Assembly: GCA_003290165.1 (NCBI GenBank)
Contig: QNQO01000200.1
Span: 186,001-250,000, forward strand
Source of the DNA: Berberis thunbergii
Taxonomy: Eukaryota; Streptophyta; Magnoliopsida; Ranunculales; Berberidaceae
Reading direction: 5' to 3'
Length of the DNA stretch: 64,000 nucleotides
Position 1 is the first letter of the stretch, and every line of letters begins with the position of its first letter. Positions 1 to 64,000 of this stretch are shown piece by piece. The translations under genes and the position numbers were made by a program. The notes under the pieces were generated by a model. That model did not search any database, was not told the DNA's origin, and was given only the letters and a program-made list of their open reading frames with translations.

Positions 1-86
1 CAAATCTCTCAAACTGAACTCAAAATTATTTGATATGTAACTAAAGAGAAGATCTGAAAATGTACCCATTTAAAAGAAATTATGAT

Positions 87-470
87 CTAACTCCTGCACC
101 TGGTGATTCTAGAGCAGCCTCTAGAATAGGGATGAACAGGACCTCTAGCTTTGTAGCAGTTGCGGGTGTAGTAAGATCTGCCGGAACGAGGAGGGCAGGG
201 GATCCTGTTGGCTGAGAGAGCTCCATAGGAGATGTAGTAGTGCATTCTTCGCCACAAGAGTGACCTTCTGCTCAGCTCATTGTCCAAGTCGTCATTTTCT
301 TCATCGTCCAATTCAGTGTTCAGAGAAATGGGTGTGGACCATTCTAGATCCATGTTGTCACTCATGAGAAGGAGGCCTGAATGGTCTGCTTGGGCTGAGA
401 CATTGGTGGTGGTTATGGTTGTTGTGGTGTAGATGATGAAGAAGAGGAGGATGAGCTTTGGTGAAGACAT
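87..470 (-). CDS. RALF34: RALF34-type rapid alkalinization factor preproprotein
   Basis: A 127-residue intronless secreted peptide precursor. Residues 1-26 form a hydrophobic signal peptide ending near NVSAQA. An acidic propeptide (about 27-66) follows, then the dibasic RRSL site (68-71) that matches the RRxL site cut by the subtilase S1P in this family, then the mature peptide with YISY (79-82), needed for FERONIA-type receptor binding. Four cysteines (92, 105, 119, 125) can form the two conserved disulfides. The mature part (GALSANRIPCPPRSGRSYY, then GPVHPYSRGCS) resembles RALF34 rather than RALF1/23/33. RALF34 is known as a ligand of the THESEUS1 receptor kinase and acts in lateral-root initiation; it works in the apoplast. 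Length and all key residues are normal and no lesion is visible. The start is the only Met ahead of the signal peptide. The call as a RALF is very safe, the RALF34 subgroup likely. Confidence 0.93.
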   Translation of the reverse strand: MSSPKLILLFFIIYTTTTITTTNVSAQADHSGLLLMSDNMDLEWSTPISLNTELDDEENDDLDNELSRRSLLWRRMHYYISYGALSANRIPCPPRSGRSYYTRNCYKARGPVHPYSRGCSRITRCRS

Positions 471-739
471 TGTGAAGGTGGTGGAGATTGGAGAGATGGG
501 TTGCGGAGAGGGATATGTATGGACTGGTGGTGAAGAGAGAGAGGTAAGGTAGTACAGATTGTATTGTAGCAGCAGAGGTCAGACGCACATGGAGAGGTGT
601 TTACTGTTTGGATGGTTGGAATACAGCTGGTTGCATCAATGCAGCCCCTTAATTGACGCGGCGTCTGATATTAGTGATAGCAGGGCTCCACACCTATCGT
701 GCGGACAAAAAGAGAAAGTTACGAGTATTATCGTAGAAT

Positions 740-742
<3 letters not shown>
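471..742 (-). promoter_or_regulatory. Remaining RALF34 upstream region, cut off by a LINE tail
   Basis: About 270 bp separate the RALF34 start codon from the poly(A) tail of an upstream LINE. Read on the gene's strand, the part next to the ATG is CT-rich and leader-like. I see no convincing TATA box. Any regulatory DNA farther upstream has been displaced by about 5 kb of LINE sequence. Confidence 0.4.

Positions 743-773
<31 letters not shown>
743..773 (-). repeat. Poly(A) tail of the LINE (31 T on plus strand)
   Basis: An uninterrupted T run that marks the 3' end of the LINE lying to its right. Its intact length suggests a fairly recent insertion, since such tracts shorten and accumulate substitutions with age. 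Confidence 0.9.
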
Positions 774-775
<2 letters not shown>

Positions 776-1690
776 TAACCTCCATAGGGGAGGGACAACT
801 ATGAAATGTCAGACCTTAATTAATTATCACAAAAAAATGACATATAAACGCTACGGGGGAAATTACGACGTTACCCGCATGGAAGCCAAAGTAAAAAACT
901 AAAAACAATGATAAACCATTACAAAACTTAAAGCAAAACAACTGAAATCAGCTCACAGTCAGCTCCCAGCAATCCGGACAGCACCCACAATATCAGTTTC
1001 ACAGCCATAGAACACGCATCACTACGCGCGTTCCTGTGACAAAACCCGACGCGTGTTGCAAGCATCTCAGCAGGCCGCAACCTAATCAAAACAAAAACAG
1101 AACAGCAGCAGCAACAACAACAGCAAATCCGCGGAGCAGCAGCATCAAACACAGCGCAGCATTAAACGCAGCGCAGCAGCTTCCGTTCTACGAGTCTCTG
1201 CAGCAGAGTGCTCTGCCTCCCACTCTGTTCTGCAGCGCCTAACAGGACACACTCTGTCCTGCCGAACACACTCGGACAACACCTGAGTTGGACCGGCAAG
1301 ACGCGCCTCCTCCAAAAGTCAGCACCGCACCAGGAGCTCCTGGCCGATCCTGCGCCCAAGCTGAAATTATAGCAGCTCAATGTACCTGCAAGTATTCTCA
1401 TGCAGTCCAGTCCTCACAATTTAACCTGCACAGCGCACCCATCACTGTCCTGTTTCGCAAAGCTGGAAGCCAATCGCCAAAACAGATCTCAGCACCAGCT
1501 GATCGCCATAAGTCCGCAGCCGGACTGCCCAGACGCAACGGATCGCTCCAACATCTCGCATCCATAATACGAAAACATGTAGCTATTCATTCCCATGGCG
1601 GATGTATGCCGTATGTAATCTGTCAAACACAATCAACCCTGCAATCTTCCTAGGTAAATCAGTCACATTAAAAGAAACAGTCCTATGATC
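774..1690 (-). other. 3' untranslated region of the LINE
   Basis: Non-coding stretch between the RNase H module and the poly(A) tail. The part nearest the tail (about 784-835) resembles the equivalent part of the ORF1-only LINE at 44.9 kb: both contain CATAGG/CATAGC-type sequence and then ATGTCAGAC, TTAATTA. That supports membership of one LINE lineage and a shared 3' recognition tail. Open frames on the plus strand here are by-products of GC-rich sequence and resemble no known protein. Confidence 0.6.
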
Positions 1691-1693
1691 TTT

Positions 1694-2230
1694 TTAGGCT
1701 CTAGCCGCTAATGAATCTGCCACCACATTGGTCTCTCTATAGATATGTTGACAATCTAACAACATAGACGCTGTCAATAACTTAAGATCTTTAAAAGTAT
1801 TCTCCAAATGCCAAGGGATTTGTAGGTTACCCATAAACCAACCACGTACAAGTTTCGAATCCGTTTGGATAACCACCTTTGTGAAACCCCAGTCGAGACA
1901 GAGACGGATGCCCTCAAACAGGACCAAAGTTTTCGCCGTATTGTTGGATCCAGCACCAAAAAAAATTTGTTTACCCACAACGCAAAAACCCCTAGAGTCT
2001 CTAATAACCACACCGCCGGATGCCTTATCTTTGCAGGAAGCACCATCTACATTGAGCGCCACAAAATCTTTGGGGGGACGATGCCAAAAAATAATTCTAT
2101 CCAATATCTTTCTGACGGGTATCACCTCCAATCCCAAGGCCCGAAGGGGAGCCTTGTTTCTACTAACTTGCTTGGGGATTATAAAGGTATTTACCAATCG
2201 CAACTGACGCCTAATATGCAGAATCGCCAA
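1694..2230 (-). pseudogene. LINE ORF2 RNase H module (RVT_3)
   Basis: The 178 codons carry the plant LINE RNase H fold: LNVDGAS (first catalytic Asp) near residue 58, GGVVIRDSRG, and a later TDSK motif with the third acidic residue. In the native element this domain is the C-terminus of ORF2 and degrades the RNA strand after reverse transcription. Here it is separated by frame breaks from the zinc-binding and RT modules. LFEGIRLCLDWG stands where the family usually has an AEA/ALW-type helix, so the middle acidic residue is Glu. It is a remnant, not an independent gene. Confidence 0.85.
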
Positions 2231-2278
2231 AGCGGGATTTGGGGGAACATTTTCATAAACACATTTGCATCTTTGTTT

Positions 2279-3052
2279 TCATATCTCCCATAAAATGAAC
2301 ATTGGAGAAAGAAAGAAAAGCACACATGTTTGCGAATCGCGTTTTGCTCTCTTGAACCAAATTGTTAACACCGTTGAGATTTCTACAGGGCGCCGTATAT
2401 GCACATCAAAAATCCTATCAAAGTGACTCCACACCTGCATCGCCAAGTCACCGTCTAGAAAGAGATGCTTCAAGGATTCATGATTTGGCGAGCTACAACA
2501 ACGGCATCTAGAAGCCAGACTCAAACCACATCTGTATAATTTCCCATCAACTGGCACTCCTCTACGGAGTACTTTCCAAACAAAAACTGATATTCTGGAC
2601 GGCAGGAGATCTTGCCAAAGAAAATGACTGAGTTCATTAACCCTCCCATGTTTCCGTACCATGTCATAGGTCGAGCGAAGGGAGAAAAATCCATCCACAT
2701 TCGAAACCCATACACACGTGTCCGCCTCATGGGTCTCACCATGTAAACGATCTGCAAAAAGACCACGCACCAAGCTTCGGAGGTCCGGATGAACCAAGTC
2801 AAAATCTCTCAACATCACCTCGCTAACTGAAGGCCAAAAACCTTGATTAACCAGTGCCACCGGTCTCCTGAAGGAAGCCACCATGTTCCAGTTTTCCTCA
2901 AAGAAACTAATATCCCCCATGCCAATACGCCAGATCGAGTTACTCGACAGGAGCGTTCTCCCAAGCATGACCTCTCTAAAAAAATGAGAGGAACCACTTT
3001 TGACAGGTTGACTACTCAGCGCAACGCTTTGTAGCCAGTATTTTCTCCTCAT
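2279..3052 (-). pseudogene. LINE ORF2 zinc-binding region (zf-RVT)
   Basis: A 257-codon open stretch typical of the region between RT and RNase H in plant LINEs. It has the WRIGMGDISFFEENW segment, then LWQDLLPSRISVFVWKVL and a cysteine/histidine cluster (YRCGLSLASRCRCC...ESLKHLFLDG) corresponding to the zf-RVT domain. It lies in a different frame from its neighbours, so the parent ORF2 was broken on both sides of it. Confidence 0.85.
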
Positions 3053-3061
3053 AAAATTGAC

Positions 3062-4465
3062 TCATAAGGAGTCTGAATTAAGTAGTCTCCAAAGAGCCTT
3101 AATTCGAAAAACCGTCATCACTACCCTCAAATCTCTAACTCCCAAACCATCTTCCGCCTGTGGAAAACAAATTTTATCCCATGACACCCATTTTTTCTTT
3201 AGACGACCTTCGCAGTCCCCCCAAAAGAAATCCGCCATCAAACTATTAATTCGAGCTAAAACTGTCCGTGGTACACACATGGCACTAAGAATATAAATTG
3301 GTATCGAACTAAGGACATGTTTAATCAAAATTAATCTGCCTCCAGGAGATAGCAATTTGGTCTTCCATCCCTGAATACGAGCCTGAACCTTAGAAATTAA
3401 ATCTTCAAAGTATGAAATTTTAACCCTCCCTTGGAAAACTGGCCCGCCCAAATATTTCAATGGGGAGCCCTGAAATCGAAAATCTGTAGAACTCTTTAAA
3501 GCCACAATGCGCTCTGCTGCTGCCTTGTCATCCAAAGTAAATGAACTTTTTCCCTCATTTATTTTCTGCCCCGAGGTCCTACAGTACCGTCGAAGGAACT
3601 CCATACATCCCATGACCGAGGACTTTTTGCCATTTAAAAAAATAAGAGTTTCGTCTGCATACAGAAGATGAGAGATATGACTGCAATTCCTAGGAGTATA
3701 ATAATATCCAATTTTGCCATGTTCAAAGGCTGCGTTCAAACCTCTACTCAACACTTCAGAGGCAATAATGAAAAGAAATGGGGAGAGAGGGTCTCCTTGC
3801 CGTAAACCCCTAGTGGATCTAAAAAAGCCTTTATAGACTCCCTGGAGCAAAACCGAAAAACCACAGAATGCAACACAGTTGGAGATGAGATGGCAGATTC
3901 TACCATTAAAGCCAAATTTTTTAAGAACTGCAAGCAAGAAGTTCCATTCCAGTCTATCATATGCTTTCTCCATGTCAATTTTCAACACTACATTTCCTCC
4001 AATAACCGTCCTGTTAATGTCTCTAATCAATTCCTGCGCCAGACCAATATTTTCACCAATGAACCTGCCTTTAACGAAAGCCCCCTGCTCTTGAGAGATC
4101 AACCGTGGCAAGATATCTACCAGCCTGGAGCAAAGAATTTTACTGAAGATCTTATAAATCACATTGCACAGACTGATTAGGCGAAAATCATAAAAGAAAG
4201 CTGGGTTCTCAATCTTAGGAATCAAGGCCATGAAATTCGCCGTAAAGGACGACGACATTGCTTCCCCTTCAAAAAACTGAATAGGCGCCTCCCAAATGTC
4301 CATGCTCACGACCTCCCAACAAAACTGAAAGAAATCAGCCGTAAATCCATCCGGCCCAGGCGCACTATTTTGGGTATGTCGAAAACAACATCTCTTACTT
4401 CCTCCAAGGAAGGCCTTTTGACCAACAACTCGCATTGACCAAGTTCCACCAACTGCGGAATACAA
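3062..4465 (-). pseudogene. LINE ORF2 reverse transcriptase module, catalytic motif altered
   Basis: A 467-codon open stretch containing the RVT_1 core: PGPDGFTADFFQ, LIPKIENP, RLISLCNVIYKIFSK, KIDMEKAYDRLEW (first catalytic Asp), RGLRQGDPLSPFLFI, and the palm motif. The palm motif reads YADE instead of the usual FADD/YADD, so the second catalytic Asp of the pair is replaced by Glu. Together with the frameshift that separates it from the endonuclease module (frames overlap at 4306-4465), this copy cannot supply a working polymerase. Confidence 0.9.
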
Positions 4466-5775
4466 TGTAGCAAATCCGTATCCACTCTACAATCACCTTG
4501 AGAGGACATCATATCAGCAAAAAACTCATTGGCTTTGTCAAGAATCTCACCAGGTTCTGAAATGCTTCTACCGCACGGCAAAGTAATCTGATTGATGGTT
4601 CGTCGCTTTTGTTTGGACTTGGTGGAAGCAAAAAAATATTTAGTGCAGGCGTCCCTCTCTTTGAACTCTTTTTCACCTGATTTTTGAATCCAGTAAAACT
4701 CTTCCTGTTTGAGAGCTAATCTGTACTCAGCCTGACAACGATGTAAATTGCAGCAAGCATGAACATCCCAATTAGCAGCAGCATTCAGACCATTATTACT
4801 ATTATTTGTAAAACCCGCCAAAAGTGTAGTTTCCCACTGTTGCATTTCATCTTCTAAAGCTCGGATCCTGCTGAACACATTGCCAAAGACCGTCCTATTC
4901 CACTGTATAAGAGCTCGACGTGTCAGTTTAAGTTTGACATCCACCCTATCAATGGGTCTCATGGTACCCATATCAGTCATCCACGTGCCCTTGACCAGAT
5001 CCTGAAACTCAGGGTGAGTGGTCCACATATTAAGGAAATGAAAAGGAACAAAACCGAATTTTGATTGAGGTGGCATGGAAGCCAGCAACGAAGAGTGATC
5101 AGAAAAAGTTATGCTGAGGTGCTCCACTTTAGGACTGCCCAAACCTGTCAACCAAGCTGAATTAACAAATATTCTATCAAGTCTGACCCAAATACGCTCA
5201 CTGCCCCGCCTGTTATTGCACCAAGTGAGACGATGGCTCGAGAAACCACAGTCAATTAAACCACTGAGTTCAATACAGTCTGAGAACTGTGACATGCTTG
5301 CTCTGGACGGCTCAACCCCCCCTACTTTTTCGCCCGAATGCAAATAAGTGTTAAAATCGCCTCCGATCATCCAAGGAATGTCATGGTTGGCAGCAAAATT
5401 GACCATATTCAACCAAAGAGCATGTCTTTCATCCACAGCACGTTTAACATAAACAAAAGAAATTAAAAAAATTCGTGAAGCAGAGTTCGTTACCTGACAA
5501 TGAATGATCTGGTCCGACATATCCACCACCGAAAGCGAAAGGGAAGTATCCCAAAAAATCCAAATCTTGCCACCAACCGAGGCATTCGAGACAAAGCCGC
5601 CAAGGTGGAGCTTGTTGCCAAGCTCCATCGATATACTAGAATCAATCATTGGCTTCGCAATTATAAGAATTCGGACTTTGTGATCCACTACCATACTCTT
5701 TAACCTTCTCCTCGTGGCCTGATTACCAACCCCACGAGCATTCCAAAACATAAGATTTTCCATCATCTTAGACAC
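4306..5775 (-). pseudogene. LINE ORF2 AP-like endonuclease module
   Basis: The N-terminal part of ORF2, 489 codons. It starts with MMENLMFWNARGVGN, the usual start of plant LINE endonucleases, and keeps GGDFNTYLHSGEK (catalytic Asp/Asn) and FSDHSSLL (SDH motif). In an active element this endonuclease nicks genomic DNA to prime reverse transcription. The open frame runs a little beyond the point where the RT frame begins, showing a frameshift around 4.4 kb. The start codon overlaps the stop of the ORF1 remnant, the normal arrangement in this lineage. Confidence 0.9.
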
Positions 5776-5877
5776 GGGCGGAAGACCCTCTTAGTCTTAC
5801 GACGATTGCCCGGAGGAGCCGCCGGTTTGACTTTGTTATGTAGATCCGCATCTGAGTGCGCCCCCAAGGTTAAGTAT

Positions 5878-6680
5878 CCCTGAATCTCCTAAGAAGAAGT
5901 CTGAATTTCAGGATAAGAGCTGCTTCGGCTACACGATACTTTGCCATAATGCTATCTAATAATCTCCCATTGATTGGACTCGCAACTTTCATCAAAACAT
6001 CACCTTGCAGGTTGATTGTCAAAATGCCTATAAAATCCTATTGTGAATCAAAAAAGAAATTGGCATCATAAGAGACAACAATCATGTCATGAGGAAGATA
6101 ATCAGATGGAGAAAGAGTAGGATTGGTTAATCTAGCACAATTAATTTGTTCCCTGATACATTAGACACGAGTGGAGGCTTCTAGGGTGAGTGGACCAATC
6201 AGAGTCTCCGATCATGAAAGGACCTGTATGGGTTTCCTCGTATCATTAAACTTTCTTAAAAAATTCGTGGAGTTGAACTTGATATTGTTGAAGATACAAT
6301 TGTTCCGAGTCCACCAGACCATTTGAAGGAACATAGCAAATTGAGAGAGTAAACGGTCAAAATTAGGGATCGATGGTTGGTCAAAATTAGGAACAATTGC
6401 TATGTTCCACATGAAAAATGGTCAAGAGTTAGCCGTCTTCCACATGAAATTAAAAAAATTAGGGATTGATGGTTGGTCAAAATCTTGTGCCAGCCAATTG
6501 ATAGGAATAGGCAAAAGTTGACAAAGAGGATGAGTGATAGGGTAGTGAAAGAAAAAATGTAAGACATCTTCAATATGATTTTCACAGAGTGGGCAAACAT
6601 CCTTGATTGGGGTGAACTCTTACCAGATTTGATCCGGTAGGGATGAGGCGTGCATCTTCATTAAGGACACAACTATGTCA
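5878..6680 (-). pseudogene. Second, older LINE remnant (zinc-binding plus RNase H parts)
   Basis: Read on the minus strand, 6640-6400 contains CPLCENHIEDVLHFFFHYP, the CxxC...H...H core of the RT zinc-binding region. It continues through FAMFLQMVWWTRNNCIFNN to an RNase H-like segment (IVVSYDANFFFDSQ, then GDVLMKVASP and KYRVAEAAL) at about 6100-5890. Several stops interrupt it. It differs from the LINE immediately to its left, which appears to begin where this fragment ends, so the two were juxtaposed by insertion or deletion. Confidence 0.65.
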
Positions 6681-6689
6681 ATTTAATTT

Positions 6690-8244
6690 TACTTGTCTTC
6701 TCGATTAAGATTCCACAAAGTATAGTTGAATTCATAGCTTTGGTTTACCTTATGAAAAACTGGATGATGCGTCCACGAATTTGAAGACTATTGTCGTTCA
6801 TAAAAAAAAAATGCAACTCAAATACTTATCTTGGAGATGGGGAGTTTAAATATGCCGAATTTTTTTTAAATTGATTTAATAATAAAATAAATAAATAAAT
6901 AAGAATACAACTCTAGTTTTTGTTTTTTGTATTTCTTGTCCTGTTACCTCTCCTCCAACCCTTGTTCTGTTAAACTTAAAACTTCAATAAATGTGTGGTT
7001 TATCTTCAAATGGTGTAAAATTATGAATTATTCATACAAATTAGGATTACAAACATAATAGTATAGTCCCCAAAGCAATGTTTAAAATGTACGAAAAACT
7101 AGATATATCCTTGAAATAAATTTAGGATATATATTAGATATTTTCGATCTAGCTAGGGATATATCAGAATGTAAGTCTCCCACTACAAATGCGAGTGGGA
7201 TGCTTACACACGCAGCGGATCATGCGAGTGAGAGATTACATTCACATTGGATCATGCAAGTGGGAGACTTATATTTGCACGATCCCTTGAGACTTGGTCA
7301 TTACTGGACAGTTTTGAATAACTGTAGTACAATGACTATAACTTGTTCATTTCAAAACATTTTTAAGCGATTCAAATTGTATTCATTAGATAACTTATAG
7401 TACTACATTTTTCATGTTTTGATGAGCTTGAGAATCAATCTCAATTGAGTTTTAAAGTTGGACGAAAGTTCAGGACAATACCATATTTTCGTCACTTGAC
7501 AGTTTTGAGTGACTATAGTAAAATAACCATAACTTGCTCATTCAAAACATTGTCAGGTGATTTAAATTGTGTTTATTAGATAAGAATACTAAAATTTTTA
7601 TGAGCTTGAGAATCGATCTCAATTGAACGTCAAAGTTGGTCGAAAGTCAGGAACAATATCCTGTTTTATTTACTGGACAGATTTGAGTGACTCCGCGACT
7701 GCGAGTTTTCTCGCTCGCAGGTGCCTCCATGAGGGTCAATTTTTTTCCTCGCATCGGCCTGTGCGATGATGGGTTTCTTGCAGAGGCCTCTGCGAGTGGG
7801 GAACCCACCATCACACAAGCTGACGCGAGGGCGAGGAAAAAGAAAACATGAAAAAGAGAAGAATGAAAGGGAGTGGGGTGACGACCTGTCCGAGAATTAA
7901 AGAGAGTGGGAGAAGAAGAGAGGAGAACAGAGAGAAAGTGGGAAAAGAAGGAATAGTAGGAGAACTGGTGGAGGGAAAGGAGAAGAAGGATATGGAGAGG
8001 GAAAGGAAAATAAGAAGATGAAGAATGGGCGACAGTGGCTCCATCTCCTTTATCTCTCGCCGTTGCCGGTCGTGTCTCACCCTCCATCGCAATCGATCGT
8101 CCATTTCCTCACTATCCTCTTCCATATTGTCGTTGTTGCTGATGTTTTTGAAAAGAAATGATGAGAGAAGGAGAATATGAATAGTTGTATTGGAGAGATT
8201 GTAAAAAAAATAATAAATAAATAAAATTTGGATAAATGGTGTGA
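6690..8244. other. Gene-free AT-rich and low-complexity interval
   Basis: No supportable coding region. It contains a short inverted repeat around 7163-7276 (AAGTCTCCCAC ... GTGGGAGACTT), the tandem repeat listed separately, and a purine-rich stretch (about 7830-8030) whose open frames on the minus strand are low-complexity Ser/Phe/Leu and resemble no family. Confidence 0.5.
7303..7690. repeat. Degenerate ~180-bp tandem repeat, related to 42.2-42.5 kb
   Basis: Units begin near 7303, 7493 and 7672 with an ACTGGACAGTTTTGA-like sequence, followed by CATAACTTG(C/T)TCATT, CAAAACATT and GAGCTTGAGAATC. The same unit, with the same internal order, recurs at 42.16-42.52 kb, so this is a dispersed repeat family. 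Its relation to a transposon type is unclear; it may be part of an LTR or internal region of an LTR element. Confidence 0.6.
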
Positions 8245-8451
8245 GGTGAGGGCAGGGGCGGATCTACAGCTTGGGTAAGGGGGGCAATTGACCCCCTTAG
8301 GTTTTGAAAAAAATCTACCAAAGTAATATAAAATTTCAATCTTGCTCCCCTTAGAAATTTTATTTTGCCCCTCTTATAAAAACAAAAATCTAAATTACAT
8401 ATCACATATCATAATTACAATCCCTAATTACAATTACAATCACAATTCAAG

Positions 8452-8503
8452 AAACAAAAACAAAAACAAAAACAAAAACAAAAACAAAAACAAAACAACT
8501 GAC
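8452..8503. repeat. (CAAAAA)n microsatellite in the hAT leader
   Basis: About eight hexamer units inside the hAT 5' region. The homologous site in the other copy (about 61,120-61,145) has fewer units, so the tract has changed length since the copies separated. Confidence 0.85.
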
Positions 8504-8679
8504 GCTTCTAATCTCCGCCTCCACGCTTTCGGTCCTCAACAATAGCTTCTTCTCCATCCCTGTGAAACAAGGTGAGTTTTTTTTATTATAGATTCTAAAT
8601 GAAATCAACAGAACAATTGAACAATAAAATCAACTTTAATCTTAATATCTCTTCTTACCTTGGATTGCTCTGATGAATA

Positions 8680-9120
8680 AAAAACCTAGATCAGAAACTC
8701 GAGAGAGAGATGGAGAGAGATCAGAGAGAGATGGAGATCTGTCTCTGATGAACTCTGAGAGATCGAAACTCAGATCTTTCTCTGATGAACTCTGATCAGA
8801 AACTTTGACATCGACACTCTGAGATCAGGAACTCTGATCTAAACTCTGAAATCACAGACTCTGATCGAAACTCTGATCTTAACTCTGATTGAAACTCTAG
8901 ATCAGAAACTTCTGAGAAACCCATATGAGCTCTAGATCAGAAACTTCTGAGATCGAAACTCTAGATAAGAAACTCTGATCTAAACTCTAGATCAGAAACT
9001 CTAGATCAGAAACTCTGATTGAAACCCATATGAACTCTAGATCAGAAACTTCTGAGATCGAAACCTAGATCAGAAACTCAGATGAACTCTGATGGAGATC
9101 GATCTCTCTTCTGATGAAGT
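8680..9120. repeat. Clustered GATCAGAAACT / CTCTGATC repeats inside hAT copy A
   Basis: Short words such as CTAGATCAGAAACTCTGATC recur more than a dozen times in both orientations. The same cluster is present in copy B (about 60,530-60,930). hAT elements often carry short repeats near their ends that bind transposase; that role here is inference. Confidence 0.7.
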
Positions 9121-9414
9121 CGATCTCCCTGATTTTCATCTCCCTGATTCTCAGTGAGATGCCAGAGTAAGCTTGACTGAGATGAAGAAGAGTGAGCTTG
9201 AGCTTGAATCTTGACTGAGACGAAGAAGATTGAGTTTGAGTGAGATGAGGACCTTGAGCTTTCTGTTTGAGTGAAATGAAGAGCTTTATTTCTATTTGAG
9301 TGAAATGAAATGAAGAGCTTTCTTGCTTTCTTTCTGTTTGAGTGAGAAAAACTTTCTTTCTGTTTGAGTGAAATGAAGAGTTTGACTTTGAGTGAGATAA
9401 AGAAGATTGAAGTG

Positions 9415-9665
9415 AGGGTTTGATAAAAAAGACAAATAGGGTTGAGTGTGGCTATGGGTTTGGTTTGGTTAGGTAACTTGGGTTTGATAAAAAAGACAAA
9501 TGAGATAGAGATAATGAAATGAGGCGTGAGGGTTGAGTGTGGCTATGGGTTTGGTTTGGTTGGGTAACTTGGGTTTGATAAAAAAAGACAAATAGGGTTG
9601 AGTGTGGCTATGGGTTTGGTTTGGTTGGGTAACTTGGGTTTGATAAAAAAGACAAATGAGAGAGA
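9415..9665. repeat. Tandem repeat, about three units, inside hAT copy A
   Basis: The block GGTTTGATAAAAAAGACAAA, then GTGTGGCTATGGGTTTGG and GGTAACTTG, repeats with unit lengths varying between about 65 and 120 bp owing to an extra GAGATAATGAAATGAGG segment in one unit. The same array exists in copy B at 59.92-60.16 kb. Confidence 0.8.
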
Positions 9666-10128
9666 GATAATGAAATTATGAATGGATTGTTATTTTTAAA
9701 ATTATTTAAATTATTATTTTAATCATTCAAATATATGGTAAATTTCTTTCTTTTGTACCATATTTGTTTAAGCTTTAATGAGGTATTTCATATTTGTTTA
9801 AGCATTTAATTTATTATGTTATATTTATATAGGAATATTTTATATTTGATTTTTAATTTTATTTAATTTGTTTATTTGTTTAGGCTTTGACAAAGCGAAT
9901 ATTTGATCCTTAAAGCTTAAGTGAGTATTTAATTTCATCTGCTGAAAATGCCATTATCTCAAGTTCTTAATATTTGGTAAGGTTTCTTCTCTTTCATATA
10001 TTAATTATTGATTTACATTACAAATTTGATAATTTGGGAATCTGGGATAGCATTTATTAATATGAATATTGGGATTTGTGTTGTTGTATTTGTGTAGTTA
10101 AATATTTGAGCACTTGTGCTGACGAGTG

Positions 10129-12144
10129 ATGGATAGATACTTTAAAAGAATAAATAATGTGAGTTCTAGTTCTACTGCTTAGGTTATCATTGATAGGTCT
10201 GATAAGGAGCTTCCTAGTTCCAAAAGTAGTTGTATTGAGACTAAGTTTGATCCAAAAACTCTTCCAGCAGACCCTGGATTACGTAAGTCAATCAAGAAGT
10301 ATCATCCCAACATAAGGGATGAAATTAGAAGAACATACTTGCAAAAAGGTCCTTGCCAACCTCGGACACATAACTTTAAGCAAACTTTGCAAGGAAAAGT
10401 CTTACGGCGTTTCAATCCTTCATGGTTTGATGAATTTCATACATGGTTAGAGTATAGCATAGAGAAAGAGGTTGCATACTGCTTGTGTTGCTACCTTTTT
10501 AGATCTGAGAGTAAAGAGCATGTGGGTACTTGTGATGCTTTTGTCGTTGAAGGATTTACCAATTGGAAGACAAAGGATAAGTTACAAACACATGTTGGAG
10601 GGTCTAACAGTGATCACAATCAAGCTTGGAGTAATTGTGAAGCTTTAATGAATCAACAACAACATCTTCGGACTGTTGTGATTAAGCAAACAAATGAAGC
10701 TCGAAATGATTACAAGGTCCGTCTAAATGCTTCTGTTGTTTGTATTCGATTCTTACTCCGACAGGGATTAGCTTTCCGTGGTCATGATGAATATTGTGAT
10801 TCAAACAACCGAGGGAATTTCTTGGAAATGTTACATTTTCTTGGTGATCACAATAAAGACATCAAAATGGTAACTTTGGATAAATGTCCTGGGAATCTCA
10901 AATTAATAGCACCGAAAATTCAGAAAGATATTGTGAATGCTTGTGCAACCGAAACCACAAATGTTATCATTCAAGACCTTGGAGATTCTTTGTTTTCCAT
11001 ATTAGTTGATGAAGCTCGTGATGTATCAATTAAAGAGCAAATGGCTTCCGTGATCTGTTATGTGGACAAACACGGGCATGTGATTGAAAGACTTTTAGGT
11101 ATTGTACACGTTTCTGACACTTCTGCTCTATCCCTAAAGGCATCAATTGACGCTTTATTTTCCAAGCACAAGTTAAGCATTTCAAGACTACGTGGCCAAG
11201 GGTACGATGGGGCAAGCAATATGCAAGGTGAGTTCAACGGTCTTAAAGCATTAATCTTAAAAGAGAATGGAAGTGCATTTTATATTCACTGCTTTGCACA
11301 TCAACTTCAATTAGCACTTATTGCCGTTGCAAAGAATGAAGATTTCATTGTTTTATTATTCTCTTTGATCACGAGTGTTGTGAATGTGGTTGGTGGCTCA
11401 TGTAAGCGTCATGATATTCTTTTAGAAGCATAATCTATTAACACTCTAAAAACACTTGAAAGTGGTGAACTTGCAAGTGGAAGTGGCCAAAATCAACAAT
11501 CAACTCTTAAAAGAGCCGGAGATACACGTTGGGGCTCACATTACAATACTTTGATAAGCTTGATTAAGTTGTTCAATTATATCATCGATGTGCTTGAGTG
11601 CATTAAGGAGACCTCAAAATATGCTGAGCAAAGAGTTGAAGCATGCACTTTATTAGATTCACTACTATCTTTTGATATTGCATTTTGACTTCATTTGATG
11701 AAAAATACATTAGGAATCACAAATGAATTGTCACAAGCATTGCAAAAAAATGACCAAGATATTGTGAATGCCATGAGTTTGGTCATAGTAGCTAAGAAAC
11801 GCTTACAGTTGATGCGAGATGATGGATGGAATAATTTGCTAGGTGAAGTTTCCTTATTTTGTAGCAAACATGTTATAGAAATGCCTAACCTGGATGAATT
11901 TTATGTCGCTCGGGGACGGTCACGACGTAATGTTGAAAAGGTGACAAACATGCATCGTTATCGGGTTCAGTTATTTAATGTTGTGATTGATTTGCAACTT
12001 CAAGAGCTCAACAATCGTTTTAATGAAGTGAATACTGAATTGCTTTTATGTCTTTCATGCTTGAGTCCAAATGATTTCTTCTCGAATTTTGATAAGGGAA
12101 AATTGATTCGTTTTGCTCAGTTTTATCCAAGTGATTTCTCATAA
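10129..12144 (+). pseudogene. hAT transposase (TTF-zinc-finger/DUF4371 type), copy A, broken
   Basis: The reading frame starts at 10,129 (MDRYFKRINN), typical of ZMYM1/TTF-like hAT transposases. It continues through a Cys-rich TTF-type finger (YCLCCYLF), the DUF4371 region (FLLRQGLAFRGHDE), the RNase-H-like core (SILVDEARD and RGQGYDGASNM, likely acidic catalytic residues) and HCFAHQLQLALI. Three in-frame stops break it: TAG at 10,180 (CAG in copy B), TAA at 11,431 and TGA at 11,686 (GGA in copy B). It is truncated before the C-terminal dimerisation segment. In a working element the nuclear protein binds the terminal repeats and cuts them out. This copy cannot make it. Confidence 0.9.
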
Positions 12145-12162
12145 GAACAACTTGATGCTCAT

Positions 12163-13173
12163 AAAAAAAAACCTTGTGCATGTAACAATGAAAATAATGA
12201 AATGGCTTCTTTATTGTCAAGATAATTAAATTCCTAAAATATCGACCACGAGGAGAGGGGAACAAAATAACTAGTAGTGTTCATAGATTAGACTTTAGTA
12301 ACCTTACAATTGAAAATAGTGAGGATTATTGTCATACACATTGTAGTTAGGTAATGTTACCTATGTACTGACAATATTGTTCACATGACATACCATTGGC
12401 AAATAGACTATGCAGATATTTCCAAATATACCCCCCTTCCCCACGCGCATTTCTGATAATAGTGCCCTTTACAAATTGATAAAATTTTTAATTTTGAAAT
12501 TTGTAATAATAACAAAAAAAGAAAACACTAGGACCAACTTTTAAATTTAAACTTAAACTTAAAAGATTAAAAAAAAACTCTCTAGTTTTGCATTACATTG
12601 AAATCAATGAGGCAATTCGAACCGGAACGGATCCGTTAAATTTAAATGGTTCGAGATAGGTTTTTTCAAATTTGGAATTGATTCTGACCATGCCCACCCC
12701 TAGCTTGTGGTATGATTTGAGAATGATCAAGTTTTTGGCGCTGTTACCGGAGAGAGCAATGAAAAATTAGTTTTAAAGTCAAATTTGAATGTTTATCACT
12801 AGTTTAGTTTTTGTTCATTTTCATAGTATAGGTACATTTGCAATATTTGTTAACACTTTGTACTCTGGAAATCTGAACATCTTCATGTTTTAATTTTTTT
12901 TGAGTATCTAATGTTTGCTGTTTTTTTTTTTTTTTTAAGATCAGGTAAGGTGAATATATAGAGATTGGATTAGAGAAGTAGATATGTCCTTCATGGATAT
13001 CATAGATATATGTAAGTCTAGTGTGCTAAGATTCATTATTGATAATCAAACTTTTAAATGAGATTTGTTTCAAGACTTTCTTCGACTCTGTTGTTGAAAG
13101 GAGTTTTTGTTACTTTATAACAATTGGATACAAATGATTTCCATGTGATCTTGTTGTAGAGTTGTTGTATATA
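12163..13173. other. Gene-free interval with two repeat remnants
   Basis: No coding region. A plausible MITE end lies near 12,600-12,702: read on the minus strand it starts CTAGGGGTGGGCATGG and contains CCGGTTCGAATTGCC, typical of short plant hAT-like elements; no opposite end was found. The rest is AT-rich. Confidence 0.45.
12736..12753 (+). other. Relic primer-binding site of a tRNA-Asp-primed LTR retrotransposon
   Basis: TGGCGCTGTTACCGGAGA, preceded by ATCAAGTTTT, resembles the tRNA-Asp primer site seen intact at 35,410-35,427 (TGGCGCCGTTACCGGGGA) with two changes. No LTR pair can be assigned around it, so it marks a decayed Athila/Tat-type fragment. Confidence 0.5.
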
Positions 13174-13433
13174 TATGTCAAAAACCTTCCAACATCGCCA
13201 GAGTTCATCTTCACCGAAAATGTCACTGCACAGCGCCGCATATGGTTGGAGAACATAAGCTATTACAAAGGTTGCGGGTACCTCTTCGGCGCCATCCTCG
13301 GTGCCGCCAAGGGTTCCGTAGAGGGATAAAATCGGCTGACAAATATGACTATTTGAAGCTCATGCTAAATCGAGTTTTGAATTCCAGTGGCCAGGCTAGG
13401 TGGAGACTCGGGAACTCGTTCTTGTTTTTCTTT
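13174..13433 (+). pseudogene. TIM23-like (Tim17/22/23 family) gene fragment
   Basis: Plus-strand translation gives NLPTSPEFIFTEN, then AQRRIWLENISYYKGCGYLF, GAILGAAKGSVEG, a stop/frameshift at about 13,327-13,331, then SADKYDYLKLMLNRVLNSSG. This order (LPTSPEF, RRxWxEN, glycine-rich membrane segment, KLxxNRVLNxSGQ) matches plant TIM23, the channel subunit of the mitochondrial inner-membrane translocase. The piece has no plausible start, one break, and loses similarity after about 13,433. It is a short relic of a gene copy; no intron is visible in it, so a processed origin is possible. Family assignment is from remembered family motifs. Confidence 0.6.
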
Positions 13434-13724
13434 TTGTTTGACTAATTTCCTTGCATTAGCATTATTGGGGGTTTTATCGAATTGTATTATCATTCGAGCT
13501 TTGTTTAATCAGAATGTAATAATGTTAATTTCTTTTATCATAATAGAAAAATTGTTATTTGTATTTAGGTCTAGTTGTATGATAATGACAATGCACAATT
13601 ATTTCAATAAGAAAAAGAAAGAGGATGAAAAAATCCAAGAAAATAAAAACGAAAACCGGAACACGTAATGGAACCGAAAACCAAATCCCAATTAACACGT
13701 AATGGTTTCAATAAGAAGAGGACA

Positions 13725-13797
13725 CACACCCGGTGGGACTCGAACCCACAATCGCCTGATTAGAAGTCAGACGCCTTATCCATTAGGCCACGGGTGC
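13725..13797 (-). tRNA. tRNA-Arg (anticodon TCT)
   Basis: The minus strand folds as a complete tRNA: acceptor GCACCCG / CGGGTGT, A box TGGCCTAATGGATAAGG, anticodon loop CTTCTAA with anticodon TCT (reads AGA), B box GGTTCGAGTCC. All stems are paired. CCA is not encoded, as usual in plants. There is no strong T run directly after it. No intron. Confidence 0.95.
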
Positions 13798-13799
13798 TT

Positions 13800-16700
13800 C
13801 ACGAAGCTGAGACATTAGAGCGTTTTATTCAAAGGTTTTCTGAAAAAAAAAATAACCGACCCTCAGAGGCATTTCTCCATGCAACCTCTGTCCACTGCCC
13901 TCCCTCTCTCTCTCTCTCTCTCTGTGTCCCTCCGCTCACCACCCCAACTTTTCTCATACAAGGTATCTCTCTCTTTCTGCTTCTTTTCCTTCACTTACAT
14001 TTTACTATATTTGATTGTTTGTTTTGTTCTTCATACCCATCTATGTTCTTGACTTCAAATAACTTATAATACTTCCTTTCGCTACTCTGTATTTCACTTT
14101 TTGATATGAAGAACTATTCAACTTGTATATCAATTCAACTCTTCTAGGTTAAACATATTGCAATTCAAATACATTTCTGCGTTATTCAAATTTTCATAGA
14201 GAGAGGTTTGATTTTCATTTAGGTTTAATTAGTTGAAATTTGAACTTCATTACAACAAACTAACTTAGATTGGTGCACAACTATTGACAAGGATAGAGAG
14301 AATTTATGCTTTTAATTTGCAACTTTTGGTGGAGATGAGATGAGTGATGTTCGGTATATAAACATGTAAAACTTGGATACTTTTCATGTATAGGGTACAT
14401 AGGTTACTTATTGTGGTTGACATGTTGATGGATTCTTGATTGTTTCTTCCTCGTGCATTGCTCATTTTTATGGTATTCTATGACCTTCTACATTGCCGTG
14501 AAGTGGCCTTGGATGTAGTTACGATTTTGTAGTTTATACAATAAACTGATATTTTCTTAGTACGTGTTATGTGCGATTTTTTATTTTTTTTAATCTGTGG
14601 AGAATAACACAGTCAGATTGTCTGCTTACGTGGAGCGATTGTGCATGTTGCCTTTTTTAGGTTCTTAACCAAAATGTAGTTCTTACAAGAGTGGTACGAT
14701 GGTGATAACGCACACTTGATTTCTCTTCAACAAAGTAGTATGTAAGTTGTCTTCCAAAGATGTACCTCTTACTTTTCTTGTTTTGCATTGGTAGAGTAAG
14801 CTTGATTAAACTTGGAATTTACTCTTCTATTTATTTCATTTTTTATTTATCACTATCATACTTGAAATTTAGTCTTGTATTGATTTGTTTGTGTCATTAT
14901 CTGTAGGCAAAATCCCTTCAAATTGATTTTATCTGTCTGTGATATACTTGATGTGGAAGCTCTGATTCACATTTGGCATCCATGGCTGTTGTGAATTTGT
15001 GAATCTTGGTGAAGCTTACACCTAGTTCATCAAGATTGTAGTTCACAAGATAAACTAGATTTACCTTATAAGGTATCTTCAGTTTAATACTTCAAACAAA
15101 GGTTATACAGAACGATGAAGTTCTTGGCATCCAGCTTGAAACATGTTATGGTTTCTTCAATCTCACAGTTGAATGTGTTTTGATTAGAGTGGGAAATGAC
15201 CAAATTCTGATGGACTTCTCATTGGGTGGATAGGCTGAGTTTAAAGTTATAGAGGGATTTAAGATGACCTATTATCAGAGTTGTAATCGATTATCAAATA
15301 GCTTTTTTCATTTGCAGGAAAACAACATTTCCTTAGTTGAATAAGTTGAAATTATATATGATTTTCATGCTGATCATGTTTTCTTTTGAGCGATCTCATT
15401 CCTTGGATCAAACTTGCCAAAAGCAACTGATCAAATGTAGGGCGAAGAGATTGATATGCTCGGTTAAGAAATTGCCCAGCTTTGTTTCAAAGGGACTTCC
15501 ATCATAAGCTACATTCAGAGCCTGAGGGAGATATAGGAGACAGTGCCCAGACTTGATGAAAAGACTGGTTTCATGGAAAAGGAATCAGACCCCAACCATA
15601 CCCCCTATTAGTCTCTGTTATTTATATGGTTCTTCATGCTCCATTTCCTTATGCATACTTATAAGTTGGAGTATTTTATCATCTGTTTCCCTTGGTGGCA
15701 ATAAAAAAGAACCTTTGGAAGTTCCATGCTTTTAGTTGATACAGGGTGCTGCTAGAAAACTTGATACTTAGTTTGATGCACGTAAATCTCTTCCCTAAGT
15801 TCTCTTTGTGAAGTTTTTTGTGGATGAAGTGAATACTTTAATCTATGGGGTACCCCTTTTGTTATATTTGTTCCCACATAACTTCATTCAGTTTAATCTG
15901 GTACATGGTGGGCTAGATGCTTGTCGGTGACAGAGCTTGATTGAATCAACATTATGTTCACTCAGCTAACACTGAAAAGTTTGGAATTTATTGGTCTAGC
16001 TGAGATGTCTTTGCGAAGCTTAACCCAGGTTTTTGCTTTGAAGGATGAATTGGATGATTAAGAAGAATCCAGTTGGGATGGTTGTCTTTGAGAGAATCCA
16101 TACTAAACTAATACTTCCAAACAAATTTCTTTCCTTCCATTGCCTTAGGTTTTGAAGATTCTATTTTCCTTTTCCAACCACAGGGTCCACCAGATGGCAT
16201 AAAATGATATCGTATGGCAGATGGTATTTGTCTTAATGGGTGTTTGTCCATTACATATGCCTGTGGTGGTTTAAACTTTTCTAAATTATTACTGAAGGAA
16301 TTTTGCTTACTTCTCCTCAAGTGTTGTAGCACTGAAAACCATAGTCCATTTTGGGGCATAGATGTATCTCTTTTCACATAGAGTTAAATCGACTATGGTA
16401 TCTTGTTCATACTATCTTCTAGCATGATGAATCAGCATGTATCCCTTGACATCTCTTTCTCTGGGTGAACCACTTACTTCCATATTTTGGTGTAAAGCAT
16501 TACAGTTGGTGCAATAAAGCAACAGAGTGTTATTTCATCTTGAGATTTTCGCCCTTAGGTTAGTTACCAGAGATCAAAGTAATTCCTTATTATTTTAGTG
16601 TTCTGCTTACATTTCAAGTTGTCAGGACACTCAGTTTGAAGATTTAATGTTCAATTGAAAGCACTTCTTTGAGTTTAGTTTATTCTATGTTTTTGCCGCC

Positions 16701-17720
16701 CACTCTTTCTCATGTCTCACTTGCATCTCAATCCTTCCTCACTTGTGTGGTTATTCCTCATGTTTTTCTCTCACCCATTTCTTAATCACGTGAACAAAAG
16801 AGTCCTTGTGTGTCCTCCAAATCAGTCTCAGAAATCCTCAGCACACCTGAAATAGTTAAGATATAACCATATGCTACATTTACTATATCATAACATGTTG
16901 AATGAAGTAAAAAGGATGTTGAAAGTTATTCGAACACATGGAAATGATTCCTTGGGATGGTTAAATAAGAAGGAATTACAACTGGGCAATTACTTGTTGA
17001 TTCTTTTTGGTTTTCATGATTCTTTGTCTGCCCTCTCCAGGTAACAGTCACCAGTATTAACGGAAAACTAATGTCCACAATGTTGAGCTTTCTTATGTCA
17101 TCTCATAGGTGTGTTATTGCAACAAGTTATGCTTGTGAGGTACTTTATGTTTCTTATGACAACTTGGCTTAGAGATGTTTGAGTTCTCCAGGATCCCTTT
17201 GACATGAAGCTGATATTTCCTTGGAATTCTTGATGCTACAATGGGGTTTGATTCTGATATAATTCTGTGGATAACATCCGCTCTTGGTAATATTTGCTTC
17301 CAGGGAAGAAAGCAATCTTCAAATATCTGTACGTTCTGAAGGAATCAAGGAAAGATATGAAAGGTATTAACATCAAGGAATTTTGGTGGTGAAGGTTTTC
17401 TATGGTTTATGATAGGTTCTTAGTTGTCAGAAGCATCCATCCTAGGCAATTCTCCTGATTCATAGTCTGTACATTGTTCTGATGTCCTCCTCCCCATCTT
17501 TGCTTTCATTTTAGTTGACCTAGCAAATCATAGTGCCACACTCAACTTATATGTAAAATCGAGGTCATTGAAGGTGAGTATTCAGATGAAGTACTTGAAG
17601 GAGATCTTTCATATATTCTGTGATCTACCTAGCATGACAAATCCAAACAATGTGTGTGTGTGGGGGGTTGGTTGACACTCATGAAGAAGGCACTTCCAGG
17701 TGGAATATCTTTATGGAAAG
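13800..17720. other. Non-coding interval starting with a CT-rich, exon-like segment
   Basis: No conserved protein segment was found on either strand. At 13,860-13,961 there is a CT-rich leader-like stretch followed by ACAAG|GTATCT, a good splice-donor context, and the following 3.5 kb is T-rich and intron-like. This could be the start of a non-coding transcript or of a decayed gene. The sequence alone cannot decide. Confidence 0.35.
13903..13923. repeat. (CT)n microsatellite
   Basis: Ten or so CT units within the CT-rich leader-like stretch, just before TGTGTCCC. Confidence 0.85.
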
Positions 17721-17727
17721 CAAAAAC

Positions 17728-17799
17728 TGAACCTGACGTGAATCGAACACGCAACCTTCTGATCTGGAGTCAGACGCACTACCATTGCGCCACAGATCC
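17728..17799 (-). tRNA. tRNA-Trp (anticodon CCA), copy 1
   Basis: Minus strand: acceptor GGATCTG pairing with CAGGTTC, A box GTGGCGCAATGGTAGTG, anticodon loop ACTCCAGA giving CCA, B box GTTCGATTC, discriminator A. One base in the D-arm differs from copy 2 (GTAGTGCG against GTAGCGCG), weakening one pair. Five T follow immediately downstream, a normal RNA polymerase III stop. Confidence 0.95.
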
Positions 17800-18196
17800 G
17801 ATGATGTTATAAATGAATATGGGATAAGGGAGCTATACCAAGCCTACCTGATCATATATTTCTGTCGTACATAAATCTCTGAAAGAAGATATGGTGGTTA
17901 CTAACCTACTGATTTGTTTAAATGTCTAAACCTGTGAACAACCTAGGAACCGATGATTTTTCATGTGGTAGAAGTTTTATTTGAAGCCCAAATATCCTCT
18001 CTTATTAAGACATTCACCTCTCGTTAGAGATCATCTCTACATCAGATGTTAAACGTCTAACTCAAACAAACAAGTCATCATTTGATGTGGTTTGATATAA
18101 GAGAGTCCATCGGCTAGGAAGTTACAAGGGTTAGAGCTGAAATAGACTCTTAAAAGAAGAAAACGAAACATACTAGAATGGGAGTTTTTTGGAGAG

Positions 18197-18373
18197 CACA
18201 TCCAAAGTTTTGCCTTTTGGGATTAGTGATGATCAGTAGGTGAAAAAAAAAATTAGTATGACTAAAAAAAACAATTAGAGATGTACACATCCAAAGCTTG
18301 GCCTTTTGGGATTAGTGATGATCAGTAGGTGAAAAAAAAAATTAGTATGACTAAAAAAACAATTAGAGATGTT
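18197..18373. repeat. 89-bp tandem duplication next to tRNA-Trp copy 2
   Basis: Two direct units, 18,197-18,285 and 18,286-18,373, share CACATCCAAAG, GGGATTAGTGATGATCAGTA, a 9-A run and ATTAGTATGACTAAAAAA, with few differences. They look like recent slippage or unequal crossing-over. Confidence 0.9.
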
Positions 18374-18392
18374 CAATATGTTAGAACAAAAC

Positions 18393-18464
18393 TGAACCTG
18401 ACGTGAATCGAACACGCAACCTTCTGATCTGGAGTCAGACGCGCTACCATTGCGCCACAGATCC
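18393..18464 (-). tRNA. tRNA-Trp (anticodon CCA), copy 2
   Basis: Same gene as copy 1 with the more standard D-arm (TGGTAGCGCG). All stems pair and the anticodon is CCA. Only four T lie downstream. Flanking sequence on the 5' side (18,465-18,510) still resembles that of copy 1 (ATGAT, then GAGAGCTATCCC), so the pair arose by local duplication. Confidence 0.95.
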
Positions 18465-18469
18465 AATGA

Positions 18470-21400
18470 TATTGTATATGGATATTTATTTTTGAGAGCT
18501 ATCCCAAATCTACGTGAACATATTTTACTCTCGCGAATCTTCAAAGTCACTTCTTTGAGGACGCATGGAAAATTGCCATTTCATTTGAAGCATTTTCTTG
18601 TGATTTGAACCACAATGAAGAGCTAGAAGATTCTACAAACCATCAATTAAGAACTTACTATGGTTGAGCCCAAAAAGTAATGTGACATATATGAAAGGAC
18701 CTCTACATAAAACATAATTTTTACCATATTAATGTTTTATAGGTCCAAACATCACAATACCCACTGTATTTGCAGCAAGAATTCTAATCCACAATTCTGC
18801 TCTATTTAGAGATAGATCCTCAATCGCATGAATGTACTGGTTTTCACTGTGATTACCTAAATCCATGTCATTTCTAGTCTTCCTCTTTTTCATTAATTAT
18901 TTTATTATAGTATTTACTATTACCTTGTGAGTTCATCATCTATTTACGCATGCAAGTTGCATGTGAAGGCTAACTCATCTCTTGCATGTATCCACAGTGA
19001 TACAAATCTTACATAATTCCTGTTGGTATGCATATTTATTAACATAGTCACTAACTAGGCCTTTGCTCTTGCTGTGCGATCTAAACTAGCAAGTAAAAAG
19101 GTTTTATTTGAAAGGCAAAATTAATATATGGTGCTTATAATTAAAAATGAGATCCTAGGTCCCTTGTGGTCATGCTCTGTTTTTGTGAGATGTTTTAGAC
19201 AAACATGGCCTTTATTTAGGATTTTCACGCACTACTATGGGTGCTCCAAAAACAGGAAACATGTCTTTGTAAGCCATAACGTAATGCAATTTGTTCAAGC
19301 CCATTGCCAGCCTTCCCAAGGTCCCTTCTCTGGGGTTTGGTTGAGATTGTCCAGTTCAAGCTCAACCAAAGTTTGGATCAAGTTCGAAAATCTTAATCTA
19401 AAAGCCAACCTAAGTTTGCACTGTGCTGCGCTAAACCTGGCTTGGATTGAGCCCATCATCCTCGGGCGAGGCCCATTCGAGTCACACACTCTTATGACTT
19501 GATTGGTATTTCCTCAAATGATACACACAATGCACATGCTTATTGATGAACTCAAAAAATAGAGGAGACACCCGAAAATTGTACCAAGGAGAAATCCCTT
19601 ATTAGAGGTTCAATAAATGGTGCACTCTTGTATAACAAAACAAAAATGTGAGCCATTGATACACTCTGACTATTGGGGTGGTACTTGAGCCATCGATCAG
19701 CATGGTTGATGTACTTGGGTGGTCCTTGATGAGTAAATGATGCATACAATCCAAATCCAGTTTGTACTTCTCTTCTTTAGAGTTCCTCTTGTTTGAACAA
19801 ACAAGTTCCTTGATGACAGAGTTGAGCCTCTGCCCTTAAATTACTATCTGAAGCTGATAAACTGTACTTCCATGGCCTTGGGACTATTTACTACTTTAAC
19901 ATCACTAGATCAACCCATCTTCAGCACTGACAAAGGAACATAGACTGAGTAGGAGACCTGGTACTACTAGGGTCACTTAATTTCTAGTCTACTGTGGTAC
20001 CATGCCCCATTCATTTGATGCTTTTAGACCGCATTTAGCTTAGTTTCAATTATTAATTGTTTTTTGTTTGAGTTCATGTATTCGCAACTATTGATATCTT
20101 GCTTAATATGAGTAAAATACAAATTTAATGAATGATTAAGAGATGGCATTGTTTGTTTACTTTTTTTAAATCATCATTAGGATTGGTATTTTGTGTGCTA
20201 TAAAGTTGAGGAAAGAGTTAAGAAGACAAACAGGGTTTTGACTGTCATTGGATATGGTTCCATTTATCGGTTTGTGTAGGTTTGAAGCCCACGAGCACAA
20301 TGGTTGGATCCATCAAATGGGCTTAAATGGTATATAACATATTGCGCAGTGAACGTTGCTTGCAACTTGCAAGAGCATGAGGAGGTACCTTAGATCATCT
20401 CACACCTAATCTCAAATCCAATATTAACTGTTGTCTATACTTGTTAATTGTATGCAGTGTTTGATGACTGGAATTTTTGTAGGATCTTGTAATGTATTCC
20501 TTGCTAAGTTCCCAAGAAGAAAGTATATAACATACGTATTTTCCTTTCCTCTTGAATGCTCAACCAAAAGATGTGAGATTATTTTATTTTACTTCTTTTG
20601 TCCAACACAAAATCACAGGAGATCTTTATGTATAAATCCATGATAAAATCATTTGCAACAAAAACAAAATTTAAAAATAAACAAAAGAAAATAAAATAAA
20701 TATGTAACCTAAATCTGTCAGATGCCATATTGAAGGTCAATGAAGCAGAAGCAATCAAAGTAGTATTACCGATTCCAGAATAGTTTAATTTCTCAGATCT
20801 ACAAAAACTTGACAGAAGAATTGTAATTTTTCTGATCGAAGGCTCAAAGTATAACATTTCGACAATCCTTTGACTTGAAAGACAAACCAAACCATAGGGA
20901 CTATTTTTCCACAAACAACATTTTCTCACAAACCAGATATAGTTTCTATCATGAAAACCAACTAAACATGAAGTCTTGGATAGAACAGTGTGCTTGATCA
21001 TATTAGTATAATACATAGCTTTTATTGATCTACATATGGAGCATTGTAGTTTCTATCTCGAATGACTTGGTTGCTGAAAATTCGCATCACGTGAAGCTCT
21101 AGAAAATTTTCGTTTAATGTGGATTGAGATTATCTCTGTGCAGAGTAGGATTATACCCTTTCTCCACTCCCTTTTCATTGTTTCTAACCAAACTCAGCCT
21201 TAAGGTTTAGAGTTTTAATACCTGCACACTCTTTCCAAATTTCATAATTTGGATCATGAATTGACTACAAATCTCAAATGTCATTGTAGCAAACACTCTT
21301 TAGACAGTAGCCTGTCTGAATGGCTTTGATTCATTGCTTCCCTTTTTTCTCCTTTTCAAAAGAAAGTTAAACAGTTTTAATTGGTTATAATGCTTCAGAG

Positions 21401-24400
21401 GGGCAGTCATGATTCAAGATAAGGCAGGTTGAAGGCCTGTAATTTTAGAAGTTTACACTCCAGTGTAAAGTTTTGAAATCTTCCATTGGATAAAAATGTT
21501 TAGACATTTTCTTATTTCACTCTATACACAAGAGACTCCTGTTGTTAGACATTTTTAGTGATTCTTTGAAGGAACCCTATGCCTCCGCTCATAAATTTTC
21601 ATTCAAATTAAGATTTTCCAAAAAATGAGAAAAATACAGATTATGTGCTGATGAAAGTCATATTTTCCAAAAAAACAAAAAACAGTTCTGAAAGTCATAG
21701 AATAGAAAAAAGCCAGAAGTTATAACAATAGTGAACGTTTTCCTTCCAAAAACAGCTAGAAGGACACATCAGTTATACAACCCATACTCCTTGAAACATG
21801 ATATACAAATGACAAAGCTTTCTACGTCACTCTGGGTTGAAAAAGCAGGTAATAGTGTACTTTGGTGATAGTAGAAAGACAAAAGATTTGAGCCCAACAA
21901 CCTGTAAGATGCTTATTCTACAGTCGAATGTTGTTACATGCAATTTGGCAACCAGAAAACGATCCCTCCCTTAGACTTAGACTAGGTGATGAAAACCATA
22001 AAAAAGATTTAAAAGGAAATAAAGGAGGATAGAGAGAGATAACTATAGGGACCACTTGGAACATTTATTTTGATAATCTACTCCTCTCACTGATGTAAAC
22101 TTAGAATATAATTTATGTTCTGCCACTGCAGTTCCCAATGAAAGAGGGTGGTGGACTGTTGTGGTGGTGGTGGAAGCTTGTTTAATTTATTTTATGTATT
22201 TTTTATTGGTTTTAAATGTTAGTAGGGGTATATATATAGAGAGAGAAGATTAGGTAAGGTGGTGATGGTGGTGGTACTGGTATTGGTGCTCTCTTGTGAT
22301 AATGCAAAGTAAAAATACCCACCCAACAACAATATCTCTCGATCTCTTTTGGATTCTTTTTATCCAATCACGCCACTTCTTGCAGAGAACATGTCCCTTT
22401 ATTCATGTCTATTGTAGATTAAAAAAAATAGTTTATTGTCAATGCTTTGAGATAGATAGAATGACTATACAATACAGCTTTGAAATCAGAGGTGTGGGAA
22501 GAGTTTTCTGAGTTTTGGATTGGAGTTGGCAGAGAAAAGAGAGCAGAAAACACCCAACTCACACATGGCTTTTTAGCTTTACTTTTCTATCCCTCCCAAA
22601 CCCTCCCCCACCTCTGCAGAGATACCACTGTCTTGTTGGTGATGGCTCCAAACCCTAATTCATTCAAATATTTCTTCCAATCCCATTTGAACTTTAGCAT
22701 TCAGTAGTACAAGCTGTAAAAACTAAAACAACTCATATTATCTGACATCCAACAACCTATTTAAGAATTGGAAGAGAGAAAAAGTTGATCAGGAAGCTTC
22801 TGCTGATCTACCTTACCTAATTCATAGTAATAGAAGAAGTCCATTCAAGCCTCATTGATTATAGTTTATGGTCCAATTGGATCGTGATGTGAGGTGAAAT
22901 CCCAATAAAAAAAAGTAGTGATATTTATATGTTTAATATTAAGCTAGATTGTGTTTCCTTATTATGTAACAATGAAATGTTAAGCAAGTTGAAGCATGCT
23001 CATTTATCACATTATGTCTACCTGATTGGATGTTAGCAAAAATAGAAAAGGTATTTTTACTTGATTGGATGATGTTATATAGTTTCTATTAGAGAAGCAA
23101 TGTTTATATATAATAACTAAGTGTATATTGTGTTTTTTCATGAAAAATACTTGTATGCATGTGTCAGTCTTCCTTTAATTGAAGTTGTTGATTTGGTGAT
23201 AACTATTGTTATGACAATCAGTCGTAGACCCCGTTTTCTTTGTTGAATAATGAACTGCTTCTACTGCTAAAATTACATGTAAGTGTTTAGACTATTGGGT
23301 TTTCTCGGACTGTACATGCAAATCTGAACAAATGTATGCTTTTATATTGAGATGCCAGTGATATTGTTTGTTATAATGTTAACTTCTCCCTAGAAAATAA
23401 ACTTCTCAAGCAAAGGAAAATAATAAGCATTATGTATTTGATAGAACTAAACAAGAATTGAAACAAAACAAGAACGTAATACAAAGCAGAACTTGAAATC
23501 AAACTATGATAAAAGCTAATTGAAAAACAAATAAGAAAATAAGTATTCTTTTCAATCAATCAACCTACGAACAATGAACAACCCCTTGCCTTACTTAAAA
23601 TATCCCTAACTTCTTTGGCAAGCTAATTAATCCTAATTGGCTAATAATGTCCTAAAACTTCTATTATAGAACAGTTTAATTATAATTAATATTAGTAAAA
23701 TAAGTCATACTAATACCTACTTAATTACATCAATATTCCCTTGAATTGATATTACATTATGAAGTTATCTGTTGTACAAGTTAAGTTAGCGTTGATGATC
23801 TGTCAAAACAGAACTAGTTAACCTCTGCAGTGACATAACCCATACGAATAGCAAACACCTTGTATGATATTTATTCAATCATTTTCTTTTCTTCTTTTTT
23901 CTGAATTTGGACAAAGCTGTAGCTTTCTATCCTTGCCAATCTACTTCCCTTACAATGATGCATAATGCATGCAAGCGTGTGAATTGGTCCGAAAAATGAG
24001 TGCATAGAGACATAAAAATTCAAGGAGGGAGCAATCAAGCACGTTGTCTTCTTCTCGCGACAAATTTATCGTCTTTTTCAATACCTCCACTGACCAAAAT
24101 TTTATCATAAATACTGTCAATACACACCTTAGATCTTCTTCTCCTACATTATCACTGTTTTCCAACATTTCATGCCTGCCTGCTTGCTTGGTCCCCCACA
24201 ATTCTACATGGTCCCACCCGATGGATAGAGCGATGACAAGTTACTTATTATTAACTATCACAATCACAGAAGTAATTAGGGTTTAATGGGGCCGTAAAAA
24301 TACAGTTAAGGTGGTAGTTATGTGGGTAGTTTAGAGAGCTATCTAGGTTTTCTTTATGCAAGCATGCATTTACTTGCAACAAGTCACAACAAAGGGAAGT

Positions 24401-25000
24401 AGTATAATAGTATCCGTGTGTGTGTGGTGCAGCAGTTCATTACTCACCACTGTAAGTTCGTTAACATTGCCCGCATTAAGGAGCAGTTGCATCAGCTCCC
24501 TCCCTGTCTGATCCTTCTCGAAAGGCGTTCCCGTTTTGCAGTGATCAGTGAAAGAAGAAAGAGCTAGCACCCGATAGTTGGTGCAGGTAGAATATTTAAG
24601 GACCCCACCAAACACTGGCACGTGTGCAGCCATCAATTCAATACCTCCTTTCATGGGCTTGGTTCTACTTATGGATCAAGTTTGACAAGCCCATGAGTAA
24701 CTTTGGTGTTTTGGTTTAGAGCTTAATCAGTGTGTTTAGAGGTAAACAGACACTTTGTCAGAGCATCTCTATGTTGAGTTTTCGCAGAGACAGTGTCTAA
24801 TGTTTGTTGAAAGTTTTCCATATGTCCCTCTAACTCAAATTAATATTTGAGTTTTAGCTAATTTCTCTGCGTGATTGTAGATCAAAACCTCTCCTTTATC
24901 ATGGAATGGGTATAATGACTATTAAGAAGCTTATATGTTTGCGATTGGAAATGTTGCAGCAAGGGTCCAAAATATGAAATTGAGTGGTTAATTATATCAG
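18470..25000. other. 6.5-kb interval with no recognisable gene
   Basis: I see no conserved protein motif, tRNA-like promoter or transposon end here. Open frames are short and lack any family resemblance. GA/CT-rich patches (22.14-22.30 and 22.47-22.62 kb) and ordinary AT-rich DNA make up most of it. Confidence 0.5.
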
Positions 25001-25002
25001 AA

Positions 25003-25171
25003 ATTCTAAGTGTCGAGGAAACAAGCGAGGGAAGTGAGGTGGCGGGGGTGAGAGCCGTTCACCTCACTCGAGATGCATGCGTTGACTTTTGATGCGCGCA
25101 TCCCGAACGAGATGAACGACTCCCACCCCCGCCACCTCACTCCCCTCGCCCATTTCCTTGCTGTGTAGAAT
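25003..25171. repeat. Fold-back MITE-like element A
   Basis: An imperfect inverted repeat with arms of about 75 bp: left arm ATTCTAAGTGTCGAGGAAAC onward through GTGAGGTGGCGGGGGTG; right arm its reverse complement, ending TGTGTAGAAT. The central part contains GCATGCGTTGACTTTTGATG. Sequence and layout match element B at 30.55 kb, so both belong to one family. No coding capacity and no certain target duplication. Confidence 0.8.
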
Positions 25172-26108
25172 CACTCTAATTATATCTTGGATTCGGAGTT
25201 TGAGAAAAGTATCCGTGGAGGCACCTTCCCTAACACTGGATTGGGACTACTAGTCCAACTCTAAAATGTATTAGCGAGCTCAAAATATGATCATGGCGGG
25301 CAAAGGGGACCGAGGCTGTGATGCAAATTCCTGTCTGGAACCAGAGGATAAGTTATGTTTACTCATTTAAAGGGGTATTATGAAACTGCTGACCTGGGGG
25401 AGCTGCTCTTCTGACTTCTGTCATGTGGGTGTGGGGTTTTAAAGTTAAGTGACAATTTTAGTTCTTTCTTCCTATAAACAAATATTACTTGAAAGGTCAA
25501 ATTTCACGCGATTTGTCATAAAATAGAACAGTAAGAGTTCAAAGGGATCATACTATAGTTGAAGGTTGGAATAAATTATACATACAAATTCATGCATGTA
25601 TTCTAGCTAGCTAGGCATTTAATGGAATAGAATTCCATGAATATATGCCATTTGATGATCTGATCATCTTGTCAATCTATGCAATAGAAAGAAAATTACA
25701 AGCAAGGCAAACCATATTTGACATACAACTCATAACAATTTTTACCTGATCAGGAGATTTGGATTCTGCGGGATGGGCAAACTGTCACAAGGATCACTTA
25801 CAACACTACTTCACTTTTACCAGTTCCTGGCTTCTGAATATATCTTCCAAGCCTCTTGAGGGGGGGTTGGGGGGGTGAGTGGTGTTCATTTTTGCCTCTT
25901 AATCTAGTTAGAAATCTGAATTAGTGGTTCAATGGTGTGTCTAATTTATTTATTTATTTTATTCATGAAAAATCATAATTAGGGAGGACGTATATTTGCT
26001 ATGCTAGGCATGTAATTGATTGCAACTTAGGTACATATACCATCGTTTACAACATACTACCAAGATAGAATTTCATTAGGACTAGAAAAGCGAATGCTAG
26101 AAAGGGGG

Positions 26109-26168
26109 GAAGATATCGAAATGTCCTAAGGCCCGTGTGAAGATATTGAAATGTCCTAAGGCCCGTGT
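26109..26168. repeat. 30-bp tandem duplication
   Basis: Two units of GAAGATAT(C/T)GAAATGTCC plus TAAGGCCCGTGT lie head to tail with one mismatch. Confidence 0.85.
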
Positions 26169-26244
26169 GAATAATATACAATGAGAGGGAGTGGATGGGG
26201 TAGTAAAAGGTACTTTGTCATTGAAGGTTTTATACGGCCAATTT

Positions 26245-26520
26245 CAGCATTTTAGTTGGTAAGACTTGTGGCTAATGGTATAATAATCCTTGGTTCGAAC
26301 TTTGCCTCCAAGTGATATAACGACATTATCTATAACACCCCCAGCTTGTGTAGAGATGAGGACTTGTCAAATGAGTTTCATTACCATGACAATCAAGCTG
26401 TGCATGCTATGAAGATTTATTTAAACATCAACTTGGAAGATCGAATGGTCACAGTGACAACATTTGTCCAGACCATCAACCTTGATGCTCATATATGACT
26501 ATATTGTTGTCATATATAGG
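26245..26520 (+). mobile_element. Possible tRNA-derived SINE
   Basis: TTTAGTTGGTAAGACTTGTGG near 26,251 resembles a tRNA A box, and CTTGGTTCGAACTTTG near 26,287 resembles a B box at suitable spacing. A clear poly(A)/T-rich tail and target duplication were not found, so the 3' limit is a guess. Confidence 0.35.
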
Positions 26521-26654
26521 TGACTTTAATCCTTTGACATCTCCCCATGAGAAAAAATTGAATTTACAGGTCCAAAAATAGAAAAAGCACACCAACTTTG
26601 TAATAATAAAAAGTGGTGTAAAGAAGATTGAAATAATAAAAAAATTGGACCAGT

Positions 26655-26667
26655 TGATATATATACA
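26655..26667 (+). promoter_or_regulatory. Candidate TATA box of the HECATE-type gene
   Basis: GATATATATAC lies about 280 bp before the start codon and is followed by a long CT-rich stretch (26,710-26,905) of the kind common in plant 5' leaders. A second TATAAAAA at about 26,931 is too close to the ATG to place a leader. Transcript start not proven. Confidence 0.4.
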
Positions 26668-26946
26668 ATGTTCCTGCTGGATTGGTAGTCGGTTCCCAAT
26701 AATCCTGAAACTTTCATCAGACTCTCCTTTATTCTGTTTTTCTCTCTTTTTCCTCTCCTCCTACTCTATCTATCTATCTCCCCTCCTTCTCTCTTCTGCA
26801 ACTTCTGATAAAACTCTAAGTCCCCCATTTCTCATCTCTCCCCCTCCCATCCCTCTGCCCCTCTCACAGTCTCTCCTTCTGTTGCCCACCTCTCCCTTTT
26901 AGTCTTCTCTTGTTCTTTTAAACCCACAGTATAAAAAGAAACAAGC

Positions 26947-27738
26947 ATGGATGTGGACCTCCTAAAATCTGCAACAGAAGAAGATCAGATGGAGATGATG
27001 ATGATGATGCACATGGACAACAATAATAACCACCACTACCACCACCCCAACAACAAACTAGCCGAATTCGGCAGCGCGGTGCCATTCCCTGACATGGCTG
27101 AACTATCATCAATTGACTTCACTACCACTAATGGAGCTAGTGCTGGTCTTTGCACCCCACCATCTATGTTATCATCTCCTACATTGTTATCTCCACACCC
27201 TTCCTTTTCTTTCTTGAACTCATCATTCCATGACCCCGTCCCTCCCAACCCCCTACGTGGGGAATTTTCAGGTACAAGTACATTTCCATGTCCTTCACAA
27301 AAGCGTAACAACTCGTCCATGGCAGCCATGAGGGAGATGATATTCCGTATCGCAGCAATGCAGCCAATTCACATTGACCCAGAGTCCGTGAAGCCTCCAA
27401 AGCGCAGGAATGTCAAGATATCAAAAGATCCACAAAGTGTAGCAGCGAGGCACCGAAGAGAAAGGATAAGTGAGAGGATAAGAATTCTTCAAAGACTTGT
27501 TCCTGGTGGGACTAAGATGGATACTGCTTCCATGTTAGATGAAGCAATTCACTATGTTAAGTTCCTGAAGACTCAAGTGCAGTCTTTGGAGAGAGCTGCC
27601 ACTAATAGGCCTGCCGGTCTAGGGTTCCCAACGACGCCACCACTTTCTAGCCCAAATTACACTTGTTTGGGAAGACCGTCTTCTTACCAACAGAATAACA
27701 ATCAGATGATGTTTAGTTCAACTCAGATGCTTAGCTGA
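26947..27738 (+). CDS. HEC1/HEC2: HECATE1/2-type bHLH transcription factor
   Basis: A 263-residue single-exon protein. The N-terminus is low-complexity (Met run 16-21, Asn/His-rich 25-36). The conserved HEC block begins at about 125 ([20 protein letters not shown]), followed by the Pro/Lys linker and the bHLH domain: basic region about 160-175 ([16 protein letters not shown]), helix 1, loop PGGTKMD, helix 2 ([20 protein letters not shown]) to about 215. The basic region has Ala where E-box binders have the contacting Glu, as in all HECATE proteins, which act largely as dimers with SPATULA-type partners. Known roles are gynoecium and transmitting-tract development and stem-cell timing in the nucleus. 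HYVKFLK..VQSL points to HEC1/2 rather than HEC3. Intact; slightly longer than the Arabidopsis proteins. Confidence 0.95.
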
Positions 27739-30550
27739 TCAAAGTGAAGAGATTAGTTGGGAGGTATAAATACATTATTGTGTCTAATTGATGGGCTTAT
27801 TGAGGTCTTGTAAAGGGAAGACTCTTGATTTTTCTTGATTAATCTGTACTTCTTTTTTTCTTCTGTTTCTCTCTTACTAAGGCTTTGTTATCTAATGTAT
27901 TATCATGAATAATAATTGAGCCTCTCAGACCAAAATGTTTCAGAATAGTATCTCTCTATCTCTCTGACTCTCCTTTCCAACTATCACCATGAATGAAAAA
28001 GAAGCTTAGGCATCAGTACGTTGAGTCTTTTTCTTGATTTTGATATTATATAATATATCAAAAACTATCAAAATAGAGGAAGGGGGCACAAAGGAACAAG
28101 GAGAAGGAATAAAAGAAAATTTTCTTGTGCGCGTGGCATTGATTGTATCTACTAATTAGGTCAATGACCCTTGTCTAATTGATCAATTAATTAAAAAAAT
28201 GACCCTATTTAAAAAATTAGAATAAAAAATCCTAAAATTCTAGGATTCAATGGTATCATAAAATGGACACAAGATTATATTCCAGAAGTAATTTATCATC
28301 TAGGAATTCCCTAAAGCACTTGTGTTGGAAAATTTTCCTCATCAATTCATAGAGCATGGACTTCTTACTTTTCTATTAACAAAGTTTCCAAATTAATAAG
28401 AGAAAATGGATAGTTTATTGGAAGAACCAAACTATCTCAAGTTTTGTAAGGATCATCTATCTGATAAGGCAATCCTCATCTTATTATAATTATGAATGAA
28501 TAATTAAAAATAATGCATCATGCTAGTGGTGTGCTTAGTATTGTCAAACCTTTGCGTCTTGGTAAACCTTGATTATTTATATTTCATGTACAAGTGTTTT
28601 GAACATTATAATTGTTGTGTTATATATTCATGTTTGAAATTGGTAAATATTGTCATTTCGAAACAAATAATTGAAAATATTACAATCTTTCTTCTGTAGA
28701 CATATTCAAATCTTTCCAACAAGTCTTGGTACCTTGATGACCTGCAAACTGTTTCTTAACCAAAGACATATAGCATAGTAAGCTTTGGGAAGTAATTGTA
28801 TTAATAGCTTCAAATCATGTCTATGACGACTCTACTGATCTGAGAAAGAAGGAAACGGGAAGCAAGAAGAGATGGTGTCGAGAATTATAATTCATTGCTG
28901 GGTGTATTCCTTGGTGCAACTTTATATGAGTTATGTTTCTCGACTGCATAAAAATTTATTTTTGGTTCTTAGGCAACGATACATAACACACGTGGTTAGC
29001 TCTGGTATATTTCTGTAGTCTGCTCTCTGCGCTGTCTTTAATGTCGACATTATATGCAGTTCTCTTTTGATATTCATAAGTTGATTCTCATATTGTTCAG
29101 GCTTTTGAAGTGAACAGAGTGTAAGACTGGACTTGGAAAGGAAAGTGGAAGTTGAAGGGAGAGGAACAAGAAGAAAAGGTTAGTATTAGTGGGACTGTCA
29201 TTTGTTTGAAATGAAGTTGTCAGATGGTTTGTGTTAGTAGTCTCCAACTTGACGGTAAACTTGTGACGGATGAAATCTTCATACTCTGTGGCAACATTTG
29301 GGGTGGGCAGAGGTAAGTAATTAAAAAAAAAACTATTCTAGAAAACAACCATTAGGGGAGGGAGGATGTCTAAGAATGCATGAGAGTTGGCACGTGAAGT
29401 TCTGACTGCTTGCGGTGGTTTATTTATTTATTTAACAACGATTAGAACATTTGTTTGAATGAAAATGATTAAAGAAGAAAGAAATAAAGATAGAGAGAGA
29501 GATGAAATCCCCACACACTCTCCAGTCTCCCATGTGAAGTGAATCTGCAATTGTCAATCTATTGGACCTTCCATTCTCTCCCTCACGTGTCCCTAGCCTC
29601 TCTCCATGTATATATGTAAAAAGAAAAAAAGTTTCAATTCAACAAGAAGAAAGTAAACTTGATATCATAGCATGGTCAGCCATGGCCAATGGCATGAAAG
29701 CTCAATGGTTGGAGTTTAGCGGATGGTACCACTTGGTATTGGATTTGAATTCAGCTTGCGGCATCTTTATCAGTTTATGGTGTCTTGATCAGTTCTGGTC
29801 TTTAATGAGTTCTGAAATCCTATAAAAACCCTGCTCATCTTTCAAAAAAAAAATGATCAGCCTTGGCATCTTGAGACACCATATTTGGGTCTGTTATGGA
29901 TGATGATGGACTGATCTCAACATCCATTATGTTAAGCAAACATTTCTTTCGAATCTTGCCTCTTTAAGGCTGAGGTGATCAGAAAGCATAAACAACATAA
30001 TGAAATGGCTGTATATATTATCTGAGTGCTAGACATTATTTTGGTTGTAAGATAATATATGCCCTTTTTGTCAAATATAAAATGGGTCACCAAGTTTTGA
30101 GCTTTATACGTACATCAAACAAAGTGCAGTCTGCACAGGATATCACTAATGGATCTCCAATCAGTTGTAATTCATTTTCGAGTACCAGGGACCCTAAGAT
30201 TGAGTTTTTTTACTTTGTTTTTCAGAGATACATAGGATCAAGAAGTATTGAATAGTTAAAGAAGAAAATATGAAATTTTATGAGTATCAGAGTTGGCAAT
30301 TTGATCTGGTGAATATATCCAAGGTTTGGGGTGACAAAGTTTGATCAAACTATTCACCACTTTCTTAAGAAAGTATTCACCATCAGTGGGGGAGAAAGTA
30401 TTGAGACTAGAGTCTACTCAATCCATTTTATGGACTATGGCTGCTTTACATGTGATTGATTTGCCTTCTTTTAAATTCTTAGATGGCATGTTAACGAGAA
30501 CGTGATAATGTCATGGTGTTGGGAAGAGGATCTTGATATTATAAAAGGGG
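27739..30550. other. HECATE 3' region and gene-free DNA
   Basis: AATAATAATTGAG near 27,906 may serve as a poly(A) signal region for the bHLH gene. Beyond that no conserved coding motif, RNA gene or transposon end was seen. A TC-rich patch occurs near 27,950. Confidence 0.4.
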
Positions 30551-30554
30551 AATT

Positions 30555-30739
30555 CTAAATGTCGAGGAAATGGGCGAGGAAAGCAACGAGGGGAGTGAGG
30601 TGGAGGGAGGGGAGCCATTCACTCCCCTCGAGATACATGCAAAAAAAGTCAACGCACGCTTCTCGAGGGGAGTGAATGGCTCCCCTCCCTCCACCTCACT
30701 CCCCTCGCTGGTTTCCTCGCCCATTTCCTCGACATTTAG
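30555..30739. repeat. Fold-back MITE-like element B (near-perfect hairpin)
   Basis: Two ~79-bp arms (30,555-30,633 and 30,660-30,739) are reverse complements with about two mismatches, separated by a 26-bp loop. Arms read CTAAATGTCGAGGAAATGGG outward-in and contain CGAGGGGAGTGAGGTGG and CCATTCACTCCCCTCGAG. The arms give open frames on both strands, which are products of the symmetry, not genes. Same family as element A. Confidence 0.9.
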
Positions 30740-31230
30740 CCTCTCAAGGCTTATCTTGGTGATAATAGTCATACCCAAAATAAACTACCTGGGGTTTCAT
30801 ATGTTGGAGTTGATTTGGTTCTTGGTATTTTTTGGAGAAGATAATAGGTGCCTTAAGAGGATTTGTTCAATACCCATTAATTAGGAGTCGTGAATGTTAC
30901 ATTATTAGCTAGTGAGGGGAATACTATTCTCAATCAAAAGGATTATTTCACGTGATTCGCAGGATGCATCAGGATGGTACATTTGGCAAGACAACTCTCC
31001 TAATCAAGGCACCGAAAATGGATCAAACAATCTAATGTGAATTAACATGTTTGCCAACTGAACGTTGCATCAGCTTAGCCATTATACTACCCCATAATCT
31101 TCAAAAAAATATTTCAATTATAATGGGCCTATCAGTTGCCCCCTTAAAAGCCCATGTACTTTAATGTAAGCTCCACGGGTGCATCTTAGGACCTTAAATA
31201 CCAACATCTCTTAGTAGAAAAATGACAATG

Positions 31231-31260
31231 TTTTTATTATTATTATTATTATTATTATTT
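31231..31260. repeat. (TTA)n microsatellite
   Basis: About eight TTA units after a T run; possibly the simple-sequence tail of the SINE-like segment to its right. Confidence 0.85.
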
Positions 31261-31430
31261 TGAAAGGTGAGTTGGGTTTTTAAGGATCCATAACTTATCA
31301 ACTGGGCGACCTATATGTTAACACTCATTAGAAAGTAACCATGTCACAGGTAAAATTCGAAGCTAAGACGTGGGAGACAAACCGACTTAGACAAGACGAC
31401 TTGCTCATACTTTCCATTTGTGCACAAATA
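31231..31430 (-). mobile_element. Possible tRNA-derived SINE with (ATT)n tail
   Basis: On the minus strand, GTTTGTCTCCCACGTCTTAG then CTTCGAATTTTACC resembles the B-box region of plant SINEs. The element would end in the (TTA)n run at 31,231-31,260, like the 3' tails of such elements. An A box and target duplication are unclear. Confidence 0.4.
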
Positions 31431-32415
31431 TAGGCAATTATATATGGTTCTAATCAGGTTGGTGAGACATTGATAAGAAGATATATATGTATAGAGAAGG
31501 CCCCAAACAAGGGGGGGGGGGGTAGGTTGCCTCCCAAGGCAAGTTCTTAGAATGGGATTGTTCATGTCTCAAGGGTCATGCCTAATTAAAAGACATGCAA
31601 TCAAAATCTCTCTCTCTCTATGGTTCCACACAAGAACATAAAAACTGGTCAAATCAAAATGTAAGAAAACCATGTGAGCCATCTCACCAAGACCCCAACA
31701 CCCCATATAAGGGAGGTGATAATATGAATATGAATGTGAACATAAAAGTCATACCTTAGCTCCTCCCAAGTGCATTGCATCCATTCTGACAATTTTATCT
31801 ATCAATTCATGTGTTGTTTATGGGTAATAAAGATAAACTAAAAAGATAAGAAAAAAGATGATTGTTTTTTAGAGAGACTCATCAAGAGCCTCAATAAAGG
31901 AAGCAAAACCACCAACATAACCCTTAAACATGGTGTGGGGTAGAGGTGCTATAAAGTTAAGGGAGTGATGATGATAAGGGAGATGAAGATGGGCCAATAC
32001 TAAACACATACTATATGGTATATATACAAGACATGAGATTAGTTAGATTTTGTTTTTCCCGAGGTTGGATAATAACATTGTTTTTTTAGCATCTCTCGCC
32101 CTAAAGTAAACCCTATTTTTTGAGTTTTGGGGTTTCTCAAGGAAATGTGTTTGAATCAAATTGTTGAAATCGGATAATCAATATCATTTGGATCTAAACA
32201 ATATTGGGTGAGCATGCAATGTGGCATGATTTCAAGACAGTGTCGTGAGGTAGATACCTAAGTCGAGGGTGTATGGGAGTATAGTATTTTGTTGGAGAAG
32301 ACTTTGGCAGATCTAGAAGGGGCCAGGTAGCTAGGTGGAGGACAATAGAATCTAATCTCTCCAATCTCTATTGGACTTGGACAAAAGCAATTTCGACCAA
32401 TCTTTTGTTCTCTTA

Positions 32416-32525
32416 GGCTAGGAAGGATGCATTGTATTTTAGCCAAGTCTTTGCAACAATTACTTGTGGAGGCTAGGAGGGATGCATAGTATTTTAGCTG
32501 TGTCCTTGCAACAATTACTTGTAGC
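32416..32525. repeat. 55-bp tandem duplication
   Basis: Units 32,416-32,470 and 32,471-32,525 share GGCTAGGA(A/G)GGATGCAT, GTATTTTAGC and TTGCAACAATTACTTGT with several substitutions. Confidence 0.85.
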
Positions 32526-32947
32526 ACTCTGCTCATTGACCACTGCTACTACACTTTTGGTTTTGGGTCAGTTTTAAAGTGTGTTTTATCATTATTTGTT
32601 GTTGTTATTGTTGTTACATAGTGTATGTGCCACTCCTTTAACAGGATTTATATTTGTAGAAGAATCAGCTAAATATAGAGCTAACATTCTATAAGAGGTC
32701 GGTTCGGGCATTTATACTTAGTTTGGTGAGGTTTGTTTCGAATTTACAAAATGTTAAATCTATAACTACGGCATTGTCATCCTTATGATGAGATCTAAAT
32801 TCAGATAAGAAGTATGTTAAATCCAAATTCAAATAATAACACTAAACTTCTGTGTTCACCACCCACCAATACAAAACTACCACGAGAGTGACTTAGTTCA
32901 AAATGAATAATGTGGCAAGTAGTAAGTGGGACCACCATTTACAACAT

Positions 32948-32971
32948 GGATAGATAGATAGATAGATAGAT
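32948..32971. repeat. (GATA)n microsatellite
   Basis: Five to six GATA units followed by GATGGATCAG. Confidence 0.85.
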
Positions 32972-33418
32972 GGATCAGATGAGATGTGATTAGATCACAT
33001 TCCCTCTCTGTTGTTGCTATGTGATGGATGACAGGAATGGTGCCTGAACTCTCTTTGATCATGATAAGGATTGGATGACGAATTCAGCCGGCTGTGTTGT
33101 TGTATCGTAGAGAAGATGAAGATGAAGTGCTTTGGACCACAAACTCATATATCCACGTTTTCCTCTAGAAAGATACATAGATATGTAGGTAGCCAAGGAA
33201 ACTAGGAGGGGACTCTAGATCTCTAGATTGGAGCAACTTTTTTCATAAGTTGACCGATTAACTTGTCATAAATACACCTTTTATTACAAAATGAAAAATC
33301 ATTTCTCTCATCTTCTTCTCCAGGTAAAAGACAAGTGAGAGAGAGAGAGATGGAGTTGTGATTATTTGTGTAGGCGGACTTAAGGGGAGGGTGTGGGAGA
33401 GGCTTGTGATGGCAAAAC

Positions 33419-35400
33419 TAATAATTACATAATTATAAAATTTTTTATCTTTTATTATATTTTTGTTAATCCTTGTTTTTATTTTATTTTAGATTAATTA
33501 TTAAATTTTTATGTTTTTGTAGAATGTGGAGCTGTAATGAAGAAATCAAAGACAAATACAATGAACAATATCAGATGGTGACTTCAAAGGAAGTGGAGGT
33601 GAAAATAGCATAAGCCCATAACCTAAACTCAAAATCAAATCCATAAACCAAAACTCAATACTAAGCCCAATCAAACCCTAAGCATATTCTCTTAATTATT
33701 CAAGATTCTGATTTATTTTTGGCTTAAATCACTCATTGAACCCTCCCCTTAACTTGTCCATATTCATTTTCTTAGTTCTCTATAAATACAAGAGAAATTA
33801 ATGAGAAAGGGAAGGTGGAGAAGGGAATCAAGCCTCAATAGCAAAAAACAAATCTTTTTTCCTTCACTAAGTGATTTTCATCACCATCCCAATCAAGCAA
33901 ATCTAGGTTTTCTCTTCCTCACCCCACTGAAACAGGGGCGTGACAACCTTGTTTCACTTCACCTCGCCACCGTCCAACAACCACAGCCGCCACCACCATC
34001 AGACTCCACCTCTTTACCCTGTTTCGCACACCCACAACCGCCACCATCTCCCTGTTTCTCTCATCATCCCCTGTTCTCACCGTCACAAGCCGCACAACAC
34101 AACCACGCACCTCTAGCCCCTGTCCCTGTCGCAAACAACCACACACAACCACCGCCCACGACTCCTTTTTGTTCCTCTCTTCTTCCCTTGTTTTCGTGTC
34201 TCTCTCTTCACCTCGCTACCGTCCAACAGCCAACCACCGAGCATGTCCCTGTTTTCTTCCCTCGCAGCCGTCACGACTTCCTATTGCTCTCTCCACCACC
34301 TCATCTTCCTTTTTGCTTCTCTCTCTTTACCACCTTTCACAGCACCTGCAACAGCATGAAGTTCTCCCGCACGTTTCCCGCTCTCTCGGTCTATAACAAA
34401 GAACTAGAACAGAGAAGCAGTACCAGAGCAGAGAAACAATCGTGAACTGAAAAAGAAGCAGCAAGGAATGGCAAAACTCACAAGAGTTCCAGAGCCGCTT
34501 AAAGGACGAAGGAGCTCGCGAGGAGCAGAAACGAGGCAGCGTGAGCGGCGCTGCTCGCTGGAGATGAAAGCACAGAGGACATGATTTTTCTGGCTGGAAC
34601 CAACTGTTTTTCAAACAGTTGGTTATTGGCACCCCAAGATTTTGTAAGAGCCACCACAATACACTTGCAACAATTTCTCGGGATTTGTGTTTGGACCACC
34701 TGCTGATCTGCTGAGTACCACCGCATCGAGTTTGCGACCCACCAAAAGGGTTGTATAATTTATTTTACTGACTTAAATGCTTAATTGATAATTACAATTT
34801 TATTTCAAAATTTTGATAAATTGCTTTCACCTTTCATGTTCGATTAAAACTTGATATGTTTGGTAGTTAGATTCACATTTTATCAATATTCAAAGCATGT
34901 GCTAAAAATTATTAAGCTTAGACTTTGATTAAGTGTTCCTTAAAAATACACTTAATGTTTGGTAAGAGTTTATTTATTTGAGATAAATTGTTAATGTTTG
35001 ATAGAAACTTGATATGATTGGAATTGAATTTTAATGATCACATCTTCGGTGCAATCAAGAGATCTTCACCCCTAAAACTTCTCGTTTATAAGTTCAGTAA
35101 TTTATATTTAAATATATTTGCTAACTCATCGGTGAATCCAAACCCCACAAAATCCATCTCATCCATCTTTTCCTTTTATTTTATTTTTCATATTTTTAAT
35201 TTATTTTTAGTTTAGTTTTAAAAATACTGTAACCCCATTTTTCTCCAAATTAGTTTAATTAAATTATTAAATTCAATTTAATCCACCTTCCTCGTGGGAT
35301 CGACCCGTACTTGCCGTTGTCTACTAGTTAGACACCGTGCACTTGCAGTTATTACAAGTGTGTCAAATTGGCCTATTTATTTAGGTCAGTTAAGCCAGCA
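33419..35400 (+). repeat. 5' LTR of the large element
   Basis: About 2.0 kb, ending in CA at 35,400 just before the primer site. It contains a TATA box (TATAAATAC, 33,781) after TTCTC and a C-rich stretch (33,960-34,160). The long open frames in this LTR (e.g. 33,801-34,445) occur in both strands, are not kept in the 3' LTR copy, and lack family motifs, so they are not called as genes. Confidence 0.85.
33780..33790 (+). promoter_or_regulatory. TATA box in the 5' LTR
   Basis: CTATAAATACAAG in an otherwise ordinary context, 361 bp into the LTR, with the same word at the equivalent place in the 3' LTR (40,130). It probably starts the element's RNA. Confidence 0.65.
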
Positions 35401-35409
35401 ATAAGTTTT

Positions 35410-35427
35410 TGGCGCCGTTACCGGGGA
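35410..35427 (+). other. Primer-binding site (tRNA-Asp)
   Basis: TGGCGCCGTTACCGGGGA is the complement of the tRNA-Asp-GTC 3' end (with CCA) except one base (A for G at the tenth position... of the pair). It lies 9 bp after the LTR end, preceded by GTTTT. Confidence 0.85.
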
Positions 35428-35538
35428 AGATAGCGGTGTAATTGAATTTAAGATTTATTTTCACTAATTAAAAAAAATCAGCAAAAAAAAATTATTTTTA
35501 TTTTGTTAAGTTCTTTTTACACTCATTTCGTGCTATTT

Positions 35539-35642
35539 TTTTTTTTTTTTTGAAAGGCAAGCGTGCCGCCGGTGGGTATAGAACCCAAGACGTGGGGGTT
35601 AAACCACCACAGCCTTAACCATCCAACCAGGCTACCATTGGC
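35539..35642 (-). mobile_element. 104-bp tRNA-derived SINE inside the retrotransposon
   Basis: Bounded by a perfect 12-bp direct repeat TTCGTGCTATTT (35,527-35,538 and 35,643-35,654). On the minus strand it reads an A box TAGCCTGGTTGGATGG, a B box GGGTTCTATACCC, then GGCGGCACGCTTGCC and an A tail (the T run at 35,539-35,551). It is short for a plant SINE. Its presence shows that the host retrotransposon was already in place when the SINE arrived. Confidence 0.8.
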
Positions 35643-36856
35643 TTCGTGCTATTTGTTTGATTTTACAAAATACATGCTTCTCGAGAAAATTGGACGATCC
35701 TGCAAACATCAAGCAAATTTTAATTTTACATTTTTTTAATTTTTGTGAGGAGAGTTTTAATTTTATTTTCACCTTGTTTTATGAGTGTGTGGTGTAATAA
35801 TTTTTGTAAACTCTATTGTTTTCCATTTTTAATCACCTAAAAAAACCCTAAATTCTCTAAGTCAAAAGAAAATATAGGGAAATTTTTTTAATTGTTACCC
35901 AATAATTTCTTGTAATTTAGAAATTTGACTTCTAAGACCAAGACCAGTAAATTTATTTGCATGTGCTTGTGTATTGAGTGAAACGGATAAAAAGAAGTCG
36001 GACATTTTTTTTAATTGTGCCAACTCTTTGTGCAGAACGGAATACACACACTGTAAGTACTTCTATCTCACGCAACGTATTAATGACTGAGTGCTTTGTG
36101 TGATTGGTTGTTTAATTTCTGTAATTGTGGATGCTAAACTTTAGTAATTCATAATAAGCATACCTAACTTCTAAATAGAAACTGGTGGGACTTCATATCC
36201 CCATCTCATCACTCCAGCTGTGTGCAACCAATAGCCAAACATAATTAAAATCAGTTAGCAAGTTAGATAGAACCATCTTTTAGGTACGGTGTTCATAGAA
36301 CAACCAAGACTAAGGTGAATCCAATAATTTTTGTGTTGACCAAAGTTAAAAGCGACGATTGGTTTAATCATTCAATGAACTCCGATAGGCCACTGCCACA
36401 AGGGTAATTTACTCGGTACGCCGAGTCATAAGTAAGCTATGATCCACAAGAAGAATTGGTGTAACTAACAGTTTTGGGTTAGGAACACAAGCCTCAAGTG
36501 TACATTTAGCATCACATCGTTCTCACATCTATTGGCTTACAGAGCGGTGACACACGGAAGTACTTAATTGGACCATTGTGACCTCCTTCTCTTGTGCGAT
36601 AATCCAATTTCTTTGAAACAAAATTCTAGCCTACTGATTTTGAACTTTGTGGTGTAAAGTATACACTTTTAGGATCATCTTGTAGAACTCATTGCTCTGA
36701 TATAAAGATTACATAAGAAATAATTGTCCCCCAAAGATAAAAAGATAATTAATCTAAAAAACGTTGATTGCTTAGGGAGGCATGTTTCTTGTGCATTTAT
36801 TGATTGCTGATTGCGTGAGTCTATGCATATTTTTAGAGTTAGTGATTTAAAAAAAA

Positions 36857-37966
36857 TTGATGAACACAAGGGATTATCCAGCCTATTTTTCCGAGCAAGT
36901 CAATTCATTTTATGATATGCGACGATCTGATTATGATCCATATTTAGATTATTACAACCCAAGTTTAGCCTATCATCCTAACTTCTCATGGGCTCATGGT
37001 CAGTACCATAAAGGTCCTCTAGACACTCCTCAGACTCCTCAAGCTTTCATTCCTGATAATGAGTCTCAATTTCATCAAGTTGTTCCTCCATCCAACACAT
37101 CAAGGTTAGAGAATATTTTGAACCTTTTTATAGAGCGAACAGGAGAAATGATTGAGCAAAATTTTCAGGATATTACGGAATTGATAGTTATTTATCAACA
37201 AAATTCCCAAGCTATTCGAAAACTTGAGATGACTGTGAGTCAGATAGCTGACTCACTTCCTGAGATAGAGTCAGAAAATTTTCCTAATCAACCTGTTTTT
37301 AATCAAAATGGTCAATTCGATATTAGTGGCACATCTGAGACAGATGATGAAGATGTCCAATGCATTACTACCCTTAAAAATGAAAAATTGGTTGAAAATC
37401 AGGTAGAAATGCCTGATATGGGTGTCATTGAGTTGTCTAGACCAATATCTCTATGTGATTCATGTGATGAGCCTGTACCACCTGATATATCCATCGTCTC
37501 ATTTACTTGCATCACATTCCCATTTACTAAGGCTACTTTCACCGATCCCTTGTTTTGTAGTGAGGATTTCAGTTTTCACCATCCTATTGTAAAAATTATT
37601 CAATCTTTTGATTTGGAACCAGACCTAGGATGTTCCCTTTTTGGAGCACGCAAGAATCATCTGTTGTGTATGACTACTGGTCACTTTTGGGATGTCCTAG
37701 TGTATTTTGTGCCCCATGTGATTGCTATATTTGGGTGGACTGGTCCTCAACTGTTCAGGTTGTTGATATACAACCATGGACTAAGTGTTTGTCATGTTCT
37801 TCCTCTCCACTATTCGATACACCAATTTTTAGGAAGAATATTTGTCGGGCTGATGACGTTAAACCAAGCGCTACTGGGAGGTAACCCAACTTTTGTTGTA
37901 AAGGTGCATGTTGAGTGTGTATTTTATCTATCACTATTAACTAATCCACAATTCTTTCGTCTCTGA
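36857..37966 (+). CDS. Gag-like or element-specific ORF of the non-autonomous retrotransposon
   Basis: A 369-codon open frame, the only long one in the element's interior. Residues 1-60 are Tyr/Pro/Asn-rich (AYFSEQVNSFYDMRRSDYDP), then comes a segment with coiled-coil character (about 83-128, RLENILNLFIERTGEMIEQN) like the Gag-associated region of Athila/Tat elements. An acidic stretch (about 155-170) and a Cys/Phe/His-rich C-terminal half follow. No zinc knuckle, protease or polymerase is present. Near the end, MTLNQALLGGNP is encoded by a DNA motif (37,857-37,887) common to many plant LARD-type elements, so the tail may reflect a conserved nucleic-acid signal rather than protein. Open through more than 1.1 kb, but I do not recognise a defined function. 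Confidence 0.55.
   Translation: MMNTRDYPAYFSEQVNSFYDMRRSDYDPYLDYYNPSLAYHPNFSWAHGQYHKGPLDTPQTPQAFIPDNESQFHQVVPPSNTSRLENILNLFIERTGEMIEQNFQDITELIVIYQQNSQAIRKLEMTVSQIADSLPEIESENFPNQPVFNQNGQFDISGTSETDDEDVQCITTLKNEKLVENQVEMPDMGVIELSRPISLCDSCDEPVPPDISIVSFTCITFPFTKATFTDPLFCSEDFSFHHPIVKIIQSFDLEPDLGCSLFGARKNHLLCMTTGHFWDVLVYFVPHVIAIFGWTGPQLFRLLIYNHGLSVCHVLPLHYSIHQFLGRIFVGLMTLNQALLGGNPTFVVKVHVECVFYLSLLTNPQFFRL
37854..37887 (+). other. Conserved LARD internal motif
   Basis: AACCAAGCGCTACTGGGAGG followed by TAACCC. From memory, closely similar GCGCT...TGGGAGG(C/T)AACCC words occur in many non-autonomous Athila/Tat-related plant elements. The function is unknown; a packaging or RNA-structure role is conceivable. 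Confidence 0.45.
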
Positions 37967-39757
37967 GCTCTCATCGGTGGATTACTTGTGAAATTGGTAA
38001 AATCTTCACCGCGGTAATACTGTTCTAACATCCTCTCATGTACTTATTTCATTCATTTGTAAGAATTATTTTGTTAAACATTGACGACAATGTTTGGATT
38101 AGGTTTGGGGGTAGGATTCATGAGTCGGTGAATTTTTTGTAGTGTTTTCTTTTCTTAATCTTAAAAATAAAAAAATCATTTTTTTTTTGCTTTTCTGTCA
38201 AGAAAACTTGGTCTTTTGCGATTATGAAAATGTATTTTAAATGTTTTATGCTCAAGAAAATGCACGCCAACTTGACATATTGGTATATTGATAAAGACTG
38301 AAAGTTTAGTATGATCATTAACTTAGATCTAGTTCATAAGATTTTTCAACTCGATTATCTTTGCACTATGAGCCATGTTAGCATAACTTGAAGTTGATGA
38401 GTGAAGTATATACTAGAAAACCTTAGAATAATAGTGGAGACTTAACCCTGAAAGTTTTGAACATTTCTATTTTTTCGAGGGTTATACATAAACTCTGATT
38501 TTTCTTGAGTCCGTATTATCTCGTTGATGATCTCATTATTCTTTTTTTTCTGATCAATTGCTTTGGGAATGACATCAAAATTGAATTATTACACTAGAAC
38601 TTCTTGGCTTATTCAATTGAGATGTCATAATACTGACCCGAACTTAGGAAATAATCTAGACATTTTTTTCCTTTTCTTTCTTTAGACCATTAACTAGTCT
38701 TTTAACTTACCCATAACATTAACCTTTTTGTAGCCTTTTGAGCCTTAGAATAACTTTTATTTGTTAACCTATTAACCTTTACCCAACTTTTCTGGAAATG
38801 TGTATGGATGAATATACTTGGTGTAAAAAGGGCATTAAAGCACAAAATATGAGATATTTCATAAATCCTCTATGTGAAAAAAAAATTGATTCTTCAATGA
38901 GGATAAAGATGTGAGAATGAAGAAAAAATTGATGGTGCGCAACATTGGTTTATTCTTGACAACCCTAATTGTTCGTTGAATGAGTGTATACATTCCTAAA
39001 AATTTTTGTTAGAATCCTTTGACATTCCTTATTAACCATTACCCAAGTCCTGTTACAACCCAACAAAGTCCTAGTTGATCTTAGGTAAAGGTTGGTTCCG
39101 TAGATGTGGAGATTTAATAACCAAGACCTATGGTGTTTGATTCAACATTCTCAAAAGTAATTGATATTCCTGTCCATGAGAACATGTTCATTCCATTCTT
39201 GAAAAGTCCGTTCTTCATAATACTATATGTGAGATGATTGTTTTCCATTATTTACTCTTTCCTCACATATAAACTGAGTGAAATACCAAATCTTTGAGTG
39301 CTTTATTGTGAGTGACATGAGAGGTTTGAAGTCAAAACAAACTTTCTACAGGAGATTTAGTCATTGTTTTACTCTGAAATGAAAAGTTATGTTGATAGTG
39401 CTATCCACACACACATTGAGTTGAGGATGATTGTGAATTTTTTCTAACCTTTGGAAAATATTAAATTATTTGGAGATTTGTTGATACACTAAAATGACAC
39501 TGTTGGTTTCTTGCATATCTTGAAGTTTTAAAATAAACACTGTTTGACCAAGTGTTGTCGAGTCAGTAATGTTTGTGGCTAACATTTTCTGGAAATCCTC
39601 ACGAGACTATGACTCGTCCCCTAGAGGTAATCTAGGGGTTCAAATTCTTGTTGCACGTTTTCAAAGGTAAGTGCAATCGACGATGCCTGCGAAAGTGAGT
39701 TAAATTTTTCTTTTCGATTTTCTTCTTTGTTTTGCCCGAGGACTAGCAAAATATAAG
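37967..39757 (+). other. Non-coding 3' interior of the large retrotransposon
   Basis: AT-rich, without open frames of note. It contains an inner purine tract GGTTTGGGGGTAGG (38,103-38,116), similar to extra purine tracts in Athila-like elements, and ends in the purine tract before the 3' LTR. Confidence 0.55.
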
Positions 39758-39769
39758 TTTGAGGGTATT

Positions 39770-41805
39770 TGATAATCACATAATTATAACATTTTTACCT
39801 CTTATTATATTTTTGTTAATCCTTGTTTTTATCTTATTTTAGATTAATTATTAAATTTTTGTGTTTTTGGAGAATGTGGAGCTGTAATGAAGAAATCGGA
39901 GAAAATGCAATGAACAATCCCAGATGGTGACTTCAGAAGAAGCGGAGGTGAGAATAGCCTAAGCCCATAACCTAAACTCAAAACCAAACCCATAAACCCA
40001 AACCCAATGCTAAGCCCAATCAAACCCTATGCATATTCTCTCAATTATCCAAGATTCTAATTTATTTTTGCCTTAAATCACTCATTGAACCCTCCCCTTA
40101 ACTTGTCCATATTCATTTTCTTAATTCTCTATAAATACAAGAGAAATTAACGAGAAAGGGAAATAGGAGAAGGGAATCAAGCCTCAATAGCAAAAAACAA
40201 ATCATCTTTCCTTCACAAAGTGATTCTCATCACCATCCCAACCAAGCAAATCTAGGTTTTCTCTCCCTCACCCCACTGAAACAGGGGCATGACAACCCTG
40301 TTTCACTTCACCTCGCCATCGTCCAACAACCACAGCCACCACCACCATCAGACACCACCTCCTCACCCTATTTCGCACACCCACAATCGCCACCATCTCC
40401 CTGTTCCTCTCCTCATCCCCTGTTCTCACCGTCACAAGCCGCACAACACAACCACGCACCTCCAGCCCCTGTCCCTGTCGTAAACAACCACATACAACCA
40501 CCGCCCACCACTCCCTTGTTCCTATCTTCTTCCCCTGTTTTCGTGTCTTTCTCTTCACCTCGCCACCGTCTAACAGCCAACCATTGAGCACCACCATCAA
40601 ACGCCCCCACCATCACCACCTTGCGCAAAAAACAGAGAAGAAAACAGGGAGCACGTCCCTGTTTTCTTCCCTCGCAACAGTCACGACCTCCTGTTGCTCT
40701 CTCCGCCACCTCATCTTCCTTTTTGCTTCTCTCTCTCTACCACCTTCCACAACACCTGCAACAGCTTGAAGTTCTCCCGCGCGTTTCTCGCTCTCTCGGT
40801 CTGTAACAAAGAACTGGAACAGAGAAGGAGTACCAGAGCAGAGAAGCAATCGTGAACTGAAAGAGAAGCAGCAAGGAATAGCAAAGCTCGCAAGAGTTTC
40901 GGAGCCGCTTGGAGGACGAAGGAGCTCGCGAGGAGCAGAAATGAGGCAGCGCGAGCGGCGCTGCTCACTGGAGACGAAGGCACAGATGACGTGGTTTTTC
41001 TGGCGGGAACCAATTGTTTTTTCAAACAGTTGGTTATTGGCACCCTGAGATTCTATAAGAGCCACCACAGTACACTTTCAACAATTTCTCGGGATTTGTG
41101 TTCGGACCACCTGCTGATCTGCTGAGTATCATCACATCTAATTTGCGACGCACCAAAAGGATTGTATAATTTGTTTTACTGACTTAAATGCTTAATTGAT
41201 AATTACAATTTTATTTTAGAAATTTGATAAATTGCTTTCACCTTTCATGTTCGATTAAAACTTGATATGTTTGGTAGTTAGATTCACATTTTATCAATAT
41301 TCAAAGCATGTGCTAAAAATTATTAAGCTTAGACTTTGATTAAGTGTTCCTTAAAATATACTTAATGTTTGGTAAGAGTTTATTTGCTTGAGATAAATTG
41401 TTAATGTTTGACAGAAAATTGATATGATTGGAATTGGATTTTAATGATCACATCTTCGGTGCAAGCAAGGGATCATAATCCCTAAAGCTTATTGTTTATA
41501 AGGTCAGTAATTTAGATTTAAATATATTTGCTAACTCATCGGTGAGTCCAAACCCACAAAATCCATCCCATCCATCTTTTCATTTTATTTTATTTATTTT
41601 ATTTTTAATTTATTTTTAGTTTAGTTTTAAAAACACTGTAACCCCATTTTTCTCCAAATTAGTTATAATTAAATACAATTTAATCTACCTTCCTCGTGGG
41701 ATCGACCTGTACTTGCCGTTGTCTATCAGTTAGACACCGTGCACTTGCGATTATTACAAGTGGGTCAAATTGACCAATTTATTTAGGTCAGTTAAGCGCG
41801 TAACA
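39770..41805 (+). repeat. 3' LTR of the large element
   Basis: Starts TGATAATCACATAATTATAA and ends TAACA. It matches the 5' LTR along its whole length with scattered substitutions and small indels, e.g. an extra C-rich/CACCATC segment near 40,590-40,650. The TATA box is repeated at 40,130. Confidence 0.85.
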
Positions 41806-42159
41806 GAAACACAAATGGCTTATGGATTTTAAGAGGGGTTAGGCGATCTATCAAGGGAAAATTATAGTCCCACATCGCCTAGGTGAGGAAAGGGGACGTG
41901 CTATATATGTACGAGGTTGGATCTTCAAAGTACTACGAGTTTTATAGCCGTGTTGGCTTTGGGCCCAAAGCGAACAATATTGTACTCTGTGATTGGGTCG
42001 TGACAAAATGGTATCAGAGTTAGACCAAACTGAAAATGTGCAAGCCAAAATGTGCCAACGGGAACGTTTGGCTCCCTTAGGGGGGTGGATTGTGATACCC
42101 TTGTGTAGGCGGGCTTATGGATCCCAAATTCCTCGTAGTGAACTCTGCGAACAAAATTT

Positions 42160-42520
42160 TTTCAGACAAATTTACGCTACTTTAGTAAAATGACCATAAC
42201 TTGCTCATTTCAAAACATTTTCAAGTGATTAAAGTTTTATTTATTAGATAACTCAGAGTACTACAACTTTTGTGTTTTGATCAACTTGAGAATCAGTCAT
42301 GATCAAACACATAAGTTGGTCGAAGGTCAGGAACACTATCCCGTTTTTATTGCGAGATAGATGGGTGATTTTAGTAAAATGACCATAACTTGCTCATTTC
42401 AAAACGTTTTCAAGTGATTCAAGTTGAGTTTATTAGACAACTCATAGGACTACAACGTTTGTGTTTTGATGAGAGAATCGTTCTCAATTGAGGGTTTAAA
42501 TTGGTCAAAAGTTACCCTGT
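42160..42520. repeat. Two ~186-bp tandem units related to 7.3-7.7 kb
   Basis: AGTAAAATGACCATAACTTG recurs at about 42,184 and 42,370, each followed by CTCATTTCAAAAC and, later, CTTGAGAATC or GAGAATCG. The same unit is present at 7.3-7.7 kb. Confidence 0.65.
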
Positions 42521-42677
42521 GTTGCATTTTTTCATTTTGAGTTTGGGGGTCTCTGTTATGCATATTTATTGGTGGTGTGAGAAAGTAAAAAAAAAAACCC
42601 TCAATTGTGGTGTGATAAAGAGGATATGGTTGTGTGGAGTAGTCACTGCCTTTAACATTTGGTGTTGCTTATTAAAC

Positions 42678-43756
42678 TGTAAATAAAATATTTGGAGAAT
42701 TATATTATTGTTATTCTTATTTTGACTTTCCTATTTTAACTTTTCTTCTTTAACTATTCTTGTACTTTCATCTTTGTAGAGGTGAATCAATCTTGGACTT
42801 GGGCTTGCTATGTGCAAGCCCTAAATATTCTAACACGCCCCAGATGAAATGTGCAGCTTGGAGGAAACTTTGAAGTCCAATTTGGTGTTGGTATTGCTAA
42901 GCATTGGTACTGGTATTGCTCAGCACAAATGTTGGTATTGCTCAACATTAGTGCTGCTATTTTTTAGCTTGTGTGGTGGTACATAGTAAAGGACTGTGGT
43001 GCAAATAGTGGAAATAAGAATTAAAATTCTCTTCCCTTCCTCTTTGGGATCTTTGCTCTGTTATTCAAACTTCTCTTCTTCTTTTTTGCTGTAAATTTAA
43101 GGAGAGAGAGTGTAAATGGACGGAAGTGGCGAGTGGGTAAGAAGGTGAAAAGAGTTGCGATCAGGTGACCAGTGATTGGTGGTTTGAGCTGTTCGGTTGA
43201 GAGAGTGAGCATCTCGATTGAGAAAGATTGATGTCATTCCATGGTTGGTTGGTTGAGAAGAAGAGGATAGAATGTGGTGCTTTCTTTCTCTGTTTGCATA
43301 AGAAAGAGATGATGATCAGTTGTTTGTTGGTGCTATTTCTGAGGCTATTGTTATTGTCCTTCCTTTTCCGCCTCTTGCGTCTAGTGTAATCGTCGGAGGC
43401 GGGGAAAAACTTGAGTCCTCAGACTCTTAGGTTACAAAATAAATTTGTTCTAATATCATTTAAAGAAAATATTTGGAGAACTGAATTATTGTTATTTTTG
43501 TTCCTTGACTGAATACAAGCTTATAAAAGCTAATAAACATGAAAGTTAAAACTTCCTATACAAAATAAAGTTTTATTCTTACTTTCCTATTTTGACTTTA
43601 CTTTTTTAACTATTCTGACTTTCAACTTTATTTCTTTAACTATTCTGACTTTCTTATTCTTATACTTTTCTATTCTTGTATTTTTCTTCTTGCAGAGGTG
43701 AATCAATCTTTAATTTGAGCTTGGCGATGTTGACTGCATGCCCACATATTCTAACA
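42678..43756 (-). mobile_element. Compact TRIM-like LTR element
   Basis: On the minus strand an LTR begins TGTTAGAATATG (43,756) and ends near 43,459, directly followed by a primer site TGATATTAGAAC, a degenerate TGGTATCAGAGC (initiator tRNA-Met). A purine tract (ATCTGGGGCG, minus) precedes the second LTR (42,835-42,678), which starts TGTTAGAATATTTAGG. The right LTR is ~298 bp; the left is ~158 bp because of an internal deletion. About 0.6 kb of non-coding interior contains three GGTATTGCT(A/C)A repeats. No gene and no clear target duplication, hence non-autonomous. Confidence 0.65.
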
Positions 43757-44196
43757 TTAGCAAAATTATAATGCATTCAGAGTGATAACATTTGTTGGAG
43801 AGTAACATCAAAACCCACTGCCTCCTCCTTGGTTACTCTTTTTGCAATCTTCTCTCATTTATTATGTTGGCCATGACATCTAATGATGTTATCTGGTTTT
43901 AAGACCACATGAAGGTGATATTTTAGATCTTCTAAAACTCTTATGTTCATGAAACATAGATAAAAGCAAATACATTGACTGTCCAGGAACGAAGTTGAAA
44001 GGTTTTAGGCGTGGTTGGCTTATCTGTGTCTATTATTTTGCAAAAGATTTTTGGTGTGTTGGAAAAGCCTATCGGGGTGTGGTCCGCGACCGGGATGAAT
44101 CTTTTGTCAAGTAAACAGAGTTTAGCAGCGTTTTTGCTTGATTTGTTGCAAGGTTAGTACTTAGTTTATATACATTATACTTGCATCTATGAGTAT

Positions 44197-44219
44197 GGGG
44201 GGGGGGGGGGGGGGGGGGG
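44197..44219. repeat. Poly-G run (23 nt)
   Basis: An uninterrupted G tract in lipase intron 1. Tracts of this length are error-prone in sequencing, so the length is uncertain. Confidence 0.8.
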
Positions 44220-44882
44220 ATATGAGGTTGACATGCTACCTTGTGTGAGTGGGTTCTGCTAGCGACTCCTTGTGTGATAAGCTCAGAGGCTGGCATGCTA
44301 CCTTGTGTGGGCAAGCTAAGAGATTGGCAGACTTCCTAGGTGTTATAATCTCATATAGTTGAGAAAAGAATATGTGTTATATATGTTCACGATTAAATTC
44401 TTTAATACAATACCTTTTAAATTCATATCTTCAAAAGGTTGAATTAGCGCTCAGATTTAAGTTACTTTTCATTGTTTCCTGTTGCCAGAACTTTTACTAT
44501 TGATTAGAAGCATTTTTATGTTTCTTTTCTTTAGTTTCAAACTAATTTAACCTCCCAACGTATTGGTTAAATTATAGCTTTCTATTTATAATTAACAAGT
44601 TAAACCATGTCAAAGTTAATGGTTGATGCACCTCACTACCATTTAATTAAAAATTTATGTTTAAAATTCTTAATCAGCACAATAGATTAGTTTTTGGTGA
44701 CATCATATAGTTAAGAAATAGATTAGTTTTTAGTGACATCATATTATTAAGAAAATCTTTAAGGGTGTGTCTTAGGTTCACCAAATTATGGCAGAATTAG
44801 CCACACTTGTATTGATCACATTCTTCTGAACTAGCTTCCCCCCTATATGCACAGAATTACCAAATTTGTTAGGTTATAGTAT

Positions 44883-44896
44883 TTATTAAGCTAGTT
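44883..44896. repeat. Target-site duplication (left) of the ORF1-only LINE
   Basis: TTATTAAGCTAGTT, identical to 47,640-47,653 on the other side of the insertion. Confidence 0.85.
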
Positions 44897-47639
44897 TTTT
44901 TTAATTTTAAAATTAAAAATCTCTGCTATGGAGAAACAGCTATGGTATGTCAGACTTTAATTACTTGTCCCAAAACGGGATATAATAACAAATTGGTAAG
45001 GAAAAAACAGAAACTAGACAAATATATTTTCTAGACTGACCAAACCCCTAGATCAATGCATGTACTTGCTTTTAATTTTCTTCATTCTAGATGATCTTTG
45101 AGGAAATACCTTGAAGTCTTTGAAGTAGTCATGGTCCATCGTGTTTTCTGTTGACATATTCCTCTTATCGGATCTTTTCGTTAATCGAATGTGGTATGTC
45201 TTTAAACCAGCCACTATTCTTGACTTAATGGTGTATTCATCCAAATCTTCTTCATTCGAAATGGTTTCATCATGTCGGTATCGGTCTCCAATTGAGTTTG
45301 CTGTTAGTGTTACAAACCAAATAGTTAATATGTTTTATATTCGGTGCTTCAATTACTACGACGTCTACTAAAGTTTTGTCATCTTGTACATCACCCTCCT
45401 CATCTGCTGGAACCCTGTCTTGTTGATCAAGTGCCAATGGACTGGCTGCAGCCAGCTCGATAGCACCGGCGTGCTCCCGAACGGACACCCCTAACTGCCC
45501 TGCCTCAATGGCTTCAAGCCTATTTGACGAGCTGCCCTCCAAACTGCTAAACAATACATCCCCTGTCCTGATTCCAGGTACCGTCATGGTCCTTGCCTCT
45601 GCGCGGTGGTGAGCCTGCTAGGTGCAGTTCTGTCCTGACCAGCACAACCTATTAAAATCGATGTCCCTGCATCTTGTCGCAGTGAATTCAATACAAAATT
45701 CAATCCCGACCCCGTGTTACCAGCAATCACTTCCCTTGCTACTACAGCTGCGACGTCCCCTGTATCTATGCTGGCAATATTCACGTTTCCTGCTCCCAAT
45801 CGGACTATGAGTCCTGCAACCTCGGTATCAGCTAGCACACTCCCTGCTTCCAATGGTACTACACATCCTGCAACAACATTGACCACATCACCCGCTCTAC
45901 CAGTAATCGCACCACCATGGCCAATAGACTCAACTACTGCTCCCACACACGATCCATGAATCATGTTTCCAGCCGAATCCTTCTCCACCAACATGGAAGG
46001 GGTCTCAGTCCTAGTCGTGTCATCCTCAAACTCTGTTTGAAAAACTCTTTCAATCTCGCTAGCGGTGTACCCTGCATCTTTACAATCCGATATAAACTTG
46101 GAAACCAAGTTTTCTTTCGAACTAGTAATGAAAGGTTCCTCCGAAATATTCAACTTGGAAACTTCAATTTTTTTTTCCTTGTCAAATCCTCATCTCCCAA
46201 AACCTTGCTTGAGGAACTCGCATTCATAATTGTCCCTGCAACATAATCCTCGCCTAAAGCAAGTCCCCCTTCTTTACAAACATGAACAAGACTAGAAGTG
46301 CTACACAATTTGTTGCCATTCTTGGAATTTACCACTCCTTCCAGATTAGCAACCTTTTCTAAATCTTTGGTTTCCTGAATTGCATAATTCTTTTTCAAAA
46401 TCGCCAATGGATTAGCAACCAAAATCTCATTGCCCGAATCGTCTCCATCTTGCAAATCTAAACTTGTTAAAATTCCAAAAGCATTCTTCAAGGCAGTGCC
46501 TTCATTCCTTACTGTGCTAGGGACTAAACCCACTCTGTCCCCCCCCCTTTTTGTGTTTCACTAGGGCTAGCATTACTTGAATTCTTAGGGCCGACCTCCC
46601 CTCCTTCCTCCTCCTTATTTCGGTTGCTTGGACCAACCTTGTCGACCCTGGATTCAGCCAATGGAATAACAATCTCAGCCTGCTTCATGACTGGCTTGTA
46701 AACTTTATTAGCTATTCCCTTTCCTTTCGGTTTGGACACTACATTCTTCTCCCTTCCATTATGGGTTTGCATATGCTCCTCTTTCGACTTAACCCCCCAT
46801 TTCGTCTTCTCCCTTGTTTCTACTCTTTCGGATCCCCAACCTCTTTCTACAAGCTTCAAAGGTGTGGTCAATCATAGAACAATTTTCACAATATTTAAAG
46901 CTCGGATATACAATTTTTTTGCCAAAATTCGTCGGATCCAGAGAACTCTAACCAAATTCTACTAGGAAGCTCTTTGGAAAGATCCATCTCTACGCACATC
47001 CTAGCCACCCCGGGACTGGTGAAACCAAGAGTGCTATCATCAATTCTAAGAAATGTACCAATTTCTTTTAAAAACAAAGGATGAAAAAATTACGAAGGAA
47101 CATTAGGAAGATCCACCCACAAAGGGGCTAGCACCGGATCTTCCCTAAGGCTAAATCCTTGATGCCAATGGAATGCTTTGAATCTAACCCCTCGGATCAT
47201 AAAAGAATCTTGCAACAAAGCCTTACTAACTTCATCTTCCGATTGAAATCTAGCAATCACATATCTTGGATCTAACAAACCCATGGTGAAATCACCTACA
47301 ACTCCCCAAGATCTATGGACGGTTTCACGGATAGCCTCAAGGGAAGGGCGATAGCTAGAAAACTTAAGAACCATAACAAACTTTTTTCACATACCTTTCA
47401 CATCGCTTTGCTTCGGAGACATTCATTGAAAGTGTCAGGCAACCATCCTTACTAAAACGATTCCCCTTCATAGGTTTTTCTTCAATGATTGCCTTCTTCA
47501 CAACTCCCCAGGCTTGGAGGAAACTACAATGTGGAGTAACCTCGGATGGGGCGCCACCACCTCCCAATGGAGGCTCTCCTCCCTTGGCGGCTTGAGAAGT
47601 CCATGAAGAAGAAGAGAGAACTCTACAGCCTACGGTCCC
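44897..47639 (-). mobile_element. LINE derivative with ORF1 and 3' tail but no ORF2
   Basis: Bounded by the 14-bp duplication TTATTAAGCTAGTT. The left edge starts with T's (poly(A) on the minus strand) and a ~50-bp tail similar to the 3' end of the LINE at 0.74 kb. From the right edge the minus strand runs through a short leader and the ORF1 modules (47.57-46.86 kb), then a variable Ser/Gly/Val-rich C-terminal part to about 45.27 kb. No endonuclease, reverse transcriptase or RNase H is present. The presence of both ends plus a clean duplication argues that this 2.74-kb form itself was inserted, rather than having lost ORF2 afterwards. The element is analogous in layout to ORF1-only half-L1 elements known in mammals. 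Confidence 0.8.
45270..47620 (-). pseudogene. LINE ORF1 (DUF4283 / zinc-knuckle nucleic-acid-binding protein), broken
   Basis: N-terminal part at 47.57-47.36 kb (FLQAWGVVKKAIIEE). A DUF4283 segment lies at 47,374-47,090 (DPRYVIARFQSEDEVSKALL and WHQGFSLREDPVLAPLWVDL), with an in-frame TAA after NVPS. The rest of the domain is at 47,077-46,895 (ARMCVEMDLSKELPSRIWLE). A frameshift in an A run near 46,917 is followed by a zinc knuckle, CENCSMIDHTFEAC (CX2CX4HX4C), at about 46,895-46,850. Lys/Glu-rich and Val/Gly-rich stretches continue to 45,270. ORF1 proteins bind the LINE RNA. This copy has at least three breaks. Confidence 0.8.
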
Positions 47640-47653
47640 TTATTAAGCTAGTT
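47640..47653. repeat. Target-site duplication (right) of the ORF1-only LINE
   Basis: TTATTAAGCTAGTT, identical to 44,883-44,896, followed by ordinary lipase-intron sequence and exon 2 about 110 bp on. Confidence 0.85.
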
Positions 47654-49060
47654 GTTACTCTCTTATGGTTTGCTTTGATAATCTAACCTCGTTCCCAAAA
47701 TAATGAAAATAATGAATAATTAAATAAAAGATCATTAGCTAATGAGGACGATTTTATGTAGGAAAATTGGTTATGCCCGATAGGTCATTCGTGACATTGA
47801 AATCAATTATTGGATATGTAGACAGTAGAGTGGAATTAGACAAGAACATCAAATATGGAGACAACAAATACTACGGGGCACTCTTCATAATGGCTTCCAA
47901 ATTGGCTTATGAGGATGAAGCCTTCATCAAAGCTACAGTCACAGATCACGGGAAGGTAAATCAATAACTTTTTGTTGTTCAGGATATTGTATAAAATTTT
48001 CTAGCTTCATCAAAATTCAATAAAGATTTGGTGATTGTTGCAGATGGACTTTTTGGAGTTCTACAACTTTTGGAATGGTAAGAAGCTGGTAACAACATTG
48101 TTCTCTGATTTGTCTACCTTCAGCCCTATAAGAAGTGTTGATCATCGTTTGTTTATAAACAACATTATTTGGCAGATTACCAAGACCGATTCTCAACACA
48201 AGCCTTCATGTTCTAGAATAAAAACACTTATCTTGAATTCATCTTAGTAGCATTTAGAGGAACTGAACCATTCAACACAGATGCATGGCAAAGTCCACAG
48301 TGGCTTCATGAAAGCTCTTGGCCTTAAAAAACCCAAGTGTTGGTCTAAATAGATCATCAGACAAACAGACCAAGATAACGATCACCCCTTAGCTAATTAC
48401 ACCAGTAGAGAAAAACTTACAAGAGTTATTGCAAAAGAACTATAGAGCCAAGTTCGTCGTGACAGGTCACAGCTTGGGTGGGGTGCTGGCAATTTTGTTT
48501 CTTTTAATTTTGATGGTACTTGAGGAGAAATGGTTGTTGAAAAGGCTGGAAGAGAGTATACACATGGATAGCCAAGGGTGGGAGATAAAAAAGGTTGGAG
48601 AGTTCATGAAGAAGGAAATGAAAATTTGCATGGAGTGAAGTATATTAGGTATGTTTATTGCAATGACATGGTGCCTAGGTTGCTTTATAATGATTCCACA
48701 GCCATGTTTAAGCACTTCAGGACTTGCTTGTACTATAATAGTTCTACGAAGGTAATGTGAGTTGGTTTTCTGTTCAACTCACAAATAATAATGCCTCCTG
48801 TATACATACATATAAAGAGGTCTTGATGTTTGTGAAACAGATTGTAGAAGAAGAGCCGAACAAGAATTACTTCTCGGTGTTCAAGGTTGTACCGAAAATC
48901 CTAAATGCTGCATGGATGATCCACGTCATCCTTCCCTATATGAAGGGGCCTGAGTATAAGGAAGAGTGGTTTATGAGGTTGATTAGAGTGATTGTATTGA
49001 TACTCCCAGAATTATCAGCCCACATGCTTCAAGATTATGATAACGCCTCTCGTCTGGGAT

Positions 49061-49118
49061 CAATCTTAAACCTTCATAACAAAGACTGAATTCATCAAGA
49101 TCCCAAAGTTGATGATTA
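49061..49118. repeat. 58-bp direct repeat, left copy, at the viral block edge
   Basis: Starts CAATCTTAAACCTTCATAAC and overlaps the last codons and stop of the lipase pseudogene. The second copy (55,526-55,583) differs at two positions and has the same orientation. Confidence 0.9.
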
Positions 49119-49379
49119 GTGTTCATCTTCTCCAGGAGGAATAGTGTTGTGAGTCCTAGGTACTGTTGGTTAGCCGTTGATGACGTTGGTCAGCCTTAGG
49201 GTATGTTGGTTAGCTGTTGGAGACCTTTGTAGCTCGCTAAGTTTGTGCAGTTACCAGGGTTAGGTGGTCCCATATCTGTGGTCCAGTCGTAGGTGGTCTA
49301 AGTACAATGTTCCAACCATTCTACTTTTTTGAAATTGTGAAAATGTCTTTGTTTTCAAAATTTACCCGAACTTTTAGCT

Positions 49380-50416
49380 TTAGACAAAGCAATCCAGACT
49401 TATAAAACAGGATGGAATGTAGAATTCTAGAAGTTGAACAAAATTTACAAAAATGGTCCATACTAAAAGTTCCTTACAAACAAATTTATCAAGTTTCTCA
49501 ATCCATTTTTTCACAAAAATCTGAATATCTGATAGACATTGTCGAACAGACAATGCCGCTTGATGGTTCTTTAGAATCAAAATAACCGATTTCTTAAAAT
49601 ACCCTTGAATTTCTCAAAAATCAATATTACAAGTACATCCACATCGGTCTTATCCAAGTAGGAATCAAACCTCTTACTAGGACTGGTCTTGATACTTGTG
49701 CTCTTATCGCCCTTCGCGATTGTCGGCACAATAGATTACACGAATCTCTTCTGGGAATTGCAGAGTCTACTCTTGCTATGGGTCCAGTCTATTTTGACTG
49801 TTACCCTAACTTCTCAGTGTCTTTCAAGGATCCAAATCTCCTTGAAACACTGACTCTCAATATTCAAACCTCTGGTTTCGATATGTTACCAGGATCTGAA
49901 CTTCTTGTCCTTATTTACAAAATCACTTACAAAGCCATGAAAACTCAATTGAGTCCGAAAGCTTTGATGGAGTCTGAAAAAGGTTATACAATCTTATTTC
50001 AGGCTAACAAGGACAAAACTAGTTTTATTGTCCCCAAGACAATTCACTGGAATCAAGTTACTCTTCCAGTAACTTGGCAGGTTTAAGCTTCTCCTAGAAA
50101 GCCTCCTCCTAGTTTGCTCAGTCAGGTTTTGACTTTAGAAGATGGAATTGTTGAATTACAGTTCTCTAAATCTCGCAAAACTAGGTTACAACCTTTAGAT
50201 TTTCAATCTGGACGTAGATTTGAATCATCTTTCAGAACTGCTCCTACTCAAATTCCTAGAACCCCTCCCCCAGAGGTTCTCCCTCATTTAGATCTTGCTA
50301 ACTTAAGATCTAATCCTTATCATCCTCAGATCCCTCAACCAATTTACAATCAACCATCAGAAAATCTTCTAATAGATTTCCAACTCGTTCTGAGATGGAT
50401 GATCCTGCACAATTGA
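49380..50416 (+). pseudogene. Viral movement-protein (30K-type) region, decayed
   Basis: Plus-strand translation contains HIGLIQVGIKPLTRTGLDT, then ALIALRD and MGPVYFDCYPNFSVSF, the hallmark central region of caulimovirid movement proteins, which tubulate plasmodesmata for cell-to-cell spread. In-frame stops occur near 49,405, 49,585 and 50,084, and a Pro-rich linker follows. It is a relic. The same region is present in inverted orientation at 54.0-55.3 kb with different lesions. Confidence 0.75.
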
Positions 50417-51342
50417 ATGTTTTATCTGCTGAATTTGTTCTAAATAAACAAAAGGTTAAAGATGAATTTTCAAAGGATTACAATTCTGATAAACGAAAAA
50501 CATTTTATGAGCAAACTACTCCTGACCAAAGGATTAGTTTAGGTAAATTGTTTTATCAATTCTGTCAAGATATCAAAAATCATATGCCATTTTTAGAATG
50601 GTATGAATCCATTTATCTATCATAATTGAATGTGATAAAAAATGCTTATAAACCGTGGCATCTGAAAAACAACTCTATTGTCGAATCAGTTTTGTCTCCT
50701 TTAGAAGAAATTCATATTCAATCCCAATGACAGACTGTTACAACACCTCCTTTTAAAAATCCAATATCTCTTTCTGATTCTACATGAATTTTGAAGGTTA
50801 TTAAGCAAAATAATTACACCAATATTTTGCTTAATGAAATTGATCAACAATTGACTTCTATTCCTGTTCCAGAAATATTTTTTTTAACAAAAAAATTTGA
50901 AAAACCAATCACTTATTTTCAACCTTATACAATTGAGCATAATGCCCTTTCTACTCCTCCTCAAATCATGGATGAAATCAATTGAAGACTTGCAGCATTA
51001 AAACTTCAGGCTGCATCTGTCTCTGATAGGGCTTCATCTTCAAAAAAACAAATCAATACTCTTTCTCATATTGGTTCTGATTGTTCTGACAATGAACCAG
51101 ATGTTATGTCTAAATTGGATAAACTTCAAAGATTTGAAGCCAATCCAATGCGTTCATCCAAAACGAATATCAATACAAATCTTTTACCAACAACTAGGAA
51201 TTGTTATCCTAGGCTAACTTATTCTGATATGTAGTATGAAGAAAATCATTTACAAACATTCGGTTCCTTTTCTACAGGTAACATCTATACTTGGAATATA
51301 GATGGCTTAGCTGAAGAAAATATTATCGAATTAACACAAGAA

Positions 51343-51960
51343 ATGATTATGATGGCTGCTGCTCATCGAAGTGAGCATAAATCTCACCAAAGTATTGCTA
51401 GTGTAATTGTTGCTGGATTTGCAGGACAATTAAAAGAATGGTGGGATAACTATCTCACACCATCTGAACAACAAGGAATTTTTCAGGCTATAAAGCTTGA
51501 TTTCAATGGTCATCCTATTAAAGCTGAAAATGGTGAAAATATTCCTGACATTGTCAATACACTAATTTTCGCTATTCTTAAGCATTTCATAGGCGATCCT
51601 TCAAAATTTCAAGATAAATCTCGTGATCTTCTCATGATCATTAGATGCAAAACTCTTAGTCACTTCAGATTCTATAAGGATGTATTCTTAAAAAAAGTTA
51701 TGCTTCAAAACGAAGCTAACAATCCTTTCTAGAAAAGGAAGTTTCTTTCTGGATTACCTCTTGTTTTCACAGGTATCGTTAGGGATAATCTGCAATCTGA
51801 ATACAATGGTGACATACCTTTTGAACGACTTACAATTGGAGACTTAATTGCTAAGATCAATGAGGTTGTCCTGCAACTTTGTAATGATCTCCGTCTCAAA
51901 GCTCAGCTTAAAACGACAAAATATTTCTGGTTCTAATGAACTTGGATATTTTTGTCAACA
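51343..51960 (+). pseudogene. Viral capsid (Gag-like) region, decayed
   Basis: Contains AGFAGQLKEWWDNYLTPSEQ, then HFIGDP and (after a stop at 51,730) KFLSGLPLVFTGIVRDNLQS, the pattern of the helical capsid core in caulimovirid and related reverse-transcribing elements. A stop near 51,730 and frame drift before the zinc knuckle break it. Confidence 0.65.
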
Positions 51961-52157
51961 GTATGGGTATGAGCCACTAGCAAAACATTTTCCTTAAACC
52001 TCCAAACAAAAGTATCGGTTTCATCCAGCCCGACACTTTAAGTCCAAAAGGCCTTATGGCCCAAAACAACAAAAGAAATTTAATAATTATTACCAAAAGA
52101 CCAACAGACACGGCACACACAAGTCCACATAGTTTTCTAAACACAACAGCCCTATGG

Positions 52158-52206
52158 TTCAAAAGCCCATTTGTTTTAAATGTGGCAAACCTGGCTAATA
52201 TGCAAA
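52158..52206 (+). pseudogene. Zinc-knuckle remnant with a stop at the zinc-ligand His position
   Basis: CFKCGKPG is followed by TAA and YAKNC. The CX2C pair and final Cys remain, but the codon in the usual histidine position is a stop. In the ancestral protein the knuckle bound viral nucleic acid next to the capsid core. Confidence 0.7.
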
Positions 52207-52711
52207 AAAATTGCAGAACATCCCAAATAATTCATGAGCTTGACGCTGATGAAAATATCAAACAAATGTTTACTATAGTTTTACTCAATTCTGAGTCTGA
52301 TTCTAACTCATCTGAAGACCTCCAGGTTTATCAAATGCGTTATGATTCCAATTCTTCAGATTTCAGAAGAATCGATCAGGATCACGGAGTTAAAGCTTGC
52401 ACATGTAATGCCTTACACTCTATCAATATGCTCTCAAAAATTAAAGAATCAAGTATTCTTTTAGATTTTGTTGATCGAATTGATGATCCCAAACTCAAAA
52501 CTGAGTATTTAACTCATATAAAAATATTATTACTCAAAAACCTGTTCCAGAGATTTTTCAACCGTTTTACAATCATAAGGATATTGTCAATAGATTCAGA
52601 GCTCTTTCTCAACACTCTGTTTCTTTCCCTGATCTTCAATCTGAAGTTAATATCATGAAAAAAGAAATTGCTCAACTTAAACAAGCTCAAACTTAGCTTA
52701 CTCAACAACTG

Positions 52712-53344
52712 TTGAATCACCAAATTCAAAATGCAATCTCTATTCTTGATATTCCATCAACTTCTAACCAAGAAGTTCAACCAACTGATCCAACTTTTCT
52801 CAATGAATTAAATACAGTTACATATCACAAATGGTATATCAATGTGACCTTAGTAATTAATAAAAATTACACGATCAATACCTTTGCCTTTGTTGATTCA
52901 GGTGCTGATTTAAATTGTATTGCAGAAGGATTAAACCCTTCTCAATATTATGAGAAAAATACTCAACAACTTTTTACTACTAATAGTAAATTAGTTGTTT
53001 GGTACAAACTTGTTGGTGCCCACATTTGTCAATAACAAATTTGTATACAGCAGGATTTCTTGCTAGTTAAGGATATGACTCAAAATATGATTTTGGGTAC
53101 ACCATTCTTAACTACTCTCTATCCTTTTGATGTTACAAATAATGGTATTTCTACCAATATTCTTGGCAAAAAGATCATAATCAAATTCTTATGCAAAACA
53201 AAAATTGCTGAAATTAATTCTCTAAAATTAGACAATTGTTTTATCAATTTTATTTTCCGAAAAAGACAACACTTACATTTTCTCAAACAAGAAGTGAAAA
53301 AATCAGTATATCGTCAATATACACAATTGTTTCCAATTGTTTGA
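52712..53344 (+). pseudogene. Viral aspartic protease region, decayed
   Basis: TFAFVDSGADLNCI (about 52,883-52,920) carries the DSG catalytic triad of retropepsins, and MILGTPFLTTLYPFD (53,080-53,130) is the typical second half of the fold. A stop at about 53,033 separates the two. Similarity then runs up to the junction with the inverted copy at about 53,365, before any reverse transcriptase motif. Confidence 0.7.
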
Positions 53345-53364
53345 GATGCCACGGTTTCTCAATT

Positions 53365-55513
53365 TCCAATTGTTAAAAAATTATTTTCTGGAACAGGAAT
53401 AGAAGTCAATTGTTGATCAATTTCATTAAGCAAAATATTGGTGTAATTATTTTGCTCAATAACCTTCGAAATTCCTAGGGCTGAAAACCGAACCGTCGGT
53501 TCGGTTTTTCACCTAAACCGTGAACCGAACCGACTTATATCGGTTTTAAAATTTTCAAACCGAAACCGAACCGACCATTAACAAAACCGATCCGAAACCG
53601 AACCGATTCCAATTTATGCAAACCGTAACCGAACCGAACCGAATATTTAAACATATTATATTATTTATAAATAAAATATATTTTATTTTTATATATAAAT
53701 AATATATTATATTTAAATATTCGGTTCGGTTCGGTTTGGTCGGTTTAAATCACATAGAAACCGAAAACCGAACCGACCACTTCGGTTTTGCATTTTTTTA
53801 AACCGAAACCGATCCGAACCGAATTTAAACCGAACCGATTGGTTCGGTTTTGATCGGTTCGGTCGGTTTGATCGGTTTTTTGTTCAGCCCTAGAAATTCC
53901 TGTAGAATCAGAAAGAGATATTGGATTTTTTAAAGAAGAGGTTGTAACAGTATGTCCTTGGGATTGAATATGAATTTCTTCTAAAGGAGGCCAAACTAAT
54001 TCGACAACAGAGTTGTTTTTCAAATGCCACAGTTTAGAAGCATTTTTTATCACATTCAATTGTGATAGATAAATGGATTCATACCATTCTAAAAATGGCA
54101 TATGATCTTTGATATCTTGACAGAATTGATAAAACAATTTACCTAAACTAATCCTTTGGTCAGGAGTAGTTTGCTCATAAAATGTTTTTCGTTTATCAGA
54201 ATTGTAATCCTTTGAAATTCATCTTTAACCTTTTGTTTATTTAGAAAAAATTCAACAGATAAAACATTCAATTGTGCAGGATCATCCATCTCAGAACGAG
54301 TTGGAAATCTATTAGAAAGATTTTTTGATGGTTGATTGTAAATTGGTTGAGGGATATGAGGATGATAAGGATTAGATCTTAAGTTAGCAAAATCTAAATG
54401 AGGGAGAACCTCTGGGGGAGGGTTTCTAGGAATTTAAGTAGGAACAGTTCTAAAGGATGATTCAGATCTACGTCCAGATTGAAAATCTAAAGGTTGTAAC
54501 CTAGTTTTGCGAGATTCATGGAACTATAATTCAACAGTTCCATCTTTAAAGTCAAAACCTGACTGAGCAAACTAGAAGGAGGCTTTCTAGGAAAAGCTTG
54601 AACCTGCCAAGTTACTGGAAGAGTAACTTGATTCCAGTGAATTGTCTTGGGAACAATAACACTGATTTTGTCCTTATTAGCCTGCAATAAGATTGTGTAA
54701 CCTTTTTCAGACTCCATCAAAGCTTTCAGACTCAATTGAGTCTTCATGGCTTTGTAGGTGATTTTGTAAATAAGGGCATGAGGTTCAGATCCTGGTAACA
54801 TATCGAAACCAGAGGTCTGAATAGTGAGAGTCAGTGTTTCAAGGACATTTGGATCCTTGAGAGACACTGAGAAGTTAGGGTAACAGTCAAAATAGACTGG
54901 ACCCATAGCAAGAGTAGACTCTACAATTTCGAGCAGAGTCGTGGAATCTATTGTGCCGACAATCGTGAAGGGCGATAAGAGCACATGTATCAAGACCAAT
55001 CCTAGTAAGAGGTTTGATTCCTACTTGGATAAGGCCGATGTGGATGTACTTGTAATATTGATTTTTGAGAAATTCAAGGGTATTTTTAGAAATTAATTGT
55101 TTTGATTCTAAAGAACCATCAAGCGGTACTGTCTGTTAGACAATGTCTATCAGATCTTCAGATTTTTTTGAAAAAGTGGATTGAGAAACTTGATAAATTT
55201 GTTTTTAAGGAAATTTTGGTATGGACCATTTTTGTAAATTTTGTTCAACTTATGGAATTCTACATTCTATCATGTTTTGTAAATCTGGATTGCTTTGTCT
55301 AGAGCTAGAAGCTTGGGTAAATTTTGAAAACAAAGACATTTTCACAATTTCAGAGAAGTAGAAGGGTTGGAACACTGTACTCGGACCACCTAACCCCGAT
55401 AACTGCACAAACTTAGCAACTTACAAAGCGCTCCAACGGCTGACCAACATACCCTAAGGCTGACCAACAATACCTATGACTCACAACACTATTCCTCGCG
55501 GAGAAGATGAACA
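53365..55513 (-). mobile_element. Endogenous pararetrovirus-like sequence, inverted arm
   Basis: Reverse complement of the forward arm (49,121 to about 50,890): the same leader, movement-protein region (about 55.3-54.2 kb) and linker, with independent stops and indels. At its outer end (minus strand) lies TGGTATCAAAGCC (55,515-55,527), close to the initiator tRNA-Met primer site that marks the genome start in caulimovirids. The forward arm lacks this site. A 417-bp MITE interrupts the arm at 53,476-53,892. The inner junction falls at a short T/A-rich segment, consistent with end joining. Confidence 0.75.
53476..53892. mobile_element. hAT-type MITE inserted in the viral arm
   Basis: Inverted termini TAGGGCTGAA / TTCAGCCCTA are flanked by a perfect 8-bp duplication GAAATTCC (53,468-53,475 and 53,893-53,900), the duplication size of hAT elements. 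The interior is dominated by CGGTTCGGTT / AACCGAACCG repeats in both orientations around an AT-rich centre (53,640-53,715), giving strong fold-back potential. No coding capacity. When it and one duplication are removed, the viral sequence reads straight through. Confidence 0.9.
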
Positions 55514-55525
55514 TGGCTTTGATAC

Positions 55526-55583
55526 CAATCTTAAACCTTCATAACAAAGATTGAATTCATCAAGATCCCAAAGTTGAGGATTA
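55526..55583. repeat. 58-bp direct repeat, right copy, at the viral block edge
   Basis: Same orientation as 49,061-49,118 and two substitutions different. It abuts the primer-site-like motif at the end of the inverted viral arm. Confidence 0.9.
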
Positions 55584-56862
55584 AAACTAGACTATAAGAT
55601 TGGTATGGGTGCAAATGATCTTCAGATTTTAATTGATGTCTTTATTAGCCAACATGTGAATTAGCTCTTTGTTCCAGAACAAGAAGTATTAGAATCGATG
55701 AAATGAGAGAGTTTTCGAGGAAAAATCTTTAATGTTCATTAAATTATAAATTAAAAATGCTTATGAACACTAGGGTGTCGACGGACTACGAATATTAAGT
55801 AATTTTTTATTTTATTACAATAGTTTAATAATAAGATAAAAATTATAATTGAATTTCTATACAAAATAATTATATATAATTTTGAAAGTCGATGTATAGT
55901 TTATAAATATAAGAGGCTTCAAATAAATTATGTTAGGAGCTTAAATATAATTAATAAATGTTCGAGAAGAGTGATTTTTATTATAAAAGTTTGAAATGTG
56001 GAGGATAAAACGAGAATCCAAAAGTCAGAAGTATGGGCCATTTTATAATTTCTGTACAATTGTGTCGCCAGACAGAATAGCGATTATCCTACAGGCTAGC
56101 TCTAGCATACAATTCACAGGAAATAACACAAGAGAATCGCCCAAAACACAGAGAAATATCTCTAATGTCAATTCAAAATTATGCAAATCAAAAGTATCTC
56201 TAAAGTCAGCTCACAAGCCGGGCTTTTTAGCTAAAACTCGTGATTATTAAAATTTTACCAAAAATAGCAAAACCCCAATAATTGAAGATGATTATTGCAA
56301 TTGATATCTTTTAAGCCGAGGACTCATCTTCAATTTTATATTTGGTGAAAATTTTGTGACTTGCATGTTGGTTCTACTAGCCACCACAAAGGAAGAGTTC
56401 AAGGTCGATTGTTACTCATGTGTTTTCTGAAGATATCATCATAAAATCTCGAATACTCATTTGCCAAGGCGGAGGAGAATGTGTAATATCGGTTATTTTT
56501 TATTTAATATTTAATTGGGCAGTCCATATTAAGGTCCCATTAGGAGTATGAGTCCAATTAGAATTATGGATTCAATTCAAGTAGGAGTTAGGGTTCTACT
56601 TTGTTTAGGAATTAGTTGCTTGCTTAGCAAGCTTTTGTCAATTACAATCATTGACCAATGTAATGGAAAAAATTTTTGAACTGTGATAGTTAATTGAATT
56701 TGTAAAACTTTGTCAGAATCAAGTTTCAATTATGTTTGGTTGATAGCTTCCACCTAACGTATAGTAAATCTAAAATACCTTTTAAGTACAAATTGATTTA
56801 TCATCTTCAAGAAAAGAACAAACCACCATATCAGCATCAATGCCTTTTAATGAAATGGCTCT
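55584..56862. other. Gene-free AT-rich interval, possible LTR start
   Basis: No coding region. Near 56,466-56,480, AAGGCGGAGGAGAA followed by TGTGTAATATCGG resembles a polypurine tract and LTR start of a decayed LTR retrotransposon, but no partner LTR was found. Confidence 0.35.
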
Positions 56863-56938
56863 CTCCACCCTCTATTTGGTATTTGTTGAATACAAATGGG
56901 GCTGCTAGGATGAACCCCGGTGCTTCCAGGGTTGGGGG
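56863..56938 (+). pseudogene. RNase H fragment interrupted by the hAT element
   Basis: IWYLLNTNGAARMNPGASRV resembles the start of the LINE-type RNase H domain (usually NTDGA...NPG..G.GG), with Asn in place of the first catalytic Asp. The hAT insertion at 56,939 cuts this segment. The sequence after the element (from 61,348) continues from the duplicated GTTGGGGG but is quickly lost. Confidence 0.5.
56931..56938. repeat. 8-bp target duplication (left) of hAT copy B
   Basis: GTTGGGGG, identical to 61,348-61,355. Confidence 0.9.
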
Positions 56939-57068
56939 CAGGGGAGGATCTAGGATTGCAAACAAAGGGGGGCAAAAAAATTATAGATAATTTAATTTCT
57001 AAAATAAATAGATAAATATGATTAAAATATAGTTTTAAAAGTGTTACAAGATAAACATACATACTGAG

Positions 57069-59458
57069 TCAATGTAGATGCACTGTAGATTTAGGTAAAA
57101 GCTCTCTGCGGGTTTTCATGTTCTGGTAATGCTGCATAATCACCTCATCATCGATGCCATTAAATACATCTTTCTCAACATATGTAATCAAACTATCTGT
57201 CATCCACTGATCACCCATACGATTACGTAATCGATTCTTGACAATCTTCATAGCAGAAAACGTTCTCTTGACACTGGCAGTTGCAACTGGTAATATTAAG
57301 GCTAAAGTAATAAGCCAATAGACCAAAGGATACAAAATATTTTTTTTTGTCCTTACCATCTTCTCAGCAAGATTGCTAATTCCTGTCAAATTCAAGAACT
57401 CGCTATTCGACCTCACATCAACGATAAATGTCTCCAACTGATTATCAAGAGCATCAAGTTGTACTTCTGAGAAATCACTTGGATAAAACTGAGCAAAACA
57501 AATCAATTTCCCTTATCAAAATTCGAGAAGAAATCATTTGGACTCAAGCATGAAAGACATAAAAGCAATTCAGTATTCACTTCATTGAAACGATTGTTGA
57601 GCTCTTGAAGTTGCAAATCAATCACAACATTAAATAACTGAACCCGATAACGATGCATGTTTGTCACCTTTTCAACATTACGTCTTGACCGTCCCCGAGC
57701 AACATAAAATTTATCCAGGTTAGGCATTTCTATAACATGTTTGCTACAAAATAAGGAAACTTCGCTTAGCAAATTATTCCATCCATCATCTCGCATCGAC
57801 TGGAAGCGTTTCTTAGCTACTATGACCAAACTCATGGCATTCACAATATCTTGATCATTTCTTTGCAATGCTTGTGACAATTCATTTGTGATCCTAATGT
57901 ATTTTTCATCAAATGAAGTCCAAATGCAATATCAAAAGACAGTAGTGAATCTAATAAAGTGCATGCTTCAACTCTTTGCTCAGCATATTTTGAGGTCTCC
58001 TTAATGCACTCAAGCACATCGATGATAGAATTGAACAACTTAATCAAGCTTATCAAAGTATTGTAATGTGAGCTCCAACGTGTATCTCCGGCTTTTTTAA
58101 GAGTTGATTGTTGATTTTGGCCACTTCCACTTGCAAGTTCACCACTTTCAAGTGCTTTTAGAGTGTTAATAGATTGTGCTTCTAAAAGAATATCATGACG
58201 CTTACATGAGCCATCAACCACATTCACAACCCTCGTGATCAAAGAGAATAATAAAACAATGAAATCCTCATTCTTTGCAACGGCAATAAGTGCTAATTGA
58301 AGTTGATGTGCAAAGCAGTGAATATAAAATGCACTTCCATTCTCTTTTAAGATTAATGCTTTAAGACCGTTGAACTCATCTTGCATATTGCTTGCCCCAT
58401 CGTACCCTTGGCCACGTAGTCTTGAAATGCTTAACTTGTGCTTGGAAAATAAAACGTCAATTGATGCCTTTAGGGATAGAGCAGAAGTGTCAGAAACGTG
58501 TGCAATACCTAAAAGTCTTTCAATCACATGCCCGTGTTTGTCCACATAACGGATCACGGAAGCCATTTGCTCTTTAATTAATACATCACGAGCTTCATCA
58601 ACTAATATGGAAAACAAAGAATCTCCAAGGTCTTGAATGATAACATTTGTGGTTTCGGTTGCACAAGCATTCACAATATCTTTTTGAATTTTCGGTGCTA
58701 TTAATTTGAGATTCCCAGGACATTTATCCAAAGTTACCCTTTTGATGTCTTTATTGTGATCACCAAGAAAATGTAACATTTCCAAGAAATTCCCTCGGTT
58801 GTTTGAATCACAAGATTCATCATGACCACGAAAAGCTAATCCCTGTCGGAGTAAGAATCGAATACAAACAACAGAAACATTTAGACGAACCTTGTAATCA
58901 TTTCGAGCTTCATTTGTTTGCTTAATCACAACAGCCCGAAGATGTTGTTGTTGATTCATTAAAGTTTCACAATTACTCCATGCGTGATTGTGATAACTGT
59001 TAGACCCTCCAACATGTGTTTGTAACTTATCCTTTTTCTTCCAATTGGTAAATCCTTCAACGACAAAAGCATCACAAATACCCACATGCTCTTTACTCTC
59101 AGATCTAAAAAGGTAGCAACACAAGCAGTATGCAGCCTCGTTCTCTATGCTATACTCTAACCATGTAGGGAATTCATCAAACCATGAAGGATTGAAACGC
59201 CGTAAGACTTTTCCTTGCAAAGTTTGCTTAAAGTTATGTGTCCGAGGTTGGCAAGGACCTTTTTGCAAGTATGTTCTTCTAATTTCATCCCTTATGTTGG
59301 GATGATACTCCTTGATTGACTTACGTAATCTAGGGTCTGTTGGAAGAGTTTTTGGATCAAACTTAGTCTCAATACAACTCCTTATCAGACCTATCAGTGA
59401 CAGCCTGAGCAGTAGAACTAGAACTCACATTATTTATTCTTTTAAAGTATCTATCCAT
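57069..59458 (-). pseudogene. hAT transposase (TTF-zinc-finger/DUF4371 type), copy B, frameshifted
   Basis: Starts at 59,458 (MDRYFKR, intact CAG where copy A has TAG), then a ~20-bp deletion near 59,383 shifts the frame. The long open part (59,268-57,841) holds the TTF finger (AAYCLCCYLF), DUF4371 region, catalytic core (SILVDEARD, RGQGYDGASNM) and HCFAHQLQLALI. A 1-bp deletion near 57,891 and another near 57,509 break it again. The last segment carries the hAT dimerisation domain (LALILPVATASVKRTFSAMK). The lesions differ from those of copy A, so each copy died independently. In life the protein dimerises, binds the element ends and excises it. Confidence 0.92.
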
Positions 59459-59924
59459 CACTCGTCAGCACAAGTGCTCAAATATTTAACTACACAAATC
59501 CCAATATTCATATTAATAAATGCTATCCCAGATTCCCAAATTATCAAATTTGTAATGTAAATCAATAATTAATACATGAAAGAGAAGAAACCTTACCAAA
59601 TATTAAGAATTTGAGATAATGGCCTTTTCAACAGATGAAATTAAATACTCACTTAAGCTTTAAGGATCAAATATTCGCTTTGTCAAAGCCTAAACAAATA
59701 AAAAATTAAATTAAATTAAAAATCAAATATAAAATATTCCTATATAAAGATAACATAATAAATTAAATGCTTAAACAAATATAAAATACCTCATTAAAGC
59801 TTAAACAAATATGGTACAAAAGAAAGAAATTTACCATATATTTGAATGATTAAAATAATATTTTAAATAATTTTAAAAATAACAATCCATTCATAATTTC
59901 ATTATCTCTCTCTCATTTGTCTTT

Positions 59925-60930
59925 TTTATGAAACCCAAGTTACCCAACCAAACCAAACCCATAGCCACACTCAACCCCATTTGTCTTTTTTTTATCAAAC
60001 CCAAGTTACCCAACCAAACCAAACCCATAGCCACACTCAACCCTCACGCCTCATTTCATTATCTCTATCTCATTTGTCTTTTTTTATCAAACCCAAGTTA
60101 CCCAACCAAACCAAACCCATAGCCACACTCAACCCTATTTGTCTTTTTTTATCAAACCCTCACTTCAATCTTCTTTATCTCACTCAAAGTCAAACTCTTC
60201 ATTTCACTCAAACAGAAAGAAAGTTCTTCTCACTCAAACAGAAAGAAAGCAAGAAAGCTCTTCATTTCATTTCACTCAAACAGAAAGAAAGCTCTTCATT
60301 TCACTCAAACAGAAAGCTCAAGGTCCTCATCTCACTCAAACTCAATCTTCTTCGTCTCAGTCAAGATTCAAGCTCAAGCTCACTCTTCTTCATCTCACTC
60401 AAACTCAATCTTCTTCGTCTCAGTCAATACTCAAGCTCACTCTTCTTCATCTCAGTCAAGCTCACTCTGCATCTCACTGAGAATCAGGGAGATGAAAATC
60501 AGGGAGATCGACTTCATCAAAAGAGAGATCAATCTCCATCAGAGTTCATCAGAGTTTCTGATCTAGGTTTCGATCTCAGAAGTTTCTGATCTAGAGTTCA
60601 TATGGGTTTCAATCAGAGTTTCTGATCTAGAGTTTCGATCTTAGAAGTTTCTGATCTAGAGCTCATATGGGTTTCTCAGAAGTTTCTGATCTAGAGTTTC
60701 TGATTTCAGAGTTTCGATCAGAGTTAAGATCAGAGTTTCGATCAGAGTTTAGATCAGAGTCTGTGATTTCAGAGTTTAGATCAGAGTTTCTAATCTCAGA
60801 GTGTCGATATCAGAGTTCATCAGAGAAAGATCTGAGTTTCGATCTCTCAGAGTTCATCAGAGACAGATTTCCATCTCTCTCTGATCTCTCTCCATCTCTC
60901 TCTCTGATCTCTCTCTCGAGTTTCTGATCT
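59925..60930. repeat. Tandem and clustered repeats in the leader of hAT copy B
   Basis: Three CTTTTTTTTATCAAACCC / AACCAAACCCATAGCC units (59,925-60,160), then CTCAAACAGAAAG-type repeats (60,200-60,460), then TTTCTGATCTAGAGTTTC-type repeats (60,535-60,930). These mirror the clusters of copy A. Apparent open frames here are low-complexity and not genes. Confidence 0.8.
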
Positions 60931-61347
60931 AGGTTTTTTATTCATCAGAGAAATCCAAGGTAAGAAGAGATATTAAGATTAAAGTTGATTTTATTGTTCA
61001 ATTGTTCTGTTGATTTCATTTAGAATCTATAATAAAAAAAACTCACCTTGTTTCACAGGGATGGACAAGAAGCTATTGTTGAGGACCGAAAGCGTGGAGG
61101 CGGAGATTAGAAGCGTCAGTTGTTTTGTTTTTGTTTTTGTTTTCTTGAATTGTGATTGTGATTGTAATTGTAATTAGGGATTGTAATTATGATATGTGAT
61201 ATGTAATTGAGATTTTTGCTTTTATAAGAGGGGCAAAATAAAATTTCTAAGGGGGGCAAGATTGAAATTTTATATTACTTTGGTAGATTTTTTCAAAACC
61301 TAAGGGGGTCGATTTCCCCCCTTACCCAAGCTGTAGATCCGCCCCTG

Positions 61348-61355
61348 GTTGGGGG
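61348..61355. repeat. 8-bp target duplication (right) of hAT copy B
   Basis: GTTGGGGG directly after the terminal CCGCCCCTG. Confidence 0.9.
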
Positions 61356-61423
61356 TTTAAAGACAATATCGATGACACAATGAACAATACTACCAAAAGG
61401 TACTGGAAGAGAGTTATTCAAAC

Positions 61424-61776
61424 TTTTTTTGTTGGGTCTTTGACATTATTTATTTATTTATTAATCCATGCTCGAAGGATGCATGACTGACCCTATAGGG
61501 TTAACCAAACTAAGCCCGAAGGCTACAATATTCCATTTAATATCCTCGTCGTTCGCTCTTCCATCGCCTCCACCTTTCACAAAGACTTATTTTTGCTTCG
61601 TTCCGATCTAGTGCATCTAAAAATTGCAATTAATACCACAAGACTTATCAACGAGGGAGCGCATGTGCTCCTAATAATCTGGCAAAAACTCACAAAATCC
61701 TAGTTGGTGAATCTCAAACCTGCGACCTGTCACAAGTAGAGTGGATGTCCGACCAACTGAGCTACAGTTAGTGGAC
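61424..61776 (-). mobile_element. tRNA-derived SINE (353 bp)
   Basis: On the minus strand, near its 5' end, A box TAGCTCAGTTGG (about 61,755-61,766) and B-box-like GGTTTGAGATTC (about 61,709-61,720) are spaced as in a tRNA. The cloverleaf is not intact, so it is not a tRNA gene. The 3' end is a short T run on the plus strand (61,424-61,430). A 13-bp direct repeat GAGTT(A/C)TTCAAAC lies at 61,411-61,423 and 61,777-61,789 (one mismatch). A third similar word at about 61,819 slightly weakens this as a target duplication. Confidence 0.7.
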
Positions 61777-61836
61777 GAGTTCTTCAAACACAATGCTACC
61801 AAAAGCATGGTTATTGGTAGAGTTCTTCAAACTATC

Positions 61837-62130
61837 CACTACACCAAAAATCCCCATTAGCAACGGTTTTAAACCGTGGGGGTAACCCATTGCCACGGCT
61901 AAGAGCCGTGGGCTACTGAGGCGTCGCAAAATTCTTTTTAACGGCTATAAACCGTGGTTAAAATTTTAGCAACGGTTTTATATTCAGGACGGTTGATGCT
62001 TTAGCCACGGTTCTAAACCGTTGCTAAAAGTTTAGCAACGGTTTTAAGCCGTGGCAAGTATTAGAAACGGATTAAAACCGTGGCCAGACTTGCCACGGCT
62101 TAAAACCGCTGCTAAAATTGTAGCCACGGC
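61837..62130 (+). mobile_element. Terminal region of a CACTA (En/Spm) transposon
   Basis: Begins CACTACACCAAAAA, the diagnostic CACTA terminal repeat. Next come about ten subterminal words of the type AGCAACGGTTTTAAACCGTG in both orientations (61,861-62,130), the usual transposase-binding array. The opposite end (TTTTTGGTGTAGTG) is not in this window, so the element either runs past 64,000 or has lost that end. Confidence 0.85.
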
Positions 62131-62795
62131 TTTGCTAGTAAAAAAAATTCAAAATTTTTTTTTGTCACGGTGTTAAGTGACAATGATGCAATACAAACAA
62201 TGAAGAGAAATTACAAACTAAAGAACTTGTAATTGTAATTCTGGATTGATGACAGTAAATGGACTGGATTGTATTCAATAAGAAAACTAATTTTCTTACA
62301 AATCAAATTAATCCATTTTTCTCTCTTATCCATATACACAACAACATCCACCAAACTAATAGCACCATCTCTTCTGTCGAATCACAACAACACAATAAAC
62401 TACATAAGTGTATAACTAGATCAAGCCACAAGTAAGAAGCAGATAACTAGCTATATCCTGAAGGAGCCTCAGATCTCTGTTCGCTCCACTGTCATAAGTG
62501 TATGCTTTTGTCATCACAGCAACACTGCAAGAGAAATAATCAAGACTCATTACTAAAATTACAAGCATGACTTAAAGATGCAATTATGCCAAATCATGCA
62601 ATTTGATATGATATGTAGAATTGTTAGTGTAAATAATGAAAATTAAAAGTTGAGACCAAACTTGCACATTATGGATCTAAGTATACGTAGTGATACCAAT
62701 TTGGGTACTTAATTTTAGAAGGAGCTAAATTTCAAATTAGCATCCATAAATTGGTGAAAGATAACCAACAATAGGGTAACAGGTAGATAAAATAC
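62131..62795. other. Interval between the CACTA end and the XAP5 exons
   Basis: AT-rich, no conserved protein motif. Near 62,527, a splice-acceptor-like CTTGCAG (minus strand) precedes an open stretch that does not resemble the expected last XAP5 exon. That exon is absent from this interval. Confidence 0.45.
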
Positions 62796-64000
62796 CTCAT
62801 CCTTCTCTATTATCGCATCAGCAATGGTACGGACATCCTCATGAACATCAAAGTGAAAAAGCTGTGTAAAAAAGAAAGAAAAGTTGGATTAATGGGATAT
62901 AGCTCATGTTTATGGAGGTAGAATCTCGTGAGACATAAAAAAGAATGACAGATAACCTATATGTATGCATTTGCATATGCACACACATGCAAACAAGAGG
63001 GAGAGAGAGACCTAAACCAGAACAAAAAATTAAATGCATGTTGCCAATGGTGATTAGAGAGAGCATACATACAATGTCACAAATTTGATCAATAACTGAC
63101 ATCTTAAATCACACAACCTACATTTTCATAGTGGTATATATCAATTAAAAAAATATGTGCCACAAGCAAGCTATTTAAGGAATAACATTTAGATAAATCA
63201 AATTTTCCCATATGGCCAAAATTTGGGTTTGTTGAGGGCAGCTTATGTAACAAGGATGTGCCCCATTGATGACTAGGAGCCTTCAGTACCTCAGAGGACA
63301 ACACTAAAATGCAGGGTGTTTTTTCTTTTAATTAAGGTAAAATGTGGTTGAGATAGCTTTTGACAAAATCAAATAAAAAAGGGCATAAAGTAAAAGTAGA
63401 AAGTTGATTAGAAAACTACAAAGTTCTTCCCACGATAGAAGTGACAAAGTTGAACATTACCGGTCCACTCTTTCCCCTCGCCTTGTTGATGATTAGCTCA
63501 TAAAAACTGTGTTGCTGAACTCCAAAAAATCATGAAAAGAAACTCAAGTCAGCACACACCAAAAGAAGCAACCATATAAATCAAAAGATCATAAAGGACT
63601 CAGATGTGGAATTATGAGATCTTCTTTGACATAAAGACTGTTCTCAACTGAAGTGGTTCGAACCTCTCGAAACTCGGGTGCAAGTTGTTGTTGAACATTA
63701 CGAAGAAACTCTCCTATTGTATCACCTTTCCGCACCTGCAAATATACAGAAGAAACATTAGAAAACTTAACAAAATAAGTATGAGAAAAGAAGAGTTAAA
63801 GTAATGGAGTTATCGAAACCATAATGAAGAGAATCACTAGCCTGAATAACTCATCTATGGCCGGCACCATCCCAATAGATGTAAGTAATCTCAAGGGGTT
63901 CATCTGAAATTCACGAAGAAACCTATTAAGAACAACTCCTTGTGTTATATAATCATTTTTATTAACATAAGAATCCTTAATTACTTCGAATTCGCTCTTG
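62796..64000 (-). pseudogene. XAP5/XCT (XAP5 CIRCADIAN TIMEKEEPER-like) gene fragment
   Basis: Exons on the minus strand: 63,903-63,842 (DEPLEITYIYWDGAGHR, then TGA, VIQ), 63,735-63,604 (VRKGDTIGEFLRNVQQQLAP, EFREVRTTSVEN, YVKEDLIIPH), 63,514-63,461 (QHSFYELIINKARGKSGP) and 62,861-62,796 (LFHFDVHEDVRTIADAIIEK, DE). These match the conserved C-terminal half of plant XAP5 proteins, nuclear factors in circadian timing, light response and small-RNA/splicing control. Lesions: a TGA in place of an Arg codon, donor GC after that exon, donor CT instead of GT after IIPH, and no final exon. Introns are retained, so this is a DNA-level copy. It lies just inside a CACTA terminus and continues beyond the window. 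Confidence 0.85.

What the first reader, a model, noticed from the sequence alone, without database searches (positions are those of the whole stretch)
49121..55513. Endogenous viral block arranged as a large inverted repeat: a possible natural hairpin siRNA locus
The movement-protein region of a caulimovirid-like sequence is present twice in opposite orientation (49,121 to about 50,890, and 55,512 to 53,365 minus a MITE), around ~2.5 kb of capsid-to-protease sequence. Read-through transcription would give a long double-stranded RNA. Inverted repeats of this kind are known sources of small RNAs, so the locus could guard against a related virus. The arrangement is read directly; the immune role is inference.
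Basis: partly seen in the sequence, partly recalled or inferred. Interest (0 to 1): 0.85.

Follow-up and report, generated by a model that had tools for sequence, protein, structure and literature searches.

The report
Fossil plant virus inserted as hairpin
A dead piece of an ancient plant virus sits in this plant chromosome as two mirror-image copies of one stretch that most likely entered together in a single event, so its RNA would fold into a long hairpin; whether that hairpin makes virus-silencing small RNAs was not tested.

Summary
The inverted repeat is real. Left arm 49119-50890 (+) and right arm 53353-55527 (-) are 93.7% identical over 1623 aligned bases, around a 2.4-kb viral capsid-protease loop. 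A second contig (C221), probably the other haplotype, carries the same repeat and flanks about 2% diverged but lacks the MITE, so an assembly error is unlikely.
The block looks like one insertion: 58 bp of host sequence are duplicated at both outer edges, and a paralogous host site on two contigs shows the empty site. The right outer end starts at the first base of the viral primer-binding site, the left 13-14 bases inside it; the inner joint is a 60-bp patch containing a reverse-transcriptase snippet.
The arms are sisters among 40 sequences, share none of the stop codons counted and differ near-neutrally (dN/dS 0.80; 0.22-0.33 in 9 of 12 other pairs), so they were essentially identical when inserted.
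A read-through RNA is predicted to pair 1639 of 1771 left-arm bases into the right arm. Small RNAs and immunity were untestable; constraint on the arms is not significant. Hairpin endogenous viruses are already described (tomato, soybean): a new member of a known kind, with a readable origin.

The parts
47767..49118 (+). Decayed class-3 lipase-like host gene (pseudogene) reading toward the viral block; the insertion lies at its 3' end
   Evidence: tblastn with paralogue L023 pieces, 47767-49110 in more than one frame with stops; paralogue hits Pfam Lipase_3, E 1.3e-32
49061..49118 (+). Left copy of the 58-bp host target duplication
   Evidence: 97% identical to 55526-55583; single copy in paralogous sites L027 and L028
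49119..50890 (+). Left arm: viral leader, movement protein and start of capsid region; begins just after the 13-base primer-binding site
50891..53292 (+). Loop: viral capsid to protease sequence
   Evidence: DUF7746 at 51343-51729 (E 3.5e-16), aspartyl protease at 52712-53032 (E 2.8e-4); leaves the family alignment at about 53293
53293..53352 (-). Filler at the inner joint: about 34 nt of inverted reverse-transcriptase sequence, and possibly a short capsid piece
   Evidence: RT match of 34-35 columns, 85-91% identity, in 8 of 8 family loci searched (L013-L020); 16-18-nt capsid match is weak: L013, L015, L016 at E 0.2-0.6, C221 left arm (L010) at E 0.007
53353..55527 (-). Right arm: same viral stretch, inverted, primer-binding site outermost; interrupted by a MITE
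53476..53892 (.). MITE with 8-bp target duplication (53468-53475 / 53893-53900), hAT-type by these features; absent on contig C221
   Evidence: read; empty site; hAT label recalled, no family search made
55515..55527 (-). Viral primer-binding-site-like 13-mer, first bases of the viral map; 2-bp overlap with the host duplication
   Evidence: edges printed; L013, L015, L016 and L019 carry viral leader upstream of it, here host sequence follows
55526..55583 (+). Right copy of the 58-bp host target duplication

Best explanation
A fossil endogenous caulimovirid that entered the chromosome once, already as an inverted repeat. Two viral DNA pieces from the same (or nearly the same) viral sequence, each ending at or next to the primer-binding-site discontinuity, were joined tail to tail through short templated filler. 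The joined molecule was captured in a staggered break at the 3' end of a lipase-like gene, which duplicated 58 bp of host DNA. The arms were essentially identical at birth and have since decayed near-neutrally; a MITE later split one arm on one of the two contigs. Any + strand read-through transcript would fold into a 1.7-kb hairpin with a 2.4-kb loop, a substrate that in other plants is diced to 21-24-nt (mainly 22-nt) siRNAs. Shown by sequence: arms, flanking duplication with empty site, ends, RT-derived filler, near-identity at birth, predicted fold. Inferred: single event, break repair, transcription, dicing. Unsupported so far: present-day antiviral function.
For: Arms and fold. One insertion: 58-bp direct repeat at both outer edges, present once and continuous with both flanks in L027 and L028. 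Same structure on C221; arms group by position (W_L with C221_L, W_R with C221_R, 100/100 each) and the four arm rows together (100/99) among 40 rows. Right end at the first PBS base, left end 13-14 bases inside, so the right arm as it stands is not a copy of the left. RT-derived filler. Same parent: at the codons counted no stop is shared between arms (7 left, 5 right in the window rows); dN/dS 0.80 between arms, synonymous share as under neutrality (20 of 79, p=0.41), against 0.22-0.33 in 9 of 12 other pairs. The arms' stem carries 16 synonymous, 7 non-synonymous and no stop changes, as expected before insertion.
Against: 3 of 12 other pairs are not low either (L055-L056 0.45, L029-L034 0.75, L039-L051 1.11), so near-neutral dN/dS shows a shared recent viral parent, not one DNA molecule. 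The empty sites are only about 71-82% identical to the host flanks, lie on two contigs that may be alleles of each other, and four other paralogues (L023-L026) match the left flank but show no continuous right flank. A second insertion landing exactly on the edge of the first cannot be strictly excluded. No RNA data. The right-flank genome search did not complete.
Confidence: 0.82

Rival explanations
1. An active natural hairpin-siRNA locus that silences related virus or endogenous copies.
For: Predicted hairpin; 491 of 1750 left-arm 22-mers match the right arm perfectly; of 22-mers of 49290-50790 taken every fifth base, 17-72% match each of 36 other family copies with at most 2 mismatches; a review and passages describe siRNAs from inverted-repeat endogenous viruses in tomato and soybean; a host gene remnant points into the left arm; arms against loop divergence borderline (p=0.054).
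Against: No transcript or small-RNA data; that host gene is decayed; no viral intergenic region in the block; arms against loop plus flanks p=0.12; no homogenisation of arms; no close IMG/VR relative with two queries. Perfect 22-mer matches to the other copies are few (2-17%).
Confidence: 0.3
2. Two independent insertions of related viral pieces that happen to lie head to head.
For: Family copies are abundant (1885 first-look candidates, 40 scored) and several loci are mosaics.
Against: One target duplication frames both; arms are sisters and near-neutral relative to each other.
Confidence: 0.08
3. Inverted duplication of the left arm in place, after insertion of a single viral piece.
For: The arms are each other's closest copies among the 40 rows.
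Against: The right arm holds 13 bases at its outer end that the left arm lacks, followed directly by the host duplication; the joint contains RT-derived bases, while none of the block's ORFs scanned hit an RT domain.
Confidence: 0.08
4. Assembly artefact.
For: Inverted repeats are prone to misassembly (general knowledge).
Against: Same arrangement and joint on two contigs about 2% diverged, with arm-specific differences that track position.
Confidence: 0.02

Closest known systems
TSAs: rearranged tomato endogenous caulimovirids in inverted-repeat form (Valli et al. 2023; paper not held, known here only through the review PMC10377300, section 16)
   Same: Endogenous caulimovirid rearranged into an inverted repeat that could form a hairpin
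   Different: 22-nt siRNA evidence and silencing in trans are reported there and missing here; here insertion edges, ends and joint are readable
Soybean inverted repeat of CMV RNA1 (Da Fonseca et al. 2016; known through passages of PMC6256188)
   Same: Viral sequence integrated as an inverted repeat, proposed hairpin source of 22-nt-rich siRNAs
   Different: Bromovirus RNA1 with a plant-derived spacer downstream of a retrotransposon promoter; here a caulimovirid with a viral loop and no promoter identified
Endogenous banana streak virus eBSGFV-7 (passages of PMC10377300)
   Different: Thought recent and able to release virus there; here both arms carry several stop codons
Endogenous florendoviruses (Geering et al. 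2014, PMC4241990; passages and section 6)
   Same: High-copy endogenous caulimovirid with MP-CP-protease-RT-RNase H; capture by break repair proposed
   Different: That work stresses TA-repeat sites; here the site is a lipase-like gene end. Genus not established

Membership tests
Endogenous Caulimoviridae | Caulimovirid movement protein, capsid and protease | tested here: met
   MP in both arms, DUF7746, aspartyl protease in the window; Caulimovir_coat_dom next to DUF7746 in copy L015
Endogenous Caulimoviridae | Reverse transcriptase and RNase H | tested here: met
   Met for the family: domains in copy L015. In this block only a 34-nt RT snippet was seen
Endogenous Caulimoviridae | tRNA-Met primer-binding site as start of the viral map | tested here: inconclusive
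   13-mer at the right end and, by a motif scan, in 5 of 8 other loci (L013, L015, L016, L019, L020); complementarity to initiator tRNA is recalled, not computed
Florendovirus | Polyprotein ORF1 followed by an ORF2 of unknown function | tested here: inconclusive
   In L015 ORFs lie downstream of RNase H; two ORFs of the matching region in L013 and L017 had no Pfam match; PMC4241990 notes a petuvirus-like virus with a similar layout
Florendovirus | Position in an AP-RT-RH1 tree | not tested
   No tree made; no reference sequences were fetched
Hairpin-forming siRNA area (TSA) | Rearranged caulimovirid with inverted repeat | tested here: met
Hairpin-forming siRNA area (TSA) | Dense 22-nt small RNAs, transcript, silencing in trans | not testable with these tools
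   No RNA or small-RNA reads available

The most novel reading that the evidence does not exclude
Hairpin endogenous viruses need not evolve stepwise: two nascent viral DNAs with free ends at the primer-binding-site discontinuity can be joined tail to tail and captured in one break-repair event, giving a ready-made, near-perfectly matched hairpin against the infecting virus in the generation of integration (instant heritable RNA immunity).
Probability: 0.15. Interest if true: 0.75.

Novelty: new member of a known kind. Interest (0 to 1): 0.42.

Why it matters
It shows how an inverted-repeat endogenous pararetrovirus can arise: apparently one event, arms near-identical at birth, ends at the primer-binding site, RT-derived filler and a long target duplication. 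That separates the origin of such hairpins (repair accident) from any later immune use, and offers a datable locus in which to ask whether selection ever kept the hairpin. The review read here calls the integration mechanism of these viruses speculative.

Tried and rejected
Rejected: two independent insertions, in-place duplication, assembly artefact (see rivals). Led nowhere: IMG/VR scans with a movement-protein and an RT piece (1 and 7 pattern matches, none confirmed; a single protein finds close relatives only); a protein search with the L017 movement protein gave 5 hits at 38-50% identity, none with an informative name; genus assignment. A genome-wide census of inverted pairs was not possible: only the 40 best of 1885 candidates are scored, and the pattern search did not complete. 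Among those 40 hits the only opposite-strand neighbours within 10 kb were this locus and C221. In self-comparisons of eight other loci (not all independent, L013/L016 and L017/L018 are near-identical), 2 of 8 hold smaller inverted repeats (L015, 256 bp; L020, 549 bp), so inversion is not rare in this family. A test for constraint on the arms was run with slightly miscounted totals (p=0.14 and 0.054) and repeated with totals recounted (0.12 against loop plus flanks, 0.054 against loop, 0.30 against flanks). Valli et al. and Jia et al. could not be read: not held.

Full report
What was checked. The finding claims a movement-protein region present twice in opposite orientation around capsid-protease sequence. 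Searches confirm it: 49119-50890 on + and 53353-55527 on -, 1521 of 1623 aligned bases identical (93.7%) in the main stretch; the inner 105 bp beyond the MITE are 94%. Pfam hits movement protein in both arms (E 1.4e-6 and 9.1e-8), DUF7746 and an aspartyl protease in the loop. The MITE is 53476-53892 with an 8-bp duplication (read; empty site).

Genome context. The window is G000:C200:186001-250000 of an unnamed 2.24-Gb assembly. A 301-base movement-protein query gave 40 scored hits of 1885 candidates, each at 90% identity or more. One other contig, C221, holds the same inverted pair with the same flanks (97.8% for 45000-52399, 52400-53476 and 53893-56884) and no MITE. A HEC-like bHLH gene of the window is 100% identical on C221, in the same order and orientation but about 9 kb farther from the block, so C221 is most likely the other haplotype (inference); the gene's next matches are at 93-94% on C1873 and C1969.

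One insertion. A 58-bp direct repeat lies exactly outside the block. Searching the left flank in the genome found paralogous host copies. L027 and L028 match the left flank up to 49113 and, over one single copy of the 58 bp, continue into 55584-55606 and further short stretches: an empty site, at about 71-82% identity. L023-L026 match the left flank only. The flank is a decayed class-3 lipase-like gene. So both arms and the loop lie between two copies of one duplicated target.

Ends and joint. The right arm starts at the first base of a 13-base primer-binding-site-like motif. Four other loci (L013, L015, L016, L019) carry viral leader upstream of that motif; here host sequence follows directly, with a 2-bp overlap. 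L020 also has an abrupt junction at or within a base of that point. The left arm starts 13-14 bases inside, so the right arm as it stands is not a copy of the left. Between the loop and the right arm lie 60 bases that contain a 34-nt piece of reverse transcriptase around its catalytic motif (8 of 8 family loci, 85-91%), inverted, and perhaps a 16-18-nt capsid piece, which is weak (E 0.007 at best). C221 has the same joint with a 10-bp difference. Short templated filler of this kind is a mark of error-prone end joining (general knowledge); the florendovirus paper and a review propose break repair for caulimovirid capture.

Birth as an inverted repeat. A tree of 40 rows (4 arms, 36 other copies) puts window-left with C221-left and window-right with C221-right (100/100 each), and the four together (100/99). 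Arms differ with dS 0.067 and dN 0.054 (ratio 0.80; C221 arms 0.79). Of 12 other pairs compared, 9 give 0.22-0.33; the exceptions are L055-L056 (0.45), L029-L034 (0.75) and L039-L051 (1.11), close pairs within small clades. At the codons counted, 7 stops in the left and 5 in the right window arm, none shared. Codons with gaps were dropped, stop codons were left out of dN/dS, and codons without a 60% majority among 14 other copies were left out of the polarised count. On the stem before the arms split, 16 synonymous, 7 non-synonymous and no stop changes were counted. The arms thus split at or near integration from one functional viral sequence. Tree path between arms is 0.060-0.065 changes per site; with recalled plant rates of about 5e-9 to 1.5e-8 per site and year this is roughly 2-6 million years, an inference only.

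Could it work as a hairpin? The + strand of the insert is predicted to fold at -3457 kcal/mol with 1639 of 1771 left-arm bases paired into the right arm; with the right half turned round the energy is -1664 and none of them pair across. 491 of 1750 left-arm 22-mers are perfectly matched in the right arm. The viral intergenic region, where the promoter of such viruses lies (recalled), is not in the block; read-through from the host gene remnant is possible but that gene is broken. Between the two contigs the arms changed at 50 of 3400 sites, the loop at 52 of 2396 and the flanks at 95 of 5353 (the filler, the inner 122 bases of the right arm and the two 58-bp copies were left out): arms against loop plus flanks p=0.12, against flanks 0.30, against loop 0.054. 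That is no significant sign of constraint, though a weak one cannot be excluded.

What is known. The review PMC10377300 (sections 12 and 16 and passages read) reports tomato caulimovirid inverted repeats making 22-nt siRNAs that silence in trans, and soybean cases; PMC6256188 (passages) describes an inverted-repeat bromovirus in soybean; PMC12904150 (passages) repeats the idea for Solanaceae; PMC9124383 (passages) ties endogenous pararetroviruses to 22-nt small RNAs in tomato hybrids. Searches for target duplications with endogenous pararetroviruses (8 listed) and for filler DNA and end joining with them (20 of 26 listed) showed no title or abstract start that describes a 58-bp duplication around an inverted pararetrovirus; of the listed papers only PMC10377300 and PMC4241990 were opened.

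Verdict. Observation confirmed; interpretation partly supported. The locus is a new member of a known kind, with a clear record of origin.

Noticed in passing
8253-12160 and 57449-61347: Two copies of a hAT-like element in opposite orientation, 93.3% identical over 3986 columns: a larger inverted pair in the same window. The ORF at 57841-59268 hits DUF4371; its sister ORF at 10339-11433 looks alike but was not scanned
   Followed up: no
33421-35395 and 39772-41797: Direct repeats about 92% identical, LTR-like, framing about 4.4 kb
   Followed up: no
1694-5775 (-): ORFs that look like a non-LTR retrotransposon with endonuclease, RT and RNase H (read, not searched)
   Followed up: no
26947-27738 (+): HEC-like bHLH gene (name recalled), 100% identical on C221 and 93-94% on C1873 and C1969, suggesting an older genome duplication
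   Followed up: partly
L020:4497 and upstream: Another family copy with an abrupt junction at the start of the primer-binding site, here against inverted protease-region sequence, plus a 549-bp inverted repeat
   Followed up: partly
family copies on other contigs (L029-L064): Many copies come in near-identical pairs on different contigs, as if both haplotypes were assembled; the window/C221 pair is more diverged (about 2%) than most
   Followed up: partly
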